Assembly (NCBI RefSeq): GCF_000765475.1
Contig: NZ_JRHO01000014.1
Coordinates: forward strand, 93,574 to 157,573
From: Methanococcoides methylutens
Lineage (GTDB): Archaea; Halobacteriota; Methanosarcinia; Methanosarcinales; Methanosarcinaceae
DNA length: 64,000 nt
Reading direction: 5' to 3'
In this document: piece by piece, positions 1 to 64,000 of the stretch
Position numbering within the stretch: the first letter of the stretch is position 1
Layout: every line of letters begins with the position of its first letter
Made by a program: the position numbers and the translations under genes
Notes under the pieces: model-generated
Told to the model about the DNA's origin: nothing
The model's input: only the letters and a program-made list of their open reading frames with translations
The model's database searches: none

Positions 1-50
1 TTTACAAAGTATAAGGATATTACGCCACGGCAGCCGTCGTCGCCTTTTTC

Positions 51-2885
51 TCACTTCCAGAACTGCTTGTTCTTGGCATAGTTCCTTTCTGCAGCCATGA
101 TATCCCTGTAGAAGGTTTCCTCATCTACACGCATCTTCTCAATAACACGTGAAGCGGTATCAGGACCAATACCACGACTTGCAAGAGCTATGACCGCAAG
201 CTTTCCGTTACCCATCACGATGCCGGCATTTCGATATACCCGCTGAATGCGCTTCACATCTTCCTTTGCAGTTACCTTATCCTGCTTACGGACAAGCTTG
301 ATCTCCTCCTCTTCCCAGGGTTTAAGGGCGGCCACCATTCTGGAATCACACACCGGGCACTGTATCTCATCAGGAACGTTCATGACCTTCCTGCGTGACA
401 CCCATTTCTTGCAGTGTACACAGAACAAGATGATCCGATCGTGCATGATCCTGTCCTTCAGGGCAAGGACGATGGACCTGTCAGCTTTCTCCGGAGCTAC
501 AAGGTCACGCCTCATTGCAAATCCTGCTGAACCAATGGGAGTTGGCATGGGGCTTACCAGTATGACCATCTCCTCTGAAGCTATGCGCGAAAGCACATCC
601 CTTGCCCGGTCCACATCCAGCATGTTGTGGAAGATCTCACGCATAACCTCATCGTACATGGAAGTGCCCTTGTAGATCTCGAGCAGTTTTTTCATGCTGA
701 TGCGATCATAATCAATATCCTTGCTCAATGCACCAAACTTGCGTGCCACATGGACCATCTTCCATTTCATCACAGAAGTATTCTTCAGGGTCATCTCAAT
801 GATCGGCTCAATATGCTCCGGCTGGATCTCGTAGATCATTTCCTGAATATGCAGAGCCTTCATACGCCTCGGAAGCTGCATCCTTATCCTGTAAGGATCG
901 ATCTCCTGACTCACACTGCTGCCAAAACGTGCAGCAAGAAGGGAAGTTATCACTTTCCCGATGGTCTCATTGGTAGTGTGTCCGAAACACGAATTGATTA
1001 TGACAGCTTCGCCTTCATCCTCAATTACGATCGTATCATTATCAGGAAGCGGATAACCCTTTGAGATGTGTTCTTTTATGAGCTTTATGACTGCAAGAGC
1101 ACTGTGAATATCAACAGGATATTCTTCCATCAGTGCTTCAACGATCTCCTCATCACTTTTTCCATCGTGTATCAGGAAAGATACCCTGAAACGAATGCGA
1201 CCAACCTGCTGTGCCACTTCGAACGGGACCGGGATCTCCTCACCAACCCAGCTTGGGATCTCACCCATGGTCTTCACAGGCTCCACTTTTATACGGTCAC
1301 GATCGGTGTTCATCTCAATGACACGCCACATATCACCTTTGGTAATGAAAACTGCACCCGGAGATGCAAAATTAACAACAAAAGCCTCATCCAGCATCCC
1401 CACTGACCTGCCTGAGACGATATCGTAGATCTCGAACTTCCTCTCATCAGGGATCATTGAAAGGTTTTCGTAGTAATATTGCCAGCTCTTCTTTCGCCTG
1501 CTAATGCTGCTGGAGCCTTCGTCACGCCAGACCATGCGGTAGTCTGTAACCTGTTCAACGACACGTTCAAGCTGCTCTATGGAAAGGTCCCTGAAAGGAT
1601 AGGTCCTTCTCAATATGGAATGGATCTTCTTGATCTCAATATCACCAAAATCGATGACCATTCCGGATATCTGGTTTGCCACAACATCTAGGGAACCACT
1701 GTGGGGAACTATATCCTCAACTTTACCTTCCATTGCAGCCTTTGTAATGGCCATGCTCTCCACAATATCATCGGAACCCATTGCAAGGATCGTACCTCTG
1801 GAAACCTCGTGTATCCTGTGTCCTGCACGTCCCACCCGCTGGAGCAGGCGGGAAACCTGTCTCGGGGAACCGTACTGGACAACATGATCAACTTTACCGA
1901 TATCAATGCCAAGCTCCATTGATGAAGTACATATCAGACCCTGTATGTCGCCTGCCTTGAACGATTCTTCGGCTTCGATACGTGCATCCACAGAAAGGGA
2001 ACCGTGATGTACTCCTATTGAAGCTTCCAGTATCTTGAACCCCGATGCAAGGGCTTCAGCACTTTGTCTTGTATTAACGAAAATAAGAGTTGACAGATGG
2101 CTTTCCACGATCTCACGGATACAACGAAGATGAGATGCAAACTCCGGCTCACAGCCGATCTTCCTTCCAAGTTCAACATCCTCATCGGTAACCTGCGGAC
2201 TGACCACATTGAATTCCAGCAGGCTTATCATGGAAACCTGTACAACGGATACTTCCCTGCCTGAACCTACAAGGAATTGTGAGACAACATCAGGATTACC
2301 CACAGTGGCTGAAAGTCCCACCCTCAGGAACTCACCGGAGATCTCCACAAGCCTTTCAAGTCCCACGGAAAGCTGTGCACCTCTTTTGGAAGATGCAAGT
2401 TCATGTATCTCATCCACAACAACGTAACTGACACACTCAAGGTTCTTCCGAAGCCGCGAACCCGTGAACATTGCCTGAAGTGTTTCAGGAGTTGTTATCA
2501 GAAGATCAGGAGGGTTCTTGGATTGTTTCTGCCTTTCGTATGGTGAGGTATCCCCATGGCGGACCTGTACAGTTATGCCTAACTCTTTACCCCATGTCTG
2601 GATACGTGTAAGCATATCACGGTTGAGCGCACGCAGTGGCGTTATATAAAGAGCAGAAATGCCTGTGCGCCCTTCTTCACTTTTGCGAAGAATGTGATCA
2701 AACATCGGAAGAACTGCAGATTCGGTCTTTCCGGATCCCGTGGGTGCGATCAGGAATGTATGCTCCCCTGCAAGGATATGTGGAAAGCACATCTCCTGGG
2801 GTTTGGTGGGAGCGGTGAAACCCATTTTCACAAGAGTTTCCTGAATGGCAGGATGAAAAACATCAAATTGGTTGTCGAAGGTCAT
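51..2885 (-). CDS. Lhr-family ATP-dependent DNA/RNA helicase
   Basis: Superfamily 2 helicase of the Lhr (large helicase-related) group, 944 residues. The N-terminal half holds the two RecA-like domains: Walker [10 protein letters not shown] near residues 47-55, the Walker B variant DEIH near 157, and the SAT motif. A long winged-helix/Lhr-core region follows. The C-terminus has a four-cysteine zinc site of the form CxxC...CxxC (CVHC, CPVC). Family members unwind DNA and RNA:DNA duplexes in replication-coupled repair or RNA metabolism. The ATG overlaps the TGA of the upstream phosphoesterase gene by four bases (ATGA), so the two are probably translationally coupled. Lhr helicases are often encoded beside calcineurin-like phosphoesterases, which supports a joint nucleic-acid role. 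Confidence 0.93.
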
Positions 2886-3859
2886 TTTTCAGCCTCCTTT
2901 GTGGCGGTTCCTTTTGTAGTGGTCCCATTTTTACTGTTTCCTTTTGCAGTATTTTTCTTCAGGGAACTCTCTTTTGACTTGCTGCTTCTGCTATCTTTTT
3001 TCCGTTTGTTGATTCTATTTTTACTGCTTTTCCAATTTCTGCTTCTATCGGACTGGGTTTCCTCCAGCTTCCTGATATTCTTCAGAATTCCCAGATACGT
3101 TCCATCCAGCAGATAGATATCAGAATTATCAATGTCAAGTGCACCGGATGAAAATATCGGTCCTAAAAGGTCGTCACGCACGGACTCATTGAAAGCCACT
3201 CCGCCACAAAGTTCGTTGAAAGCCGGGACCACCACAACATCGGGATTCGACCAGGCTTCACTTCCCGGAGAGAGATCAGCACTCTTGAAGTGGGCTGCAA
3301 GTACTTCCCTTTCAAGTCGTGCCCTTATCCATACCTGTTCCACCACGGAATATCCCATAGCATCCGTGAACCGAACTGTTGGGTGGTTATGAGCAACGAT
3401 CAAATGCTCAGCAGACAACAATTCCACCGATGGCCACGTGTGACCATGAAAATAGCCGACGCCATCAATAATATCACCGCGGGCTGAATAGACATTTACA
3501 TCACTGTCCGTCGGAAGCAGGAATTCTATACCCCCATCATGGTTTCCGGGGAATATATCAACAGTGGCTTTCTCTGCAAGACTGCCAATAAAATACGGGA
3601 TCTCATCACGTTCCTGCCAGGAGACCTGTGGCACGTTATGTTTTACATCACCAAGCAGCACGATCCTGTCAGGATCCTCCTGCTCTACAAGTTTCATGAT
3701 ACGTTCAAGTCGCTGCTCTATCTGACTTGGTATGGAAAAACCGCACCGGTAGAGGCCCCATTCGATTCCAAGATGGATATCTGCCAGTACAAGGGCCTTT
3801 GTATCCCCTGAAACTAAGAGTGCAGGCTCATTGATCACAGGCTCGACCGTTATCGTCAT
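2882..3859 (-). CDS. Calcineurin-like metallophosphoesterase (ICC-like, COG1407 type)
   Basis: Metal-dependent phosphoesterase of 325 residues. The metal-ligand motifs appear in family order: DIHLG (near residue 27), GDVKH (near 71), GNHDGG (near 105) and GHTWP (near 139). The catalytic part ends near residue 260. It is followed by about 60 residues rich in lysine, serine, threonine and asparagine, a low-complexity basic tail that may bind nucleic acid (inference). It sits between a small membrane protein (2-base gap) and the Lhr helicase (4-base overlap), so this is one operon. A nuclease or phosphodiesterase acting with the helicase is the likely role, but the substrate cannot be read from sequence. 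Confidence 0.88.
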
Positions 3860-3861
3860 TG

Positions 3862-4266
3862 TTATTTCTGTCCTTCTTTGCTTAAGCTATCTACCTTTTC
3901 CTGCAACTCCTTTACCATGGACTGCATCTCATGCATTTCATCATGCATCTGTACCAGGCGGTTGTACATGGGACTCCTGTCATCCTTTACTGCCTGTTCC
4001 TGAGAGAACTTCTGCTTACTCGGGAAAATGTAAACATATGTAAGCCACATTCCTATGAAAGCTACGATGAACATTGATAAAAGGAAGAAATAGTATTCCG
4101 GGAAGATCGTTCTGGCAAACGAATCGCCGGAATTGTAATACTGAATACGGGTGATCATCACAAAGTTCAGGATGGAGAACAGGAACATGGTCTCACCTAC
4201 AAGGATCAGGATCCCTCCAAGACGGGTGGAAGTTGCCCTCTGTTTAGGAATTAGTCTTTCAAGCAT
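3862..4266 (-). CDS. Small two-helix membrane protein with C-terminal coiled coil
   Basis: 134 residues, no named family recognised. Two hydrophobic segments (about residues 17-40 and 58-80) are separated by a short polar loop. The C-terminal 45 residues are heptad-like and rich in M, Q, E and K, which suggests a cytoplasmic coiled coil. A GAGG ribosome site stands seven bases before the ATG. It is first gene of the operon with the phosphoesterase and Lhr helicase. Its role is unknown; a membrane tether or oligomerisation partner is only a guess. Confidence 0.75.
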   Translation of the reverse strand: MLERLIPKQRATSTRLGGILILVGETMFLFSILNFVMITRIQYYNSGDSFARTIFPEYYFFLLSMFIVAFIGMWLTYVYIFPSKQKFSQEQAVKDDRSPMYNRLVQMHDEMHEMQSMVKELQEKVDSLSKEGQK

Positions 4267-4550
4267 ATAGATGCCTCATTTAAGAATTTATCAGATCGTT
4301 GGTCCCTAGTTCCAAACAATTCTCCTTACACTTACTGAATTGAATATTGCATAAAAGGCCTTTCCTACATTAATTTTAAGGAAATTGTATGAATTTTGAG
4401 TTGACATCGATATTATAAGATGTCATGGCATCAAGTTTGAAACTTTTAATAATTTCGATCTTGTTTGAGATCATGATGATTTTATGCTATAATAAAAAAT
4501 AAAAGCTATCAAATTCGACGAATAGAGTATTGATAGCCACAAATTATAAA

Positions 4551-5738
4551 TTAATGCCTTCTGGAAAATAGAAGTATCAATATCGACATGCACAGAATTA
4601 AGGCTGCGTTCTGATCAAGATCTTTATTCTCTACAGGAGTATCATCAGCCCCTGTTATTTCAGGAATATCATCTGTTGACCGGAAAGCCACAATTGCAAA
4701 AGGCGAAAAAGCAGAAGTTTCTGCTTCAAAGATCACATCGCTGGTACTTTCATCGATCTTCTTTGTTGAAAGGGGTACCCACAGGTCCTGTTCATAACGA
4801 TACATAATTACAGAACTATCAGAGATCTGTTCCTCTTCAAGCCAGGATCGGTCTACCCTAAATCCGATAACTGCATCCTTTATATTACTCTCATTACTAT
4901 AACCGGGTTTACCCAACCAGATATTCACATCTTTGTAGACAATACCAGGAGGAGGTGATGAAACGAAACGAGAGGTCTGTTTAAGGACTTCAATCGTTGC
5001 TACAACATTGCCGGCATTTGTGAGAGATTCATAATTGATGTACATGATGGGATTTTCAGGCTTATCGAACTGATAGGTAACCTGAGAGCCAAGATACACA
5101 GCCAGGCTAGTTCTCTCCATTATCTCAACTTCCTGATAGGATCCGCTTGTGGTGGTAATTATGGCAGATTCCGAATCATCCTTGTCACTGGCCTTAGATC
5201 TGGTAGATGAAGCAGTATCAGCTCCGATAGAAACTGATCCATCAACAACATCTATAGGTATGATCTGCCCTTGAGTATCACTAACTACAACATTAGAGAG
5301 CTCCAGAGAACTTGTGCCTGATATATTGCCAGCGACCATCTGGATCATAGCAAAATATCCCGGTTCTGTAACGCTTGTCTTGTCAAGTATCAGACCATAT
5401 ACAGAATTAATGTCCCCATTTGAACTTTCGACCTCACCGGGATTGAACCAGACAATAGCACCTTCCTGCCTTAAGAATTCACCTTCTGAGATCTGGACAG
5501 CCTTTACAAGTTCACTGTCATAAGACAAGTCGAACTGGACACCAGCAACCGGACTATCAGGATCCAGATATACACCCACTGAAAAGTTCTGTCCTGCATC
5601 TACTGATTGAGAAATAGGCATTATGCTGACGTTTGTACTGGCACTGGCAATCCCACTAAGGCAGGTAATAGTAAACAAAGAAAAAAATAGTAAAGAATAA
5701 AATTTACTTTTTCCAGAGATGAAAATATACTTTTCCAT
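4551..5738 (-). CDS. Membrane-anchored cohesin-domain surface protein with PGF-pre-PGF domain
   Basis: 395 residues, secreted. A signal peptide (about residues 12-33) is followed by a cohesin-like domain (about 36-175) with the family's alternating beta pattern, including VAGVQFDLSYD. A serine/aspartate-rich linker comes next, then a domain of the PGF-pre-PGF type common in methanogen surface proteins (about 205-355). The protein ends in a single hydrophobic helix with RRH at the extreme C-terminus, so it stays anchored in the membrane facing outward. It lies 19 bases downstream of a second cohesin gene that also carries dockerin repeats, with an AAGGTG ribosome site. Cohesins bind dockerins in bacterial cellulosomes; here a surface receptor role is inferred. 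Confidence 0.85.
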   Translation of the reverse strand: MEKYIFISGKSKFYSLLFFSLFTITCLSGIASASTNVSIMPISQSVDAGQNFSVGVYLDPDSPVAGVQFDLSYDSELVKAVQISEGEFLRQEGAIVWFNPGEVESSNGDINSVYGLILDKTSVTEPGYFAMIQMVAGNISGTSSLELSNVVVSDTQGQIIPIDVVDGSVSIGADTASSTRSKASDKDDSESAIITTTSGSYQEVEIMERTSLAVYLGSQVTYQFDKPENPIMYINYESLTNAGNVVATIEVLKQTSRFVSSPPPGIVYKDVNIWLGKPGYSNESNIKDAVIGFRVDRSWLEEEQISDSSVIMYRYEQDLWVPLSTKKIDESTSDVIFEAETSAFSPFAIVAFRSTDDIPEITGADDTPVENKDLDQNAALILCMSILILLFSRRH

Positions 5739-5757
5739 CGGTACACCTTACCATTAA

Positions 5758-6414
5758 TCATTCCATATGTGACAATACCAACATCATATCAAGGACATTT
5801 ACAATATTGTCCTGATTTACATCCCATAGGGGATAAGGATATGAGGTGGTTTCATCGAAATGTTCTTCAACCAGATCATAATCGTCAAAGTTAACCACAT
5901 TATCCTGGTTTACATCAAAAATCAAGACTGATATTACTGTATTTGTTAATTCGAGATCCAGAGAATTGCCTTCCGGATCACTTATTATAACATCTTTCAG
6001 GACTAATTCTGACCTTCCATTTGCCTGCTCAGTTGCGGTTAACGTGATGGTAGCAAAAGTTGCTGGTGTTGCTACATCTGAAGCACCGAGAATGCAACCA
6101 TACGCATCATTTATAGAACCTGAATTTACAGAACCTGAAACAAAAAATGTATCCATACCACTTTGTTTGAACAGGCTTCCTTCACTCACATCTGATATTT
6201 GGAACTGAGAATTATCAAAAAGCAGATCGAACTGGATCCCTGCAATATCAACATCAGGAGAAACAAAGACATCGACTGTGAAAGTTTCCCCCGGCGCAAT
6301 GGCCTGTGATGATGGATTTAAAGTTACATCTGAGGCAGCTGCAGAAATGTTAGTTAGACCTACTAGCAATGTGACTATAGTTGCTACTATCAAGATCTTT
6401 TTTATGTTAGACAT
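5758..6414 (-). CDS. Secreted cohesin-dockerin protein
   Basis: 218 residues. A signal peptide (1-28) is followed by a cohesin domain (about 29-165) clearly related to that of the next gene (shared AGIQFDL versus AGVQFDL, and SEGxxxxQ). The C-terminus is a dockerin module with two calcium-loop repeats, DVNQDNVVNFDDYD and DVNQDNIVNVLDMM, separated by about 17 residues. There is no membrane anchor, so the protein should be released or held through its dockerin. AAAGGA precedes the ATG. The pair could form an anchored receptor (next gene) plus an adaptor carrying both binding halves. Archaeal cohesins and dockerins are known, but their ligands are mostly not. Confidence 0.88.
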   Translation of the reverse strand: MSNIKKILIVATIVTLLVGLTNISAAASDVTLNPSSQAIAPGETFTVDVFVSPDVDIAGIQFDLLFDNSQFQISDVSEGSLFKQSGMDTFFVSGSVNSGSINDAYGCILGASDVATPATFATITLTATEQANGRSELVLKDVIISDPEGNSLDLELTNTVISVLIFDVNQDNVVNFDDYDLVEEHFDETTSYPYPLWDVNQDNIVNVLDMMLVLSHME

Positions 6415-6983
6415 GTTTTTTCCTTTATTTTGAAATGTATTTGATGAGTTATACTGGCTTGATTCTAATCACCAAAATTCAAAATCCCCATATTTCAAAA
6501 GGTGTTGGTACTATAAAAACATTATGAAAAAAACAAATATGTCATTACACTCATCATTATGAGACTTTTATAAGAGCCATATATAATAACAACGCATAAA
6601 ATAAGTAGATAGCATAAAAGGATGCATTTGGAAAACCAGAATCTTTCCATACTACCCTGATACCAAAATATTTGAGACATAACAGGTCCGGAATTCACCA
6701 TTAAACATTTGTTGAATTCATATACCTAGAATTCTGAACCAACCCTCATTAAAATACTTATATCCCCAAAAACTAATATATTGCAACTCAACTATATTGG
6801 AGAAGTAAGTAAAAAATGATATGACACATACAGCATATTTAAGCAGAACAGTATTAAGTAGAACAGCATTAAGTAGAAATTAATAGATCTCCACTGAACT
6901 AACTTGCATATAATAGATTATTTACAAACCTGATCATTGTCTGCTATGATCGTTGCTATTATCATAAACTGAAAGGTTATTTC
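6415..6983. other. AT-rich divergent intergenic region
   Basis: 569 bases between the leftward cohesin operon and the rightward ACP cluster. I find no convincing gene. Several TATA-like stretches (around 6583-6592 and 6763-6775) could serve the two divergent promoters, but none can be assigned firmly. A short tandem repeat at 6842-6882 is listed separately. Base composition is clearly more AT-rich than the housekeeping genes further right. Confidence 0.6.
6842..6882. repeat. 15-base tandem repeat upstream of the PPTase gene
   Basis: Two and a half direct copies with a 15-base period: AGCAGAACAGTATTA, AGTAGAACAGCATTA, then AGTAGAAATTA. The array ends about 100 bases before the PPTase start, where a regulator could bind repeated half-sites on one face of the helix. 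Function not known. Confidence 0.55.
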
Positions 6984-7667
6984 ATGGTTATTAAAACATT
7001 AGAATCGTTAACTCATCCCTTTTCTTTATCGATCTATAAATTATGGAATAAGAACGATACCCTTATTTTTTTAGTTGATCTGGAAATGGATGATCAATTA
7101 GAGTTATCAGATCTAAGCAGCGATGAAAAAGAATATCTGAACACACTTAAAACAAATTATTTTCGAAAAAGGTTCATAGCATCTCGATCGTCCCTGAAAT
7201 TTATTCTTTAGCATATCCTTAAAAAAAGATCATTATTAGATATCTCCCTCTATAGAAATGATACCGGGCGTGTGTGCGTACACAAACATGATGATATTTA
7301 TATCTGTATCTCATACACCGACAGCCTGGTTGCTATTTCAATATCAAAAATGAAAACAGGAATTGATATTGAATACATAAGACCGATACACTTAAAAAAT
7401 GATCCGAAACTTTTGCAGAATACAGAATCTAAAAGAGATATGTTTCAAAAAGACAATGTTGATACACTGAAAAATTGGACATTGAGAGAAGCATATTGTA
7501 AACTGACAGATCAGAGTATGCTAGCATGTTTGAATAAAGAAATTGACTTCAATGGTATCGATCATCAAGAAATTGTCATAAATAACAGATATGTATTATC
7601 TGTTGCTTTTGCTTCAAAAAATAACAAGATCAATATATGCCATCTCCAAAAAAGTATCACCAGTTAA
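6984..7667 (+). CDS. Sfp-type 4'-phosphopantetheinyl transferase with one in-frame UAG (possible pyrrolysine)
   Basis: Transfers phosphopantetheine from CoA to a serine of a carrier protein. One reading frame of 227 codons is open except for TAG at 7209-7211 (codon 76). On both sides the protein follows the Sfp fold order: RKRFIASRSSLKFIL before the UAG, TGR plus an IYICISYTD strand after it, then GIDIE (residues 126-130; Mg-binding D128 and E130) and WTLREAYCK (165-173; catalytic E169 and K173). There is no frameshift. In Methanosarcinaceae UAG can be read as pyrrolysine, so this may be a full-length enzyme; otherwise it is an amber-disrupted gene. A GAAAGG ribosome site precedes the ATG. 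The carrier-protein substrate is probably the ACP gene that follows. Confidence 0.8.
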
Positions 7668-7884
7668 ATGACGAAACTACTCCGAAAGTATATAATTTTT
7701 TTAGATACGGAATGGATAATTTTGATATATAGCTGCCTAATTAAATAGTAGAGATAAATCATTAGCAAATCGAAGAAATTGTTTGCCATAAGAACATCTT
7801 ATATACGATTGAAGTTATTTTGTTTATGGGGAAGTAGTTCAAACAGCTATGAAGCATAGAGTATTCCTTATACATATACTACAT

Positions 7885-7896
7885 GGCTTTGTTGAA
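7885..7896. repeat. Insertion-sequence end remnant
   Basis: GGCTTTGTTGAA resembles the terminal inverted repeat of insertion sequences in methanosarcinas, and is close to GGCTTTGTAGAAA at 39232 and 47295. No transposase is attached, so this is a solitary remnant or a chance match in the short gap between the PPTase and ACP genes. Confidence 0.35.
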
Positions 7897-7953
7897 TTAA
7901 TGATGCATTATTATGCTCTTTAAATAATGAATATGTTGAATGGGTTGACAAAC

Positions 7954-8199
7954 ATGGATGAAATTAAAGAAGATATAATGACATATTTGCAAAATAAATC
8001 TTTTATGGACAGTAGTACACAATTAAATGATGATGATTCTTTAACGATGAAAGGAATTATCGATTCAATTGGATTGATCGAATTTATAGATTTTATTTCT
8101 GATAAGTATTCCATAGAGATTCCTGAAGACCTATTAACTCCGGATAATTTTGATTCAATCAACGGAATTGTAAAACTTGTCCAAAAATTGACAAAGTGA
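7954..8199 (+). CDS. Acyl/peptidyl carrier protein
   Basis: Small carrier protein of 81 residues (90 if the ATG at 7927 is used). It shows the four-helix carrier fold and the attachment motif GIIDSIGLIEF, whose serine (residue 38 from this start) receives the phosphopantetheine arm. The acidic N-terminal MDEIKEDI looks like the natural first helix, which is why I prefer 7954; neither start has a strong ribosome site. It lies four bases before the AMP-forming ligase gene and downstream of the PPTase gene. Most archaea lack ACP-dependent fatty acid synthesis, so a dedicated carrier protein with its own transferase points to a specialised pathway. Confidence 0.85.
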   Translation: MDEIKEDIMTYLQNKSFMDSSTQLNDDDSLTMKGIIDSIGLIEFIDFISDKYSIEIPEDLLTPDNFDSINGIVKLVQKLTK

Positions 8200-8203
8200 T
8201 GCT

Positions 8204-9682
8204 ATGAGAATTGATGAATATATTGCAAAACATGCTAAAGAAGCTCCTCAAAAAACTGCACTGGAAGAGAAGGACAGATCAATTTCTTATAGTCTTCTTG
8301 ATGAAGCTATAAATACTATAACAGCAGAAATTGATGATTTTGATCATTGCAAATTTGCGATCTTTGCAGAATCAGGTATAGAATATATTCAGGCCCTAAT
8401 GGCAGTTTACCGATCGAATAACATCGCTGTACCCCTCCCGGTGGAACTGACAGAATCTAATATTAGAGAGATACTTAATGCTAACCAGATCAATAATATT
8501 ATTGTCACCGAACAGCAATATTCGAGATTTGAAGGCAACTTCTTTGAAGATTTTACTACTGTGATCCACATTTCAAAGGATTCCTCTGTGAATACTTTGC
8601 GTAAAAATGCAATTAGTGAAAGCAATAATGATCAACTACGACTTGTAATGTACACATCCGGCACTACAGGAGCTCCAAAAGGGGTCATGCTAAGTGATGA
8701 AAATCTAATAGCAAATGCAAATTCCATAATAGAAGTACTTAGCATAACACCAAAGGACAAAGCTGCACAAGTAATATCTCCACACCATGCTTTTGGAAAC
8801 TCAATAATAAATTCCCAGTTGGTTGCAGGTGGTTCTATTAAGATAGGTGGCCTTACTTTTCTCGAATCGACCTTTAAACTTGTAGAATCGGGAGTAACTA
8901 TATTTTATGGGGTTCCAAGTACCTACCGCATTCTTCTAAAATATCCTTCTAGCTTCCAGAGATCATTCAGGAACGTCCGACTTGCTGCATCTGCAGGCGG
9001 TGCTATGGAAGTCGAAATTATAGATCAGATCAAGCAGTTGAATGACAGGATCGAGATAATTCCAATGTATGGACAGACGGAAGCAACAGCAAGACTTTCT
9101 TACCTCCCATCAAAAGACCTGGAAAAATATCCTGATGCAATAGGCAGACCTATCCCAGGGGTTGAACTTGATGTGGTTGATGATAATAAAATGCCAGTTG
9201 AACCCGGCGTTACAGGAGAATTGATCGCCAGGGGAAAGAACATACTGATAGGTTATCTTAATGATGAAGAAGCTACCCGTAAAAAAGTGATCGACGGCTG
9301 GATGTACACCGGCGACCTGGCAAAAAAGTTGCCAAATGGTTACTTTAAATTATTGGGTCGTAAGGATGACCTGATCAAAGTTGCTGATCATCGTATAAAT
9401 CCAAGAGAGGTTGAAAAATATATTGGGAAAAATAATGAAGTTTCAGACGTATTCATCGTCCCGGTCGATCACGAATACCTTGGAAATGCAATCAGTCTAA
9501 TGGTAATCCCAACTCAGGATACAGAAGTTGAAGCATTATATTCTTTTTGCAGAAAAAACCTGCCTGGTTTCCTGTGTCCACTGGAAATAATTCTTATCGA
9601 GAACTTGCCACTGAGTAAAAGTGGAAAAATATCTAACAGGTCTATAATAGAGGAGTATCAAAATGTCAAAGCTAACATGTAA
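8204..9682 (+). CDS. AMP-forming acyl-CoA/acyl-ACP ligase (ANL superfamily)
   Basis: Adenylates a carboxylic acid and passes it to a thiol, here probably the phosphopantetheine arm of the adjacent ACP. The 492 residues contain the ANL motifs: YTSGTTGAPKG (from residue 150), YGQTEA (near 290), the hinge TGD followed by LGRKDD (near 375-390), and the C-terminal catalytic lysine in SGKIS (near 475). The substrate pocket is not readable, so the acid is unknown. The start ATG is four bases after the ACP stop, preceded by a TGATG ribosome site. The last 20 bases overlap the next gene, giving a compact ACP-ligase-amidotransferase block. Confidence 0.9.
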   Translation: MRIDEYIAKHAKEAPQKTALEEKDRSISYSLLDEAINTITAEIDDFDHCKFAIFAESGIEYIQALMAVYRSNNIAVPLPVELTESNIREILNANQINNIIVTEQQYSRFEGNFFEDFTTVIHISKDSSVNTLRKNAISESNNDQLRLVMYTSGTTGAPKGVMLSDENLIANANSIIEVLSITPKDKAAQVISPHHAFGNSIINSQLVAGGSIKIGGLTFLESTFKLVESGVTIFYGVPSTYRILLKYPSSFQRSFRNVRLAASAGGAMEVEIIDQIKQLNDRIEIIPMYGQTEATARLSYLPSKDLEKYPDAIGRPIPGVELDVVDDNKMPVEPGVTGELIARGKNILIGYLNDEEATRKKVIDGWMYTGDLAKKLPNGYFKLLGRKDDLIKVADHRINPREVEKYIGKNNEVSDVFIVPVDHEYLGNAISLMVIPTQDTEVEALYSFCRKNLPGFLCPLEIILIENLPLSKSGKISNRSIIEEYQNVKANM

Positions 9683-10676
9683 GAAATGTATTTTAGATTC
9701 AGACATTCCTGGTATAACAATAAACGAGGAAAGTGGCCTTTGCCAGTTCTGTGAGAGCTATAAACCCATGTCTCCTGATGAAAAGAAGGAATATTTGGAG
9801 ATCATAGGAAAAATGCTTGAAGAAAAGAGTGGAAAAGGAGAATATGATGTTATTTTTGCACTTTCCGGTGGAAAAGACTCCTCATATGGACTCTATAAGC
9901 TGAAAAAGGAGTACCCATTCCTTAACATCCTTGCAATTCAGTTTGATAATGCCTTCATTTCAGAAGCTGCTGTCGCTAATGCAAAAAAGATGTGTGAGAT
10001 CGTTGGCTGCGATTTTTTTAAGCTGACAATGAAAGAAGAAGCACTTTGCGATACTTTTCGAAAAGCAGCCGGATCTACCAATGCATATTCAAAATTTGCC
10101 AGATATCGAGCCAGTGATATCTGCAACACATGCATAAGTATCATCAAACAGAAGCTGATAGAACAGGCAATTATTCATAAAGCACCATTCATTGTTTTTG
10201 CTTTCACATCAGGCCAGGCCCCTAATCCCATAATTGACCTTAAGCCCAGTTTCATAAAGTGGTCCCGGGATCTTTTTGAGAAGCAGCTCCAAAATATAGG
10301 TGTAGAGGACAAGGATGAGAGTTTCCTTCTAAAAAGTGAGATTATAAAAAGCATAGATAAAGACGCCACTCCGGTTATTTTGCACCCAATGTGCCTGTGG
10401 GATTATAATGAAGATAAGATAGTGGAGAAGCTAATTGATCTCGGATGGATGCCTCCAAAGATCAATGACAGTAATTCAACGAACTGCCTTTTAAATGCAT
10501 TTGCCTGTCAGAATCATATCAATAAATATGACATCCATCCATACGCTTTCGACATAGCAGGCCTTGTGAGAAGCGGGGATATGACCCGGGAAGAAGGATT
10601 GGAGAAATTACATAAAGAATTGTCAGAGCCATTGATAGAAATGGCTGCAAAGAAACTTGAAATGGACCCGGAATAA
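9663..10676 (+). CDS. PP-loop amidotransferase, N-acetyl-sugar amidotransferase (PseA/WbpG) type
   Basis: 337-residue ATP pyrophosphatase. An N-terminal zinc ribbon (CKKC at residues 6-9, CQFC at 27-30) precedes the PP-loop LSGGKDSS (67-74). The zinc ribbon plus later cysteine motifs (ICNTC, NCLLNAFAC) match the group that amidates sugars in pseudaminic/legionaminic acid and O-antigen pathways (PseA, WbpG). Such enzymes adenylate a carbonyl oxygen and replace it with nitrogen supplied by a glutaminase or ammonia. No glutaminase partner is visible here. GGAG stands eight bases before the ATG, inside the end of the ligase gene. The link to an ACP system is unusual; the substrate is unknown. Confidence 0.8.
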   Translation: MSKLTCKKCILDSDIPGITINEESGLCQFCESYKPMSPDEKKEYLEIIGKMLEEKSGKGEYDVIFALSGGKDSSYGLYKLKKEYPFLNILAIQFDNAFISEAAVANAKKMCEIVGCDFFKLTMKEEALCDTFRKAAGSTNAYSKFARYRASDICNTCISIIKQKLIEQAIIHKAPFIVFAFTSGQAPNPIIDLKPSFIKWSRDLFEKQLQNIGVEDKDESFLLKSEIIKSIDKDATPVILHPMCLWDYNEDKIVEKLIDLGWMPPKINDSNSTNCLLNAFACQNHINKYDIHPYAFDIAGLVRSGDMTREEGLEKLHKELSEPLIEMAAKKLEMDPE

Positions 10677-10756
10677 ACTTCCATACAAATGGGGACGTAT
10701 CAATATTCTAAACCAGACACCATCATATCGTGCAAATTATTCCAGTGGGGGACATT

Positions 10757-11725
10757 ATGAAAATAATTGATGAACTAAACAAAGATGCAGAAAAGAACGC
10801 ATCTCAGATCAGGACATTCATTGAAGATAGAGTAAAGGACTTTAAGAAAAAGGGGATTGTTGTAGGAGTTTCGGGTGGAATTGATTCTGCGGTTATACTT
10901 GCGCTGGCAGTTCAGGCTGTAGGTAAGGAGAATGTTTACGGATTAATACTTCCTGAAGAGGAATCAGCTGCATCCAGCAAAGAACTTGGAGCAAGACTTT
11001 GTGAATCAATGGATGTTTCATATGAAGAAGTCCCGATCACTCCAATATTGCAAGCACTTGACACATACGGTAAAAAGGATCAGATAATAAAGAGAACCTG
11101 TCCGGAATATGATCCGAATATCCATAAGACCTCATTGGTCCTGCCCAGTCTCTTAGAGAATGATATGTTGACCATTCCATCCATAAGGCTGGTAAAAGAT
11201 GATGAAGTGGTTGCAAAGAACAGATTGAAAGCAAAGGACTATCTAGAACTGATCGGCATCCAGAATGTAAAACAAAGATCAAGAATGATGATCCAGTATC
11301 TATATGCAGAGAAGAATAATTATCTTGTGTGTGGTACCACTAATAAGACCGAATATCTTCTGGGTCAGTTCGTGAAATATGGGGATGGTGGAGTGGATAT
11401 CGAACCTCTGTCAGACTGTTACAAGACCCAGGTCTATGCATTGGCAAATTTCCTTGGCATAGACAAGGAAATAATAGAAAGGCCACCAAGCGCTGATACG
11501 TGGAGTAGCTTCACGTCTGATGAAGACTTCTTCTGGCGTATGCCGATACATGTTATGGACCAGCTGCTATATTCACAGGAACATGACCTGCCCATGGAAA
11601 TAATTGAAAAGAATACAGAACTGTCAGAAGAAAAAATAAACAAAGTAAAAAGAGGTATTGACAAAATAAAGAGTGCTTCCAAATACATCACATCAGCGCC
11701 TCCTATTTGTTATCTTGACAAGTGA
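10757..11725 (+). CDS. NAD(+)-synthase-like PP-loop amidotransferase, divergent
   Basis: NadE-family enzyme of 322 residues that would adenylate a carboxylate and amidate it. The PP-loop VGVSGGIDSA lies at residues 36-45. GTTNKTE and KYGDGGVDIEPLSD, both typical of NAD synthase, follow, then PPSADTW. The region between roughly residues 100 and 165 is longer than usual. The ATG at 10757 follows a GTGGGGG stretch and is preferred over an in-frame GTG at 10730. It is the second PP-loop enzyme in a row in this cluster. It may be the cell's NAD synthase, but placement between a sugar-amidotransferase-like gene and a FabG-like gene suggests pathway-specific amide formation (inference). Confidence 0.8.
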   Translation: MKIIDELNKDAEKNASQIRTFIEDRVKDFKKKGIVVGVSGGIDSAVILALAVQAVGKENVYGLILPEEESAASSKELGARLCESMDVSYEEVPITPILQALDTYGKKDQIIKRTCPEYDPNIHKTSLVLPSLLENDMLTIPSIRLVKDDEVVAKNRLKAKDYLELIGIQNVKQRSRMMIQYLYAEKNNYLVCGTTNKTEYLLGQFVKYGDGGVDIEPLSDCYKTQVYALANFLGIDKEIIERPPSADTWSSFTSDEDFFWRMPIHVMDQLLYSQEHDLPMEIIEKNTELSEEKINKVKRGIDKIKSASKYITSAPPICYLDK

Positions 11726-11819
11726 TCCTGAATCAAGCTAAAAATATCAAAGCTAAAGATATCAGATCATTATGATTCAAACTTGAAATATTCAAAGAAA
11801 GATAGGAAGAAAGGAAAAC

Positions 11820-12560
11820 ATGCTCACAGATAAAGTCGTACTGATCACAGGTGCCAGTCGCGGAATTGGTAGAGCTACGGCTTTACTGGCAGCAGAGAAC
11901 CATGCACATGTCATTATTAACTACAAAGAAAGTGAAGATAAAGCAGCTGAACTTGTAGAAAATATTACTGAGAAAGGACTTCAAGCTACCATGATAAAAG
12001 CAGATGTTTCTGTTGAGAATGAAGTCAAAGAAATGTTTGAGTTTATTAAAGAACGATATTCCAAACTTGATATCCTTGTAAACAATGCCGGGATATTGAA
12101 AAGTAATCTGTTGGCGATGACAAGTACTGAGTTATTCGATCAGACTATAGATGTTAATTTAAAAGGAACCTTCCTATGTAGTCGGTACGCATCAAACATG
12201 ATGAGAAGAAAAAGATCAGGAAAGATAATTAATCTCTCATCGGTGATAGGCTTAAATGGAAATGCAGGCCAAACAGTATATTCGGCAAGCAAAGCAGGAG
12301 TAATCGGATTTACAAAGTCTGCAGCAAAGGAACTTGGCAGATATGGAATTACTGTTAATGCTATTGCACCGGGTTTCATTGAAACTGATCTGACCAGAGA
12401 TGTTAAAGAAGAAGTTCGCGAAAAATTGATAGCAAACATAGCTCTTGGTCGAAGTGGTAACCCAGAAGATGTTGCAAAAGTGGTTCTGTTTTTAAGCTCA
12501 GATCTTGGGAATTACATCAGTGGCCAGGTAATATCTGTTGATGGATGTCAGACGATCTGA
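11820..12560 (+). CDS. fabG: 3-oxoacyl-ACP reductase-like short-chain dehydrogenase (FabG family)
   Basis: NAD(P)H-dependent reductase of 246 residues, the usual FabG length. It has the Rossmann glycine motif TGASRGIG (10-17), NNAG (near 90), the catalytic serine in NLSSVIG, YSASKAG with the catalytic tyrosine and lysine, and a C-terminal SGQVISVDG typical of 3-oxoacyl-ACP reductases. GAAAGGAA precedes the ATG. As the last gene of the ACP cluster it probably reduces a 3-oxo group on an acyl-ACP, although many SDRs of this shape act on other alcohols. No ketosynthase, dehydratase or enoyl reductase is nearby, so this is not a complete fatty acid synthase. Confidence 0.85.
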   Translation: MLTDKVVLITGASRGIGRATALLAAENHAHVIINYKESEDKAAELVENITEKGLQATMIKADVSVENEVKEMFEFIKERYSKLDILVNNAGILKSNLLAMTSTELFDQTIDVNLKGTFLCSRYASNMMRRKRSGKIINLSSVIGLNGNAGQTVYSASKAGVIGFTKSAAKELGRYGITVNAIAPGFIETDLTRDVKEEVREKLIANIALGRSGNPEDVAKVVLFLSSDLGNYISGQVISVDGCQTI

Positions 12561-12625
12561 ACAACTGATAAATTCAAATTGACCACAGAAGATCGAAGAT
12601 GTAATTGATCAAATATCCGTAGATT

Positions 12626-13549
12626 TCACAGTTTTAACTTTGCTATCCCTTCGTGCACAGACCTAGCAGATCTTGAAAATGCCTGTTGCTGACTTTCTGT
12701 CAATTCAAGTTCGATTACCTTTTCCACGCCGCTCTTACCTAATATAACAGGCACTCCTAAATACAGGCCATTCTCACCATATTCTCCCTGCAAGTAAGCG
12801 GCTGCAGGAAGAACTCGTTTCTGGTCATTAATTACAGATTCTACCATGGCTGCAATGGCTGCCGCCGGCGCATAGAAAGAACTCCCGGTCTTAAGATATT
12901 CAACAATTTCAGTTCCGGCGTTGACAGTGCGCTTTACAAGCCTATCGATCGTCTCTTCAGGAAGTAATTCTGGCAGCGGAACTCCTGATACTGTAGTGTA
13001 TTGCGGCAATGCGACCATGGAATCGCCATGTCCACCAAGTACCAATGCAGAAACGTCCTTTACTGAAATTCCAAGTTCCATTGCAATGAATGCTGCAAAC
13101 CGGCTTGAATCCAGTACTCCACTCATTCCAAATACCCGATTCGTTTCCAATCCGGTATATTTCTGTGTGGCATAGGTCATTATATCCAGAGGATTAGAGA
13201 CAGTGATAACTATGGCTTCAGGTGCATATATTGCTATATTTTCACAGACCTCTTTTACGATATTTGCATTTATCTTCATGAGGTCGTCCCTTACCATTCC
13301 CTTTTTACGGGCAATTCCTGCAGTAATGATAACAATATCAGAACCTGCAATGTCAGCATAATCTGTTGTGCCCAGAATGTCAACATCGTATCCAAGAACT
13401 GGAGCAGCCTCAATAATATCAAGTGCTTTCCCTTCAGGAAGACCAGCAACAACATCGGTCATAACAATATGCCCAAGTTCAAGTTCTGCGAGACGTTGAA
13501 CCGTGGTAGCGCCAACATTCCCTGATCCTATGACTGCAATTTTCTTCAT
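12626..13549 (-). CDS. mdh: Malate dehydrogenase (LDH-like)
   Basis: Interconverts malate and oxaloacetate with NAD(P). 307 residues of the LDH-like malate dehydrogenase group. GSGNVG (8-13) binds the nucleotide. The active-site loop IARKKGMVRDDL has the arginines of malate rather than lactate enzymes. NPLD, and GGHGDSM with the catalytic histidine, follow. It is transcribed leftwards toward the end of the fabG-like gene (66-base gap, convergent). A single-gene unit; ordinary composition. Confidence 0.93.
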   Translation of the reverse strand: MKKIAVIGSGNVGATTVQRLAELELGHIVMTDVVAGLPEGKALDIIEAAPVLGYDVDILGTTDYADIAGSDIVIITAGIARKKGMVRDDLMKINANIVKEVCENIAIYAPEAIVITVSNPLDIMTYATQKYTGLETNRVFGMSGVLDSSRFAAFIAMELGISVKDVSALVLGGHGDSMVALPQYTTVSGVPLPELLPEETIDRLVKRTVNAGTEIVEYLKTGSSFYAPAAAIAAMVESVINDQKRVLPAAAYLQGEYGENGLYLGVPVILGKSGVEKVIELELTESQQQAFSRSARSVHEGIAKLKL

Positions 13550-13773
13550 TAAGTAACAACCCCCATTTGATTAGACATCTCTAATAATCAGTACAATGTG
13601 ATCTAAAGTACACTATAATCTAAGTTTGAAGTTCAAAATTAATATATGTTTCTTAGTTTTGTTCGATTTTTGTTTGAATCTACCAAGATATAAACCAGGA
13701 TAAGAAACTTCAGATCAAAACAACCTTACTCTAACATTTATATCCTCAAAGACCAATCTACCACCGATCAGCC

Positions 13774-14826
13774 ATGGAACTAGAGAAGCTACTTGAAAAG
13801 TTATCCAATGCACACGGCATATCCGGATATGAGAATGACATTAAACAGATAATGGAAGAAGAAATAAAACCATTTGTTGATGGAACAAAGACCGACAAGA
13901 TGGGAAATCTTATTGCCACAAAGAATGGAGAAGGCCCTACCATCATGCTGGCAGCACACATGGATGAGATCGGCCTGATGGTGCAGTACATCGATGACAA
14001 CGGATTCCTGCGCTTTGTTAAGATCGGAGGATGGTTCGACCAGACACTTCACAGCCAGAGAGTGGTCGTTCACGGAAGCAACGGACCACTTCCGGGAGTG
14101 ATCGGATCAAAGCCACCGCATGTCATGACAGATGAAGACAGGAAACGACCTGTAAAGGCAGAGGACATGTTCATCGATATAGGTGCAAAGGACAAAGAGG
14201 ATGCCATGAACATGGGAGTAGACGTTGGAACTGCCATTTCCATTGACAGGGATTATACCCCTCTTGCCAACGGAATTGTCACATGTAAAGCCTTTGACAA
14301 CCGTGCAGGTGTTGCAATGCTTATCGATGCAATGAAACAGCTATCCGAAAGTGATGTAAAGGCAACTGTCCATGCTGTAGGAACCGTGCAGGAAGAGGTA
14401 GGCCTCAAAGGTGCACGCACATCCGCATTCGGCTTAAATCCTGATGTTGCAATAGCAGTTGATGTCACATTCCCGGGAGATCATCCGGGTATCGAAAAGA
14501 AGGATTCTGCACTTGAGATGGGAAAAGGTGCAGTCATTACAGTTGTTGATGCATCCGGAAGAGGCCTCATTGCAGACAAAAATGTAGTGAAGTGGCTGAA
14601 AGAGACAGCTGAGGAAAATGAGATACCATACCAGCTCAACGTAGGCGGTGGCGGTACCACAGATGCTACTGCAATACACCTGACGCGTGAAGGCATTCCT
14701 TCAAGCACCATCAGTGTACCTACAAGATACATTCATTCGCCTGTTGAGGTATTGTCCCTTGAGGACCTTAAGGCCTGTGCAGACCTTATCACAAAAGCAG
14801 TACTTAATGTTGACAAGTATTTCTGA
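13774..14826 (+). CDS. M42 family aminopeptidase (TET-type)
   Basis: Zinc/cobalt aminopeptidase of 350 residues that trims peptides from the N-terminus, usually as a dodecameric TET particle in the cytoplasm. Metal and catalytic residues are in place: AAHMDEIG (near 68), AFDNRAG (near 182), QEEVGLKG (near 212), VDVTFPGD (near 235) and YIHSPVE (near 323). Older annotations call this group endoglucanases, but no glycosidase motif is present. Single-gene unit with a clear terminator just after the stop. Confidence 0.93.
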   Translation: MELEKLLEKLSNAHGISGYENDIKQIMEEEIKPFVDGTKTDKMGNLIATKNGEGPTIMLAAHMDEIGLMVQYIDDNGFLRFVKIGGWFDQTLHSQRVVVHGSNGPLPGVIGSKPPHVMTDEDRKRPVKAEDMFIDIGAKDKEDAMNMGVDVGTAISIDRDYTPLANGIVTCKAFDNRAGVAMLIDAMKQLSESDVKATVHAVGTVQEEVGLKGARTSAFGLNPDVAIAVDVTFPGDHPGIEKKDSALEMGKGAVITVVDASGRGLIADKNVVKWLKETAEENEIPYQLNVGGGGTTDATAIHLTREGIPSSTISVPTRYIHSPVEVLSLEDLKACADLITKAVLNVDKYF

Positions 14827-14850
14827 TGCCTTTTTGGCATATCTTTTTTT
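14826..14850 (+). terminator. Hairpin/T-tract terminator after the M42 gene
   Basis: ATGCC-TTTTT-GGCAT stem-loop followed by ATCTTTTTTT, beginning at the last base of the stop codon. Typical poly-T archaeal terminator. Confidence 0.7.
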
Positions 14851-15131
14851 ATTTTTGATCGAAAACCTCACGTCTAAAAAAGATAGATATGATAGCATTA
14901 CTAAATGTTATCACTGGATAGAATGAAGCAAGCTCCACACCAAAAGTACTAAAACCAATAGAAGTATTCTTTTGGCTGTTATAGTCAGCGACATGCATCT
15001 ATAAATAACATCTTGATTATTAGTGATAAATCTTAAAATGATGATCATAAGATCACGATCGAAAAAAACATATTTAGCTGAAATACAAAAAATAAAAATG
15101 AGGGATTGCATTATTCGAAAATATCCGGTTT

Positions 15132-16589
15132 TTGGACACAACTTTACGAGACGGTGAACAGACACCTGGTGTCGCACTGAAAACAGAAGAGAAAGTCTGG
15201 ATCGCACGCAAGCTTGACGATCTGGGAGTAGACATCATCGAAGCAGGCTCAGCCATCACTTCAGAAGGCGAGCGCGAAGCCATTCGTGCTGTGGCAGCTG
15301 AAGGGCTGGACGCAGAGATCTGCAGCTACTGCCGTATCATGCAGCAGGATGTGGACTATGCCTTAGAATGCGATGTGGATTCCATTCACCTCGTAGCACC
15401 TGTATCAGACCTTCACATCAGTGTGAAGCTCAAGAAGGACAGGGAAGCACTAAAGGAAATGGCATTAAGCGCTACAGAGTATGCAAAGGACCACGGACTT
15501 ATAGTGGAGCTTAGCGGAGAGGATGCATCCAGGGCAGATCTGGATTTCTTAAAGGACCTGTACAAAGCAGGCGTGGAAGTCGGTGCTGACAGGGTATGTT
15601 TCTGTGACACAGTAGGATTACTTGTGCCAGAAAGAACGACCGAGATATTCAAAAAACTCACATCAGCTATCGATGTACCCGTTGCTATTCACTGCCATAA
15701 TGACTTCGGGCTTGCGGTATCTAACACCATCGCAGCATTGAATGGCGGTGCAAGAGAAGCACATATGACGATCAATGGTATCGGCGAAAGGGCAGGAAAT
15801 ACGGCACTTGAAGAGGTCATAATGGCCCTTGAGTGGCTATACAAATACGACACCGGTATCAAGACCAATGAGCTTTACAAGGTCTCAAGGCTTGTCAGCC
15901 GTCTGACCGGACTCGCTGTAGCACCTAACAAGTCCCTTGTTGGTGGTAATGCATTTACCCATGAAGCCGGAATCCACGTACATGGATTGCTGGCGGATAC
16001 TTCCACATATGAGCCAATAACTCCTGAGAGCATTGGACGTGAAAGGCAGATCGTACTTGGAAAGCATGCAGGAAAGAGTTCCGTAACACTTGCATTGAAA
16101 GAACTGGGACTTGATGTTGATGAGTCACAACTGAACGAGATAGTAGGTCGTGTCAAGGAATTGGGTGACCATGGTAAACGTGTCACAGATGCTGACCTCC
16201 AGACCATCGCTGAGACTGTGCTTGATATCTATCGCGAATCAAAGGTTAAGCTTGAGGAATTCACTGTTGTTTCAGGTAACAAGGCAATACCAACAGCTTC
16301 CGTAAGACTGATCGTTGACGGAAAAGAGGTAGTTGAAGCGGGAATAGGAGACGGACCTGTGGATGCGACGTTTGAAGGAATACGTAAGGCTGTGTCAGGT
16401 GTTGCAGATATTCATCTTGAAGAATATCACGTGGATTCGATCACCGGAGGAACCGATGCACTTGTAGAAGTACTTGTCAAACTTTCAAAGGAAGGAAAGA
16501 TGGTCACTTCAAGAGGCGCACGTACCGACATAATCATGGCTTCTGTGGAAGCCGTCATTAACGGGATCAACCAGCTAATACAGGACTGA
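15132..16589 (+). CDS. cimA: (R)-citramalate synthase / isopropylmalate synthase family
   Basis: Condenses acetyl-CoA with pyruvate (citramalate synthase, isoleucine pathway) or 2-ketoisovalerate (LeuA). [13 protein letters not shown] stands at the start of the TIM barrel, HCHNDFGLA and NGIGERAGN are the metal/catalytic motifs, and a C-terminal allosteric LeuA dimer domain spans about residues 355-485. Whole-sequence character ([25 protein letters not shown]) fits the archaeal CimA group best. The start is doubtful: in-frame codons upstream encode the family-typical residues NIRF, but there is no ATG before a TGA at 15099. Only this TTG, or a non-standard codon, is available. It precedes ilvB by about 110 bases. 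Confidence 0.82.
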
Positions 16590-16699
16590 ACATTCACATA
16601 CATGACTGATCAGCCATAATAAAAAACAACAAACTGAAAAACAAAGATCTTAAACATATATTGATAATATCTTACCGATCAATCAAAGGAAAAGATAGC

Positions 16700-18391
16700 A
16701 TGACCGGAAAACCAGAAAGAATGACAGGCGCAAGAGCATTCGTCGAGTGCCTGTACAGGGAAAATGTCGAAGTTATCTTCGGATATCCAGGCGGCGTGCT
16801 GCTCCCTATCTATGATGAACTCTATGATGCACACCTGCACCATCTGCTTGTCAGGCATGAGCAGGCAGCAGTCCATGCAGCCGAAGGATATGCAAGAGCC
16901 ACAGGTAAAGTAGGTGTCTGCCTGGCAACATCAGGCCCGGGAGCAACAAACCTTGTCACAGGTATAGCAAACGCATACATGGATTCAATTCCAATGGTAG
17001 CTTTCACCGGACAAGTACCAAGCTCAATGATAGGCAACGATGCCTTCCAGGAAGCTAACATCACAGGCATTACAATGCCTATAACAAAACACAATTATCT
17101 TGTACAGGATGCAAAGGACCTTCCAAGGATCATCAAGGAAGCATTCCATATTGCTTCCACCGGCAGGCCGGGACCTGTACTTATTGATATGCCTAAGGAT
17201 GTCACGACCGATATGATCGATTTTGTATATCCTGACAAGGTCGAGCTTCGCGGCTACAAGCCTACCTACAAAGGCAACACCCAGCAGGTTAAAAGAGCTG
17301 CATCAGCGATAGCAAAATCAACAAGACCTGTCATCTATGCAGGTGGCGGTGTCATCGGATCAGACGCAAACAAGGAGCTACTCGCCTTTGCTGAGAAGAT
17401 CAAGGCACCTGTCACAAGTACATTGACCGGTATAGGCGGATTCCCAAATGATAATGACCTTTACCTTGGAATGCTGGGAATGCATGGTACCAAGTACGCC
17501 AATTATGCAGTACAGGAATCAGACCTTTTGATCGCTGTCGGAGCACGTTTTGACGACAGGGTCACAGGAAAGCTCCAGTCATTTGCACCAAATGCGAAGA
17601 TCATCCACATTGATATCGATCCGGCAGAGATCTCAAAGAATATCACTGTAGACATACCTATCGTTGGAGATGCAAAAGATATCCTCAAGTCACTTCTGAC
17701 ATATGTCAATGAGTGTGACACAAAAGAATGGCTTGACAAGATCGCCATATGGAAACGGGACTTCCCCCTCTACTATGTCAACAGGGATGATGCAATCAAA
17801 CCACAGTACATCATTGAGCAGATCAATGAGGCATGCCCTGATGCAATCGTCGTAACAGAGGTCGGACAGCACCAGATGTGGGCAGCTCAGTACTTCAAGT
17901 ACAAAGAGCCACGTACATTCATAACCTCAGGTGGACTGGGAACTATGGGATATGGATTCCCCGCAGCTATCGGTGCAAAGCTCGGAAGACCTGACAAGGT
18001 CGTATTCGATATTTCCGGTGATGGATCGTTCCAGATGAACTCCCAGGAAATGGCAACTATCGTACAGAACGATATTCCGATCATCATCGCATTGTTCAAC
18101 AACGGATATCTTGGAATGGTCAGGCAGTGGCAGGCATTGTTCTTCGAGCACCGTTACTCACACACTACCATCGAGGATAGCGTGGACTTCGTCAAACTGG
18201 CAGAAGCCTACGGAGCACTTGGAATTCGTGTGAATAAGCCATCAGAGGTCAGACCTGCAATTGAAAAGGCAATTGAAGCAAACCGACCTGTTATAATCGA
18301 CTTCATCATTGAACGAGAAGAGAACGTATCACCAATGGTACCAGCAGGTGCAGCAATCAACGAAATACTTGACCTGGAGAAAACACAATGA
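16700..18391 (+). CDS. ilvB: Acetolactate synthase large subunit
   Basis: Thiamine-diphosphate enzyme making acetolactate or acetohydroxybutyrate for valine, leucine and isoleucine. 563 residues from the ATG at 16700, which follows AAAGGA; the TTG at 16661 has no ribosome site and adds atypical residues. Seen: FGYPGG and [15 protein letters not shown] (ThDP-activating glutamate), the central FAD-binding domain, and [12 protein letters not shown] with [12 protein letters not shown] (ThDP/Mg site). It overlaps ilvN by four bases (ATGA), consistent with stoichiometric holoenzyme assembly. Confidence 0.95.
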
Positions 18392-18873
18392 AACACACAC
18401 TTGCAGTTCTGGTAGAGAACAAATATGGAGTACTGACAAGGGTTGCAGGGCTCTTCTCACGACGTGGTTTCAATATTGACAGCCTCGCAGTAGGGATCAC
18501 TGAAGACCCCACCATCTCAAGGATGACAATTGTTGTTCGCGGTGATGAGCATGTGCTTGAGCAGGTCACAAAGCAGCTTAACAAGCTGATCGAAGTTATT
18601 CGTGTAACAGACCTTGGCGCTGATGAATCCGTTGAAAGGGAACTGGCACTTATAAAAGTGAATACCGATGCCAGCAACCGTGCTGAGATCATCCAGATAG
18701 TAGACATATTCAGGGCAAGGATCATTGACGTTGCTTCAAAATCAGTTACAGTTGAGGTTACAGGAGATTCCAACAAAATCAAGGCGATCCAGACATTGCT
18801 GAAGCCTTTCGGAATCAAGGAAATGGCAAGGACCGGTAAGGTAGCACTTACAAGGGGATCTAAAAGTTCATAA
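18388..18873 (+). CDS. ilvN: Acetolactate synthase small (regulatory) subunit
   Basis: 161 residues, the usual IlvN/IlvH length. An N-terminal ACT domain (about 4-75, with [20 protein letters not shown], a valine-feedback module) precedes the C-terminal ACT-like domain that activates the large subunit. Translationally coupled to ilvB through an ATGA overlap. Confidence 0.95.
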
Positions 18874-18911
18874 TTGAATTATTTTGATTTATAATATATG
18901 GAGAAATAAAT

Positions 18912-19919
18912 ATGGTAGAAATGTTCTATGACAAAGACGCCGATCTTGGCGCACTTAAAGGTAAGACAGTAGCTGTAATGGGTTATGGAAGCCAGGGACA
19001 CGCACAGGCTCAGAACCTTCACGACTCAGGTCTTGATGTTGTAATTGGTCTTAGAGAAGGCAGCCGCCGCTGGGCACAGGCAGAGAACGATGGTCTTAAG
19101 GTAATGACAGTTGCAGATGCTGCAAAGGCTGCAGATGTCATCCAGATCCTCCTCCCTGACGAGATCCAGTCAAAGGTATACTACGCAGAGATCGAGCCAG
19201 GACTTGAAGCAGGCAATGCGCTTGTATTCTCCCACGGATTCAACATCCACTACAACCAGATCGTGCCATCAAAAGATGTGGACGTATACATGGTCGCACC
19301 AAAGAGCCCCGGCCACCTTGTAAGAAGGACATACAATGAAGGCGCTGGCGTACCAGGACTTATCGCTATCTACCAGGATGCAACAGGCAATGCACATGAA
19401 ATGGCACTCGCACACGCAAAGGGTGTCGGATGTACAAGAGCCGGTGTCATCGAGACAACCTTCCGCGAGGAGACCGAGACCGATCTGTTCGGTGAGCAGG
19501 TAGACCTCTGTGGTGGTGTCGCAAGCCTCATCAAGACATCCTTTGAAGTCCTTGTAGAAGCAGGATACCAGCCGGAGATGGCATACTTTGAGACACTCCA
19601 CGAGCTCAAGCTCATCGTCGACCTCATCCACGAGGGCGGTCTTGAGAAGATGTGGTATTCAGTCTCCAACACAGCAGAATACGGAGGTCTCACAGTTGGC
19701 CCGCAGGTCATCAACGAAGAGTCCCGTGAAGCAATGTACATTGCACTCGAGAGGATCCAGAACGGTGAGTTCGCACGTGAGTTCGTCCTTGAAGGACAGA
19801 CAAACCACGCTGTACTTACCTCCATGGAGCGCCTCGAGAACGAGCACCCTGTAGAGGTCGTTGGTAAGAAGCTCAGGGCAATGATGCCATGGCTCAACAG
19901 CGAGCTCAACGAAGAGTAA
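18912..19919 (+). CDS. ilvC: Ketol-acid reductoisomerase
   Basis: Isomerises and reduces acetolactate to dihydroxyisovalerate with NADPH. 335 residues, class [18 protein letters not shown] binds NADPH, with REGSRRW determining phosphate recognition. The C-terminal knotted domain carries the metal ligands in [10 protein letters not shown] and the conserved ELKLIVDL helix. 38 bases after ilvN, so the set cimA-ilvB-ilvN-ilvC is probably co-transcribed. Codon use is richer in G and C than in surrounding AT-rich genes, as expected for a highly expressed gene. Confidence 0.96.
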
Positions 19920-19945
19920 GCTAAAAATCGATTCTAAAAATACAT

Positions 19946-19982
19946 TTTTCAGGACACACGTCCTGAAAACCATTCTTTTTTT
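19946..19982 (+). terminator. Terminator hairpin after ilvC
   Basis: Perfect 10-base stem TTTTCAGGAC / GTCCTGAAAA with an ACAC loop, followed by CCATTC and a run of seven T. It closes the ilv operon just before the nitroreductase gene. Confidence 0.75.
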
Positions 19983-19999
19983 GATGATCCTGTGATAAC

Positions 20000-20533
20000 A
20001 TGTCAACTACTATAGAGACCATACTTGCACGCAGAAGCATCAGGGAATACACAGAATCCCCTGTAAGCAACGATGAGATCAACACCATTCTGGATTGTGG
20101 CAAATGGGCACCTTCAGGCCTTAACAACCAACCCTGGAAGTTCATCGTTGTCCGGAACGAAAACACAATCAAAGAACTGGCAGACTGCACGCATTATTCA
20201 AAGATAGTTTTGCAGGCAAAAGTGCTGATCGCAGTATACCTTGACCAGGGCACCATGTACCATCATGACAAGGATGTGCTTGCCATCGGTGCTTCCATAC
20301 AGAACATGCTTCTCGCATGCGAAGATCTTGGTCTTGGAGCTGTGTGGCTTGGAGAGATCCTCAAAAAGAACGAACAGGTAAATGCTGTTCTTGAAGTACC
20401 GGAAAGTCTTGAACTCATGGCAGTCCTTGCTATCGGTCACCCGGTGGGAAAAGAGCGTTCTTCAACAAGAAAAGCTATCGAAGAGATAACATTCAACGAA
20501 AAGTATGGTGAAAAGTGGACAGGCGAAAATTAA
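20000..20533 (+). CDS. Nitroreductase family FMN oxidoreductase
   Basis: 177 residues with the nitroreductase layout: N-terminal RRSIREYTESPV (FMN phosphate contacts), WAPSGLNNQPWKF, and a C-terminal GEILKKNEQV...AVLAIGHPVGKER. Family members reduce quinones, nitro compounds, flavins or tetrapyrrole-related substrates with NAD(P)H; the physiological substrate is not deducible. The ATG follows a terminator by 17 bases with only a weak ribosome site, so it may have its own promoter in the ilvC tail or be read through. Confidence 0.88.
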   Translation: MSTTIETILARRSIREYTESPVSNDEINTILDCGKWAPSGLNNQPWKFIVVRNENTIKELADCTHYSKIVLQAKVLIAVYLDQGTMYHHDKDVLAIGASIQNMLLACEDLGLGAVWLGEILKKNEQVNAVLEVPESLELMAVLAIGHPVGKERSSTRKAIEEITFNEKYGEKWTGEN

Positions 20534-20611
20534 GACCTGCCACTTTTTGAACTTTAAGCTTTAAACGTTATATTTAAAGTTTTAAGCTTTATATTTCAAA
20601 TATTAATTTTT

Positions 20612-22966
20612 TCATTTTTCCCTGGCTTTTCTGATCGCATCTTTACGGGCTGCAGCTGCTGCCTCACACTTACGATTAGCACAGTATTCCTTGGCATCTT
20701 TCCCCTGCTCTTTTACCCTTATAAAGTGCCATCCACAACCCTCACAGACCTTATCCGTCACTGTCAAGCGTCCTTTCTTCGGAACCGATTGAGTATGACC
20801 ACAGCGCTTGGTGCATCCCAGAAAACGCGAGTCCTTTGTAGCAATAAGGAACATCTGGCCATCACAGGAAGGGCACGGACCTATCACTTCAGGCGGGAAG
20901 CATTCCTTTTCCAGTTCACATGAAAAACACGGACCGATGCCGACCGACCAGAAGTATTTATTCCCCACTTTGATAACGGCAATACCATCCTTTTTACACT
21001 TCCTGGAACGCTGCACATTCAGTGCACCTGCTTTTGGAAGCGGGTATGTATTCTTACATTGCGGATAGCCCGTACATCCCACAAAACGCCCCTTGTCAGT
21101 AATGACCATGCGAAGCATACGACCACATTCCGGGCATGTCCCGACGTGATTCTTCTTGTCTGCAGCAACAGCCTCATCAGTAATTGTACCTGCAATCTGG
21201 GAGACCATGACATCGCGGTTCTTCAGCAGCTGGGAATACATTTCCTTGATAAGGGCAGTGCCTTCCTCAAGGGCCTGTGGGAACTTCTTTGTCCCGTCCT
21301 CAACCTCCTGAATGAGGGATTCGATCCGGGCACGAATATCCGGTTTGACAAGTATGGGCACAGAGCTGTGCAGCGCATCCATCAGGGTGAAACCTGTATC
21401 CATTATTGCAATGGTCTTACCCTTTGTCTCAAAATAACCACGTTTCTTGTTCGTTTCAATATGAGAAGGTGCGGTTGCCTTGGTACCGATACCATGCTTG
21501 TCCATGAGGGTCAGCAACTCTGCTTCCGTAAGCTTCTTTGGAGGCATTGTCTGTGACTTTACATTGTTGATCTTCTTCACATCTATAACATCAAGCTCTT
21601 CGAGATCAGGTAAGAGCTTATCCTTTGGCTTTTCAAAAGGATATACTGCAAGCCAACCAGCACTCTTCTGGATAGACCCTGTGGAATCGAACAACTCATC
21701 CCCTACTGTGAGCTCAAAGCGTGTCTTCTCAAAGACAGCTTCAGGCAGCAGGTTTGCAATAAAGTGTCTTACTATAAGGTCATAGATATCCCATGCATGA
21801 GGCATTTTGACAGCCTTTTCAATTTCTGCACGGGAACCTGCTTTTATCGGATGGATAGGGGGGTGGTCATGACCATCTTTCTTCCCGTTACGAGGAGTTA
21901 TCGTGCTCTGAGAGAGAAGCAACAGTGCGAAGTCCTGATAATCGCCTCTGGTAAATCCTTTTAGGATCTTCTTGAAATCCATATCATCGGCATACTTGTT
22001 GGTCTCTGTCCTGGGATAACTTGTAAAACCGGAAAGGTAAAGCTGCTCTGCGACCTCCAGAGCCTTTTCAGGACTTACCCCAAGGAATTTGGATGAACGT
22101 TTCAGGAACTCATTGGTGTTAAGCGGGAACGGAGCATTTGTCTTCATCTCCTTTACAGTCTTCTTTGATACCAACGCGGTCTTACAGCCTTTGATCTTGC
22201 TGAATATAGCATCTGCTTTTTCCTTTTCATAAATGTGACCGCCACGGTGAGCCCCTGCAAAATCGGTTCCTTTTCCGATAAAAAATCCTTCGATCTTCCA
22301 GAAGTCCTTCGAATCGAACTTTCGTATGGCAAGTTCACGCTCATAGACGAAACCACATGTAGGTGTCTGGCAGGGACCTACAGACAGCACCCCTTTGGTC
22401 CTAGCACGCTCTCTCACGGAAAGGGTCACAAAGCGAGTGAATGCTGCGCCCATCTTCAGATCAAGAATCTGCCTTGCCTCTGCGGACATTGCCATGTTCT
22501 CATCAGGCTCCACAAGATCTGTAAAGGCTTTCTCGATCTCACTTTTTGAAAGAGAAGAGAACCTTGCTCTCTTGACGGTCGACTTTGATACCTTTTCAGC
22601 GATGGATTTGGCCTCAAACCCTATATTTTCACCTTCCCTGTCAAAATCGCAGGCAAGAACAAGAAGATCAGCGTCTTGTGAAAGCTTTAGTATCGCATTG
22701 CCAAACTGGGCTTTTGTGATCTGTTTTACCGGTTCGGTGTCCAGAAGCAGAGCAGGATCGACATCCCTCCAGTTATTGAACTCCTCCGGGTAATCATAAC
22801 CCATGATATGTCCTGCAAGTCCCATTATTTTCCAGGGGACACCGTTCCTCTGGAATTCATAAACAGGAACCCCGGCTACAATTGTTCGTCTGGCCGAGCC
22901 GCCGGCTAATATGTTCGATATCTGAGCTGCAGCTTTGTTCTTCTCTGTGAATACGACTGTGGTCAT
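20612..22966 (-). CDS. topA: DNA topoisomerase I (type IA), archaeal
   Basis: Relaxes negatively supercoiled DNA. 784 residues from the ATG at 22966; an in-frame TTG at 22981 would add five residues. The TOPRIM domain begins TTVVFTEKN and contains DFDREGE. The catalytic tyrosine is Y317 in TSYPRTETNKY. The C-terminus has several four-cysteine zinc ribbons (CPECGR, CSCELEKEC, CPSCDGQ, CEGCGW), the arrangement of archaeal enzymes. Monocistronic, convergent with the nitroreductase gene. Confidence 0.94.
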   Translation of the reverse strand: MTTVVFTEKNKAAAQISNILAGGSARRTIVAGVPVYEFQRNGVPWKIMGLAGHIMGYDYPEEFNNWRDVDPALLLDTEPVKQITKAQFGNAILKLSQDADLLVLACDFDREGENIGFEAKSIAEKVSKSTVKRARFSSLSKSEIEKAFTDLVEPDENMAMSAEARQILDLKMGAAFTRFVTLSVRERARTKGVLSVGPCQTPTCGFVYERELAIRKFDSKDFWKIEGFFIGKGTDFAGAHRGGHIYEKEKADAIFSKIKGCKTALVSKKTVKEMKTNAPFPLNTNEFLKRSSKFLGVSPEKALEVAEQLYLSGFTSYPRTETNKYADDMDFKKILKGFTRGDYQDFALLLLSQSTITPRNGKKDGHDHPPIHPIKAGSRAEIEKAVKMPHAWDIYDLIVRHFIANLLPEAVFEKTRFELTVGDELFDSTGSIQKSAGWLAVYPFEKPKDKLLPDLEELDVIDVKKINNVKSQTMPPKKLTEAELLTLMDKHGIGTKATAPSHIETNKKRGYFETKGKTIAIMDTGFTLMDALHSSVPILVKPDIRARIESLIQEVEDGTKKFPQALEEGTALIKEMYSQLLKNRDVMVSQIAGTITDEAVAADKKNHVGTCPECGRMLRMVITDKGRFVGCTGYPQCKNTYPLPKAGALNVQRSRKCKKDGIAVIKVGNKYFWSVGIGPCFSCELEKECFPPEVIGPCPSCDGQMFLIATKDSRFLGCTKRCGHTQSVPKKGRLTVTDKVCEGCGWHFIRVKEQGKDAKEYCANRKCEAAAAARKDAIRKAREK

Positions 22967-23209
22967 GGAAATCAAAGGCAAATAACGTTTTCAAATGGCG
23001 ATACTGTTCCTAAAAAAGGTGTGACATAAAATGGTACTAACAGTACATTAATTATCGTATTCGATTATCAAAATTGATCATCATATAGATCAGGCTCATA
23101 AGGAGAAGATCCGATTTTATCAAAAGATAACTAAGAGATGAAGAAAAAGAATGCAACCTCATCAAAAACTTCATAAATATACAAACCAATCTAATATTGG
23201 AGGGTAACT

Positions 23210-23416
23210 ATGCAATGTACTGTTTGTGGAGTTGAAACTGAAAACAAATATTGTAACGATTGTGAAAAGATACTGGAAGAAATTATCCAGAAGGTCGGAG
23301 AAAAACGCTGGAGTGCAATTGACGACTGCTCATACATCTATCCCATGATAAAAAGGGCAGCCAAAGGAGAACTAACCGTTAATGACATAATCAACGCAAT
23401 GGAAGTTGAAGATTAA
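23210..23416 (+). CDS. Small zinc-ribbon protein, unknown function
   Basis: 68 residues. The N-terminus has CTVCG at residues 3-7 and CNDC at 15-18, a likely zinc knuckle, followed by a helical segment ending in EVED. A strong GGAGGGT ribosome site precedes the ATG, so it is surely translated. No named family recognised; a nucleic-acid or protein-binding adaptor is possible. Monocistronic. Confidence 0.75.
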   Translation: MQCTVCGVETENKYCNDCEKILEEIIQKVGEKRWSAIDDCSYIYPMIKRAAKGELTVNDIINAMEVED

Positions 23417-23613
23417 AACTAAATAATATTTCGAGGGATATGGAACCAAATGGTTCCTTAACCCCTCATACGATTCTCACTGCTTATTTTTTAAGAACAA
23501 TAGCTACTGCCAATCCTGTAGAGATCAACTATTCTGCAATTTATTCTTTAGTAATTAAGCCATCAAGGAAATAAAAAAACAGTATTTGGAAAGTCAGGGA
23601 TTTAAGGTATCAA

Positions 23614-23639
23614 AAGTGGTGAGCAATATAGCTCACCTT
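23614..23639 (-). terminator. Hairpin at the end of uspA
   Basis: On the minus strand AAGGTGAGC-TATATT-GCTCACC-ACTT forms a stem that begins inside the last codons of uspA and is followed by a short TTTT. Probable terminator. A similar GGTGAGC/GCTCAYC stem occurs after tRNA-Val near 34130. Confidence 0.45.
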
Positions 23640-24079
23640 GAGACCATGACATCTACCTTGGAGTGACGCAACACTTCCTCTGCAACACTTCCAAGAAGTA
23701 ATCTTGTAAGTCCTGTCTTTCCAAGACTTCCCATTACAATAAGGTCCATTTTGTTCTCTTCTGCATACTTGATGATCTCTTCTGCCGGATGGCCCTCAAG
23801 GACCAAGGTTTCAACCTCAACGTCACTAGAAGAGCAGGCATCTGCAACCTGTTCAACAGCCTTTTTAGCTTCTTCCATCATGACCTTGAATGGTACTTCC
23901 CACTGCATCATCCTGGAACCTATAGGCATTGAAGAAGATGGGTGCGTAGGTACTACACAAACTGCATATACCTTTGCATCAAGTTTTTTTGCAATATCTA
24001 TACCGGATAAAACTGCACTATCCGCATTTTCTGATCCGTCAGTAGCTATCAGGATCTTTTTATATTCATTACCAGTCAC
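23633..24079 (-). CDS. Universal stress protein (UspA family)
   Basis: 148 residues from GTG at 24079, six bases after a GGGGGT ribosome site; the longer GTG start at 24121 would include that site in the coding sequence and adds non-family residues. Core: KKILIATDGSENA at the N-terminus and the ATP-binding signature GSLGKTGLTRLLLGSVAEEV near the end (G-x2-G-x9-G-S), so it belongs to the ATP-binding type. Single gene; stress-linked function inferred from family. Confidence 0.88.
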   Translation of the reverse strand: MTGNEYKKILIATDGSENADSAVLSGIDIAKKLDAKVYAVCVVPTHPSSSMPIGSRMMQWEVPFKVMMEEAKKAVEQVADACSSSDVEVETLVLEGHPAEEIIKYAEENKMDLIVMGSLGKTGLTRLLLGSVAEEVLRHSKVDVMVSR

Positions 24080-24281
24080 ACAATTACCCCCTTGTTGATC
24101 TGTAAGCAGTGCATGGTGCACTTTGCTAAATAAATATAAACTTCAATAATATATCAACTTTCCCAAAACATGATAAGAGACTGACATTTCCGAGAGGATG
24201 AAACATATATATGTATCATTGCTGTATTGAATCCTAAGAACCGGCTATAATCATGCTTAAAATCATTTTTTCGGAGTTACA

Positions 24282-25580
24282 ATGACGTTAATGGAAGATG
24301 CAAATAAGGGCCTTATCACTCCAGAGATAGAACGTGTGGCAGAGGTAGAAGGTATCGATGCAGATACAGTTAGATCCTGCGTTGCAAAAGGGCTTGTAAC
24401 GATCCCAAATAACATCAAGGGAAAATCCCGGGCATTCGGTATCGGGAAATATATGAGCGTAAAGATCAACGCCAATATCGGTACCTCAAGGGACTTTGTA
24501 GACATTGAGGATGAAGTTGAGAAAGCTAAGGTCGCTGTTGCTTACGGTGCTGACACGATCATGGACCTATCCACAGGCGGAGACCTTGACCTGATACGTG
24601 CAAGGATCATGGATGCAGTAGATGTGCCAATAGGTACCGTGCCAATATACCAGGCTGCAGCTTCCCACAAGACTGTAGTTGACATGACATCCGATGACAT
24701 GTTCAATGCCGTGCGCAAGCATGCTGAGGACGGAGTAGACTTTGTCACTGTCCATGCAGGTGTTAACTACAACGCGATCGAGAGGCTCAAGAACAGTGAC
24801 AGGATAACAAATATGGTCAGTCGTGGCGGTTCATTTACCTTTGCGTGGATGACACACAACGAACAGGAAAATCCATTCTATGCAGAGTATGACTATCTTG
24901 TTGAGATCGCAAAGGAATATGACCTTACCTTAAGCCTTGGAGATGGAATGAGACCAGGGTGCATACACGATGCATCTGACGGACCGAAGTTCATGGAATT
25001 TATCACACTTGGCGAGCTTGTGAGTAAAGCAAGGCAGTCTAACGTACAGACCTTTGTCGAAGGTCCGGGACATGTGCCATTGAACGAAGTTGAGCTCAGC
25101 GTAAAAGCAATGAAGGAACTATGCCACCAGGCACCACTTTACCTGCTTGGTCCACTTGTTACTGACATTGCACCAGGTTTCGATCACATCACAGGTGCTA
25201 TCGGAGGAACACTTGCCGGCATGTGTGGCGCAGATTTCCTCTGCATGACAACACCTGCAGAGCATCTCGCACTTCCAACAGTCGAGGACATCCGAGAAGG
25301 AGCAACTGTCACTAAAATAGCAGCCCATGCTGCAGACCTGACACGTGATGGTCAGAAAGAGCAGGCACGTGCACTGGATAACAAAATGGCAGTCGCCCGT
25401 GCAGAGCTTGACTGGGATACACAGTATGAGATCGCAATTGACACAGAAAGGGCTCGCAACATCAGGGAGAGCAGGCACAGCGGAAGCGATGCATGTTCCA
25501 TGTGCGGCGAACTGTGTGCAATGAAGATCGTAAAGAGCGCACTTGAAGAAAGCAGGCAGAAAAATAATACTTCTTCCTGA
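24282..25580 (+). CDS. thiC: Phosphomethylpyrimidine synthase ThiC
   Basis: Radical-SAM enzyme converting aminoimidazole ribotide to the thiamine pyrimidine HMP-P. 432 residues. The TIM barrel has [30 protein letters not shown] and the zinc-site EGPGHVP. The C-terminal cluster motif is [11 protein letters not shown] (CxxCxxxxC). CGGAG precedes the ATG. This is the shorter archaeal form without the bacterial N-terminal extension. Upstream 160 bases show no recognisable TPP riboswitch. Confidence 0.95.
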
Positions 25581-25754
25581 TCTTATTTTTTATATTTCAT
25601 CTGTATTTTAGATTTTATCTTAAGTTCTTTTACAGTTTATTTTGAAATATCTTCCTTAATTTATTCGTTAATTTATTTCTGACTGACATTGACCGGGATT
25701 TTACCCTAGGACCTTAGCTTTTTCACCAAACCTTTTTACAATTAATGTGTCGAT

Positions 25755-25780
25755 AAACCTGTCTAAATATAGAAAGGTTT
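25755..25780 (+). promoter_or_regulatory. Palindromic operator/promoter element, copy 1
   Basis: Imperfect 26-base palindrome with arms AAACCTGTCTA and TAGAAAGGTTT around a TATA-like centre, 71-96 bases before the ABC ATPase start. 22 of 26 positions match the element's own reverse complement. A second inverted half-site, GACAGGTTT, lies at 25820-25828. Related copies are at 30661 and 33846. Likely binding site of a regulator overlapping the promoter. Confidence 0.6.
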
Positions 25781-25850
25781 AAATGAGAACATTGTCATAA
25801 TAAATATTGCCGATAAATCGACAGGTTTGCAGATATTAGGAGATGATGCA

Positions 25851-26558
25851 ATGGCCCTTCTGAAGGATCAGGACATAAAAGAAAAAGAGACAGTTATCGA
25901 AACTATTGACCTAAAAAAGAGCTACTACCTGACGGATGTTGAAGTCCCCATACTTCACGGCATCAATATCAACGTGAAAAAGGGTGATTTCGTAGCAATA
26001 ATGGGTCCATCAGGTTCCGGTAAAAGCACTCTAATGAACATGCTTGGATGTCTTGACAGACCCACTGAAGGTCATGTGATGGTCATGGGGATGGACATCA
26101 ACATGATCTCCGATATGGAACTGGCAAAGCTCAGAGGAATGGAGATAGGGTTCGTGTTCCAGAACTTCAGCCTTGTTTCCAGGCTTTCAGCCCTTCAGAA
26201 TGTCCTTTTGCCAACCTATGCAAACCGCAGATCGGACATCGATGTGAATGAACGTGCCAGGCAGCTCCTCGACCTTGTGGGACTTTCAGACCGCATGGAC
26301 CACAAGCCAACTGAACTTTCAGGAGGGCAATCACAGAGGGTTGCCATTGCCAGGGCACTGATCAACGATCCTGCCATAATCCTTGCAGACGAGCCTACGG
26401 GAAACCTTGACTCAAAGACAAGTATCGAGATCATGGAGCTTTTTTCAGAACTACACAGAAAGGGAAGTACGATAATCATGATCACACACGACCCTGAGAC
26501 CTCAGCATATGCTGATAGGACGATCCATGTCAAAGACGGCTATATCGAAAATAACTAA
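25851..26558 (+). CDS. ABC exporter ATP-binding protein (MacB/LolD type)
   Basis: 235 residues from the ATG at 25851, eight bases after AGGAG; the upstream TTG is discarded. Walker A GPSGSGKST, Q-loop FVFQNFSLVSRL, signature LSGGQSQR, Walker B IILADEPTG and H-loop ITHDPE are all present. The Q-loop and LSGGQ spacing is that of MacB/LolD ATPases that drive mechanotransmission rather than solute import. The permease partner is the gene at 27822, and the gene between them encodes a large extracellular domain. Expected cytoplasmic, membrane-associated. Confidence 0.92.
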   Translation: MALLKDQDIKEKETVIETIDLKKSYYLTDVEVPILHGININVKKGDFVAIMGPSGSGKSTLMNMLGCLDRPTEGHVMVMGMDINMISDMELAKLRGMEIGFVFQNFSLVSRLSALQNVLLPTYANRRSDIDVNERARQLLDLVGLSDRMDHKPTELSGGQSQRVAIARALINDPAIILADEPTGNLDSKTSIEIMELFSELHRKGSTIIMITHDPETSAYADRTIHVKDGYIENN

Positions 26559-26568
26559 GGTGAGGATA

Positions 26569-27804
26569 ATGCAAAGAAGAAACCTGAAGATAACAAAAGA
26601 ATTACCAATATTTGCAATCCTTCTGGTGCTGTTGACAATTATGTTGACCCCAGTATCAGCACAGGAAAGCAGTGCAACAAGCCTTGATGTGGACATCCAG
26701 AAGTACGAGCCATATCCAGCGGAGATAGGACAATATGTTGACGTCTGGATCAAAGTAGAAAACTTCCGATCAGGACAATCTGATGATGTTTCCATAAGAC
26801 TTGTACCCGAATATCCACTCTCTCTCGATTCCGAGAACAATGCCATCAAAGATATCGGCATACTCTCCCCCGATACTGCATCCGTGCAGGAATACCGCCT
26901 GTATGTGGACGAAAATGCAAAACCGGGAACAGCTTCTTTTGATGTATACTACAGAGGTGATAGCGATAGCCCCTGGGTAAAAGATACTTTTGAAATGAAG
27001 GTTGGGTCTACTACCTTTGAAAGCAAGGGAACACTTGAACTGGAAGATATTACAGCTAATCCCGGTGTATTCAGCCCGGGAGATACCGGAACCGTCAGTT
27101 TCACACTAACCAATACTGCCACAGAGAACACAATAAATTTCGAAGGTAAGGATTACGATACTAATGCACGTATCCAGTCTGCAACTCTTTCAGGCTCTGA
27201 GATCATCCAGACCACAAGCGTAGAACAGGATGCCGGAATAATCGGACCGGGAAATTCGGTAACACTTACATTTAATGTGGAAGTTCCTGAGGAAACACCG
27301 GAAGGTACCTACTACCTTGACCTTTCAGTTATCGGAAATTCACACGCCTATAATAACAACTGGAGAGTTCCACTTACAGTTGATAGCTCATCCCTCAAGA
27401 TGATACCGTCAAAACCAATGATACTTACTAACGGTGAAGGGAAGATCCAGTTCGATGTGGCAAACCTTCATCCAAATACACTTTCATCCGTAAGTGTCAG
27501 ACCGGAAGCTGAAGGCATCAAATTCTCACCAGCAGAGTATTTTATCGGGACCATGAAGCCTGATGAACTTTTTACCATAGAGTTCACTGCAGTGGTGGAA
27601 GATGAAGAAGCAGTAACCCCTCTTACGCTGGATGCAGAATACAGGAACGGGTTCAACGACCACACAACCTCCGAAGAGGTCGGTAGTTTTGACATTACGG
27701 AAGAAGATAACGGAAGTGGTGTCACAAGCGCTGCTGCAGCCCTTGGACTGGCGGTAGTCGCCGGATCGACACTCTTTGTCTACAGAAAGAAGAAACAGGA
27801 TTAA
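26569..27804 (+). CDS. Secreted COG1361-type S-layer-like protein, ABC-exporter partner
   Basis: 411 residues. Signal peptide (about 1-34), then about 350 residues of repeated immunoglobulin/CARDB-like beta domains (motifs SVTLTFNVEVPEETPEG and GEGKIQFDVANLHPN are typical of COG1361), then a C-terminal transmembrane helix followed by RKKKQD. So it is an extracellular protein with a short cytoplasmic tail. It lies between the ATPase and permease genes, 10 bases after the first and 17 before the second, where bacteria have the adaptor MacA. An adaptor or sensor for the exporter is inferred. Confidence 0.85.
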   Translation: MQRRNLKITKELPIFAILLVLLTIMLTPVSAQESSATSLDVDIQKYEPYPAEIGQYVDVWIKVENFRSGQSDDVSIRLVPEYPLSLDSENNAIKDIGILSPDTASVQEYRLYVDENAKPGTASFDVYYRGDSDSPWVKDTFEMKVGSTTFESKGTLELEDITANPGVFSPGDTGTVSFTLTNTATENTINFEGKDYDTNARIQSATLSGSEIIQTTSVEQDAGIIGPGNSVTLTFNVEVPEETPEGTYYLDLSVIGNSHAYNNNWRVPLTVDSSSLKMIPSKPMILTNGEGKIQFDVANLHPNTLSSVSVRPEAEGIKFSPAEYFIGTMKPDELFTIEFTAVVEDEEAVTPLTLDAEYRNGFNDHTTSEEVGSFDITEEDNGSGVTSAAAALGLAVVAGSTLFVYRKKKQD

Positions 27805-27821
27805 TTCCAGGAGTGATGGAC

Positions 27822-29042
27822 ATGGTCAGCCTCAGGCAGTCACTTGAGATCGCAACAGGAAGCATCTTCAACTCAAAGCTTCGTTCCACCCTTACAACCC
27901 TTGGCATAGTTATCGGCGTAGCTGCCGTTATAGCGAATGTTGCTATTGGTGCAAGCTTTAACCAGTACTTTGACGAGGAGATCGGAACCATTGGATCCAA
28001 TTTCATATATGTAGGAGCGGGAGCAAACGAGGCGAACGTCCTGTTCGATAATGAACTGGAGGTCGTCAGGAACACACCCGGTGTTGTCAGGGCATCCCCA
28101 CTCAATGAACAAGTTGCTGAGGTGACATACATGTCGGACTCAAGAAGGGTGACGGTCATTGGAGTTACAGGCGACTATGATGAGGTCGCCAACATCCAGC
28201 TCAGTGAAGGAAGCTTCATCAAGGACAATGACCAGTACGTTGCCGTTATTGGAAATGAGGTCTCAGAGGATACTTTTGAGCGCAGGCTTGCAAACAAGAA
28301 TTCCATAGATATCACCTTCCGAACCCGTGATGGCGAGGAGATCACGCAGACCTTCCAGGTAAAAGGAATTGTCGAAAAATCCGAAGCAAGTTTCATTTCA
28401 ACAGGACTGGACTCTGATACAAGTATATTCGTTCCAATTTCCACAATGAACGAGATCCTGTCAGTAAACGATTATTCCGGAATATTTGCAGAAGGCGAAT
28501 CCATAGATACCGTTACCGAGACCTCAGATGAAATAGACAAGAGGCTCGGACGCTATATGGGGATCTCTTCGAGGGATATGGAAAAGGATGATGTCAAACC
28601 CTACTTTATCGTGGACCAGCAGGAATTGCTTGAAGAGGCAGGGAGCCTTTCAGATGCACTTACTGCACTTCTGACAGCGGTTGCATTGATCTCACTTGTT
28701 GTGGGATCCATTGGCATCATGAACATCATGTTAGTAACGGTTACAGAACGCACATCAGAGATCGGTTTGATGAAAGCTATCGGATACTCCAATTATGATG
28801 TCCTGACAATGTTCATCGTGGAATCCGCTGTTGTGGGAACCATCGGGGGAGTAATTGGCGTGGTCCTCGGTTGCGTTGGAGCATATGGTGCTGCAACCTT
28901 CATGGGCCTACCTGTTGTTCTACCTGCAACAAAGATATTCGCAGGGTTTGTGATCTCAATACTTGTAGGTCTGATAGCAGGCGCTTATCCCGCTAACAAA
29001 GCTGCAAAGATGAAGCCAGTAGATGCATTGAGACATGACTGA
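27822..29042 (+). CDS. MacB-like ABC transporter permease (FtsX fold)
   Basis: 406 residues from the ATG at 27822, seven bases after GGAGTG. One N-terminal transmembrane helix (TLGIVIGVAAVIANVAIG), a large extracytoplasmic MacB periplasmic-core domain (about 45-250), then three helices with the FtsX signature (SLVVGSIGIMNIMLVTVTER) and KAAKMKPVDALRHD at the end. Partner of the ATPase at 25851. MacB systems export peptides or lipoproteins or transmit mechanical signals; substrate unknown. Confidence 0.92.
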   Translation: MVSLRQSLEIATGSIFNSKLRSTLTTLGIVIGVAAVIANVAIGASFNQYFDEEIGTIGSNFIYVGAGANEANVLFDNELEVVRNTPGVVRASPLNEQVAEVTYMSDSRRVTVIGVTGDYDEVANIQLSEGSFIKDNDQYVAVIGNEVSEDTFERRLANKNSIDITFRTRDGEEITQTFQVKGIVEKSEASFISTGLDSDTSIFVPISTMNEILSVNDYSGIFAEGESIDTVTETSDEIDKRLGRYMGISSRDMEKDDVKPYFIVDQQELLEEAGSLSDALTALLTAVALISLVVGSIGIMNIMLVTVTERTSEIGLMKAIGYSNYDVLTMFIVESAVVGTIGGVIGVVLGCVGAYGAATFMGLPVVLPATKIFAGFVISILVGLIAGAYPANKAAKMKPVDALRHD

Positions 29043-29134
29043 AAAATGATCAGAATAAAAGATGAGATCAAAAATGCTGATAATAATAGAGATAAAAATA
29101 GAATCAAAATTTAAAGAGAACAAGGTGAACTAAA

Positions 29135-29389
29135 ATGCTCGATAGCTGGATATTTTTCCCGATAAATGCAATAATGTTCCTGATGTTTGCAGGACTTGCA
29201 ATAGCAAGTACATTATTCTGGATCTGGATGCTTATCGACTGTGCAATGAACGAACCATCACAGGGAAATGATAAGCTTATATGGGCAATTATAATAGTCT
29301 TTACGCAGTTATTGGGAGCAGTGATCTATTTCTTCTTCAGAAGACCAAAACGGATCGCACAGGAAATATCAAAGAGTTCAGAAAATTAA
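29135..29389 (+). CDS. Small membrane protein with PLDc_N-like domain
   Basis: 84 residues with two transmembrane helices (about 8-33 and 46-68) joined by a short loop containing DCAMNE. The pattern matches the phospholipase-D nuclease N-terminal (PLDc_N) family, small membrane domains often found alone near sensors and transporters. C-terminal FRRPKR is cytoplasmic by the positive-inside rule. 23 bases before the next gene; same operon. Confidence 0.75.
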   Translation: MLDSWIFFPINAIMFLMFAGLAIASTLFWIWMLIDCAMNEPSQGNDKLIWAIIIVFTQLLGAVIYFFFRRPKRIAQEISKSSEN

Positions 29390-29412
29390 TAAGTATATAG
29401 GAGGGGGAACAT

Positions 29413-30198
29413 ATGGTAGAAAGAAGCATGAAAAGTATGATACGGGATTTTTTTGGAGTGGTCACACGTAAACAGACCTATCTGAACCTCATCTACCTGT
29501 TGTTCTCTTTCCCGCTTGGAACAGCATATTTCATATTCCTTGTGACAGGACTTTCAATGGGCCTGAGCCTGTCTATCACCCTTATCGGCATCCCAATACT
29601 CCTGTTGATGCTCGTAGCATGGTGGGAGCTGGCATCTTTTGAGAGGCAACTTGCCATCTGGCTTCTGGGAATTGATATCCCGCCAATGGAATCCCGGAAG
29701 TTCACAAACCAGAAGATGACAGAGAAGCTGAAAGGGTATATCATGAACCCAGTCACATGGAAAGGACTGGTTTTCCTGTTCATCAAGTTCCCACTGGGAA
29801 TATTCACGCTAATAGTTTCATTTACATTAATAGTATTCACAATAGCCCTGATTGCAGTACCTCTTATCTACAAGACCGATTACGTGAACTTCGGAGCTTA
29901 CCAGGTGGATTCGCTCGGGGTGGCTATTACAATAATGTTTGGAGGACTGCTATTAGGAATTGTCTCACTACATATCATGAACGCTCTTGCAAAGCTTTCC
30001 GGAATACTGGCATATCACCTGCTTGGGAGTACAGGCTCCGCAAGCATAGATGAGAATGACTATACATACATCAATGATGTTGACATCGAAGACGATGCCG
30101 AAGAGGAAAGTCCAGACACAACAACTGAAGCAACCCCAGAATCAGCAGAAATCGAAGATGTGGATGATGTTGGGGCTGAAAATAATCCAAAGGATTAA
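29413..30198 (+). CDS. Putative sensor-domain membrane protein
   Basis: 261 residues. Four to five hydrophobic helices in two pairs, interrupted by a cytoplasmic segment (KGYIMNPVTWKG) repeated in character in both halves. This corresponds to the putative sensor domain family (PF13796-like) usually fused to or encoded beside two-component kinases. The C-terminal 45 residues are acidic and low-complexity (D, E, T, P). A strong GGAGGGGG ribosome site precedes the ATG. It probably senses envelope stress for the kinase/regulator pair downstream. Confidence 0.75.
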   Translation: MVERSMKSMIRDFFGVVTRKQTYLNLIYLLFSFPLGTAYFIFLVTGLSMGLSLSITLIGIPILLLMLVAWWELASFERQLAIWLLGIDIPPMESRKFTNQKMTEKLKGYIMNPVTWKGLVFLFIKFPLGIFTLIVSFTLIVFTIALIAVPLIYKTDYVNFGAYQVDSLGVAITIMFGGLLLGIVSLHIMNALAKLSGILAYHLLGSTGSASIDENDYTYINDVDIEDDAEEESPDTTTEATPESAEIEDVDDVGAENNPKD

Positions 30199-30303
30199 GA
30201 TTTTGCCAGTGAACAATTTGTGTTCTCACCAATGAAGAACATCACAGCAATGAAGATGGTATCAAAAATGAATAATAGCTGGTCAGTAGAAACCGATCCA
30301 GGA

Positions 30304-30594
30304 TCAAACTTTCATTTTGGCCAGATCACCGTAGAAATCAAGTATCAATAATGTTAGCTTATTGTCAAGGTTCAGGCTAAAGGTGCGTATCTGCTTTCCA
30401 AGGCGTTTTTCGGTCACGATGTTCGCTTCAAGCAAAGGTTCGATGACCCTTGCGACACTTGAATGGGAAAGGCCGGTCTCTTCCGCAATACCTGATAAGT
30501 AGGTGGACTCACCTTTGTGGTGAATAAGGTTCTTCAGAACAGTTATCTGTGCCGTCTTTCCGAATATTTTTTCAAGAGCATCCATTAATATCAT
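30304..30594 (-). CDS. Winged-helix transcriptional regulator (ArsR/MarR-like)
   Basis: 96 residues, a single winged helix-turn-helix domain: TYLSGIAEETGLSHSSVARVIEPLLEANIV forms helix-turn-helix plus recognition helix (motif quoted in parts over residues 31-60), then a beta wing with KRLGKQIRTF. No metal-binding cysteines, so not a classical ArsR metal sensor. Divergent from the response regulator gene at 30737; the palindrome at 30661-30686 lies in the shared promoter region, making autoregulation likely (inference). Confidence 0.82.
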   Translation of the reverse strand: MILMDALEKIFGKTAQITVLKNLIHHKGESTYLSGIAEETGLSHSSVARVIEPLLEANIVTEKRLGKQIRTFSLNLDNKLTLLILDFYGDLAKMKV

Positions 30595-30660
30595 CGTTAA
30601 ATATACAATTATAACTTATAAGACTTTCTAATAATTGGCTGGCAGATTCAAAATATGAAT

Positions 30661-30686
30661 AGACCTTGTTATATTTAGAAAGGCTT
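30661..30686. promoter_or_regulatory. Palindromic operator/promoter element, copy 2
   Basis: Starts AGACCTTGTTA and ends TAGAAAGGCTT; the right arm TAGAAAGG is identical to copy 1 at 25755. It sits between the divergent winged-helix and response-regulator genes. Less perfectly palindromic than copies 1 and 3. Confidence 0.5.
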
Positions 30687-30736
30687 TAATAATATCATTC
30701 GTTTATATTTAGATATATTTCAAAGTTGTGGTATAT

Positions 30737-31249
30737 ATGGAAAAGGAAACGCTTGACAAAGACATCATGAGACTTCTCGAGGAACAGCCGGATATCAGCA
30801 CCAAGGAAATTGCAGAAAAACTATCTGTTTCTGAAGACATGGTGGCAAAAAGAGTAAAGGCCCTTTCAGATACCCGAGAGAAGATACTTATCGTGGATGA
30901 TGAACCTGATGCTGTCATGGCCACCAGAAGAGCACTTGAAGCAGATGGATACAATGTCATCGATGCAGGAGATGGTGCCATGGCATTCGATCTCCTGAGG
31001 TCCGATATCCCGGACGTTATCCTTCTCGATGTAATGATGCCGGATATGGATGGCTTCGAGGTATGTAAGAGGTTAAAAGAAGATCCTGCGTACAGGAACA
31101 TACCTGTCATAATGCTTACTGCAAAGGGAGAGATCGATGACAAGGTCGGCGGTCTTGATATCGGGGCAGATGATTATGTAACAAAACCTTTCAACCTGAA
31201 GGAACTGAAAGCAAGGATCAAAACGGTGCTGAGAAGAGCACAGGAATGA
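30737..31249 (+). CDS. Response regulator with N-terminal HTH (HTH-REC order)
   Basis: 170 residues. Residues 1-45 form an Lrp/AsnC-like winged helix (DIMRLLEEQPDISTKEIAEK...). Residues 48-168 are a receiver domain: acidic pair D54/D55, phospho-acceptor D98 in ILLDVMMPD, threonine in MLTAKG and lysine in YVTKPF. Most response regulators have the receiver first, so this order is unusual. A GTG nine bases upstream is an alternative start. It precedes the histidine kinase by 32 bases, so the two should form a cognate pair. Confidence 0.9.
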   Translation: MEKETLDKDIMRLLEEQPDISTKEIAEKLSVSEDMVAKRVKALSDTREKILIVDDEPDAVMATRRALEADGYNVIDAGDGAMAFDLLRSDIPDVILLDVMMPDMDGFEVCKRLKEDPAYRNIPVIMLTAKGEIDDKVGGLDIGADDYVTKPFNLKELKARIKTVLRRAQE

Positions 31250-31281
31250 TAATTATAACGCACTTTTTGTGCTGACCCCCT

Positions 31282-33060
31282 ATGTTTGCCAGAAAAAGCA
31301 GATGGAATGCTATCATCGTTCTTTTCATAACGATGCTCTTTATCAGCTCGATCCTATTTTTAGGGATCAGGGCAAACACCGAGGTCGAAGAGCAGTTCAT
31401 CGAGCAGTATACCCAGGGGCAAACATCACAGGCACAGCAGATCTCCACCGGCATAACCACCTTCCTCAATGAGAAGGTTACCATGCTGGAGGTCCTTTCC
31501 ATACAACCCCACCAGATACCTGATGATAATTTTGAAAGCACCTTTGCCAACATATACGAAAAATCAAAGGGCTTTTACGTTATTGAGTATGTGGACAAGA
31601 ATGGAACTATAGTATCAGGGTATCCCGAAGAGAACACACCGCTAAGATACAACTTGTACGAGAATGAAAACAATATTCCTTTTGATATAATAAAGCAGAC
31701 CGGTGAAACTTACATTACCGATCCACTCACCACGTTTGAGGACGAACTGGCAATATATGTGTGGGTGCCTGTATACGTTGGTGAAGATGACTTTGAAGGC
31801 GCCTTTATCGCAGTTATCGAGATCGATGAGATCGCTGAAGAGACAATAAAAACGGAAAATCCTGCAGGATATATCTACCTGATCAACGACCATGCAAGAC
31901 TTCTCTACGATAGTGCTGAAACAGAACTTATTGGAAAGAACTACTTTGATATTGTAAATGAACCTGATGTAAGCCGCCTTGAAATAATCGGAATGCAGAC
32001 AGAGGGGCTTTCCGGCAGTGGCAGTTTTTCGGAAAGGAACGAGAATGGTTTCCTGGAGCAGAAGATCATATCCTACGAACCTGTGATATGGAAGAACCAG
32101 CAATGGTCCGTGGGTGTTGTTACACCTCTATGGTATGTGGAATCCCTTGTCCAGTCAATATACATTAAGCAGGGACTCTTTGCAATGATCTCTGTTGCAT
32201 TCATCCTCTTCATAGGCTCATTTATAGCACTGATCCTGTTCTCCTGGAACAAGACACTCGAGGGTGAAGTAAAGAACAAGACATCCGAGCTGGAAAGGTC
32301 TAACGAATACCTGCAAAATGCCAACACGAAGCTCAAGGAGCTTGACAGGCTCAAGAATGATTTCGTGTCAATGGTGTCACATGAGCTGAAAACACCATTG
32401 ACCGCCATGAAGACATCCAGTGAGTTCATGAAAGAAAGTGAATGCAACCCTGAGGTCAAGGAAGAGATGCTTGACCTTATAATAAGGAACATCGACCGTC
32501 AGGCAAGAATGGTGGATGATCTCCTTGACATCTCACGCATCGAATCCGGCAGGATGAAATTCAATCCGGAAGATGTGAACATCAATGAGATCGTTGAGAC
32601 ATCCCTGCAGACAGTTGAAAAGCAGGCAAAGGACAAAGGTATCAACATTAAGGTAGGATATCCTGAAGAGAGCCTTACCATCAAGACGGATAAGGACAAG
32701 CTTATCAGGGTATTTGTGAACCTCCTGACGAACGCCATCAAGTTCACACCGCATGATGGAGAGGTTGAGATTAGCGTAACGGATGCTGGAAACCACATAC
32801 AGGCAAGTATCAAGGACAATGGTATCGGCATACCTCCTGAAAAGCGGGAGAAGATATTCGATAAGTTCTACCAGGTGGATAGTACCGCTACAAGAAAAGC
32901 AGGTGGAACAGGTCTTGGACTTGCGATCATCAAAGGAATTATAGACGGGCAGGGCGGCAGCATATTCGTGGAAAGCGAAACCTACAAGGGCAGTACATTC
33001 ACATTCAGATTACCAAAAGAGCTAAAGGAAGAAGACTTTACAGAGATAGAGCAGTATTAA
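31282..33060 (+). CDS. Membrane sensor histidine kinase
   Basis: 592 residues. TM1 (about 10-31), an extracellular sensor region of about 250 residues with Cache-like features (TYITDPLTTFEDELAIYVWV, IYLINDHARLLYDS), TM2 (about 295-318), a coiled linker, HisKA with H367 in SMVSHELKTPLTAM, and HATPase_c with N-box NLLTNAIKF, DNGIGIPPEKR and GGTGLGLAI. Autophosphorylates and passes phosphate to D98 of the upstream regulator. Its position beside the exporter genes suggests control of that exporter. Confidence 0.93.
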   Translation: MFARKSRWNAIIVLFITMLFISSILFLGIRANTEVEEQFIEQYTQGQTSQAQQISTGITTFLNEKVTMLEVLSIQPHQIPDDNFESTFANIYEKSKGFYVIEYVDKNGTIVSGYPEENTPLRYNLYENENNIPFDIIKQTGETYITDPLTTFEDELAIYVWVPVYVGEDDFEGAFIAVIEIDEIAEETIKTENPAGYIYLINDHARLLYDSAETELIGKNYFDIVNEPDVSRLEIIGMQTEGLSGSGSFSERNENGFLEQKIISYEPVIWKNQQWSVGVVTPLWYVESLVQSIYIKQGLFAMISVAFILFIGSFIALILFSWNKTLEGEVKNKTSELERSNEYLQNANTKLKELDRLKNDFVSMVSHELKTPLTAMKTSSEFMKESECNPEVKEEMLDLIIRNIDRQARMVDDLLDISRIESGRMKFNPEDVNINEIVETSLQTVEKQAKDKGINIKVGYPEESLTIKTDKDKLIRVFVNLLTNAIKFTPHDGEVEISVTDAGNHIQASIKDNGIGIPPEKREKIFDKFYQVDSTATRKAGGTGLGLAIIKGIIDGQGGSIFVESETYKGSTFTFRLPKELKEEDFTEIEQY

Positions 33061-33069
33061 GGTTGAAAC

Positions 33070-33531
33070 ATGAAATTAAAGATAAAAGCATTATTGGTTC
33101 TCATCATTGTAGCAGCAATATTCCAGAGCGGATGCGCATCCATAGATGAAGAAAGCTTCAATGCCGATATTGAGGGATATGCAGACCCTATTGCAGAAAA
33201 TGCACTCCAGGCCATCAATGAAAAGAATTACACCAAATTCTCCGCTGATCTGGACCCGACGATGAAAAAGGCATTCACTGAAGAGATCTTTCTGAAATCC
33301 GCAAACATAGTTCAGGATGAAATTGGAAACTATACTTCAAAAGAACTGCTGGAGATAAATACTGCTGAAAGACATACGGTTGTTATATATAAGGCCAATT
33401 TCGAAAAAGAGACCGATGATGTGATCCTAAGGCTGATATTCGTAAATTCTGATGGACAGGTAGAGCTCAGAGGCATCTGGCTTGAATCCTCACAATTAAA
33501 GAAGCGTATGGCTCTGGAAGAGAGAATATAA
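33070..33531 (+). CDS. DUF3887-like lipoprotein
   Basis: 153 residues. Signal sequence ending in a lipobox FQSGCAS (Cys20), then a small alpha/beta domain with INEKNYTKFSADLDPTMKKAF, characteristic of DUF3887 proteins, which resemble NTF2-like folds. Nine bases downstream of the kinase gene. Probably an extracytoplasmic accessory of the exporter/kinase system; ligand unknown. Confidence 0.8.
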   Translation: MKLKIKALLVLIIVAAIFQSGCASIDEESFNADIEGYADPIAENALQAINEKNYTKFSADLDPTMKKAFTEEIFLKSANIVQDEIGNYTSKELLEINTAERHTVVIYKANFEKETDDVILRLIFVNSDGQVELRGIWLESSQLKKRMALEERI

Positions 33532-34001
33532 GGCCATACCTTCTTTTTTGCTCTTCTCCTTCCCCCTTCTTCTTTTACCTTCTTCTTTTCTGATCAAAGT
33601 TCAGTTCAACCTGCAACCTACTACCGTAAGGTATCAAAATAAAGCATAAAGACATCAAGTCAGCAGGAATACAAGGATTCCTTTTAAAAAATGAACAAAA
33701 AAGATAGCATCAGAAGAGAACTTCGAGTTGGAAGGGAGTATGTGGTGTTTGCATGTGTGTGTTAGGGTAGTGACTCATCAGTTGTTAAGTAACTACTCAA
33801 AGTTCTCTGCCAATGTACAATACAATAAATACCCGAATTATACTTAAACCTTTCTATAAATGGACAAGTTTTTTGAAATTTGTCTGGTTTTATAACTGCA
33901 TCAATAATTAATTGCCGTTAACCTTATAGCCCATCAAGTATATGTGATGGTTCAGTGGTACCTGAAAATCAAGATATAAGGTACCTAATTCAAACAAAAA
34001 T
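33532..34001. other. Intergenic region before tRNA-Val
   Basis: 470 bases without a convincing gene. A pyrimidine-rich tract at 33539-33592 may terminate the kinase/lipoprotein transcript. The third palindrome copy is at 33846-33871. AT-rich sequence at 33895-33930 probably holds the tRNA promoter. Confidence 0.6.
33846..33871. promoter_or_regulatory. Palindromic operator/promoter element, copy 3
   Basis: Begins AAACCTTTCTATAAAT and ends GACAAGTTT. It matches the reverse complement of copy 1 at 22 of 26 positions, so it is in the opposite orientation and faces back into the cluster. No gene start lies directly next to it on either strand. Confidence 0.5.
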
Positions 34002-34075
34002 GGGCTCGTGGTCTAGCTGGTTATGACGTTGCCTTCACACGGCAGAGGTCGGGTGTTCGAATCTCCCCGGGCCCA
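34002..34075 (+). tRNA. tRNA-Val (anticodon CAC)
   Basis: Cloverleaf visible: acceptor GGGCTCG pairs with CGGGCCC, discriminator A at 34075; the anticodon stem TTGCC/GGCAG encloses TTCACAC with anticodon CAC; T-loop TTCGAAT with one mismatch in its stem. No encoded CCA and no intron seen. Confidence 0.93.
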
Positions 34076-34129
34076 TCACACTTCTATTCTTTTAATTTCA
34101 AGATGAAGAGCTTTGGTTTTACTGTTAGT

Positions 34130-34183
34130 GAGGTGGTGAGCGTAGCTCATCACCTCGGTCCGCGCTCCAGAAGCGAGATCTGG
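34130..34183 (+). ncRNA. Candidate structured RNA, two GC-rich hairpins after tRNA-Val
   Basis: Hairpin 1: GAGGTGGTGAGC / GCTCATCACCTC (34130-34156), 12 base pairs with one wobble-type mismatch and a GTA loop. Hairpin 2: CCAGA-AGCGAGA-TCTGG (34167-34183). The segment is much richer in G+C than its AT-rich surroundings, a feature of stable RNAs in such genomes. It could instead be a processed tail of the tRNA transcript. No family recognised. Confidence 0.35.
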
Positions 34184-34301
34184 CTGCTACACAAATTTCC
34201 TATTTATAGGTGTCATTTCCTCATCAGCATCAGATAAAAGCGTCGGAATCAAAATAAAATGAGAAAATTCACCATCTGTTTTGATCTTAATTGATCAGTG
34301 A

Positions 34302-37037
34302 TCATTTCAATTTTGGATCTCTATATTTTCCCCTGCTTTTTCTTATACGTGCAGCTACCACTTTATATTCGGGACACAAGGCATCACTGTCGCAAATATC
34401 AGATGTTAAATTATTGATCATAACCTCAGGAAAGTGGAAAGTAGTACTTAATATTCCTTTTTTTACCGCAGTTGAGATTCGGGCTTTGATATCTACTTTC
34501 CCGCGTGGTGATTCTACACAAACCATGTCGCCACTGTTGATCAAATATTCTTTTGCATCATCGGGGTGTATCAAAAGTACATCTTCAGCGATCAGTTGTT
34601 CATTGGGCGTACGACGGGTCATTACTCCACTGTTGTAATGTTCCAGTCCACGGTTAGTTGTAACAATGAAGGGATAATCTTTGCTATGTTCCTGTAGCTC
34701 CACCGATTCCTTATAGGTCTGCTTATAAAATGTCCCCATACCTCGTTTAAATGTTTCTTTATGTAATATGGGAGTATCAATGCCGCCATCATTCACAGGC
34801 CACTGCAATCCGTTCTCGCCCAGATTTTCCCAGGTAATGCCTTTAAAAAAAGGAACAATTTGAGCAATTTCATTTAATACGCCTTGTGCAGAGTAATCCG
34901 GTTGCGGATAACCCATGCACTGCATGATCTCTGTGAGTACCTGTCCATCGGGTTTGGTGCCGGGTAAATGTTCAACCACTCTGTTCACGCGTTGTACACG
35001 ACGTTCTCCATTGGTGAATGTACCTTCTTTCTCCAAAAACGAAGCACATGGCAATATAACGGTTGCGAGCTTAGCGGTTTCGGTCATAAACAATTCCTGA
35101 ACCACCAGGAGATCCAGTTTGCTCAATGCTTTTATCACCATTTGGGTATTCGGATCTGTTTGTACCACATTTTCCCCAATGATCCACATCGCTTTCAGTT
35201 TATCCTGTAGCGCAGATTCGTACATCTGTGGAATTTTATAACCGATATGTTTGGGTAGTTTGGCACCATAAAAATTCTCATACAAGGCATGCATTTCATC
35301 GTTGGTCACATCCAAATAACCGGCACCCTGATCTGGCTGACAACCCATATCTGCTGCACCCTGCACGTTGTTTTGTCCACGTAATGGATTTACACCCACG
35401 CCCGGACGACCGATATTGCCAGTGATCATGGCCAGATTGGCAATCAACATAACAGTTGAGGTTCCCTGTGAATGTTCGGTTACTCCCAATCCATGGAAAG
35501 ACATCGCATTTTTTGCGGAGCCATAAGCAATTGCCGCTTCACGCACAAGATCGCGATCCACACCAGTTATACTTTCCAATTCATTAATATTCAGCGAGAG
35601 AATATGTTGTTTAAATTCTTCAAATCCTTCGGTGCGTTGTTCTACAAATGAAATATTAACTAAATTTTCTTTAATAATATAATAAAAGAAAAGATTCAGC
35701 ATGGCCACATTGGTACCGGGTTTTAGTTGCAGATGATAATGTGCATAACGGGCCAGTTCGGTTTTACGAGGATCAATTACGATCAGTGTTGTGTCCTTTA
35801 TGGCAGCCTGCTTAATTTTTGCACCTGTAACCGGATGTGCATCGGTAGGATTGGCTCCGATCACCAGCATACAATTGGTGCATTTAATGTCTTCAATAGA
35901 ATTGGTAGCGGCACCGGTGCCAAAGGTGCGTTGCATGCCTAAGGCAGTGGGAGAGTGGCATATACGAGCACAGCCATCAATATTGTTAGTGCCGATCACT
36001 GCACGCATAAATTTTTGCATCAGATAATTTTCTTCGTTGGGACAACGTGATGATGAAATACCGGCAATGTGATCAGGTCCATTTTCTTTAATGATCTCAT
36101 TCAGTTTAGAGGTGATAAAATCATAGGCTTCATCCCAGGTGGCTTCAACAAATGCACCATTCTTTTTGATCAATGGTGTTCTGATACGATCGGGGTGATT
36201 ATAAAACGAAAATGCAAATCGCCCTTTTAAACACATGTGACCAGGATTAACTTTGCTATCCCACGGGGCTTGTATCGATTTTACTTTTCCATCTTTAACA
36301 GATACATCTAAATTACATCCTACGCCGCAATAGGTGCAAATGGTTCGGATCTTTTTATCCACAACAATGGATTTGGATTCATATACATCCGATATTGCAG
36401 AAGTAGGACAGGCTTGCGCACAGGCTCCACAACTTACACAAGACGATTCTATAAAGGATGTATCCATACCTTTTATGATCCTGCTTTCAAATCCTCTGCC
36501 GGCCATACTTAGCACAAACATTCCCTGAACTTCGTCACAGGCTCTTACACAACGTGAACAATTGATGCATTTAGACAGATCTGAAGTCATGTAAGGATGA
36601 CTCAGGTCTTTGGTTCTGTTCAAATGATCTTTACCGGCCGGGTATCGTGCATCTCTCACACCCACACGTGCAGCTACTTCCTGCAGCTGGCAATTGTTGT
36701 TCACTTCACAGGTTAAACAATCCAGCGGATGGTCGGTAAGTACTAATTCAATAATATTTCTACGCAATTTTAAAATGCGTTCTGATGAAGGATAGATGTG
36801 CATTCCTTCTGCGACCGGTGTATGACACGAGGCCACCACTTTAGTGGGCCCGTCTTGTTTTAATGCAACATCTACACTGCACACTCTGCAGGCACCAAAG
36901 GGTTTTAGGTGGCTCACATCACATAAGGTCGGAATTAGTTTATCACCTTGTGAACGTTTCACAAATTGTAATATAGTTTCGCCTTCCTGAATGGCGTGTG
37001 GATGATCATTGATATAGGCTAGTTTGTTCATGTGCAT
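34302..37037 (-). CDS. fdhA: NAD-dependent formate dehydrogenase, catalytic alpha subunit (bacterial type)
   Basis: Oxidises formate to CO2 at a molybdenum or tungsten bis-MGD centre. 911 residues. NuoG-like N-terminus: 2Fe-2S ligands C39, C50, C53, C71; a His-Cys 4Fe-4S site H103, C107, C110, C116; two ferredoxin clusters at C157-C167 and C200-C210. Catalytic part: 4Fe-4S site C234, C237, C241, C269 (CTYCGVGC), active-site C360-H361 in ARICHSPTA (cysteine, not selenocysteine), C-terminal molybdopterin cap. No Shine-Dalgarno site before the ATG, unlike neighbouring archaeal genes. The protein resembles bacterial (FdsA-like) enzymes and not the F420-dependent FdhA of methanogens. An intact gene; transfer from bacteria is inferred. 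Confidence 0.9.
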   Translation of the reverse strand: MHMNKLAYINDHPHAIQEGETILQFVKRSQGDKLIPTLCDVSHLKPFGACRVCSVDVALKQDGPTKVVASCHTPVAEGMHIYPSSERILKLRRNIIELVLTDHPLDCLTCEVNNNCQLQEVAARVGVRDARYPAGKDHLNRTKDLSHPYMTSDLSKCINCSRCVRACDEVQGMFVLSMAGRGFESRIIKGMDTSFIESSCVSCGACAQACPTSAISDVYESKSIVVDKKIRTICTYCGVGCNLDVSVKDGKVKSIQAPWDSKVNPGHMCLKGRFAFSFYNHPDRIRTPLIKKNGAFVEATWDEAYDFITSKLNEIIKENGPDHIAGISSSRCPNEENYLMQKFMRAVIGTNNIDGCARICHSPTALGMQRTFGTGAATNSIEDIKCTNCMLVIGANPTDAHPVTGAKIKQAAIKDTTLIVIDPRKTELARYAHYHLQLKPGTNVAMLNLFFYYIIKENLVNISFVEQRTEGFEEFKQHILSLNINELESITGVDRDLVREAAIAYGSAKNAMSFHGLGVTEHSQGTSTVMLIANLAMITGNIGRPGVGVNPLRGQNNVQGAADMGCQPDQGAGYLDVTNDEMHALYENFYGAKLPKHIGYKIPQMYESALQDKLKAMWIIGENVVQTDPNTQMVIKALSKLDLLVVQELFMTETAKLATVILPCASFLEKEGTFTNGERRVQRVNRVVEHLPGTKPDGQVLTEIMQCMGYPQPDYSAQGVLNEIAQIVPFFKGITWENLGENGLQWPVNDGGIDTPILHKETFKRGMGTFYKQTYKESVELQEHSKDYPFIVTTNRGLEHYNSGVMTRRTPNEQLIAEDVLLIHPDDAKEYLINSGDMVCVESPRGKVDIKARISTAVKKGILSTTFHFPEVMINNLTSDICDSDALCPEYKVVAARIRKSRGKYRDPKLK

Positions 37038-37093
37038 TGAATTTGTTTCAACATTCTGATTAGCTATTGTTTATAGTTGAATGTGAAAATGGT

Positions 37094-38743
37094 TTATTTA
37101 ATGTAATCTTTTAATTCTTTGTCAAAGTAGTGTAGCGCATTTTTAACGGGCAAGGGCAGTCCGCCTCCCAAAGCGCATAAAGAGCCTTGTTGCATAGTGT
37201 CCAGTAAGTCACCAAATAATTGCTCATCTATTTTGTAATTGCTTTCAGTTGCTTTTTGTAGTAGCTCAAAGCCACGTGTAGAGCCTAATCTGCAGGGGAA
37301 ACATTTTCCGCAGCTTTCATGTGCCACGAATTGGAACAAGTGCTGTATGTATTCGATCATCGGGAAGCTTTCAGGAATACTTACAATAGAAGCATGCCCC
37401 AATAAAAAGCCATTTTCAGCAAAGGATTCAAATGAGATATGTAAGGAGTTGATCATTGATACCGGAACCAAGCCCCCCAATGGACCTCCAATATGCAAAG
37501 CTTTTATATCGCTTTTGAAGCCACCGCCCAATTGTTCAATTACGGTTTTAAGAGGAGTGCCCATCTCAACTTCATAAATCCCGGGTTTATTAAAGAAACT
37601 ATCCAACGAAACCAATTTGGTGCCTTTAGATTGTGAAGAGCCAATCTGGTTAAACACATCGCCACCTTGTTCAACAATAAAGGGAACATTGGCAAAGGTT
37701 TCAACATTGTTCACCAGCGTAGGCATATTAAATAGACCTTGTTGTGCCGGGAAAGGTGGACGAATACGTACTTCGGGGCGTTGTCCTTCTATGGATGAAA
37801 GCAATGCAGTTTCTTCACCGCATACGTAGGCACCCTGAGCTTTGATCAACTTAAGTCGGAACGAGAAACCTGAGTTGAGAATATTATCTCCCAGTATATC
37901 CAAATCTTCCAGTTCACTGATGCTTTGTTTGATGATCATTTGTGATTCGGGATACTCGGCTCTGATATAGACTACACCAGTATTCGCACCAGTTACGTAA
38001 CCCGTTATCAGCATGCCTAATAAAACTCTCAACGGTTGTTGTTCCAGTAAATAACGATCAGAGTAAGCCCCAGGATCACCCTCATCGGCATTGCAAACAA
38101 TGAATTTACGTTTGCCTTCAGCTTTTTTAGTAGCTTCCAGCTTAGATCCCATCGGGAAACCGGCACCGCCGCGGCCTCCTAACTGTGCTTTCTTGATCTC
38201 ATCCAGAACTTGATCAGGACTTAGCGTAAATAAGTCTTGTAAATGTTTAGTAAAAGTTTCAACAGTCAATGCGGTTTGCATTAAGATGACTGTTCCTAAC
38301 GCTTGAGTTGCATATGCTTCTTTTGTAGCAACTTTTGATTTAATTACTGAAGCAATGTCATCAATATCCTTACCCGAATAATTATGCCCTTTGTAGTAGA
38401 ATGCACTATTCTCGTGGCATCTGCCCAGGCAACTCATTTCACCGATCTCATCTTCTTTCAAATGCTTTTTTAATTCATTTTTTGTCCGTGACTGTGTACC
38501 GGCGCATAAGCAAGCGTTTCCGTTGCATACATATGCTTTTTTGTTTTTGTTTTCAGGTCGGAGAAGATCATAAAATGAAAGCGTGCCATAGACATTGGCT
38601 TCACCCATTAGATTGTCTTTAGCAATTTGTTGTATCTCCTGCGCATCAGGCGTAACGCTCGCTTCAGCCAACTGACCTAATTTCTCAAACAGGTTTTCAT
38701 GTAAACCTTTACGACCGGATAAATAACTTAAATTTTCTGACAT
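37094..38743 (-). CDS. NuoE-NuoF fusion: NADH-reacting diaphorase subunit of formate dehydrogenase
   Basis: 549 residues. Residues 1 to about 145 are a NuoE/FdsG-like thioredoxin domain with a 2Fe-2S site (C73, C78, C105, C109). From about 150 it is NuoF/FdsB: FMN loop GGRGGAGFPMGS (189-200), NAD-binding NADEGDPGAYSDR, then the SLBB region and a C-terminal 4Fe-4S site ESCGKCFPCRLG plus a later cysteine. It takes electrons from the alpha subunit and reduces NAD. No Shine-Dalgarno site, and 56 bases upstream of the alpha gene, so the two form an operon. The fusion lets two genes encode what is three subunits (FdsGBA) in many bacteria. Confidence 0.9.
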   Translation of the reverse strand: MSENLSYLSGRKGLHENLFEKLGQLAEASVTPDAQEIQQIAKDNLMGEANVYGTLSFYDLLRPENKNKKAYVCNGNACLCAGTQSRTKNELKKHLKEDEIGEMSCLGRCHENSAFYYKGHNYSGKDIDDIASVIKSKVATKEAYATQALGTVILMQTALTVETFTKHLQDLFTLSPDQVLDEIKKAQLGGRGGAGFPMGSKLEATKKAEGKRKFIVCNADEGDPGAYSDRYLLEQQPLRVLLGMLITGYVTGANTGVVYIRAEYPESQMIIKQSISELEDLDILGDNILNSGFSFRLKLIKAQGAYVCGEETALLSSIEGQRPEVRIRPPFPAQQGLFNMPTLVNNVETFANVPFIVEQGGDVFNQIGSSQSKGTKLVSLDSFFNKPGIYEVEMGTPLKTVIEQLGGGFKSDIKALHIGGPLGGLVPVSMINSLHISFESFAENGFLLGHASIVSIPESFPMIEYIQHLFQFVAHESCGKCFPCRLGSTRGFELLQKATESNYKIDEQLFGDLLDTMQQGSLCALGGGLPLPVKNALHYFDKELKDYIK

Positions 38744-39193
38744 CGGATTTTGGGTCCTGTAATATTAGATTGAATTTTTAGTTCAAATCGTCTTTTATTC
38801 ATTTAATAAAAATTCATAATAACTGTTCTCAAAGAAGTAAATCACATTCATCATATAAATAAATTTCAAAGTATTATTTAATAGTTAATTAATTCAAGGG
38901 GGCGCTTCATCGTTCTCGGTGACTAATTATATATCCCCACATGCTACAGAACTAAAATTACAAATAGGATTTATTATATGCCATACTAAAATTTTTCGAT
39001 TTAAGAGGGCTTGCCCATAAAGTCCCCTACTTTGTGGGCAACTACCTTACTTTATAGTCAAATAGCCCACTTTATGGTTAAATCGCATGCCAGTAATCCA
39101 TTTCCGACTATTTGTGTAGCCAAAATTATATTGTTAATTTTAAAATGTGGGATGTTATAATCTCATTAATACTGCTGCAACTCAAAAAGGGAA
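38744..39193. other. Intergenic region upstream of the formate dehydrogenase genes
   Basis: 450 bases with no gene that I can support. It holds the presumed promoter of the formate dehydrogenase operon. At about 39024-39085 there are three degenerate copies of a roughly 21-base unit (CCCTACTTTGTGGGCAACTA, CCTTACTTTATAGTCAAATAG-like, CCCACTTTATGGTTAAATCG), origin unknown. Confidence 0.5.
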
Positions 39194-39868
39194 TTAAATG
39201 TTTAAAATAAATGAATATTTTGGCTTTGTAGAAATCCTTATCCACACAAAAAACACAGTCTTGACATACCTGTCAAGATTGTGTAATATCACTTTGAATT
39301 TGACTTCCTTTACCTGATTTCTATACTTCCTTGCTCTCAAATTTTCCCCATATTTTCTTTTCAAAACAGAAAACATCGTTTCACTCAAATTCCGCAGAGA
39401 ATATATTTCCTCATCAAATTCATGCAGCATTTTCTTTCGAGATCTCCCCTTAATCCTTTTTCTTTCACGTTGTCGAAGTTGAACAATGGCTATCGATCAG
39501 AGTTTTTCTCGTGTTAATTCGTGAATATATTCAGAATCATAGGATTTGTCCATCACATAATATCTTGATCTTCTGTTGCGATGACATTGCTAAAGCAATG
39601 TCTTTGCATGTTTTGCATCATGAACAGGTTTACCTGATATTTTGTACCCAGTTATGACAAATTTCCGCACATCAACTGAAATACTGGTCTTGACATAATT
39701 TCGTCTCCATTTTTTGATTCTCCAGGAATAATAATTGCTACAATAACCACTTGTAAACCCCGTTGAATCAATCCCAGTGACTTCAATTGATTCGCCATTC
39801 TTGTAAAATAGATCTAATGTTCTCTTAAAGATACGATCAAGAAATGCAGAATAGATTCGAGTAATCAA
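39194..39868 (-). pseudogene. Decayed IS transposase (IS5/IS4-like DDE)
   Basis: One reading frame with two in-frame stops, TAG at 39590-39592 and TGA at 39497-39499. Before them: EVTGIDSTGFTSGYCSNYYS and KKWRRNYVKTSISVD, the region around the first catalytic Asp. Between them: SRYYVMDKSYDSEY with the second Asp. After them: [21 protein letters not shown] with the catalytic Glu. The N-terminal part is missing; the remnant abuts the 3' end of the ABC ATPase gene. The frame runs into the terminal repeat at 39232. Inactive by sequence. Confidence 0.85.
39232..39244. repeat. Insertion-sequence terminal repeat
   Basis: GGCTTTGTAGAAA, identical to 47295-47307 and close to 7885-7896. It marks the right end of the transposase remnant. 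Confidence 0.6.
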
Positions 39869-40653
39869 CTACTTACACCCACATCAAGCTGCTTTAGAGG
39901 CATAACATATGGAGTTTCAGCATGATTATAGACATGTGCTTCAACTCCATAGACCTTTGCTATGTTTTCAGTTGTAAGTACCTGAGAAGGTTTCCCGGCA
40001 GAAACTACCTTACCATCTTTCATCATCAAGATCTGATCTGAGTACCTTGAAGCCAGATTGAGGTCGTGTACAGCCATTAAAGCTGTGACTTTTTTTTCAC
40101 TAACAAGCCTTTGCACACTCTCCATAACATCCAGCTGGTGCCATATATCCAGATTACTGGTGGGTTCATCAAGTAAAATGACACCTGTGTCCTGTGCCAG
40201 TGCCCTTGCAATGAGGATCTTTTGTTGCTGCCCTCCGCTCAGTTCATCGAAACTACATAATGCAAGGTCCTCAATACCCATCTCCTCAAGCACCTGCCAG
40301 ACCTTTTCTTTATCGATTTCATTGTTGAACCAGCCAATATGAGGCCTTCTTCCCATCAGAACGGTCTCAAAAACCGTCGTGGGAAAGATCCTGTTGGAAC
40401 TCTGAGGAACATAAGCAAGATTCCTTGCAACCTCCATGCGCTTCATGTGCTTTAAATTACATTCGTCAATATGTATATCACCTGAATTAGGCATTAAGAT
40501 CTTGTTGATACACTTAAGCATGGTCGATTTTCCAGCGCCGTTAGGACCCACAATGCTCACAAAACTTGACCGATAGATATCAACAGATACATCTTCCAGT
40601 ATTGGTGTACTGCCATAGCCAAAGCACATATCCCTTATCTTTATTTTCACCAT
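39865..40653 (-). CDS. ABC importer ATP-binding protein, iron/cobalamin (FecE/BtuD) type
   Basis: 262 residues from the ATG at 40653; GGAG lies about ten bases upstream inside the permease tail. Walker A GPNGAGKST, Q-loop YVPQSSN, signature LSGGQQQK, Walker B VILLDEPTSNLD and the switch histidine in AVHDLN. HmuV/FecE/BtuD-type ATPase. One base separates the permease stop from this start. Its stop codon touches the transposase remnant, so the operon's end was shaped by the insertion. Confidence 0.92.
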   Translation of the reverse strand: MVKIKIRDMCFGYGSTPILEDVSVDIYRSSFVSIVGPNGAGKSTMLKCINKILMPNSGDIHIDECNLKHMKRMEVARNLAYVPQSSNRIFPTTVFETVLMGRRPHIGWFNNEIDKEKVWQVLEEMGIEDLALCSFDELSGGQQQKILIARALAQDTGVILLDEPTSNLDIWHQLDVMESVQRLVSEKKVTALMAVHDLNLASRYSDQILMMKDGKVVSAGKPSQVLTTENIAKVYGVEAHVYNHAETPYVMPLKQLDVGVSS

Positions 40654-40654
40654 A

Positions 40655-41776
40655 TTACCAGAACTCCTTCTTTTTCTTTTTAAGTATAAGATACATGAAA
40701 AAAGGTACTCCAAGCAGAGAGGTCATAATTCCCGTCGGTATCATTGTAGGTCTCAGTATGTTCAGGCCAGTAGCATCTGCTGATATCAATATGAGAGCTC
40801 CGAGTAATCCAGAGGCCGGGAACAGGTATTTGTGATCCGAACCTACGACCATACGTGCCATATGGGGTGCAACAAGTCCTATAAAGGCGATCGTTCCTGT
40901 AAAACAAACAACTGTCGCTATCAGAAGGCTTGCAAGAAGCATACTGAACATTCTTACCCTATTTGCATCGATACCGAGGCTTTTGGCATTTTCATCACCT
41001 ATTGCCATTATGTTGAGATCATTCACCTTCAGGTAAAGCAAAGGAGTACAGAAGACAAATACACCAAGCAGAAGTGCGAAATTGCTCCATGAAAAAGCAG
41101 AAAGGTCACCCATACCCCAGCTAACCATTATTCTCAACTGTTCATCCGTGGCAAAATATCGAAACAGGTCACTGAGAGATCCGAACAAATAATTTATCGC
41201 AATGCCTGCAAGAATCAGGGTTTCGGAAGTTGCACCTTTAAAACTTGCAAGAGCAATTATGAACAGTGCACATAACATTGAAAAAAGGAAGGCATTTCCC
41301 ACCAGAAGGTATGGACCTCCCATAACACCTACACCCATTACAGCTGCTACAGCCACACCAAAATTCGCTCCGGAAGAAATACCCAGAGTGAAAGGACTTG
41401 CCAGCGGATTTTTAAGAACTGCCTGCATTACACACCCACATATCCCCAACCCGAAGCCTGCCATTATACCAGCAACAATGCGTGGAAGACGAATATTCCA
41501 TACGATCTGTGAAGGTAGTCCTTCACTGGCAAAATAGCTAGGGAATAAACTGGAAAGTAATATTTTATAGACCTCCGACACTGAGATCTCAAGTGGGCCA
41601 ATTGTAACTATAAAAGCTGAAAGGAAGGTTACCAGACCTAACATGCAAACGAGGAAAAAGAGTTTTTTCCCCACATAACGTTGGTAACCTTCCCTTGCCC
41701 GAGAATTCTTCTCATACCCGGAAATTTTAATATTTTCCGATTTGGCATTATGTTGTTTTTTAAAAGGATTTTGCAT
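40655..41776 (-). CDS. FecCD/BtuC-family ABC permease
   Basis: 373 residues from the ATG at 41776 (an upstream start at 41830 is also open). About ten transmembrane helices, with the FecCD signatures RLPRIVAGIMAGFGLGICGC and GTIAFIGLVAPHMARMVVGSDH (latter over about residues 295-316). Type II importer permease for iron-siderophore, haem or corrinoid complexes. Forms one unit with the adjacent ATPase and binding-protein genes. Confidence 0.92.
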   Translation of the reverse strand: MQNPFKKQHNAKSENIKISGYEKNSRAREGYQRYVGKKLFFLVCMLGLVTFLSAFIVTIGPLEISVSEVYKILLSSLFPSYFASEGLPSQIVWNIRLPRIVAGIMAGFGLGICGCVMQAVLKNPLASPFTLGISSGANFGVAVAAVMGVGVMGGPYLLVGNAFLFSMLCALFIIALASFKGATSETLILAGIAINYLFGSLSDLFRYFATDEQLRIMVSWGMGDLSAFSWSNFALLLGVFVFCTPLLYLKVNDLNIMAIGDENAKSLGIDANRVRMFSMLLASLLIATVVCFTGTIAFIGLVAPHMARMVVGSDHKYLFPASGLLGALILISADATGLNILRPTMIPTGIMTSLLGVPFFMYLILKKKKKEFW

Positions 41777-41875
41777 ATTTTCACCATCAAAGATAAAAGA
41801 GGATATGATCCCGGAAACTTCAAATATCACCGATTCATATCCTCCACAATCCTATATTCCAGTAAACAAACTGGA

Positions 41876-43156
41876 TCAATTGACCTCTTTCAGGAAAGGC
41901 TGGTATTCTGCCATTTCGGTATAAACACCATCAATTCCCAGGATTTGCCTATATACCTCATTTCCTTCTGCTTCCAGGTCAAGGTCCCTGAACTCTTCCG
42001 GATGCAGGCATTTTGCCATGTACATCATATTCAAAAGGCTCCTGTCCAGAGGCCTGCCTCTGCAGTATGGATAGATACAGGAATACACATTATTGTTACT
42101 TACAGCAGGGATCTCTGAAAGTTCGGCGGTCTCCATTACAAAATCAACACCGTTTGGTTCACCCAATGCTGAAGTGGAGGACCATGAGACAAATATGTAA
42201 TCAGGCTCCCATGCAACAATCTGTTCCGGTGGGACATTGACGTTCTCGCCAGTACAATCTCTTGCAACGTTTGTACCACCTGCTATGTCCAATGGCTCAT
42301 AGACCGCTTCTGTGCGGGTGAAATCCCTCCCTTCAACAGAATCATAGAAACCTTTCTTGGCACCCCTTGGTGCAAAATAGACCGTTGGTTTCTCACTATC
42401 TTCGAGCTGTGAGGTCACAGATTCGATCATATCAACCTTTGAACGCACATAAGCCTCCAGTCCAACGGCCTTCTCCTGCCTATCCAGAACATTGCCCATC
42501 AAACTGATGTGCTCATAACTTTCAGCAAAAGTAAAACCTGCACCTGCATCAACACAAGGACAACCGACCTTCTCTTCGATCAGGTCTCCCCTGTTGTACC
42601 AGGTTGCATCGAAAACGACATCTGGCTTAAGTATCGCCATGGTTTCATAATCGATCTCTTTACGGGTATTTGTTTCCGGAAGATCATCGAGCTGGCCTCC
42701 ACCATATATCTGGAGGGATTCCCACGCATTCTTAGCTATTTTCTCATCGTTTCCATCTCTTGGCAGGATGCATCCGGAACATGTACACTCATCAGTAGAA
42801 ACCATTTTGTCAAGATTACCAAGAGCGATTACCATCCTGGAATTGTCAGGATTGGTTGTGATAATTCTCTCTACGGGCCTGTAGAAAGTCACTTCCCTGT
42901 CATGACTATCAGTTACTGACTTTGGACTGCCATTCCAGAAGGTAAGTATGTATGAAGCATCACCTACATCATCAAGTGAATATGAGCTGTCATCGAGCAT
43001 GTAATCACATACAGCACCTGAAACCTCATCTTCAATAAGTATACCATCGCCGTTGTCACATGGAAGATTTGATGGCAATGCCGCTGCGTTCATGACAGAA
43101 ACAATCAAGCATGTAACCATTAATATTCCAGCTAAAAGCTTTGATCTGGACATCAT
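41876..43156 (-). CDS. Substrate-binding protein of iron/corrinoid ABC importer, with N-terminal Ca-loop motif
   Basis: 426 residues. Signal peptide (about 1-27), then an EF-hand/dockerin-like loop DNGDGILIEDE (about 34-44), then a TroA/BtuF-like two-lobe fold: RIITTNPDNSRMVIALG, LKPDVVFDATW, WEPDYIFVSW. Two cysteine-rich insertions (CTCSGC near 124, GCPC near 198) are uncommon in this family. ATG overlaps the previous gene's TGA (ATGA). Presumed extracellular, anchored weakly by the signal region. Ligand could be corrinoid, haem or a metal chelate. Confidence 0.85.
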   Translation of the reverse strand: MMSRSKLLAGILMVTCLIVSVMNAAALPSNLPCDNGDGILIEDEVSGAVCDYMLDDSSYSLDDVGDASYILTFWNGSPKSVTDSHDREVTFYRPVERIITTNPDNSRMVIALGNLDKMVSTDECTCSGCILPRDGNDEKIAKNAWESLQIYGGGQLDDLPETNTRKEIDYETMAILKPDVVFDATWYNRGDLIEEKVGCPCVDAGAGFTFAESYEHISLMGNVLDRQEKAVGLEAYVRSKVDMIESVTSQLEDSEKPTVYFAPRGAKKGFYDSVEGRDFTRTEAVYEPLDIAGGTNVARDCTGENVNVPPEQIVAWEPDYIFVSWSSTSALGEPNGVDFVMETAELSEIPAVSNNNVYSCIYPYCRGRPLDRSLLNMMYMAKCLHPEEFRDLDLEAEGNEVYRQILGIDGVYTEMAEYQPFLKEVN

Positions 43157-43767
43157 TCCTTATCACCTCTGGAATTAGATCTCCTGAAAACAAGCAAGCA
43201 ACCAATGATCGCCATTGAGGCTAAACATAAGCCAAACCCCGGTGCCTTTGAAGTCGAAGCATACTCAGGCCCTTCTGAAACAGATGTGTCAACGGCAGAA
43301 GCAGAGATAGTAACAGGATCTGCGTTCGGATCTGTTACCGGGATCCACCTCTCCTTGCCTTCATTGAGGTCCTGGGTCTGGAAAAGCATATCAACCCAAT
43401 ATCCTTCAAATGCATTTTCTTCATTTCCGGAAGGGATTACTTTGTATGTGACCTCATTTTCACCGCTCACAGAAAAAGCGATCTTGCCAGCATCTCTGTC
43501 AACCTTGAAATACTTTGCATCCGAAACCTCTGAGTCATCTTCAGGAAAAGAAAAACCTTCAGGTATGTTCTCCACAATACCAACCATAAAAGGAGTTTCT
43601 CCTGTAATTTCCAGTGTAATTTCAACGCTTTCCCGGGGATTGAAACCGGAAGGAACATTGCGTGTGACCTCCAAAATATCTCCATCCGCAGCAAGAGCTA
43701 CTGGTGAAAACACAGACCCTGCAATTATAAGCAGAGCTAAGTAGATAATAGATCCATTTACTTTCAT
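43153..43767 (-). CDS. PGF-CTERM surface protein
   Basis: 204 residues. Signal peptide (1-27); a compact beta-rich domain with NVPSGFNPRESVEITLEITG (residues about 37-56); a serine/threonine linker; C-terminal APGFGLCLASMAIIGCLLVFRR, the PGF-CTERM signal cut and lipid-modified by archaeosortase A. So it is a lipid-anchored surface protein. Coupled by ATGA overlap to the binding-protein gene, so it probably assists ligand capture. Confidence 0.85.
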   Translation of the reverse strand: MKVNGSIIYLALLIIAGSVFSPVALAADGDILEVTRNVPSGFNPRESVEITLEITGETPFMVGIVENIPEGFSFPEDDSEVSDAKYFKVDRDAGKIAFSVSGENEVTYKVIPSGNEENAFEGYWVDMLFQTQDLNEGKERWIPVTDPNADPVTISASAVDTSVSEGPEYASTSKAPGFGLCLASMAIIGCLLVFRRSNSRGDKE

Positions 43768-43817
43768 TGGAATCCTCCAAAATTTATAAAGAAATTTGAG
43801 ACTTCATTTTCAAACTC

Positions 43818-44582
43818 TTATTTCGACTTAAGTCCTACTAAAAAATCAGCTATCAGATCAACTTCCGGAACTGAGGCCTGGAATTCATCTCCAAGAAGAC
43901 CGGCCTTAAAGACGGACTCATGAATAGGAACAGTAGAGATCACCCGATCATCAGGGATGCCACAACATAATATCTCCTTGCCTGCACCCTCAGCCCTGTT
44001 CAGGATATAGTAAAGCTGTTTTCCGGCATTGTCTGCAAGCTCACTGATCTTTTCAGAAAGACGTATGGATTCATAGGAAGGATCTACCACCATGAAAAGA
44101 ATGTCACAGCCTTCTTCCACACCCCGGCCAAAGTGTTCTATCCCTGCCTCTGTGTCAACGAGAACAAAATCATCCTTACCGATGTCTATGTTCTGTATCA
44201 ACTGTTTTGCAAGAGCACCCATGGGGCATGCACAGCCCTCCCCGAATTCATGGATTTTCCCAACTGCCATCAAAGAAAGATTTCCTTTTCTGCTGACATA
44301 TGCTTCCGGGATGGTCGGAATCTCCCATTTATGATCGAAAAGGGTGAGTTTCTCACCCTTTGGAAAAGCTTCCATCATCTTTTCGACAAGGTTCTTCTTT
44401 CCTCCCAGGAAGTTCAGGAGGTCATCCGGCAATTCCAGACCCATTTGCCTGTGCAGGCCGAAATTGGATTCATCGTTATCTATGACGAGGACATTACAGC
44501 CCCTATCAGAAAGGGACCTGGCGATCAAAGCCGTAAGTGTACTTTTGCCACTACCACCTTTTCCACAGAGCAATGCTTTCAA
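43818..44582 (-). CDS. CooC-like P-loop ATPase (MinD/ParA family)
   Basis: 254 residues from the TTG at 44582, which overlaps the methyltransferase stop (TTGA) and follows AGGAAGTG by six bases; the longer open frame to 44633 adds residues not typical of the family. Deviant Walker A GKGGSGKST (about 7-15), and C117-A-C119 in GEGCACPMG, the CxC metal-binding motif of CooC, the nickel-insertion ATPase of CO dehydrogenase. VDTEAGIEHFGRG is the Walker B region. Here the client may be a metal or tetrapyrrole linked to the adjacent importer (inference). Confidence 0.85.
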   Translation of the reverse strand: MKALLCGKGGSGKSTLTALIARSLSDRGCNVLVIDNDESNFGLHRQMGLELPDDLLNFLGGKKNLVEKMMEAFPKGEKLTLFDHKWEIPTIPEAYVSRKGNLSLMAVGKIHEFGEGCACPMGALAKQLIQNIDIGKDDFVLVDTEAGIEHFGRGVEEGCDILFMVVDPSYESIRLSEKISELADNAGKQLYYILNRAEGAGKEILCCGIPDDRVISTVPIHESVFKAGLLGDEFQASVPEVDLIADFLVGLKSK

Positions 44583-45430
44583 TCCATCACTTCCTGTTCC
44601 CACCAGATCTTTACCCTGGTAGAATGACCACAATCTACAAACTGTCCGTCCTGCGGCTCCAGTGTTTCTTCAAGATAGTTCCTGAGAACCATTTCCTGTT
44701 GTTCTGTATCAATCGTATAGCGGGACCTGAAATAATCGAGCGCCTCATCAATTGAACAAAATGAATTAGTGTATTCAATTGGAAATACGTGCATATCCGG
44801 ATAGATACCCATACTATAGAGCAGATTGTAAAGGACATCGCACTTCGGACCGGGAGTGTATTCCTTTCCATACATGGCAGGCCACAGATTTGTTGAATGT
44901 TCTTCCCATGGCGTTTCTCCTGCAAACCAGTAAAGGCATATATGTCCTGAAGAAGCCATTTGCATCTTTTCTATAGCACTTCTAATATCAGGCATCCCAA
45001 GTGAGAAAGAAGCGATCACAACATCATAGGGACCTTCGAGATCTTCTTTGACATTAAGATCTTCCCACCTTTTGTTGACACAGCCGATATTACTTATTCC
45101 AAAGTTGCTTATGTTCTCCTGTAGAAGTTCCATCATGCCTTTCCCGGGCTCGACAGCAGTCACATGAGCAACTCTCTCTGAAAGAGGAATGGCAAGACTG
45201 CCGGGGCCGGCACCAATGTCCAGCACACGAGAGTCTTCTTTAAGGGGAAGTTCGTTCAATGTCTTTTCAATCCTCCTCTTATTTTCCTGGGACCTTTTCC
45301 AGAAGCGTTCTGCGTTCTCCCTGCTGTCCCAGAGAGTTGCACAGTTTCCACGGTCCTGATGGTCAGCTCTCCGATTGGCCTGCATCATTTCTGTCCAGGC
45401 CATATTCCAATCAACATGAATATTTTTCAT
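44579..45430 (-). CDS. Class I SAM-dependent methyltransferase
   Basis: 283 residues from the ATG at 45430. SAM motif I VLDIGAGPGSLAIPL, acidic residue after strand 2 (TAVEPGKGM), and motif IV YDVVIASFSLGM are visible. The N-terminal RADHQDRGNCATLWDS segment is characteristic of a subgroup often seen beside ABC importers for metal complexes. Substrate unknown. Overlaps the CooC-like gene, so both are made together. Confidence 0.83.
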   Translation of the reverse strand: MKNIHVDWNMAWTEMMQANRRADHQDRGNCATLWDSRENAERFWKRSQENKRRIEKTLNELPLKEDSRVLDIGAGPGSLAIPLSERVAHVTAVEPGKGMMELLQENISNFGISNIGCVNKRWEDLNVKEDLEGPYDVVIASFSLGMPDIRSAIEKMQMASSGHICLYWFAGETPWEEHSTNLWPAMYGKEYTPGPKCDVLYNLLYSMGIYPDMHVFPIEYTNSFCSIDEALDYFRSRYTIDTEQQEMVLRNYLEETLEPQDGQFVDCGHSTRVKIWWEQEVMD

Positions 45431-45467
45431 AATACTACACCACATGTTTTTGAATTGATAACGAGAT

Positions 45468-46706
45468 TTAGTGCACCCTTCGCTTCAAAATAAAAAGAGC
45501 TGATACAAGACCTGCCATTGCAGTGATCGACAAAAAGCCAGGCAGACTTTCACTGGTCTGTACCTGCTCTTCAGGTCCGTACACTACATTGTTTGCATCT
45601 GCAGAAGATGAATCGTTCAGCTCATCATTCATACCAGCAGGGTTGGCCTCTGAAGTGGTTTCATCAACCGTTTCAGACTCACTTTCAGTTGAAGAAGGAA
45701 CTTCAACAACCTTTTCAGTTTCGATCGTAGTTTCAAATACTACATTCATTGCAGGATAGAGCAGGAATCCACCATCTGTACCCATACCTGCTTTTGAGGT
45801 CTTGAGATACCAGTCATCAGTAAAGTATACACTATCATCCATTTCCAGGTGGATCACAGCATCGTTGGACATATTGATACAGTTCTCTGAAACTTCCCTG
45901 CACTTAAGAAGGCCGAATTTGTCACCCTCTTCAATGGAAATTATGTTATCCTTATCCATTAGCCAGGTATATTTGATTATAGCAAAGGATTCAGAAGTGC
46001 CTTTAAAAGTATTCTCAAGATATGTAGCGAAGTAAACCACATCTTCCATTCCTGCGATATTCTCCTTCACAATAAAAGCCCGGTCATCATCGGTTCCATC
46101 CATATCAAGTATGTCTGAATCAAGTTCGTTCCCGTCCTTATAGAGAATTACAAAAGCTTTACCTGCATCTGCATCCAGCTGATCTACTTTCAGGCTGTAA
46201 CCTTTGCCCAGCTCCCAGGATTCGCCTTCCTTGAGTTGCTTCTCTGCGCCTCCACCCTGTTCTGTGACCAGCGTTGTCATCTTACTTGCATCATCATTAA
46301 CAGCGATGTATCTTTTACCGAACAGAGGTATAACAGAATATGTAGAGAGAGCAGTAGCATCTGTTTTTGCACTCAGTTTGAATTTCTTACTGTATGTCTG
46401 AGTGCTATAGATAAGCTCTTTTTTATCAATGACATTGTTAGCAGGTGCTGCACCAATAGCAGAGTTCTCAGAATCAACGTTCCCATAGTAAACTGATTCC
46501 GTATTGGAACCGGCATCATTCAATGCAAAATGTAGAGCACCCCAGTTAGATCCGTCCCAGGTTATAGAAGATACATTCCCACTGTCAAGGATCTCTCCAC
46601 GTACTGTTACCGAGTCTGCAGAGCAGACACCCACAGTAAGAACAATTGATATGAACAGCAACATTGCAATATTTGCTTTTTTAGCCAGTTTGATCTTAAT
46701 AGCCAT
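45468..46706 (-). CDS. S-layer-related (Methanosarcina type) surface protein, PGF-anchored
   Basis: 412 residues (a GTG at 46727 would add seven). Signal peptide (about 10-32), one Methanosarcina S-layer-type domain (about 35-300: RGEILDSG, NWGALHFALND, WELGKGYSLKVDQLDADAGK), a long S/T/E-rich stalk, and C-terminal LPGFLSITAMAGLVSALF plus KRR, a PGF-type membrane anchor. Major S-layer proteins carry two such domains; this has one. GGAGG lies immediately before the ATG, closer than usual, which leaves the start open. First gene of the importer operon. Confidence 0.82.
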   Translation of the reverse strand: MAIKIKLAKKANIAMLLFISIVLTVGVCSADSVTVRGEILDSGNVSSITWDGSNWGALHFALNDAGSNTESVYYGNVDSENSAIGAAPANNVIDKKELIYSTQTYSKKFKLSAKTDATALSTYSVIPLFGKRYIAVNDDASKMTTLVTEQGGGAEKQLKEGESWELGKGYSLKVDQLDADAGKAFVILYKDGNELDSDILDMDGTDDDRAFIVKENIAGMEDVVYFATYLENTFKGTSESFAIIKYTWLMDKDNIISIEEGDKFGLLKCREVSENCINMSNDAVIHLEMDDSVYFTDDWYLKTSKAGMGTDGGFLLYPAMNVVFETTIETEKVVEVPSSTESESETVDETTSEANPAGMNDELNDSSSADANNVVYGPEEQVQTSESLPGFLSITAMAGLVSALFILKRRVH

Positions 46707-47146
46707 TCCTCCTTTTTTAATAAACACACAAATGCTAAGAGCATGAGTAACATCTTTTTAACTATTCATCGCGTTTGGTGTTACTTATTTGCTAAAATGT
46801 CATACTAAATGAGTATTATATATAACTTTGTATTAACGCTGTGACGCTGGAAATTTGTAGAAGGGGTATCAGGCAGCAAATGAAAATAAATTAAAACAGA
46901 AAAAGAATATGAAATTATTTACAGATCAGTATGAATTTGCTCCGCATCCCCAATAGATAAAATCGATTTGTAAAGAGAAACTAATACTCTATCTAATAGA
47001 GATTATCAAATTCGCTTTTCGATTTAAAAGCGAAACTCTTTTTTCAAGATACCCATATCCCCGACTTACTGTTCAAGGGTAAGATTTGAACCCAGAGTGT
47101 ACTATGATAAAAATAATAACAAAAACAGCTTAAAAATGTGTATGTA

Positions 47147-47160
47147 AAGCCGTCGGGGGA
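47147..47160. repeat. Duplicated tRNA-Thr 3' end (candidate att site)
   Basis: AAGCCGTCGGGGGA repeats the 3' end of the tRNA-Thr gene (58126-58140) in the same orientation. Flanking bases also match loosely (GTAAGnTTTGAAC at 47079 and 58063). This is what integration into a tRNA 3' end leaves behind. Confidence 0.5.
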
Positions 47161-47294
47161 GCAATTCCTCAGGTCCAAGCCATACATTAATCTGTCTTAT
47201 TAGGAACATTTGATTTGATATTTCATAGTTAGTACAGATGATAATATAAAGATTTTTGGCCAACAAAATTAGTGCAATAGATTAATGAAAATTT

Positions 47295-47307
47295 GGCTTT
47301 GTAGAAA
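47295..47307. repeat. Insertion-sequence terminal repeat, solitary
   Basis: GGCTTTGTAGAAA, identical to 39232-39244, without a transposase nearby. Confidence 0.5.
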
Positions 47308-47608
47308 GCCTCGAGCGGACTATTGACCTCGTGTTGAGAGTACCTTGCCACTGACTTGTAAGGAACATTTTAAATTACAATTTAACTTTTGTATAACTAT
47401 CATTAAAAGGTTTTGTTAAGGGTTATTAGACAGAAGAATATAAATGGTTGTGTATTGGTGCCGCATTCCCATCTGGCTCTTGATGACATTCCTTGTAAAC
47501 ATGATTATGATTTTGACTAAACTTATGAATAATCTATTTAAGATAATAATATACAGTCTTGAAAGGTGTGTTAAAATTTTTTGGGTAGAGGAATTCTGCA
47601 GAGCGAAA

Positions 47609-49303
47609 TTAATTATCATTCGGTATTGTGAACATAAATGTAGTACCTATACCAACCTCACTTTCAATCCAGATTTCCCCCCCATGTAATTCTACAATTT
47701 TTTTAACAATAAATAAACCCAATCCTGCACCACCATATGATCTAGAAGTTGATGCATCTAACTGCTTAAATGGTTCAAAAATTATTAGCTGATTTTCTTT
47801 TGAAATACCGATACCATTGTCTTGAACAATAAATTTAATCATTGAATCACAATTTTCTGCTGAAATTTTAACAGTGCCATCGTCCAATCCAAACTTCATG
47901 GCATTATTAATTAGATTATACATAATTTGTTTGAATTTGCCATAGTCCGCATTTAATTTCAAATTTATAGGTGAAACTTCAAAAAATAAAGAAATATTTC
48001 TAGCTTCTAATATTGGATCAAGTATATCGTTTAACTCCTCAAAGACTTCAACAACCGAGAAATGTGTATAGTTGATGTCCATCTTTCCAGATTCAATTTT
48101 TGCTATATCCAGAATGCTGTTTATTAATTGTAAAAGATGTTTCCCACTTTTTGAGATATTTGTAAGGTACTTTTCTTGTTTATCATTGAGATCACCTGTG
48201 TAACCAGCAAGTAACAAATCTGAAAAACCAATAACCGAATTAAGAGGAGTTCTCAACTCATGGCTCATGGTTGCCATAAATTCACTTTTTGTTCGATTCG
48301 CCTCTTCTGCATACATTTTAGTTTGAACGAGTTTTTCCTCATATTTCTTACGTTCGGTTATATCTCGCCCAATACCCAGAACACCAACAAGTTGTCCATC
48401 AGAATCATACATTGGTTTTTTGATGGTTTCAAGTATTTCACAGTGGCCATCATCAGCAAATGTTACTTTTTCTTCGTTCACCGTGGGTTTATTGGATTTA
48501 ATAGCTCGCTTGTCCATTTGAGTGAAGTAATCTGCCAGTACTTTTCCCACAAAATCATAGTCACTTTTACCTATTATTTCATCTTCTTTTGCGCCAAAAA
48601 AACGCTCAAATTTGGAATTGCAGCTTAGGTAAAGACCTTCAGGATCTTTCAACCAAATCAAGTCAGGGATTGTATCAAGCAGAGTTCGTAGGTGGGCTTC
48701 ACTTTTTTGTAACTTTTGTTTTGATTCTTGTCGTAATATTTGGTTGCTTAAAATTGTTCCTAATAAGACTGTTCCGATCGGATAAATCAAAAGAACTGGT
48801 AAACTGATTTCCCTTAAAACTTCTAAAGCAATGGACCATGGGAGAGTAAGCATCCATAGTAACATAAAAATATGAATGACGATTCCAAAAATGTATAGCT
48901 CTCCAATCCCAGGAGCATGTCTTGGTTTAAATTGATAATGCCTCCACAACAAACCAATCGTAGAAGAAGTAATTATAACAGCAATCCCAGTCCATGTCCC
49001 AACTCCCCCTTGATATATACGAAATAGACTGGTAATTATAATTGCAATAATTGTGGGTACTAAACCAAAAAATAATCCCGCGATGCCAAGCAGAATTGAT
49101 CGGGTATCAAAAAAAATTCCAGGGACCGCTTGCCAGGGACTTAACATGAGAGCAATACCGACCAGACCAATTATAATTCCAATTGCGCATTTCTTAAACC
49201 TTATATTTGGGTGGGGTGAAAATATAATTATTTCAGAAAGCAAGCCTAAGGCAAGAAGTAAAGCAGCATTGTTAGCAAAACCAATTAGCAATTCGAAATT
49301 CAT
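47609..49303 (-). CDS. LytS-type (5TMR) PAS histidine kinase
   Basis: 564 residues from the ATG at 49303, after AGGGT. Five to six N-terminal transmembrane helices form a 5TM receptor of LytS/YhcK type, with LGIAGLFFGLVPTIIAIII and YQGGVGTWTG. A PAS domain follows (about 215-335; LDTIPDLIWLKDPEGLYL), then HisKA (FMATMSHELRTPLNSVIGFS) and HATPase_c (NNAMKFGLDDG, DNGIGISKENQ, GGAGLGLFI). No response regulator is adjacent, so it is an orphan kinase. LytS sensors respond to envelope or membrane-potential changes. Confidence 0.9.
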   Translation of the reverse strand: MNFELLIGFANNAALLLALGLLSEIIIFSPHPNIRFKKCAIGIIIGLVGIALMLSPWQAVPGIFFDTRSILLGIAGLFFGLVPTIIAIIITSLFRIYQGGVGTWTGIAVIITSSTIGLLWRHYQFKPRHAPGIGELYIFGIVIHIFMLLWMLTLPWSIALEVLREISLPVLLIYPIGTVLLGTILSNQILRQESKQKLQKSEAHLRTLLDTIPDLIWLKDPEGLYLSCNSKFERFFGAKEDEIIGKSDYDFVGKVLADYFTQMDKRAIKSNKPTVNEEKVTFADDGHCEILETIKKPMYDSDGQLVGVLGIGRDITERKKYEEKLVQTKMYAEEANRTKSEFMATMSHELRTPLNSVIGFSDLLLAGYTGDLNDKQEKYLTNISKSGKHLLQLINSILDIAKIESGKMDINYTHFSVVEVFEELNDILDPILEARNISLFFEVSPINLKLNADYGKFKQIMYNLINNAMKFGLDDGTVKISAENCDSMIKFIVQDNGIGISKENQLIIFEPFKQLDASTSRSYGGAGLGLFIVKKIVELHGGEIWIESEVGIGTTFMFTIPNDN

Positions 49304-49795
49304 TAGCAAACCCTTGTAACATATCGCTTTAATCAAATAAATAGATAACATCGACGGATTGTTGAAAATTTTTGAAATGAGGGTATTGTGAATTTAAAAT
49401 TCAATTAGTCTCTAACTCTTAATTGCCATCCAAATAACAATAATAATCCCTATACATAAAAATGCTCAATATCTCCTTCACATGAGCATTAAAACTAAAA
49501 TGGATTTCACTCTTATCATTTTGTTTCATGTAATCTATCCTAATAGAGAGCATCCACTTAGTATAAAATGGTGGAAGGGGTTTCGTCCAGCAAAGTAAAT
49601 CTACAAGTTGTCTAATCCCATCTTTGAATTTTCAATAATGTTCATTTCATATCTTGATGTCATTGAGTGGTTTATTAGTCTTACTTGTAATTTGCTCGAC
49701 AAAATTAATACACTGAATTTCCTAAAAGAAAAAGAGTAAATAACTGCTATACAGTTTGGATTAAAAAAGTAGTTCCTTAAGCAAAGGTAAAGGTT
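49304..49795. other. Intergenic region with a diverged repeat
   Basis: About 490 bases, no supportable gene. Positions 49571-49610 match 57834-57873 at 32 of 40 bases, so the same decayed element lies near both ends of the island. The short frame 49601-49855 on the minus strand overlaps the MscS start and shows no family features. Confidence 0.5.
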
Positions 49796-50689
49796 ATGAA
49801 AGCAAAGAGAATCCCAGACAAAAATGAAGTAAGCAGGAAATTGAAGAAAGAGCATGTCAAAGACAAGATATTCAATACATTATTAGATCATATAATAATT
49901 ATATTTTTATTTTTTGTACTGCCGATATCAGTAATACTTTTAGCTGACTACCAAGGCTGGATAAAGATTCCTGTAATTATTTTAGATTTTCTCAAACTAG
50001 TTGATACCATCCTTATTTCCTATACAATTGCTACAATATTCATCAAATTAACTGTGAATGTAATCCCAAAGATGTTTGAAAGTATTGGGAAGAGAGAAGA
50101 AAAAATTCTTTTGAGAAAGATCTACATCGGGTTTATTTATGCTTTCACAAGTGTAGTTGTATTCTGGCAGGTTGGAATCGATACACAAAACATCGTGATA
50201 TTTTTGGGTCTTGTTGCAACAGGATTTGCCTTTGCCATTAAAGAAATTATTCTCTCTTATTTTATCTGGTTCATACTGCTTACCAAAAAACCGTTTAAAA
50301 TAGGAGACTACATTGCTGTCGGAGAGGAAGAAGGGGAAGTAAAACACATAGGATTATTTTATGTTGTAATTTATCCTACCAAATGTAGAGAGTTCTACAA
50401 GATACCAAACAAGATCTTTCTGGAAAGTCCTATTAAAAATTATGGAAAAGGATTTTTTGAATCATCCTTTGACTATTATATCAAGGATATTCCTGAAAAT
50501 TTAAACTATCACATGGAAAAAATGGTGGAAAGAGCAAAAGTCAAAGAGAATCTTGATGTTCGCCTGAAATTAGACTCAGATAGCAATGGGTTGAAACTTA
50601 CAGCATATTACAAATCCACATTCAGCGAAAGGGAAAATGTAAAACACAAATTGCTAAGTATAATAGTTGAAGGAGTTAATACCCTTTAA
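49796..50689 (+). CDS. MscS-family mechanosensitive channel (1)
   Basis: 297 residues. Two N-terminal helices, a further helix pair, and the pore-lining region VIFLGLVATGFAFAIKEIILSYF followed by the beta domain start KKPFKIGDYIAVGEEEGEVKHIG (quoted motifs about residues 138-180). The family's usual LQ/P-x-x-N anchor is IPNKIF. AAGG precedes the ATG. Opens when membrane tension rises and releases solutes. Monocistronic, AT-rich. Confidence 0.88.
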   Translation: MKAKRIPDKNEVSRKLKKEHVKDKIFNTLLDHIIIIFLFFVLPISVILLADYQGWIKIPVIILDFLKLVDTILISYTIATIFIKLTVNVIPKMFESIGKREEKILLRKIYIGFIYAFTSVVVFWQVGIDTQNIVIFLGLVATGFAFAIKEIILSYFIWFILLTKKPFKIGDYIAVGEEEGEVKHIGLFYVVIYPTKCREFYKIPNKIFLESPIKNYGKGFFESSFDYYIKDIPENLNYHMEKMVERAKVKENLDVRLKLDSDSNGLKLTAYYKSTFSERENVKHKLLSIIVEGVNTL

Positions 50690-50886
50690 CTAGAAACTGG
50701 AGTGGTGACACAATAATCTTTGTTTCGAAATTTTCGAATGAAATATAAGCATACTTGTAAAAGGCCATATATATTGTAGAAACGCCATTTGCGACTATTT
50801 AAAGTTAGTATGACCAATAAAATTATGTAAAATGAGAAATCCTTCTCAATCTTATTACTTCTCATAGACAATCAAAAACAAAATTA

Positions 50887-51393
50887 ATGATACTGAAGAC
50901 CATTATGTACAAAGATGAACAAACATTAATACTTGGATGGAGGGAATGGGTCTCTTTGCCCGAACTCGGAATTCACGCTATCAAAGCAAAAGTTGATACA
51001 GGAGCAAAGACATCTGCACTACATGCCTTCAATGTTGAGCATTATGAAGAGAATGGTGTTGAAATGGTCCGTTTTTCAGTCCATCCTATCCAGAAAAACC
51101 AGAATTTTCAGGTCAAGTGCACAGCACGCTTAAAGGACCGTCGCCAAGTGACGGATTCAGGTGGTCACAAAGAGATGCGTTATGTTATTGAAACGGATGT
51201 TGTTATTGCATCCAACCGCTATCCCATCGAATTAACGCTTACAGATCGCGACACCATGCGCTTTAGGATGTTGCTGGGACGCCGTGCAATGGAAAATCGA
51301 GCTGTAGTTGATCCAGGGGCGTCTTACCTGAACGGAAAACTTGATGCATATACAATATACAATATACAATCTGAAAATGGGGTTGCTAAATGA
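50887..51393 (+). CDS. Retropepsin-like RimK-associated protein (putative ATP-dependent zinc protease family)
   Basis: 168 residues (or 162 from the ATG at 50905). [13 protein letters not shown] near the N-terminus, the aspartic-protease-like motif [13 protein letters not shown] (about 34-46) and [15 protein letters not shown] near the C-terminus define the PF05618-like family. It overlaps rimK by four bases (ATGA). In bacteria this family travels with RimK and an M14 deacylase; a hydrolase for the glutamate tails made by RimK is a common proposal but not shown. Confidence 0.85.
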
Positions 51394-52295
51394 AAATTGG
51401 CTTATTATCAAGAAATCGTAATCTATACTCATCTCGTCGCTTAATTGAAGCAGCCGAAGAGAGAGGGCATGAAGTTCAGGTAATAGATGTGTTGAGAGCT
51501 TACATGAACATAACATCCAACAAACCTACCATACACTACAAAGGAGAAAAACTTGAAGGGTTTGATGCAGTTATCCCACGTATTGGTGCATCTGTTACAT
51601 TCTATGGTACTGCAGTACTTCGACAATTCGAAATGATGGGTGTATATCCGTTGAATGAATCGGTTGCTATCACCCGTTCCAGAGACAAGCTTCGTTCCTT
51701 GCAGCTGCTTTCCCGTAAAGGTATAGGACTTCCTATAACAGGATATGCCAGCAAGCCTGATGATATCAAAGACATGATCAAGATGGTAGGTGGCGCACCT
51801 CTTGTTGTCAAATTACTTGAAGGTACACAGGGTATTGGTGTGGTACTAGCAGAAACACAAAAAGCTGCAGAAAGTGTGATAGAAGGTTTCATGGGTGTAA
51901 AAGCTAACATTCTAGTCCAAGAATATATCAAAGAAGCAGAAGGAGCTGACATTCGTTGTTTTGTCATAGGGAGCAAAGTTGTTGCAGCTATGAAAAGGCA
52001 AGCTCCAAAGGGCGAATTCAGATCTAACATACACAGGGGAGGTTCGGCAGAGATCATCAGGATAACTCCAGAAGAACGTTCAACCGCTGTACGTGCCGCA
52101 AAAATCATGGGGCTCAATGTTGCTGGTGTTGACCTATTACGCTCCAATCATGGTCCTTTAGTAATGGAAGTTAATTCTAGCCCTGGCCTAAAAGGTATAG
52201 AAGAGGCAACAGGTAAGGATATTGCAGGCATGATCATTGATTATATCGAGAAGACAAGTGAAGTTGGAAATACACGAACCCGTGGAAAGGGCTGA
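51390..52295 (+). CDS. rimK: RimK-type ATP-grasp alpha-L-glutamate ligase
   Basis: 301 residues, nearly the E. coli RimK length. Adds glutamate residues to a protein C-terminus or makes poly-glutamate. ATP-grasp motifs: [11 protein letters not shown] (glycine-rich loop), [34 protein letters not shown] and the metal-binding [14 protein letters not shown]. The N-terminus MKIGLLSRN and [11 protein letters not shown] are strongly bacterial in character. Archaeal RimK relatives usually serve F420 or lysine biosynthesis; this one sits in the bacterial-type triad, so transfer is likely. Confidence 0.9.
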
Positions 52296-52298
52296 TCC

Positions 52299-53345
52299 AT
52301 GCAGAAACCAATCACAATTGCAGGCATAACCATTCAGCCAGGAACAAGAAGATCTATTGAATTGCCGATTCCCAGCTTTTATACTCATACATCAGCATCA
52401 ATGCCAGTCCATGTTATACATGGAAACAGACCTGGTCCCTGTCTAGTTATTTGTGCTGCAATCCATGGAGATGAGCTCAATGGCGTGGAGATCATCCGCC
52501 GCGTCCTTGCACATAAAACGCTCAACAACATAAAGGGGACACTTATTGCAATTCCAATTGTAAATGTGTTCGGTTTTGTCTCTCGCTCCCGCTATTTGCC
52601 AGACAGACGCGATCTGAACAGATCATTTCCGGGTTCAAAATCAGGTTCAATGGCTTCTCGGCTGGCGAATATACTTATGACAGAGATAATAGACCATTGC
52701 ACTCATGTTATCGACCTCCATACAGGTACTGTTGGCCGAGAGAATCTGCCCCAGATACGTGCCTGTTTGAGAGTAGATAACGAAACTGAAGCGATAGCTC
52801 GTGCTTTTAGTGTACCAGTAATAATTAATTCTGAACTGCGCGATGGATCATTACGTGAAGCAGCTCGTGAGAATAATATCCCAGCCCTGTTATATGAGGC
52901 TGGTGAAGCCCTGCGATTTGATGAAGTTAGTATTCGGGCAGGCGTAAGGGGCATCCTTGGAGTAATGTATTATTTAGGCATGAGACCAAAAAGCAGGAAA
53001 AGAAAAGAGTACAAAACTCTGATCTCCAGATCAACACAATGGATTAGAGCTCCTGAAAGTGGAATACTACGTTCAGTTGTTCCTTTAGGAACTCTGGTAA
53101 AAAAAGGAGAAATATTAGCCTATATAAATGATCCATTAGGTGAGATCGAAATGAGAGTACTAAGTTCAGTATCTGGGATAGTCATTGGAAGAACGAACTT
53201 GCCACTTGTGCATGAGGGTGAAGCTATATTCAACATCGCTAAATTTTCGAAGGAAGAAGAGATATCCAATTACATTGAGAACGATCATTATGAACTTGAT
53301 CCTGAAACTGATGAAATAAAAAGTAAGCAAGTTCCTCTGGTATAA
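52299..53345 (+). CDS. M14-family succinylglutamate desuccinylase/aspartoacylase-like deacylase
   Basis: 348 residues, three bases after rimK. Zinc-carboxypeptidase-like motifs: HGDELNGVE (His and Glu ligands, near 56), RDLNRSFPG (near 108) and DLHTG (third ligand, near 144), with the catalytic glutamate in LLYEAGE. The C-terminal 100 residues form a lipoyl-like beta barrel (RAPESGILRSVVPLG, VKKGEILAYI) seen in this subgroup. Likely removes or adds acyl/glutamyl groups in concert with RimK. Confidence 0.88.
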   Translation: MQKPITIAGITIQPGTRRSIELPIPSFYTHTSASMPVHVIHGNRPGPCLVICAAIHGDELNGVEIIRRVLAHKTLNNIKGTLIAIPIVNVFGFVSRSRYLPDRRDLNRSFPGSKSGSMASRLANILMTEIIDHCTHVIDLHTGTVGRENLPQIRACLRVDNETEAIARAFSVPVIINSELRDGSLREAARENNIPALLYEAGEALRFDEVSIRAGVRGILGVMYYLGMRPKSRKRKEYKTLISRSTQWIRAPESGILRSVVPLGTLVKKGEILAYINDPLGEIEMRVLSSVSGIVIGRTNLPLVHEGEAIFNIAKFSKEEEISNYIENDHYELDPETDEIKSKQVPLV

Positions 53346-53436
53346 ATTTCTGAATTATGACATAAACAAAGATGGTTAAATAAAATTAGGATGTAACTTA
53401 CAATATTATATATGTTCACATTCCCACAATTAAGAC

Positions 53437-54393
53437 TTATTTTTTTATGACCTGAGCTGATTTCATGATATCAAGACTGGTTGCAGTACCAACATTAATA
53501 TCCTCTTCTTGATCATAAGCCTCTAGAAGTTTCTGTACCAAATTATTCCTTATTTTCCTTCGCTGTCGAGGATCCACTACGTATCTAAGACGTATGTCGA
53601 TCCAGTTTTCCTGCAATTTCATATACAATTTCGTTTCGACATCATATGTAGTGATGAAATATTTCTCACCCATATTTAATAGTTCTTTTTTTGCAGATTC
53701 CTCAAAACCGTATAAGGTTTCTTTTGCAACCTTTAATGCAATATCTTCTGCTTTCTTCCAGTTGCTTCCATACACCAGCATAATCTGTAATTCGTCCCAG
53801 ATAAAGGAGAAGTCCTTCGTGTAGTTCTTGACCTTATCACTTAAAATGAAACTATTTGGTAGCTGGACTAACCTTCCAGTGTATTGATCACCGTCAACCC
53901 ATTCCTGTATCTCCATTAGGGAAGTGCTGAAGTTCCTTATGTCAAGAACATCACCAATTATGTTATCCACTTCAATCCTATCACCAGCTCTGAAAGGACG
54001 GGATACGAGAATAATGATACCACCTGCTATACTTTTCAAGAGATCCTGTAGAGCTATGGCAATACCTGCGCTAAGTATACCATATGCCACGATAAGGCCA
54101 GTTGTCTCCTTGAACCAAACTGCAAAAAGAAATGCAAGAGCGAGGAATGTAATAATTATAGAGATAGCTTTGCGGAAAGTATACCTTTCCTTTGTATCAT
54201 GTATCCTTACTCTGATAACATTCTCAATAACAGCTTTTATTGCATAAAATATCAGAATAATGATCACAGACTGTAATGACTTTATCAAGAAGAATTCGTA
54301 ATCAATTAAAAAATCCGTAAAATAAATGACATATGCAATGAGTATTGCTATTAATGATAAAACAATCAGATTAAACCCTCTTAATAACCCCAT
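53437..54393 (-). CDS. MscS-family mechanosensitive channel (2)
   Basis: 318 residues. Three to four transmembrane helices, pore helix with GILSAGIAIALQDLLKSIAG and beta domain with RPFRAGDRIEVDNIIGDVLDI, then LVQLPNSFIL (the PN motif). The C-terminal cytoplasmic part is soluble and charged. Convergent with the M14 gene (91-base gap). Acts in release of osmolytes on hypo-osmotic shock. Confidence 0.92.
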   Translation of the reverse strand: MGLLRGFNLIVLSLIAILIAYVIYFTDFLIDYEFFLIKSLQSVIIILIFYAIKAVIENVIRVRIHDTKERYTFRKAISIIITFLALAFLFAVWFKETTGLIVAYGILSAGIAIALQDLLKSIAGGIIILVSRPFRAGDRIEVDNIIGDVLDIRNFSTSLMEIQEWVDGDQYTGRLVQLPNSFILSDKVKNYTKDFSFIWDELQIMLVYGSNWKKAEDIALKVAKETLYGFEESAKKELLNMGEKYFITTYDVETKLYMKLQENWIDIRLRYVVDPRQRRKIRNNLVQKLLEAYDQEEDINVGTATSLDIMKSAQVIKK

Positions 54394-54637
54394 GAATTAA
54401 TTTATGATCTATAATGCTATTACATTTTCCCCATAAAATCATCGAAATGGTTGTTAAATGTCCACAAATATTGAAATATTAATACTCCCATAAAGTTGAA
54501 AGATGGGGTTATTGGTAACAAGTTCTCCATGGCATCGATTCAGAAAGATATTCCTATCCTATGTTCCTAACCATCTCAGAGTAAGAAAGGAGAGATTTAG
54601 GAAATAAATATTCTATAAATAATAATTCAGGTGAAGT

Positions 54638-55345
54638 ATGTACGGATCATATACCATGCCCTTCAGATCGAAAACGGAAGGTATTGATATTGCCTTCGAC
54701 ATGGAAGGAGAGAATTGCTTGTACAAAAGATTATTTCATGATGAGAATCTTGAAAAAATTCTTGTAAAAGGCGATGGTAAGGTCATCATAAATCCCATTG
54801 AACCTTTGAACAGACCAAAAAAAATAACTTCGAATTTGCTTGTTGAATTCGATAGAACTATAACAATAGCTCCGATGTCAAGGATAATGGTCTACATAAA
54901 GTTCCCGATAGAGATGGGAATATTCATTTCCAATAAAGATGAGATCGAAGTGATCGATATTCTAACACTTGTAGACCAAAAGTTCACCCTATATGGTGAT
55001 CCTAGCAGTGGTTTGATATGTAAATACTGGAAAAGCGAAATCCATTCCAAGATACCTTCTGCTGATCTAATGCATGAAGGAGTACTCGAGCTGACCATTT
55101 TAAATAACACAGACTTATGGGTTGAAGTGAAGCAATCTGTTTTCAACGCTTATGGTATGAAGATCTACTACGACACAGAACTAGTTTCCATGAAAGCTAA
55201 TATGAAAATAATAAGTCCCAGTATTGCAGAAACGGATTTCATTGACAAACCGCTCAGACCCGGCATGAAAAAATCCATGGAACTGTATACCGCTAAAAAG
55301 CTCTATATGAACGGAAAGAAATGCATTATGGAGGCAGGTTTTTGA
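54638..55345 (+). CDS. DUF432 family protein
   Basis: 235 residues, soluble beta-rich protein without signal peptide. It matches the archaeal DUF432 family (RTITIAPMSRIMVYIKFP, LWVEVKQSVFNAYGMKIYYD). It overlaps the next MscS gene by four bases at a TTG start. DUF432 genes are commonly paired with MscS genes in methanogens, so it may regulate or cap the channel; biochemical role unknown. Confidence 0.8.
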   Translation: MYGSYTMPFRSKTEGIDIAFDMEGENCLYKRLFHDENLEKILVKGDGKVIINPIEPLNRPKKITSNLLVEFDRTITIAPMSRIMVYIKFPIEMGIFISNKDEIEVIDILTLVDQKFTLYGDPSSGLICKYWKSEIHSKIPSADLMHEGVLELTILNNTDLWVEVKQSVFNAYGMKIYYDTELVSMKANMKIISPSIAETDFIDKPLRPGMKKSMELYTAKKLYMNGKKCIMEAGF

Positions 55346-56181
55346 TAATTCCATGGATATCAGAGATTGATTTTCAAAGTGGTGAACTAATCATTAATAT
55401 CGTCACCGCATTTTTAGCTTTAATACTCTCTGTACTTATAGGCAAAATTATGGCACTTTACCTGAAACGATCACTCAAGGAGAAAGTTGCCAAAAACCAC
55501 CTTGATATCATACAAAAAGCAGCATATTACAGTATAGTTGTAATAACTGTTGTGTTTGTAATTCTCCCTCTTCTGGGAGTTGCACCCTCAAGTTTGCTAG
55601 TTGCGGGAAGCATTTTGGGATTGGTAATAGGTTTTGCCAGTCAGAGCATAGTTGGGAATCTTATTTCGGGTCTGTTCCTTATATTTGAAAGACCCATAAA
55701 ACTTGGCAATCAGGTCAATATCGATGGAAATGTTGGAATCGTAGAAGATATCAGCCTTATATCTACCATAATCAGAACTTTTGACGGCCTTTATGTGAGG
55801 ATCCCTAATGAAAAGGTATTCACAACAACAATAACGAACTATGTTGCTAATGTCGCAAGGAGATTCGAATATGTTGTTGGAATTAGATACAGTGACGATG
55901 CCGATCAAGCCATAGCGATTATTAAAGATCTAATTGAAGAAAATCCTCTAGCCCTGAAAAATCCTGCACCTGCTGTTTTTGTAGACAATCTAGGAGATAA
56001 TTCGGTTAATATCAGTGTAAAGATATGGGCTCCTGCAACAGACTGGTATTCCCTGAAAACCGAACTACTCTGGAAGATAAAAAAGACTTTAGAAGATAAT
56101 GGAATTGAGATCGCATTCCCACAGCGTGTGGTATGGTTTCAAAACGAACAAAAGGATCAGTTAGTTTCTGATCCTGATTAA
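55342..56181 (+). CDS. MscS-family mechanosensitive channel (3)
   Basis: 279 residues from TTG at 55342, seven bases after GGAGG and overlapping the DUF432 stop (TTGA). The ATG at 55321 would place the ribosome site inside the gene. Two to three helices, pore GSILGLVIGFASQSIVGNLISG (about 92-113), beta domain RPIKLGNQVNIDGNVGIVEDI, IPNEKVF and a C-terminal soluble domain. Canonical small MscS length. Coupled to DUF432. Confidence 0.92.
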   Translation: MIIPWISEIDFQSGELIINIVTAFLALILSVLIGKIMALYLKRSLKEKVAKNHLDIIQKAAYYSIVVITVVFVILPLLGVAPSSLLVAGSILGLVIGFASQSIVGNLISGLFLIFERPIKLGNQVNIDGNVGIVEDISLISTIIRTFDGLYVRIPNEKVFTTTITNYVANVARRFEYVVGIRYSDDADQAIAIIKDLIEENPLALKNPAPAVFVDNLGDNSVNISVKIWAPATDWYSLKTELLWKIKKTLEDNGIEIAFPQRVVWFQNEQKDQLVSDPD

Positions 56182-56224
56182 CTTTTTCTTTTTTAGATAT
56201 CTACTATTTGTTTTATTCGATATT

Positions 56225-56647
56225 TTATTCTTCCTGAGGAGGATATTTGATAGCAAGAACTCGTATTGCACCTAATACTACTAGCACTGCTGCTAAGCTT
56301 AAAAGGAATTCATACTCAATTTTCTGTGCATAAATTCCAGCTGCAACCTCTCGCATAACGATCAATATAGTGGCATCAGTTATGTATGTCAGTCTGACCT
56401 GCTCATGCTCACGATAATCAGTAAAAGTTTTGAATAAATCAATAAGAACAAAGACCGTGAGCACACTGAATACTACATTAGTGAAATTTATCTCGAGGAA
56501 GTCACCACCAAGAGTTGCCAATATAATTAAGACCAGACTTGCAAGGATCTTTACTACACCTACGATCAGAGCCAGTATTAGAATGTAAAGGATGACAGTG
56601 GTTACATGCCGTATTATATTATCAAATATATCATCGTGTTTTATCAT
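56225..56647 (-). CDS. PsiE-family membrane protein
   Basis: 140 residues from the ATG at 56647, preceded by GGGGTGG (a GTG at 56656 is an alternative). Four transmembrane helices, with the family-typical YREHEQVRLTYITDATILIVMRE (about 78-100) between helices 3 and 4. PsiE is a phosphate-starvation membrane protein in bacteria of unknown action. Sits among the mechanosensitive channel genes. Confidence 0.8.
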   Translation of the reverse strand: MIKHDDIFDNIIRHVTTVILYILILALIVGVVKILASLVLIILATLGGDFLEINFTNVVFSVLTVFVLIDLFKTFTDYREHEQVRLTYITDATILIVMREVAAGIYAQKIEYEFLLSLAAVLVVLGAIRVLAIKYPPQEE

Positions 56648-56717
56648 TAAATCCACCCCATCTAAGGGATAGTTAGAAAGAATTCATCATCAACAAAAAG
56701 TAAAAAATAAGGAGAGA

Positions 56718-57638
56718 TTATTTTCTCTCCTTTGCATATGCCACAAGAACTTCTTTGATACCCCACTTAAATGCAACAACAATAGCAATTCCCCAAGCCA
56801 ATGGTCCTATAAGGAGGTAGAAGATGCTTGTATCGATGAGCATTGCATCAAGTGCTAGTAATATCAGCACAAGTGCAAGGAAACCCCTGAGCAATGGAAC
56901 CCAGACGTTTGCTCCTTCGACTTCCATTCCCTCGAGAATACCTGCCAAGTAATCTGTGAGGAAATCAATTGCCAATAACCCAATTACCAGTATCAAAATA
57001 CCTGCAAATAGATTAGGTATGTAATTAAGAATGGATACTAGGAAATCGGATACTACATTGAGGCCCAAGATATTTGATGCAGCTAGAATAAAGATAATGT
57101 ATCCAAAAACTTTAACGATACCTGCGATTATGCTGGATGTAGTCAATTCTGCTGCTTCAAGACCTTTTCCAATACTGCTCTTCCCAATCTTTTCATCAAC
57201 ACTTGATGCCTTCACGATATTCTTTACCAAATCAGCCAGGAAATCAACTACAAGCAATCCAATGATCAATGTCAGCAGTGCTGAAGCAATCAGAGGAAGG
57301 AATAGGATAATCTGGGTGATGAAATCTGCAACTACCTGTATCTGCAGAAGATCGATAATGATCACTCCAAAGATGATGTAGATGAACCAACGAATTATGG
57401 CATCAAACATACCTACAGTACTTGTCCCAGTCTTTTTGATCATACCACCTAAAGACGTCTTGTCGATCAAATCGTCCAGACCGACCTTATCCAGAGCTTT
57501 TGATCCGAGACTACCAAGTGCTTTTCCGACAAACTTACCGACTATCAGTAATACGATTACAGCTACAAGCGTAGGTATAAACGAAATAAACTGATCCGCC
57601 ATCACATAAAAACTGTCCAGTATAGCTGATTCTACCAT
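56718..57638 (-). CDS. TM-helix (CmpX-like) membrane protein related to MscS
   Basis: 306 residues, about eight transmembrane segments arranged in repeats. FIPTLVAVIVLLIVGKFVGKALG, LPLIASALLTLIIGLLVVDFLADL and IPNLFAGILILVIGLLAIDFLTDY are copies of the conserved TM-helix unit found in MscS-like proteins (each 23-24 residues, here cited by its ends: FIPTLV...KALG, LPLIAS...LADL, IPNLFA...LTDY). It lacks the MscS beta domain. GGGGGT precedes the ATG. A tension-responsive or channel-modulating role is inferred. Confidence 0.82.
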   Translation of the reverse strand: MVESAILDSFYVMADQFISFIPTLVAVIVLLIVGKFVGKALGSLGSKALDKVGLDDLIDKTSLGGMIKKTGTSTVGMFDAIIRWFIYIIFGVIIIDLLQIQVVADFITQIILFLPLIASALLTLIIGLLVVDFLADLVKNIVKASSVDEKIGKSSIGKGLEAAELTTSSIIAGIVKVFGYIIFILAASNILGLNVVSDFLVSILNYIPNLFAGILILVIGLLAIDFLTDYLAGILEGMEVEGANVWVPLLRGFLALVLILLALDAMLIDTSIFYLLIGPLAWGIAIVVAFKWGIKEVLVAYAKERK

Positions 57639-58126
57639 TTATATACCCCCGTATATATTTATTTTATTGGAAGAGACGATAAAAAGAATAGATCTCCAAC
57701 TTTTACCCATTTAAATATAGGGTTTTTATGGATATAAACATTCTCAATAACTGCCCTTTGTACGAAAAAGAGAACATTTGTCGACCGACTACTAAATTTT
57801 TTGGGCAAATCGCCTATTTGTTTCACTAAAACCGTGGAAGGGTTTTCAACTAGCAGATCAAATCTACAAATTGATTGAAAGAGGCAAGTTTGTATCATTT
57901 CCCTGTAATACGGGTTTAATGATCCATGTTTGAGAAATACAAACAACTTCTATAGATTTGATTTCTTGGTTGTGCGTGGAATCATCGACCCTTAGGCAAC
58001 GGAAAGGTTCCCGTTTAGATAAAATAGTAGGATTTTTACATACCCCATTTATTGCACAACGAGTAAGCTTTGAACTTAGAGTTTCGTGTCAAAAAAGTAG
58101 CAAGATAGTCCAAAATTGATAAATGA
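57639..58126. other. Intergenic region at the tRNA-Thr end of the island
   Basis: About 490 bases without a supportable gene. 57834-57873 is a diverged copy of 49571-49610. 58063-58085 loosely resembles 47079-47101, just outside the tRNA 3' repeat. The 95-codon open frame on the minus strand (57659-57946) shows no family features or ribosome site. Confidence 0.5.
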
Positions 58127-58198
58127 AGCCGTCGGGGGGACTTGAACCCCCGGCCTGCTGATTACGAATCAGCCGCTATACCACTAAGCCACGACGGC
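58127..58198 (-). tRNA. tRNA-Thr (anticodon CGT)
   Basis: Read on the minus strand: acceptor GCCGTCG pairs with CGACGGC, anticodon stem GCTGA/TCAGC with loop TTCGTAA giving anticodon CGT, T-arm GGGGG-TTCAAGT-CCCCC, discriminator T. No intron. Its 3' 14 bases recur at 47147. Confidence 0.93.
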
Positions 58199-58251
58199 AC
58201 ATTGAACTTACACCTAATAAGGATTTAAGAATTTAATCGTTTCGCCCAGAT

Positions 58252-59247
58252 TCAGATTATCCGGACCTCGATACAGACATTATACTGATGCGGTGCATAC
58301 GAACGCACCGTACGACATTCAACCACTTCAACACTCCGACCCACCTTTTTTGCTGCTGCTTCTATCAGACCTATGGAACTCTCATAAAGGTCATCTTCGT
58401 GGGTCATTCCATAGTAATGGATAATCCCTTGCGGAGACGTCACATAAATTGCAGCGTCCAGAAATGCATCAGCACTGTGGGGGAGATTCATGATAACATG
58501 GTCTGCAATTCCCTTGTAATTTAGGGCTATCTCGTTCGCATCGCCTTCGAAAACCTCGATATTTTCGATGGAATTGAGCTCCACGTTCTCTTTGAGAAAA
58601 TGGATAGCATCAGGGTTCTTGTCCATTGCAATGACCTTTTTGCATTTTTTGGCAATCGGAATGCTGTATGGACCGACACCTGCGAACATGTCGAGGACAA
58701 CATCATCTTCACTTATTTGTGAAACAATGCGCTGGCGCTCTGTTGAAAGACGGGGGGTGAAATATGCGCGCTCGAGATCTACTTTGTACTTGAAACCGTG
58801 GTCCTTATGAACTGTTTCCGTCCTCTCTTCTCCAGCAAGTACTTTGAACCTGCGGGTTCGGAACTCTCCTTCCACAGCTGACACTGCACCAAGCACGGTC
58901 TGCACATTCTTGTGCACCTTCAGGAGTGCATCTGCGATCCTTTGTGCCTCCGGTTCGTCAGCTTCGATAAGTGCGATATCACCTACGACCTCGTAACCCG
59001 GAGTAAAACCCAGGATGTCCTCAAGTGCAAGGATCTTTTCATGGGATTCGAACTCACGTTCAACCTGTTTTGCGCCTTCGGGAAGCTCAGCCAGTTCTTC
59101 CGGGGTCAGCTCCCTTTGAATAGGAATGTAAAGCTCCCCATCTTCACTGGAGATCTTCAGGGACTTGTCAAGGATGTCAAGCTCCAGAAGAAACTTTCTG
59201 GCAGGTTCACCTTTCTTTATCGGGATTGCAATACAGGGACACTTCAA
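58252..59247 (-). CDS. trm5: tRNA (guanine37-N1)-methyltransferase Trm5
   Basis: Methylates G37 next to the anticodon to keep reading frame. 331 residues, starting at TTG after GGAGAG; no nearer ATG fits. N-terminal D1 and alpha/beta D2 domains, then the class I SAM domain: LERAYFTPRLSTER (about 170-183), VLDMFAGVGPYSIP, MDKNPDAIHFLKEN, and MNLPHSADAFLD with the conserved NLP. Standard archaeal Trm5 architecture; adjacent to a tRNA gene by chance. Confidence 0.93.
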   Translation of the reverse strand: MKCPCIAIPIKKGEPARKFLLELDILDKSLKISSEDGELYIPIQRELTPEELAELPEGAKQVEREFESHEKILALEDILGFTPGYEVVGDIALIEADEPEAQRIADALLKVHKNVQTVLGAVSAVEGEFRTRRFKVLAGEERTETVHKDHGFKYKVDLERAYFTPRLSTERQRIVSQISEDDVVLDMFAGVGPYSIPIAKKCKKVIAMDKNPDAIHFLKENVELNSIENIEVFEGDANEIALNYKGIADHVIMNLPHSADAFLDAAIYVTSPQGIIHYYGMTHEDDLYESSIGLIEAAAKKVGRSVEVVECRTVRSYAPHQYNVCIEVRII

Positions 59248-59290
59248 AATACATCTCTCCTTGAAAATATCGGCATATTGGCTGTCAGGA

Positions 59291-59902
59291 TCATCCTATG
59301 GCGAACCATGAGCCGAACAATATCAGGAATAGTCCGCATGATACAAGAATATGCCTGTAGGTCTTCGGAGAGAACATACCCCTGCCACGGCTGAAAGATA
59401 GCGATACAGCAGTGAACCAGCCAAGATCTGCAAGCCAGTGGCCTACTATGAAGAACACCACAGCGACCATTCCAAGTTTCATGCTCTCAAGCACAAGAGC
59501 ACTACCTGCTGCCAACCACCAGAGCCAGAAATAGGGATTTGAAGCAGAGGTCACAATTCCTGCGATCAGTGAATTGGAAACAACTTTGTCCTGTCCGTGA
59601 AGTTCTGCAGCTGAAGCTTTTGCCCCTCGTATCGTCATGATACCAAAAATTATCAGGACTATGCCGCCGGCCACCGAGATGAAAGACATCTCACGCTCAC
59701 CCACAAGTGTGTTCATGCCTAAAAGTATCAGCACAAGCACCGCGCTTTCGATGATAGCATGGCCCAGGAACACTTCAGGTCCTGCTGTCCAGCCTTTCTT
59801 CAGTGTGCCGTCAATGGTCACAAATAGCATAGGACCAGGCACAAGGGCACCGGTCAGGCCTACTATGAAACCAATGAACAACATCTCGAACAGTTCTAAC
59901 AT
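59291..59902 (-). CDS. LysE/RhtB-family amino acid exporter
   Basis: 203 residues from the ATG at 59902; a GTG two codons earlier is possible. Six hydrophobic helices; N-terminal GLTGALVPGPMLFVTI is the LysE/RhtB motif with its conserved PGP. Exports amino acids or small metabolites; substrate not readable. 43 bases upstream of trm5 and on the same strand. Confidence 0.87.
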   Translation of the reverse strand: MLELFEMLFIGFIVGLTGALVPGPMLFVTIDGTLKKGWTAGPEVFLGHAIIESAVLVLILLGMNTLVGEREMSFISVAGGIVLIIFGIMTIRGAKASAAELHGQDKVVSNSLIAGIVTSASNPYFWLWWLAAGSALVLESMKLGMVAVVFFIVGHWLADLGWFTAVSLSFSRGRGMFSPKTYRHILVSCGLFLILFGSWFAIG

Positions 59903-60091
59903 GGTCACTAGAAAATTACGTTACTATATAATGTGATCGATTAGGTCCAATAGGTCGATCAGGTAAACTAAATCGATAGATCAATTAATAAGTCAGTCAG
60001 AAAAAGCTATAAATTAAAAATTTATGGAACGCAAAGACAGAATTTGTCTTTGCAGTCCTTTACTTTTTTTGTTCTTATTTTCAATTCAAGA

Positions 60092-61105
60092 TCAGAGAAT
60101 GATCTCGATGTCCAATTCTTCTGCGAGCTCTTTGTACCTGTTACGGATAGTGACCTCGGTCACACCTGCAACATCAGCGACCTCACGCTGGGTCCTGCGC
60201 TCACCGCAGAGAATGGATGCAATATAGATCGCAGCTGCTGCCACACCGGTTGGTCCACGGCCACTGGTGAGTTCCTTTTCAGATGCCTGACGAAGGATCT
60301 CGACTCCTCTGGACTGTACCTCACCCTTGAGGTTCAGGCCTGAGCAGAACCTTGGGACATAGTCTATTGGTGAAGTTGGCATAAGCTTGAGTGCAAGCTC
60401 ACGAGAAATGAAACGGTATGTCCTTCCGATCTCTTTCCTGCTTACCCTTGAAACTTCTCCGATCTCATCCAGGGTACGTGGAACACTGCACTGGCGACAT
60501 GCTGCATAGAGTGCTGCTGCTGCCACACCTTCAATACTCCTTCCACGGATGAGGTTCTTGTCAACTGCCTTCCTGTAGACCACCGCAGCAGTCTCACGTA
60601 CAGTACGTGGAAGACCTAATGCGGATGCCATACGGTCAAGTTCTGACAAAGCGAACGCAAGGTTCCTTTCGGTAGCATTGCTTACGCGTATCCTACGCTG
60701 CCATTTTCTCAACCTGTATAACTGAGCACGGTTCTTGGAGGAAATTGACTTCCCGTAGGAATCACGGTTCCTCCAGTCGATCATAGTAGAAAGACCTTTA
60801 TCGTGTATGGTGTACGTCATTGGTGCACCCACACGAGAACGCTTCATACGCTGGTCATGGTCAAAGGCACGCCATTCCGGACCTTCGTCAACGAATTCAG
60901 CATCCACTACGAGACCACAATCTGCACATACCAGTTCGGCACGTTCATAGTCCTGCTCAAGGTTTCGGCTTCCACATTCCGGACACTCGATAACCTTGTT
61001 CTCGACTTCAGCGGTCTTTTCTTTCTCTTTACGTGCCTTAATCATTGCACGTATCTTTTCTCTCTCTGAAGTATCAGAATATCTTACTCTTTCAACTTCC
61101 ACCAT
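60092..61105 (-). CDS. tfb: Transcription initiation factor TFB
   Basis: Archaeal TFIIB, bridging TBP-bound promoter and RNA polymerase. 337 residues. Zinc ribbon CPECGSRN...CADCG (about 40-62), B-reader/linker with [10 protein letters not shown] and SRVGAP, then two cyclin repeats (about 135-235 and 240-330) with [17 protein letters not shown] and [16 protein letters not shown] recognition helix ending [10 protein letters not shown] contacts the BRE. Neighbour gar1 upstream is the usual archaeal arrangement. Confidence 0.96.
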
Positions 61106-61195
61106 ATTATCATTGCCTCGATTTTCCCAAAATTGCTAATTGTCGATCCACTTAAAATAAATGTACAAATGTACTAATAAATGTAATAAATGGAC

Positions 61196-61456
61196 TTATT
61201 TGATGTACACTTTCTCATTGAGGTACTTCTTCAATTCAGATCCCGAAACATCTCCAAAGACCTTAATAGTAATATAAGGAGAATTAACAGGACCGATAAC
61301 ACCGCTCACTTTACCGATGCGTTTAACAGATTTGTCAACAACAAACGTATTGATACGAGGAAGATCCCTCAAAGATGTATCTGGTCGTATGTTGTCCCCT
61401 CTAACAAGCAAACCCTGATGTGCAACTACTTGCACTACCGTTCCAAGTCGTTTCAT
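61196..61456 (-). CDS. gar1: H/ACA ribonucleoprotein subunit Gar1
   Basis: 86 residues from ATG at 61456 (MKRLGTVV), the natural Gar1 start; the longer frame to 61504 is AT-rich filler. Six-stranded barrel with GKVSGVIGPVNSPYITIKV, the part that binds Cbf5 in the pseudouridylation complex. Immediately upstream of tfb on the same strand (90-base gap). Confidence 0.9.
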   Translation of the reverse strand: MKRLGTVVQVVAHQGLLVRGDNIRPDTSLRDLPRINTFVVDKSVKRIGKVSGVIGPVNSPYITIKVFGDVSGSELKKYLNEKVYIK

Positions 61457-62024
61457 GTATCTCTTGCCATCAATATATAAGTTAAATTGTTGATATATAT
61501 ACATACCATACGTAGTATATAAGGTTATCGCAATCTCTTTAATAATCCAGAAAAACTCATTACAAAAAGATGATTATATCCAGATCATAAACATAGCAAA
61601 AAATGCTAACTAATGACACATATTTACAGGAATCAATGAAATCGTGTGCATATCAGGCATGACAATGCCTCACACGGATATAAATTGTTTTCTGACAATA
61701 TTTAACATCATAAAATGCCGCAAATTTTGAAAGTAAACATATTATAATTGACAAAGTCCAAAGAAAGCATATAAAGATTTTGGTTAACCCTTCATGAAAT
61801 TTACCCTATATCTGAAACATTACCATAAAATAACAAAAAACACCGATAACACTTAATACCAATCACACAATAAACGGCAATGTCGTCTGGATATGTCCAA
61901 TAAGACAGAATCTGGAAGACCATGGATATTGAAACTGATTTCAGCCATATATCCGGATCATTAAATACATAATTACGCTAGCCTAACCCATAATCAAAAT
62001 ATCTTCCCGTGGGAGGAAAACTTA
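61457..62024. other. Divergent promoter region between gar1 and ppdK
   Basis: 568 AT-rich bases, no gene seen. A short inverted repeat, CAGGCATGA/CAATGCCTC, lies around 61652-61670. The ppdK leader ends in GGGAGG at 62011-62016. Other TATA-like boxes are not assignable. Confidence 0.55.
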
Positions 62025-64000
62025 GTGGCAGATAATAAATTTGTGTACCTTTTCGGAAACGACGAAACTGAAGGCAAAAATAGTATGAAAGACCTGCTTG
62101 GGGGCAAAGGAGCCAACCTCGCAGAAATGTCAAATCTGGGAATACCAGTTCCGGTTGGGTTTACGATCACGACCGAGGTCTGTACTCTTTATCTTAAGGA
62201 CAAACATTATCCTTCAGGTCTTGAAGAGCAGATCAATAATGCCATAAAGGAGCTGGAAAACACTACAGGGAAGAGATTTGGAGATCTTAACAATCCATTA
62301 CTTGTTTCTGTACGCTCAGGTGCCCGCGTGTCCATGCCTGGAATGATGGACACTGTACTAAACCTGGGACTTAACGATAGTTCAGTAATAGGCCTTGCCA
62401 ATAAGACCGGCAATGACAGGTTTGCTTACGACAGCTACAGAAGATTCCTCACAATGTTCGCAGACGTCGTGCTTGGCATCGAACACGAGAAGTTCGAGTC
62501 GGCACTCACTGCTAAAAAGAAGGATAAAGGCGTCAAACAGGATACAGACCTTGATGTAGATGACCTAAAGGAACTTGTTGAAAACTTCAAGGGAATTATA
62601 AAGGAAGAGACCGGAAATGACTTCCCCCAGGAAGCAAGACAACAGCTCCAGATGGCCATTGATGCAGTGTTCGGTTCATGGAACAACCAGCGTGCAATCA
62701 CATACAGGCGCCTGAATGGCATCCCCGGACAATGGGGAACTGCAGTGAACGTACAGAGCATGGTCTATGGTAACATGGGAGAAAGCTCCGGAACAGGAGT
62801 AGCATTCACAAGAGACCCTGCAACAGGTGAAAAGAGATTCTTCGGAGAATACCTCATCAATGCACAGGGAGAAGATGTCGTTGCCGGTATCAGGACACCT
62901 CAACCGATCAAAACCCTGAAGAACAACATGCCCGAGGTCTACGACCAGCTTGTGGACATCTACATGAAACTGGAGGATCACTTCAAAGACATGCAGGATA
63001 TCGAGTTCACCATTGAGAAAGGCAAGCTTTTCATGCTGCAGACAAGGACCGGAAAGAGAACTGCAGCTGCAGCCATCAAGATCGCGACCGATATGGTCGA
63101 AGAAGGACTTATCGACAAGGAAACAGCCCTTACAAGGGTAGAACCTGCACAGGTTGACAGGCTCCTACACCCAAATATTGATCCTGACGCAACACCGGAT
63201 GTAATTGCTAACGGTCTCCCTGCATCCCCGGGAGCTGCTGTGGGTGAAGTAGTTTTCACAGCAGAACATGCCGAAGAAAGAGCAAAAAAGGGCGAAAAGA
63301 CCATCCTTGTGCGTGCTGAGACCTCACCCGAGGACATCGGTGGCATGAATGCTGCAGAAGGTATCCTTACAGTACGCGGAGGAATGACCTCACATGCAGC
63401 AGTCGTTGCAAGAGGTATGGGTAAGCCATGTGTTGCAGGCTGTGGCGAAATTGTAATTGATATGAAAGAGAAGGTTTTCCACATTGGAGAACATTCCATC
63501 AACGAAGGAGACATGATCTCCATTGACGGATCCACAGGAGACGTCATTCTCGGAGAGGTTGACCTTATCCTGCCAGGCGTTACAGGCGAACTTGAACAGA
63601 TACTCTCATGGGCTGATGAGGTCCGAACCCTCAAGGTCAGGACAAACGCAGACACTCCACACGATGCACAGGTCGCACGCGACTTTGGTGCAGAAGGTAT
63701 TGGACTCTGCAGAACAGAGCACATGTTCTTCGGAGAGGACAGGATTCCTGCTGTACGTGAAATGATCATGGCAGAAGAGATCGATGTAAGAAAAGCAGCA
63801 TTAAAGAAACTTCTCCCAATGCAGAGAGAGGACTTTATCGGAATATTCAGGGCAATGGAAGGATTCCCTGTGACCATCAGGCTGCTTGACCCACCACTCC
63901 ACGAATTCCTGCCAAACCATGAGGAAGCAATTGAAAAGCTGGCAGAACTGAATGCTAATGATGCCACACAAACCGAACTTGACAGGGTCAAGAAGATTAT
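62025..64000 (+). CDS. ppdK: Pyruvate, phosphate dikinase (5' part, runs off window)
   Basis: Interconverts pyruvate and phosphoenolpyruvate with ATP and phosphate. The GTG start at 62025 follows GGGAGG by eight bases. 658 codons are open to the window edge. N-terminal ATP-grasp domain ([28 protein letters not shown]), central swivelling domain with phospho-histidine H457 in [13 protein letters not shown], then the start of the PEP/pyruvate barrel ([15 protein letters not shown]). About 220 C-terminal residues are beyond the window. Gluconeogenic role in methanogens. Confidence 0.95.

Follow-up and report, generated by a model that had tools for sequence, protein, structure and literature searches.

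Does a gene interrupted by a single in-frame TAG still encode a working enzyme, and if it does, what is inserted at the UAG? The question is raised by a gene for a 4'-phosphopantetheinyl transferase (PPTase) in Methanococcoides methylutens, which lies in a stretch of 64,000 nucleotides that was analysed as a whole (hereafter the window). Our reading, to which we give a probability of roughly 0.88, is that the gene encodes a working Sfp-type PPTase in which UAG 76 is translated as pyrrolysine (Pyl) by PylRS-charged tRNA-Pyl(CUA). The features discussed are collected in Table 1.

The reading frame and the identity of the enzyme

Translation gives 75 codons, the TAG, 151 codons and a terminal TAA, with no further stop and no indel. 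This agrees with an earlier note, made from the sequence alone, which had described a single UAG in one uninterrupted frame and a product of 227 residues on readthrough. The note had also placed PPTase motifs on both sides of the TAG: GIDIE and WTLREAYCK downstream are as described, while the upstream motif actually reads KRFIASR. The possible ribosome-binding site six bases 5' of the ATG is identical or nearly so in six native orthologues. The layout of the interrupted gene appears to be more than chance, since the frame is open for 151 codons past the TAG and the same layout is repeated in two other species.

Table 1. Features of the PPTase locus and other genes with an in-frame TAG. Positions are those of the window unless preceded by a locus identifier.
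Feature	Position	Strand	Remarks
Sfp-type PPTase gene	6984..7667	+	227 aa with UAG as sense; ends TAA
In-frame TAG, PPTase codon 76	7209..7211	+	From alignment of relatives
PPTase codons 77-96, from TAG to next possible start (GTG)	7212..7271	+	Protein-level conservation in TAG species
C-terminal ORF, 131 aa from GTG under standard code	7272..7667	+	Bears GIDIE and WTLREAYCK
AAAGGT, possible ribosome-binding site	6972..6977	+	Putative function, from sequence
Acyl carrier protein (ACP), probable PPTase substrate	7927..8199	+	Start may be ATG at 7954
AMP-binding acyl ligase	8204..9682	+	
PP-loop protein, WbuX-like	9663..10676	+	Under family cut-off
NadE-like (NAD synthase family) protein	10730..11725	+	
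FabG-like short-chain reductase	11820..12560	+	
UvrD helicase with nuclease domain	L052:2163-5219	+	TAG codon 306 (CAA in G020)
Histidine kinase	L052:12636-14588	-	Two TAGs, codons 163 and 347 (CAG in G020)
CcmF-like protein	L059:18124-19119	-	TAG codon 181
4Fe-4S protein	L060:12665-13480	-	TAG codon 93

The readthrough product matches the Pfam family PF01648 (ACPS) with 28.6 bits against a cut-off of 25, and the family profile picks out Sfp (1QR0 and 4MRT) among solved chains. The predicted model (mean pLDDT 78.6) aligns with Sfp (4mrt) over 230 columns with an E value of 2.7e-10 and a TM score of 0.59, covering both half-domains at a sequence identity of only about 15%. The motif residues G126, D128, E130, W165, E169, A170 and K173 are invariant in 29 relatives. 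In the model, residue 76 lies in the helix 58-78, close to its C-terminal end. The enzyme thus has the two-half fold and the GIDIE and W..REAY motifs in common with the Sfp-type PPTases 1QR0 and 4MRT, but differs from them in the in-frame UAG at residue 76.

Codon 76 in relatives and selection downstream

A PPTase homologue was found in 51 of the 112 genomes searched from the family. Codon 76 is TAG in three Methanococcoides species (the window genome, G000; G020; and Methanococcoides vulcani SLH 33, G025) and CAG (Gln) in the three next relatives (G024, G018 and G019); in more distant relatives the codon specifies Cys, Tyr, Arg or Ser. A sequencing error is very unlikely, as the TAG is common to three separate genomes, and was dismissed. 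The synonymous distance among the three TAG species is 0.22-0.27. The PPTase tree and a tree of six right-flank genes both cluster these species, so a single origin of the TAG suffices; most likely, to judge from the sequences, it arose by one CAG-to-TAG (C-to-T) transition in their ancestor. The left-flank genes and the cohesin genes yield different trees, which points to exchange among species; two adjacent cohesin-like genes (window 4551-6414) are fast-evolving and have a species tree that differs from that of the flanking genes. A different, more distant PPTase in G022 (L014) and G016 (L028) has TAG at codon 210 in place of the TCG (Ser) of its relatives. The 20 or so codons that remain are mostly conserved; a second, independent gain of UAG in the same enzyme is possible there, as is an early terminator.

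Purifying selection on the PPTase is the same after the TAG as upstream of it. In TAG-TAG pairs dN/dS is 0.21-0.30 after the TAG and 0.12-0.36 over codons 16-75; the post-TAG part of the CAG-CAG pair G018-G019, taken for comparison, gives 0.30. There are no extra stops or indels in this part in the TAG species. When the observed number of substitutions was placed neutrally on the post-TAG part in simulation, the probability of obtaining no stop was 0.07, that of as few amino-acid changes 0.001 and that of both 0.0003.

These data bear on the alternative that the earlier note had offered, a recent nonsense mutation that has left the PPTase dead or dying in this lineage. The operon does seem to be dispensable in the genus: one genome (G017) is without PPTase and ACP, and in another (G023) the native PPTase survives only as a remnant. 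That remnant is full of stops, however, as a genuinely dead copy would be, whereas the downstream half of the TAG-bearing orthologues is intact rather than decaying. The same TAG is kept in three species across the synonymous distance given above, and a nonsense mutation would leave the genome without a PPTase beside a conserved ACP operon. Conserved TAG and downstream purifying selection together make this alternative very improbable.

In G023 (L079, about 9021-9152, and L078, about 10094-10702) the remnant lies beside the ACP gene, and a distant PPTase is encoded elsewhere in that genome; the native enzyme has apparently been replaced by the distant one, and G021 looks similar.

We consider it still less probable that the gene makes two proteins, with a stop at the UAG and a restart downstream, for example from the GTG at 7272, so that the C-terminal half is made as an AcpS-like protein. 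The 131-residue ORF does contain the ACPS domain, and the model agrees in part with single-domain AcpS structures. Codons 77-96 would then be untranslated, but they are kept as protein, with five amino-acid changes in 13 substitutions and no stop (P about 0.04). The CAG relatives make one continuous chain, and Sfp-type enzymes use both half-domains.

UAG decoding in this genome

That UAG 76 is read as pyrrolysine presupposes the machinery, and the genome encodes it: tRNA-Pyl (pylT, anticodon CUA), PylS, PylB, PylC and PylD are all present, each protein scoring above its curated cut-off, so the cassette, whose genes the earlier note had named as a check, is complete. PylS is found in 11 of the 11 genomes of the genus. 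Two mtbB genes with the expected in-frame TAG served as positive controls. A full-length MtmB homologue without a TAG was also seen (G000:C5:118412-119761); it possibly resembles the non-pyrrolysine homologue reported for M. methylutens Q3c (PMC13044021). The least probable of the alternatives, readthrough with another residue by near-cognate suppression (e.g. Gln), has in its favour that the ancestral codon was CAG and against it the dedicated tRNA and synthetase and the TAGs in the two mtbB genes, which belong to a Pyl-dependent family.

We then have to consider how UAG is used elsewhere. A comparison of 460 kb of this genome with 400 kb of G020, in which TAG was treated as sense, gave 264 conserved frames, of which 36 contain a TAG. 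Many of these 36 look artefactual, since they are short, run antisense or extend a gene upstream, but in five genes (the PPTase, the UvrD helicase, the histidine kinase, the CcmF-like protein and the 4Fe-4S protein) selection is seen on both sides of the TAG. TAG looks like the true end of only one or two conserved frames in the scan. For the window, the earlier note's statement that none of the other intact genes ends in TAG holds in essence; six of the 40 conserved ORFs of 100 residues or more, the PPTase among them, contain a TAG when it is taken as sense. In the ORFs at 29281-30198 and 60092-61168 the TAG is upstream of the likely true start, the frame at 7920-8282 runs antisense to the ACP gene, and a clear coding signal is missing from two small frames near 61.8-63.3 kb. 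By sequence comparison, then, UAG is often a sense codon and rarely a terminator in this genome, with residual ambiguity.

Candidates for Pyl-containing proteins were also rejected. The window frame at 62676-63269, with TAG at codon 35, matches nothing in Pfam and lacks a coding signal, and in the ACP of G016 and G022 the TAG lies in the ribosome-binding region, ahead of the probable start codon.

The pylB frame (L072:7329-8591, minus strand) contains a TAG about 20 codons ahead of a TGA; either the TAG is the real end or PylB carries a tail that includes Pyl. In M. burtonii and others, pylB is reported to terminate at TAG (PMC2933860). UAG is thus still ambiguous in these archaea, and some termination at codon 76 of the PPTase is likely.

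In the general model of UAG decoding, reviewed in PMC9499178, Pyl-tRNA is set against the release factor. No PYLIS-like stem-loop stands out after the PPTase TAG (z of +0.91 and +0.92 in the window and -1.85 in G020, with differing folds), and this element is reportedly not required for Pyl insertion (PMC9499178). UAG 76 would accordingly be decoded by Pyl-tRNA in competition with the release factor and without a special RNA element, and we infer that residue 76 is pyrrolysine. The TAG was most likely tolerated because UAG seldom terminates in the lineage and because this position, towards the C-terminal end of a helix, accepts many residues. As Gln works here in relatives and C, Y, R, S and Q all occur at the position, Pyl is probably a neutral replacement for Gln: tolerated, not required and not catalytic. 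The pattern fits the drift discussed in PMC3639795, and the three TAG species with their CAG sister species make drift versus function directly testable.

The operon and comparison with known systems

The PPTase gene stands first in a conserved operon and is followed by genes for the ACP, the AMP-binding ligase, the WbuX-like and NadE-like proteins and, in several genomes, FabG (window 6984-12560). This gene order is kept between genera of the Methanosarcinaceae, and the PPTase and ACP genes co-occur, both being absent from G017. We infer that the PPTase loads the neighbouring ACP; our literature search found no published description of this PPTase-ACP operon in methanogens. As this is the sole PPTase detected in the genome, it is reasonable to hold, with the earlier note, that activation of the ACP depends on the supply of Pyl. 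It is unlikely, though, that active PPTase, and hence ACP loading, tracks that supply as it falls from a high level on methylamines to a low one on methanol; if true, this would be a regulatory link from substrate use to the ACP pathway and its product.

With this gene, which codes for the one PPTase detected in the genome, the likely Pyl proteins outside methylamine metabolism grow in number, and the selection data show that UAG acts as sense in several genes of Methanococcoides. A standard-code annotation is expected to call such a PPTase a fragment or a pseudogene.

An in-frame UAG read as Pyl is a known phenomenon, of which the PPTase is most likely one more case. The tRNA-His guanylyltransferase Thg1 of Methanosarcina acetivorans contains pyrrolysine (Heinemann et al., 2009, as related in PMC2933860). 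On that account it is like the PPTase in having a single in-frame UAG, a role outside methylamine metabolism and a neutral-evolution explanation, and unlike it in enzyme and genus; for the PPTase the TAG is found in three species and downstream selection has been measured, while Pyl itself is predicted. In MtmB, MtbB and MttB the in-frame UAG is decoded by the same pyl cassette, but there Pyl is catalytic and conserved, whereas the PPTase position varies, with Gln sufficing in close relatives. Finally, a genome-wide code in archaea in which UAG is pyrrolysine has reportedly been described by Kivenson and co-workers in Science in 2025; the likeness to the present genome is that UAG is sense in many ordinary genes and rarely a terminator.

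Follow-up and report, generated by a model that had tools for sequence, protein, structure and literature searches.

The presence of a putative acyl carrier protein gene among enzymes of small-molecule metabolism in the methanogen Methanococcoides methylutens raises the question of what such a cluster would make, considering that carrier-protein pathways are, to our knowledge, thought to be rare in archaea. The window analysed here, a stretch of 64,000 nucleotides, had been given a first-pass annotation in which six genes run in one direction. This run is real: all six genes were found on the + strand at the same coordinates, with Pfam and NCBIfam support, as follows.

6984..7667, + strand: Sfp-type phosphopantetheinyl transferase (PPTase), 227 residues with TAG read-through; PF01648; motifs in 13 orthologues
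7954..8199, + strand: acyl/peptidyl carrier protein (ACP), 81 aa; ACP models; invariant D46-S47 4'-PP site
8204..9682, + strand: AMP-forming ligase, predicted ACP loader; PF00501 and PF13193; TSGTTGxPKG; catalytic Lys
9663..10676, + strand: PP-loop (AANH) enzyme, predicted CtaC-like sulfur-inserting; N-terminal Zn tetracysteine and triad C154/C157/C275
10757..11725, + strand: NAD-synthase-fold ammonia ligase, 322 aa; NF002048; insertion of ~70 residues; model pLDDT 91
11820..12560, + strand: FabG-like short-chain reductase, accessory; PF13561 at 228.6 bits

Gene order and co-occurrence

The tight spacing reported earlier for the ACP, ligase and PP-loop genes stands in refined figures, with a gap of 4 bp between the first two and an overlap of 20 bp between the last two; gaps of 80 and then 94 bp follow downstream of the PP-loop gene. 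A gap of 286 bp separates the PPTase gene from the ACP gene downstream, and the PPTase may belong to a separate transcript. Comparison with orthologues suggests starts at 7954 for the ACP, though its reading frame is open from 7927, and at 10757 for the NAD-synthase-like protein, whose frame is open from 10730. Within the genus Methanococcoides the GC content of the cluster is ~7 points below that of its flanks. Most other genera lack this offset, which means that base composition by itself tells little about origin, and recent acquisition of foreign DNA was discarded as an explanation. Two of the three cohesin domains of the genome are encoded just upstream of the cluster; a link to cohesin/dockerin surface proteins was considered and dropped, because cohesins are widespread and several module-bearing genomes have none.

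The first-pass annotation had proposed a search for the same gene order in other archaea and bacteria, and it was found in several genera of the Methanosarcinaceae, where the order ACP-ligase-PP-loop-NAD-synthase-like is constant at 60-70% identity with differing flanks; the longer order that begins with the PPTase is likewise conserved across genera with unrelated flanks. Since this order persists despite unrelated surroundings and each gene of the run is under purifying selection (dN/dS 0.03-0.33), the arrangement exceeds what chance would give, and the run is one functional module. It occurs in almost all Methanosarcina genomes sampled, twice in one of them, and several copies with varied flanks were seen. 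The FabG-like reductase had been counted as a pathway member; it is present here and adjoins the module in 11/15 loci, but is optional, since several Methanosarcina modules have no such neighbour.

Among good genomes, PPTase and module are both present in 42 and both absent from 75, and none has one alone, so that the PPTase accompanies the module in 42/42, including genomes that encode them at separate places. Gain or loss of one goes with that of the other. The sequences directly show which genes form the set, how these and their motifs are conserved, and this joint occurrence. Such results bear out the proposal that a methanogen has a genuine pathway dependent on an ACP, the genes being conserved together, and make the accompanying statement that archaea normally lack ACP pathways too general. 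A scan of contigs gave at least the relatives described here; among 398 genomes sampled from a single bacterial phylum, just 3 relatives were picked up with the PP-loop profile. No relevant report of an ACP pathway or of this gene set in Methanosarcina was found among the open-licence papers searched, and the carrier-protein pathway is apparently undescribed.

A cysteine triad in the PP-loop enzyme

The PP-loop enzyme is annotated as a sugar amidotransferase. Its ten motif residues are all kept in 33/33 orthologues, as is the SGGxDS PP-loop (33/33), and the Zn tetracysteine (C6, C9, C27, C30) is invariant. Three extra cysteines, C154, C157 and C275, are present in 33/33 orthologues checked. 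Such a cysteine triad binds [4Fe-4S] in sulfur-inserting enzymes, and in a profile alignment C154/C157 fall in register with the CxxC of the TtuA/NcsA encoded in this genome. The enzyme thus has the PP-loop and CxxC...C triad of the TtuA/TtcA/NcsA tRNA thiolases; unlike them, it is tied to an ACP and not to tRNA, in a genome that has its own TtuA/NcsA. No sulfur donor gene is found in the cluster; archaeal NcsA also works on free sulfide. CtaC, the carrier-bound thioamide synthetase of closthioamide synthesis, is an AANH enzyme with cysteines C154, C157 and C284, together with D77/S78 (PMC6772006). The triad of the cluster enzyme matches these published residues at nearly equal positions (C275 here versus C284), the comparison being one of residues and not of the CtaC sequence, and a carrier protein and a loading enzyme are likewise encoded with the PP-loop enzyme, here directly upstream of its gene.

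The neighbours of more distant family members follow the triad. Among triad-positive relatives, some are fused into NRPS-type proteins, one adjoins an NRPS and a PPTase (L202, distant, at 108 bits to TIGR03573), one lies within a NifS-TusA sulfur operon (L205) and one beside a ThiF-like protein (L203); three archaeal ones (L179, L180, L182) have no sulfur partner among the neighbours scanned. Of those lacking the triad, three adjoin HisH/HisF (L177, L178, L197), one has HisH in its cluster (L176) and one has a glutamine-amidotransferase-like N-terminus of its own (L183). A tree that took in the NRPS-neighbour, NRPS-fused and NifS-linked relatives gave moderate support (86/89), with some long branches, to a clade with the NRPS-fused and NifS-TusA-linked relatives. 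A structure model of the enzyme from two sequences reached a pLDDT of 46 and was not used.

These features have to be weighed against two readings without sulfur. The enzyme could be an ordinary N-acetyl sugar amidotransferase (NASAT) that acts jointly with the NAD-synthase-like enzyme to amidate either a sugar or an acyl group, the latter then being passed to a surface glycan. TIGR03573 is indeed the sole family that it matches, it resembles the NASATs (WbpG/WbuX/PseA, TIGR03573; LpNASAT 8WEX) in overall length, the Zn tetracysteine and PP-loop are common to them (PMC10607449), and glycan genes lie beside the module in several relatives. However, the match, at 97.8 bits, falls short of the cut-off (203.2), the cluster has no HisH/HisF (HisF2) ammonia partner, the enzyme is tied to a carrier protein, and the triad invariant here is missing from NASATs that have HisH/HisF or exceed the cut-off (L204, at 393 bits). 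We consider this reading unlikely, and the earlier assignment as a sugar amidotransferase is not upheld. Alternatively, both ATP-pyrophosphatases would use ammonia and the triad would have a structural role, such as forming a second zinc site. In favour of such an amidation-only pathway, AsnB, a glutamine-dependent amidotransferase, stands in for the PP-loop enzyme in bacterial operon relatives; the alignment of the triad with TtuA/NcsA, its match to the CtaC residues and the relative in the NifS-TusA operon all speak against it, and we judge it quite improbable. From its residues and relatives, the PP-loop enzyme is therefore predicted to be a CtaC-like sulfur-inserting enzyme.

Partner enzymes and a probable pyrrolysine codon

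The ACP has no Pfam match and several ACP models matched below their cut-offs, although its 4'-PP site (DSI; D46-S47) is invariant in 13 orthologues. The best model is AmcB, at 46 bits against a cut-off of 80; a link to cispentacin was rejected because this score is low and none of the six genes encodes a type II PKS. In the ligase, the AMP-binding domain (PF00501, 195 bits) is accompanied by PF13193, and the TSGTTGxPKG motif and catalytic Lys are invariant. An invariant glycine (G198) occupies the position where NRPS enzymes carry the amino-acid-anchoring Asp, which makes an alpha-amino acid an improbable substrate.

The NAD-synthase-like protein scores 447 bits with NF002048 (cut-off 313), and its model (pLDDT 91) has NadE structures as best PDB matches (Z 30; 1xng, 3fiu). 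It shares the fold and ATP site of NH3-dependent NadE; unlike NadE, it has an insertion of ~70 residues, lies beside an ACP as a second copy, and has the GQTDE and C-terminal HKR motifs replaced in all 10 aligned relatives. Because a separate canonical NadE is encoded elsewhere in the genome, the unrelated housekeeping role that the first-pass annotation had named as its refutation is ruled out for this gene. The same subfamily occurs, with an ACP and a ligase, in a bacterial/rhizobial asnB-ACP-AMP ligase-NadE-like operon (for example on S. meliloti pSymB, next to minCDE), which differs in having AsnB for the PP-loop enzyme and stands at ~35-37% identity. FabG-like models match the reductase at 268-291 bits.

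The PPTase matches PF01648 at 26 bits (cut-off 25) and is the only one detected in the genome; across 13 orthologues its GxDxE and WxxK/R-EAxxK motifs do not vary. Its reading frame is interrupted by an in-frame TAG at 7209-7211 (residue 76), a codon that three species have as TAG and another three as CAG. PylS is present in 11/11 genomes of the genus, no TAG stop was found in 150 ORFs, and dN/dS beyond the TAG is 0.18-0.29, which indicates purifying selection; residue 76 is therefore probably read as pyrrolysine, judging from these codon and selection patterns.

Proposed pathway and its product

From these genes we infer a pathway, including its sulfur chemistry, sequence of reactions, substrate, product and acceptor, that would proceed as follows. 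The PPTase would produce the holo carrier protein, to which the AMP ligase would attach a small carboxylic acid, other than an alpha-amino acid, through a thioester bond. A carboxylate of the substrate would be adenylated and then amidated with ammonia by the NAD-synthase-like enzyme. The PP-loop enzyme, its C154/C157/C275 holding a [4Fe-4S] cluster, would adenylate a carbonyl oxygen and exchange it for sulfur; as in the CtaC reaction of the closthioamide pathway, this would leave a thioamide, or a related thioacyl group, on the carrier. Where encoded, the FabG-like enzyme would reduce a keto group. The finished acyl group would be released or transferred, the acceptor being a small molecule or a sugar of the cell surface and the enzyme probably an acyltransferase of the GNAT or hexapeptide type, neither of which is in the cluster of the M. 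methylutens genome. We lean slightly towards such an NRPS-free, carrier-bound amidation and thiolation of a small non-amino acid. The closthioamide pathway of Ruminiclostridium cellulolyticum is likewise an NRPS-free thiotemplate with a carrier protein and an AMP ligase; in contrast to it, the six genes lack the CtaD ATP-grasp, CtaG, CtaJ and CtaA families, with no ATP-grasp, peptidyl-transferase or transglutaminase-like genes, include an NAD-synthase-like enzyme and FabG, and belong to an archaeon. No description of a thiotemplated sulfur-inserting pathway in archaea was found in the literature searched.

The surface-glycan link suggested earlier is plausible, since relatives outside the genus sit among glycosyltransferases, flippases and UDP-sugar enzymes, and the product possibly decorates surface glycans. 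A diffusible small molecule (a thioamide metal-binder, signal or antibiotic) is compatible with the same sulfur step. The closthioamide-like chemistry, the multiple copies with varied surroundings, as in specialised-metabolite genes, and the frequent lack of adjoining glycan genes at Methanosarcinaceae modules argue for it, while the module has no exporter, NRPS or release enzyme, and in other genera, as in the related operon of bacteria, acyltransferase and polysaccharide genes stand alongside; we regard a diffusible product as a serious possibility, short of an even chance. That the genes are unrelated housekeeping neighbours, as the names of the NadE-like and FabG-like genes might imply, is extremely improbable, being refuted by the synteny across genera, the PPTase co-occurrence and the separate canonical NadE.

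Returning to the sulfur-inserting pathway, its most specific form is offered tentatively and remains rather doubtful: a thiotemplated pathway of the Methanosarcinaceae whose NAD-synthase-like ligase and Fe-S PP-loop enzyme would jointly make a thioamide or amidine on the carrier, either for release or for attachment to surface glycans, and which in part of one genus would depend on a pyrrolysine-requiring PPTase and so be tied to methylamine-type metabolism. As the module is common to most Methanosarcina species, including a genetically tractable one, it is open to genetics now. By the same comparison, many of the proteins that go by the name 'N-acetyl sugar amidotransferase' would be sulfur-inserting enzymes, recognisable by three cysteines.

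Gene content and conservation of the cluster

The cluster comprises six genes in the stretch G000:C14:93574-157573 of the 2.5 Mb source genome (G000):

6984-12560, plus strand: PPTase, ACP, AMP ligase, PP-loop enzyme, NAD-synthase-like enzyme and FabG-like reductase

The ACP and ligase genes are spaced by 4 bp, the ligase and PP-loop genes share a 20-bp overlap, the next two intergenic gaps measure 80 and 94 bp, and 286 bp separate the PPTase from the ACP downstream of it. Comparison with relatives places the ACP start probably at 7954 and that of the NAD-synthase-like protein probably at 10757.

Orthologues of the PP-loop enzyme were found in 10 of the 11 genomes of the source genus; genus g13 (probably Methanosarcina) has them in almost every genome, and a few further genera carry them as well. 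The gene order is conserved across genera: the succession ACP, ligase, PP-loop enzyme and NAD-synthase-like gene is constant in the 15 loci compared, despite different flanks. Module proteins from these loci are around 50-70% identical between genera, and dN/dS values of 0.03-0.33 within the genus indicate purifying selection on each gene. One genome (G148) carries two copies. Judged by sequence comparison, the gene set is one module. The FabG-like reductase, initially taken as a pathway member, lies downstream in 11 of the 15 loci but is missing there in the rest, and is thus optional. Many Methanosarcinaceae and Methanosarcina loci display DUF362-ferredoxin and hexapeptide acyltransferase genes after the module (L042 11965-13903, L044, L047, L078-L080); none was found 3' of the module in the source genus.

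Using a profile built from 13 PPTases, we searched 185 genomes of the order; the PPTase and the PP-loop orthologue occur in one and the same set of genomes. For the 117 genomes with a completeness of 90% or more and a contamination of 5% or less, the count is 42 with both genes, 75 with neither and none with one alone; the Fisher's exact P of around 1e-32 is not a true probability, because the genomes are related. The PPTase is mostly upstream of the module in the compared loci (n=15), and the link is not merely physical, since in G095, G097 and genus g11 it is located elsewhere in the genome. A decayed PPTase copy was left at the module in G097, G095 also holds a decayed fragment, and the sister genome G091 has neither module nor PPTase. 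On this distribution, the PPTase belongs to the module.

Other features were observed in the window:

4551-6414, minus strand: two cohesin-domain surface proteins divergently upstream of the cluster, one with a dockerin and one with a PGF-pre-PGF domain
34302-38743, minus strand: neighbouring large ORFs resembling, by eye, a NuoG/formate-dehydrogenase-type subunit and a NuoEF-type NAD-linked flavoprotein
49796-57638: several MscS-type mechanosensitive channel-like ORFs around RimK-like and aspartoacylase-like genes (by eye)

The first pair holds 2/3 of the genome's cohesin domains, and no co-occurrence of cohesins with the module was found across the order. The NuoG/NuoEF-type pair is unusual in a methylotrophic methanogen.

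The PP-loop enzyme and its cysteine triad

The PP-loop enzyme has a zinc tetracysteine and the PP-loop in common with the solved LpNASAT (PMC10607449). TIGR03573 (N-acetyl sugar amidotransferase) is the sole family matched, with a score below half of the cut-off. C154xxC157 and C275 are conserved without exception in 33 orthologues, the most distant at 48% identity, and in a profile alignment C154 and C157 are in register with the CxxC of the TtuA/NcsA-type protein encoded in the source genome. In the TtuA/NcsA class, three cysteines hold a [4Fe-4S] cluster serving sulfur insertion. The low family score and an invariant triad of this type argue against the sugar amidotransferase of the first-pass annotation. 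In closthioamide synthesis, the carrier-protein-dependent thioamide synthetase CtaC carries the cysteines C154, C157 and C284 and, in its PP-loop, D77 and S78 (PMC6772006); these compare with C154, C157, C275, D72 and S73 of the cluster enzyme.

Relatives lacking the triad lie beside HisH and HisF-type genes in Massilia, Sphingomonas and a Desulfobacteraceae MAG, and that of Agrobacterium has HisH within its cluster. Also triad-less are L183, with an N-terminus like that of a class II glutamine amidotransferase, as well as L204, whose score of 393 bits exceeds the cut-off and which belongs to a nonulosonic-acid-type cluster. By-eye reading of the sequence supplied the names HisH, HisF, glutamine amidotransferase and nonulosonate at L197, L183 and L204. 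Triad-bearing domains occur inside NRPS-type proteins of Roseovarius and Streptomyces, and triad-positive proteins adjoin an NRPS and a PPTase (L202), a ThiF-like protein (L203) and, in a Bacteroidota MAG, the other members of a NifS-TusA-PP-loop operon (L205 5939-8383). No HisH or HisF was found among the scanned neighbours of three more triad-positive archaeal relatives. The tree gives moderate support (86/89) to a grouping of the cluster enzymes with the proteins that are NRPS-fused, NRPS-linked or NifS-linked. Since these natural controls split in this manner, the triad tracks sulfur and carrier-protein contexts, and its absence tracks ammonia contexts.

The L205 operon, a candidate sulfur-transfer system, encodes a NifS-type cysteine desulfurase, a TusA-like protein and a triad-bearing 'N-acetyl sugar amidotransferase'. 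On the Roseovarius plasmid (L028 9424-17472), the triad PP-loop domain sits within a large NRPS-annotated protein that adjoins a CMP-nonulosonate-type cytidylyltransferase and a flippase.

Partner enzymes and proposed pathway

The adenylation motifs and catalytic lysine of the ligase are invariant. In NRPS adenylation domains, an Asp anchors the alpha-amino group. Aligned with linear gramicidin synthetase, the ligase shows FGNS where the NRPS has FDIS, with G198 at the Asp position and invariant in 11 relatives, so its substrate is probably a carboxylic acid that lacks an alpha-amino group. Oxalate- and malonyl-CoA ligases are among its nearest free-standing solved relatives.

A housekeeping role for the NAD-synthase-like gene was rejected, as NadE itself is encoded separately (G000:C9:47066, 279.7 bits). 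The AlphaFold model (pLDDT 91) shows the NadE fold (1xng, 3fiu; Z 30) with an insertion of around 70 residues, and the housekeeping motifs GQTDE and C-terminal HKR are replaced in every aligned relative. The protein is most likely an ammonia-using ligase with a substrate other than that of NadE. The same subfamily occurs in operon with ACP, ligase and AsnB in rhizobia, Anaerolinea and other bacteria:

L050 5193-9969, L051 5028-9834, L052, L084, L086, L088, L090: asnB, ACP, AMP ligase and NAD-synthase-like operon

This operon adjoins minCDE in Rhizobium and Sinorhizobium, and in Anaerolinea it lies inside a polysaccharide cluster, flanked by glycosyltransferases and an O-antigen-ligase-like gene.

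We lean slightly towards a pathway in which the AMP ligase would load a small acid onto the ACP, the NAD-synthase-like enzyme would amidate it and the PP-loop enzyme would exchange the carbonyl oxygen for sulfur, with FabG as an optional reductase. These parts resemble known CtaC-like thiotemplate chemistry; the literature searched yielded neither their combination nor an archaeal pathway of this kind. Near the module, Methanoregula-type genomes and other genera carry GNAT or hexapeptide acyltransferases, glycosyltransferases, a flippase and UDP-sugar enzymes, which favours surface decoration as a possible fate of the product; no gene of these kinds lies within the cluster of the source genome.

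An in-frame TAG codon in the PPTase

The PPTase reading frame of the source species is interrupted by a TAG codon (7209-7211), with the catalytic motifs situated downstream. Two sister species (L032, L033) have the same codon, and three others have CAG (Gln) there. Read-through as pyrrolysine appears much likelier than a pseudogene, because dN/dS beyond the codon is 0.18-0.29 among the TAG-bearing species, similar to the remaining species, the motifs lie past it, PylS is present in 11/11 genomes of the genus, and TAG served as stop codon in none of the 150 ORFs examined. In-frame TAG codons also occur in the PPTases of G090 and G096, that of G090 (L041, 6988-7659 onward) being at another site, near the C-terminus; the codon shared by the three sister species, which lies in their sole PPTase, and that of G090 are probable pyrrolysine sites of separate origin. 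If this read-through takes place, these species would need pyrrolysine to activate their carrier protein.

What the first reader, a model, noticed from the sequence alone, without database searches (positions are those of the whole stretch)
39865..46706. Surface-loaded importer operon with CooC-like ATPase and methyltransferase
Seven genes run in one direction with overlaps: S-layer-type protein, methyltransferase, CooC-like ATPase with a CxC metal site, PGF-CTERM protein, cysteine-rich binding protein, FecCD permease, ATPase. CooC inserts nickel into CO dehydrogenase. Its presence in an import operon suggests uptake and handling of a nickel compound, corrinoid or other metallo-tetrapyrrole, captured at the S-layer.
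Basis: inference. Interest (0 to 1): 0.55.

Follow-up and report, generated by a model that had tools for sequence, protein, structure and literature searches.

The report
Predicted nickel-scavenging operon in a methanogen
A seven-gene operon in a methane-producing archaeon looks like a nickel-regulated import system that couples a surface-mounted transporter to a nickel-carrier-like protein and a methylating enzyme, a combination that could help explain how these microbes obtain the nickel they depend on.

Summary
In detail: seven minus-strand genes (S-layer-type protein, SAM methyltransferase, CooC-like ATPase with GCACP, PGF-tailed protein, Peripla_BP_2 binding protein, FecCD permease, ABC ATPase) form one compact operon.

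New evidence points to nickel. The promoter holds GTATGAC-N14-GTAACAC (46778-46805), just downstream of a TATA-like box. It matches the published NikR operator GTGTTAC-N13/14-GTAACAC (PMC545781). The genome encodes NikR. The genome's two other intergenic sites with at most one mismatch precede the CODH/ACS operon and a second FecCD-methyltransferase operon. In the same genus the site also lies between the divergent NikM/CbiM and CbiO-CbiQ genes. A Bacillota operon with the same CooC-like gene plus FecCD has it too.

The CooC-like gene is not the CODH-operon CooC, which is a separate paralog. Its family sits beside Fec-, Opp/Nik- and ABC-3-type importers and several unrelated SAM methyltransferases in archaea and bacteria.

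Best reading: NikR-controlled uptake of a nickel complex. Metal, ligand and methyltransferase substrate are untested; corrinoid or F430 uptake is not excluded.

The parts
46818..46825 (-). TATA-box-like element TTATATAT, ending 12 bases before the operator
   Evidence: read in sequence, conserved in relatives; function not tested
46778..46805 (.). NikR-type operator GTATGAC-N14-GTAACAC (12 of 14 letters of the published GTGTTAC-[N13/14]-GTAACAC; 13 of 14 in L132)
   Evidence: consensus from PMC545781
45468..46700 (-).
   Evidence: PF07752, TIGR01567; start from SD position and relatives
44579..45445 (-). class I SAM-dependent methyltransferase (MT), one of four full-length family members in this genome
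43818..44582 (-). CooC-like P-loop ATPase, GKGGSGKST and GCACPMG; TTG start overlapping the MT stop by 4 bases
43153..43767 (-). small secreted protein with PGF-like tail, no family; possible surface mount of the binding protein (inference)
41876..43156 (-). substrate-binding protein (Peripla_BP_2) with a degenerate dockerin-like N-terminus read by eye
40655..41830 (-). FecCD-family permease
39865..40653 (-). ABC transporter ATPase of the Fec/Btu type

Best explanation
A NikR-controlled nickel-acquisition operon. When nickel is scarce NikR releases the promoter (inferred from the operator). The SLP and PGF proteins hold or shield the capture machinery at the S-layer (inferred). The binding protein hands a nickel complex, more likely chelated than bare, to the FecCD permease and its ATPase (families shown, cargo inferred). 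Inside, the CooC-like ATPase takes Ni2+ at the Cys-x-Cys site of its dimer and passes it on to nickel enzymes such as CODH/ACS (inferred from CooC). The methyltransferase acts on the organic ligand of the complex, either making it or modifying it so that nickel is let go (inferred; weakest step).
For: Operator matches the published NikR consensus and is the only exact hit in the genome of the GTRTKAC-N14-GTAACAC form that I drew from the operon's own promoters; the two other intergenic hits at one mismatch precede cdhA and another FecCD-ATPase-MT operon (cdhA by NCBIfam). Six of the 11 genomes of the genus carry the CooC-like gene; all six carry a site with at most 1 mismatch by position before its operon. 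Perfect sites lie between NikM/CbiM and CbiO-CbiQ in 4 of 11 genomes. NikR is encoded. With the literal published consensus, 2 or fewer mismatches: 9 of 70 promoters of operons holding MT or CooC-like genes against 6 of 520 other promoters; 5 of those 6 are the divergent partners of such operons or the cdh region; 200 permuted half-sites reach at most 2. The Bacillota locus L029 (CooC-like, FecCD, ATPase, SBP) has sites, and its genome has NikR. The CooC-like family keeps CAC in 54 of 55 rows. Outside help: CobN1 and NikR1 rise in M. marburgensis under nickel limitation (PMC12350162, passages), and a CobN gene lies beside the SBP-MT-CooC-like-FecCD cluster in L109.
Against: 61 of 70 system promoters have no site within 2 mismatches, among them nearly all loci of the large genus g13. 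Total counts of the pattern are below those of its reversed control (35 against 84 at up to 2 mismatches), so only position and conservation speak. The 9 hits fall into about four independent lineages. The CooC-like gene is missing from the G107 operon. The genome also has a NikM/CbiM-type importer, so this is not its sole route. The ATPase's best NCBIfam match is a corrinoid-importer ATPase and the permease's is a B12 permease, both below their cut-offs. No metal, ligand or expression was measured.
Confidence: 0.55

Rival explanations
1. Importer and processor of a metallo-tetrapyrrole (corrinoid, or F430 salvaged as a nickel source): BtuCDF-like uptake, tetrapyrrole methylation by MT, ATP-driven reduction or metal handling by the CooC-like protein.
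For: Best NCBIfam neighbours are BtuC (219 bits), corrinoid ATPase (250 bits) and CbiT (44 bits), all below cut-off; the second MT family is nearest BchU. Nitrogenase-like PF00148 pair beside the cluster in L108, CobN beside it in L109. A radical SAM protein fused to a Peripla_BP_2 domain in another FecCD operon of the same genome. F430 is a nickel compound, so NikR control would fit.
Against: The CooC-like gene and an MT also occur together with Opp/Nik-type and ABC-3 importers, which suits ions or small chelates better; the nearest solved relatives of the L108 pair are NifE/NifD-type, with protochlorophyllide reductase far weaker; no cobalamin riboswitch in the window; Clostridial and Desulfotruncus relatives make no F430 (recalled).
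Confidence: 0.2
2. Iron-siderophore or other non-nickel metal importer, the operator being for another regulator.
For: FecCD/Peripla_BP_2 are named for iron complexes; nearest solved binding protein (2etv, E 2e-22) is labelled iron(III).
Against: Promoter shares its motif with cdhA and NikM/CbiM promoters, and I saw no iron gene among the intergenic hits that I inspected; CooC-type chaperones are known for nickel.
Confidence: 0.12
3. Dedicated nickel-enzyme maturation: the CooC-like ATPase and MT mature CODH/ACS or another nickel enzyme and the transporter merely shares their regulation.
For: CooC homology; cdh promoter carries the same site.
Against: cdh operon has its own CooC (L047); the tree puts the window family apart from the two other CooC-type paralogs, 98% support; linkage to importers in most archaeal loci outside the IorAB-linked group.
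Confidence: 0.1

Closest known systems
FecBCD / BtuCDF-type ABC importers
   Same: Permease PF01032, binding protein PF01497 and ATPase PF00005 all present and adjacent
   Different: NikR-type operator; CooC-like ATPase, SAM methyltransferase and two surface proteins in the operon; below the cut-off of every corrinoid, heme or siderophore equivalog among the matches shown for the permease, ATPase and binding protein
CooC / AcsF nickel-inserting ATPases of CODH/ACS
   Same: MinD/Mrp-type P-loop with deviant Walker A and a Cys-x-Cys motif; C. hydrogenoformans CooC is the best PDB relative (motif and metal site described in PMC6006190 passages)
   Different: Separate clade, mostly with GKIxxxxEGCAC; outside the cdh operon; paired with importers and methyltransferases
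NikMNQO (CbiMNQO-type) nickel importers of archaea
   Same: Same operator type in the same genus
   Different: Unrelated transporter class (ECF); no CooC-like or MT gene seen next to the NikMN/OQ genes in the three loci read
Opine-metallophore systems (staphylopine/Cnt), for the Opp/Nik-type sister loci
   Same: The L008 binding protein scores 146 bits to CntA and 176 to NikA, both below cut-off; sister loci hold SAM enzymes plus ABC-2-type transporters
   Different: No nicotianamine-type synthase or opine dehydrogenase was found or searched for; window operon has no exporter

Membership tests
FecBCD-type ABC importer | FecCD permease, Peripla_BP_2 binding protein, ABC ATPase in one operon | tested here: met
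   288, 133 and 113 bits, all over Pfam cut-offs
Vitamin B12 importer BtuCDF | Equivalog scores over curated cut-off for BtuC and BtuD models | tested here: not met
   219 of 461 and 205 of 334 bits (BtuC models), 250 of 537 (corrinoid ATPase), 135 of 281 (BtuD)
CooC family (nickel-handling MinD-type ATPase) | Deviant Walker A GKGGxGK and Cys-x-Cys | tested here: met
   GKGGSGKST, GCACPMG; CAC in 54 of 55 family rows (L110 degenerate)
CooC family (nickel-handling MinD-type ATPase) | Encoded with CODH/ACS genes | tested here: not met
   window gene is outside the cdh operon, which has its own CooC in L047
CooC family (nickel-handling MinD-type ATPase) | Ni2+ binding and ATP-dependent release | not testable with these tools
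   needs protein
NikR regulon | NikR encoded in the genome | tested here: met
   225 bits against a cut-off of 111 (NF002169)
NikR regulon | Inverted repeat GTGTTAC-N13/14-GTAACAC at the promoter, conserved in orthologs | tested here: met
   12 of 14 letters in the window, up to 13 of 14 in relatives
NikR regulon | Ni-dependent NikR binding and repression | not testable with these tools
   needs EMSA or expression data
S-layer family (TIGR01567) | Score over curated cut-off | tested here: met
   228 against 121.9 bits
Cohesin-dockerin mounting | Pfam cohesin/dockerin in PGF protein and SBP | tested here: inconclusive
   none listed for window proteins at E<=5; met in relative L008 (cohesin E 1e-9, dockerin E 9e-7)
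Tetrapyrrole methyltransferase (CbiT) | Curated cut-off of the CbiT model | tested here: not met
   CbiT 44 of 78.3 bits; window MT fold is generic class I

The most novel reading that the evidence does not exclude
The CooC-like ATPase plus a SAM methyltransferase is a transporter-independent module for nickel release. Archaea and some bacteria plug it into Fec-, Opp/Nik- or ABC-3-type importers; methylation of the chelator loosens the metal and the CooC-like dimer collects it, a way of unloading metallophores of which I found no description for nickel.
Probability: 0.2. Interest if true: 0.82.

Novelty: new variant of a known kind. Interest (0 to 1): 0.6.

Why it matters
How methanogens take up nickel is stated to be unknown (PMC10617489, passages), and only NikMNQO-, NikABCDE- and NiCoT-type transporters were listed for archaea in 2009 (PMC2667541, passages). 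A fourth, NikR-marked system with its own metal-carrier-like ATPase and a methylating enzyme would open the question to direct test, since methanogenesis depends on nickel enzymes. The recurrent pairing of a CooC-like ATPase with unrelated SAM methyltransferases and swapped importers points to an undescribed step in metal handling.

Tried and rejected
Filing the operon as a B12 importer: rejected, all BtuC/BtuD/CbiT models stay below cut-off. Filing the ATPase as the CODH CooC: rejected. Riboswitches as a cue to cargo: none in the window. In the 9 and 12 loci scanned, the cobalamin riboswitches of L027 lie 1.8 to 3.2 kb from its CooC-like gene, on the other strand, and the L009 FMN and L028 SAM riboswitches are not beside theirs. 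Cohesin-dockerin mounting in the window: suggested by distant relatives, but no Pfam match in the window proteins. PGF structure: two-sequence alignment gave pLDDT 42, too poor to search. MT structure (pLDDT 72) matches many class I methyltransferases about equally well, so no substrate can be named; nicotianamine-synthase-like enzymes do not appear among the 50 rows shown, which excludes nothing. A genome-wide count of operator sites is not enriched over the reversed pattern; I rely on position, conservation and the permuted-half-site control. A 'replacement of NikMNQO' idea failed: the genome has both. Clostridial CooC-like loci were mostly uninformative: 17 rows, few with importer genes, and no NikR found in the two of these genomes tested (L018, L010). 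Literature: no paper describing this operon or the CooC-like/methyltransferase/importer link was found in searches (open-access library only; Rodionov 2006 not held).
Full report
OBSERVATION. The seven genes are as described. Junctions were read: SLP-MT gap 22, MT/CooC-like 4-base overlap (TTGA), CooC-like-PGF gap 50, PGF/SBP 4-base overlap (ATGA), SBP-FecCD gap 45, FecCD-ATPase gap 1.

CONSERVATION. L007, a Methanosarcinaceae MAG, has all seven in the same order, plus a divergent SBP-FecCD-ATPase-MT set and an FmdE gene. L128 is the same contig and was dropped from counts. L132 and L133 of the same genus also have all seven; L130 lacks the SLP label, L127 has the set with extra genes. L135 (G107) has everything but the CooC-like gene: MT and PGF are about 25 bases apart, tblastn finds no convincing remnant, and one search lists no match for G107; in L134 (G106) only SLP and MT are recognised. 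CooC-like genes at E<=1e-40 occur in 55 of 185 genomes of the order, MT at E<=1e-30 in 92 of 185. MT is the more widespread partner and has four full-length members in this genome (E<=1e-30) plus a fragment.

THE NICKEL LINK. Upstream regions of SLP from the window and six relatives (L133, L132, L134, L135, L140, L127) share a block that begins with a TATA-like box and holds GTATKAC-N14-GTAACAC or a near form. The published delta-proteobacterial NikR signal is GTGTTAC-[N13/14]-GTAACAC (PMC545781, passages and its Table 4). In this genome the pattern GTRTKAC-N14-GTAACAC, which I widened after seeing these promoters, has one exact match, the operon promoter (window 46778-46805). Three places have one mismatch: 33 to 60 bases before cdhA, before a FecCD-ATPase-MT-SBP operon on C13, and window 60138, inside an ORF (in G092 the conserved counterpart lies within a 337-aa ORF). 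Across the 11 genomes of the genus the site recurs with at most 1 mismatch before the CooC-like operon (6 of the 6 genomes that have the CooC-like gene at 1e-40), before cdhA (7 of 11), and, exactly, between NikM/CbiM and CbiO-CbiQ (4 of 11; the window's own genome has a 2-mismatch form there). NCBIfam confirms cdhA, cdhC, CbiQ and NikR over cut-off and calls the M component a cobalt CbiM, so 'NikM' is my reading from the operator. L029, a Bacillota MAG, has such sites before CooC-like-FecCD-ATPase-SBP and encodes NikR.

CONTROLS. Promoters of all operons in the loci held (72 holding MT or CooC-like genes and 563 others; after dropping L128 and short stretches 70 and 520 were scored) were scored with the literal published consensus. 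Two or fewer mismatches: 9 of 70 against 6 of 520. Of those six, three are divergent partners of system operons, two are the cdh region, one is unexplained (L166). Two hundred permuted half-sites give a mean of 0.13 and a maximum of 2 in the 70. An earlier run with GTRTTAC and longer regions gave 8 of 70 and 7 of 519 at one mismatch, 200 shuffles at most 2. Against this: 61 of 70 lack a site; the hits form about four lineages; loci were chosen by homology and are not a random sample; and the pattern's total counts are lower than those of its reversed control (19 and 16 against 42 and 42).

THE ATPase. It is CooC-like: C. hydrogenoformans CooC is the best PDB relative, E 2e-18. That protein binds metal at Cys112/Cys114 of the dimer and has Walker A GKGGVGKTT (PMC6006190, passages). 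The window family has GKGGSGKST and EGCACPMG; the two other CooC-type proteins of the genome read SGCMCP and SGCYCY. In a quick tree of 54 rows (L131 fragment, L110 and L013 left out) the 52 family rows and the two other paralogs fall on opposite sides of a branch with 98% SH-aLRT; both outgroup rows have long branches.

NEIGHBOURS ELSEWHERE. The family sits with Opp/Nik-type importer and an O-methyltransferase-like MT in L008 (ANME-1) and L114; fused to a TrmO domain beside the same MT type and an ABC-3 permease in Desulfotruncus L027; with FecCD and an MT in L029; with FecCD and a UbiE-like MT in L118, L121, L123; with a flavin-reductase-like protein, MT and FmdE in L129 and L131; with two nitrogenase-component-1-like genes between SBP and MT in L108; with CobN beside the cluster in L109. 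Eleven loci form a separate clade that, in nearly all cases, lies next to indolepyruvate-oxidoreductase-like genes (named from sequence by eye), so not every member is tied to import. FmdE fused to a 'tRNA methyltransferase' domain is reported in archaea (PMC11237513, passages). Sister loci L146, L164, L165, L129 and L140 add PNPOx-like, cupin and ABC-2 genes in varying sets to MT genes, which is why a made-exported-reimported chelator is considered.

HOW IT MAY WORK. Shown: gene content, conservation, operator sequence and its company, family memberships. Inferred: repression by NikR, nickel as cargo, chelated form, CooC-like metal transfer, methylation of the ligand. In the binding-protein family 139 columns are conserved in at least 12 of 13 rows. 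They include nine arginines, five lysines and five cysteines but one histidine and three methionines, which I take as a hint at an anionic chelate rather than a bare ion. The distant SBPs L107 and L109 begin with a repeated dockerin-like stretch that is degenerate in the window (by eye; Pfam silent). L008 has cohesin proteins next to a dockerin-bearing SBP. A surface-mounted binding protein is therefore possible in the window but not shown.

KNOWN AND NEW. Nickel limitation in Methanothermobacter marburgensis raises NikR1, CobN1 and two putative transporters (PMC12350162, passages); the mechanism of nickel uptake in methanogens is described as unknown (PMC10617489, passages); three transporter families were listed for archaea in 2009 (PMC2667541, passages). 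I found no description of this operon (searches; open-access library only). I rate it a new variant of a known kind: a Fec-type ABC importer with nickel-type control and an attached CooC-like/methyltransferase pair.

Noticed in passing
window 46700-46706 and the corresponding places in L132, L133, L127, L140: The S-layer-type gene probably starts with ATT: a conserved GGAGG lies 7-8 bases before ATT, while the ATG just after the Shine-Dalgarno is closed by a stop in L132 and absent in L127 and L140.
   Followed up: partly
L041 9263-10108 (G000:C13 near 102700): A methyltransferase paralog in a second FecCD operon has an in-frame TAG at a column where 41 of 48 aligned rows have Tyr or Phe; the genome encodes PylS, so this may be read as pyrrolysine. 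In G096 another paralog has a TAG at a different place.
   Followed up: partly
L043 9083-10825 (G000:C14, upstream of the window): A radical SAM domain fused to a Peripla_BP_2 domain, next to a UbiE-like methyltransferase in another FecCD operon of this genome.
   Followed up: no
L027 7548-8792: TrmO (TsaA) domain fused to the CooC-like ATPase in Desulfotruncus arcticus, beside an O-methyltransferase-like gene and an ABC-3 permease.
   Followed up: partly
L108 6574-9770; L146 1-3526: Nitrogenase-component-like genes next to binding proteins, methyltransferases and FecCD genes; the L108 pair (Pfam Oxidored_nitro) lies between SBP and MT-CooC-like, nearest solved relatives NifE/NifD-type; L146 by clustering and eye.
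   Followed up: partly
L117, L120, L166: CooC-like gene followed by a flavin-reductase-like gene and a large gene grouped with heavy-metal P-type ATPases, without an importer next to it (P-type identity by eye).
   Followed up: no
window 34302-38743: A molybdopterin oxidoreductase with NuoG-like N-terminus and a NuoF-like protein side by side, as in NAD-type formate dehydrogenases, unusual for a methanogen.
   Followed up: no
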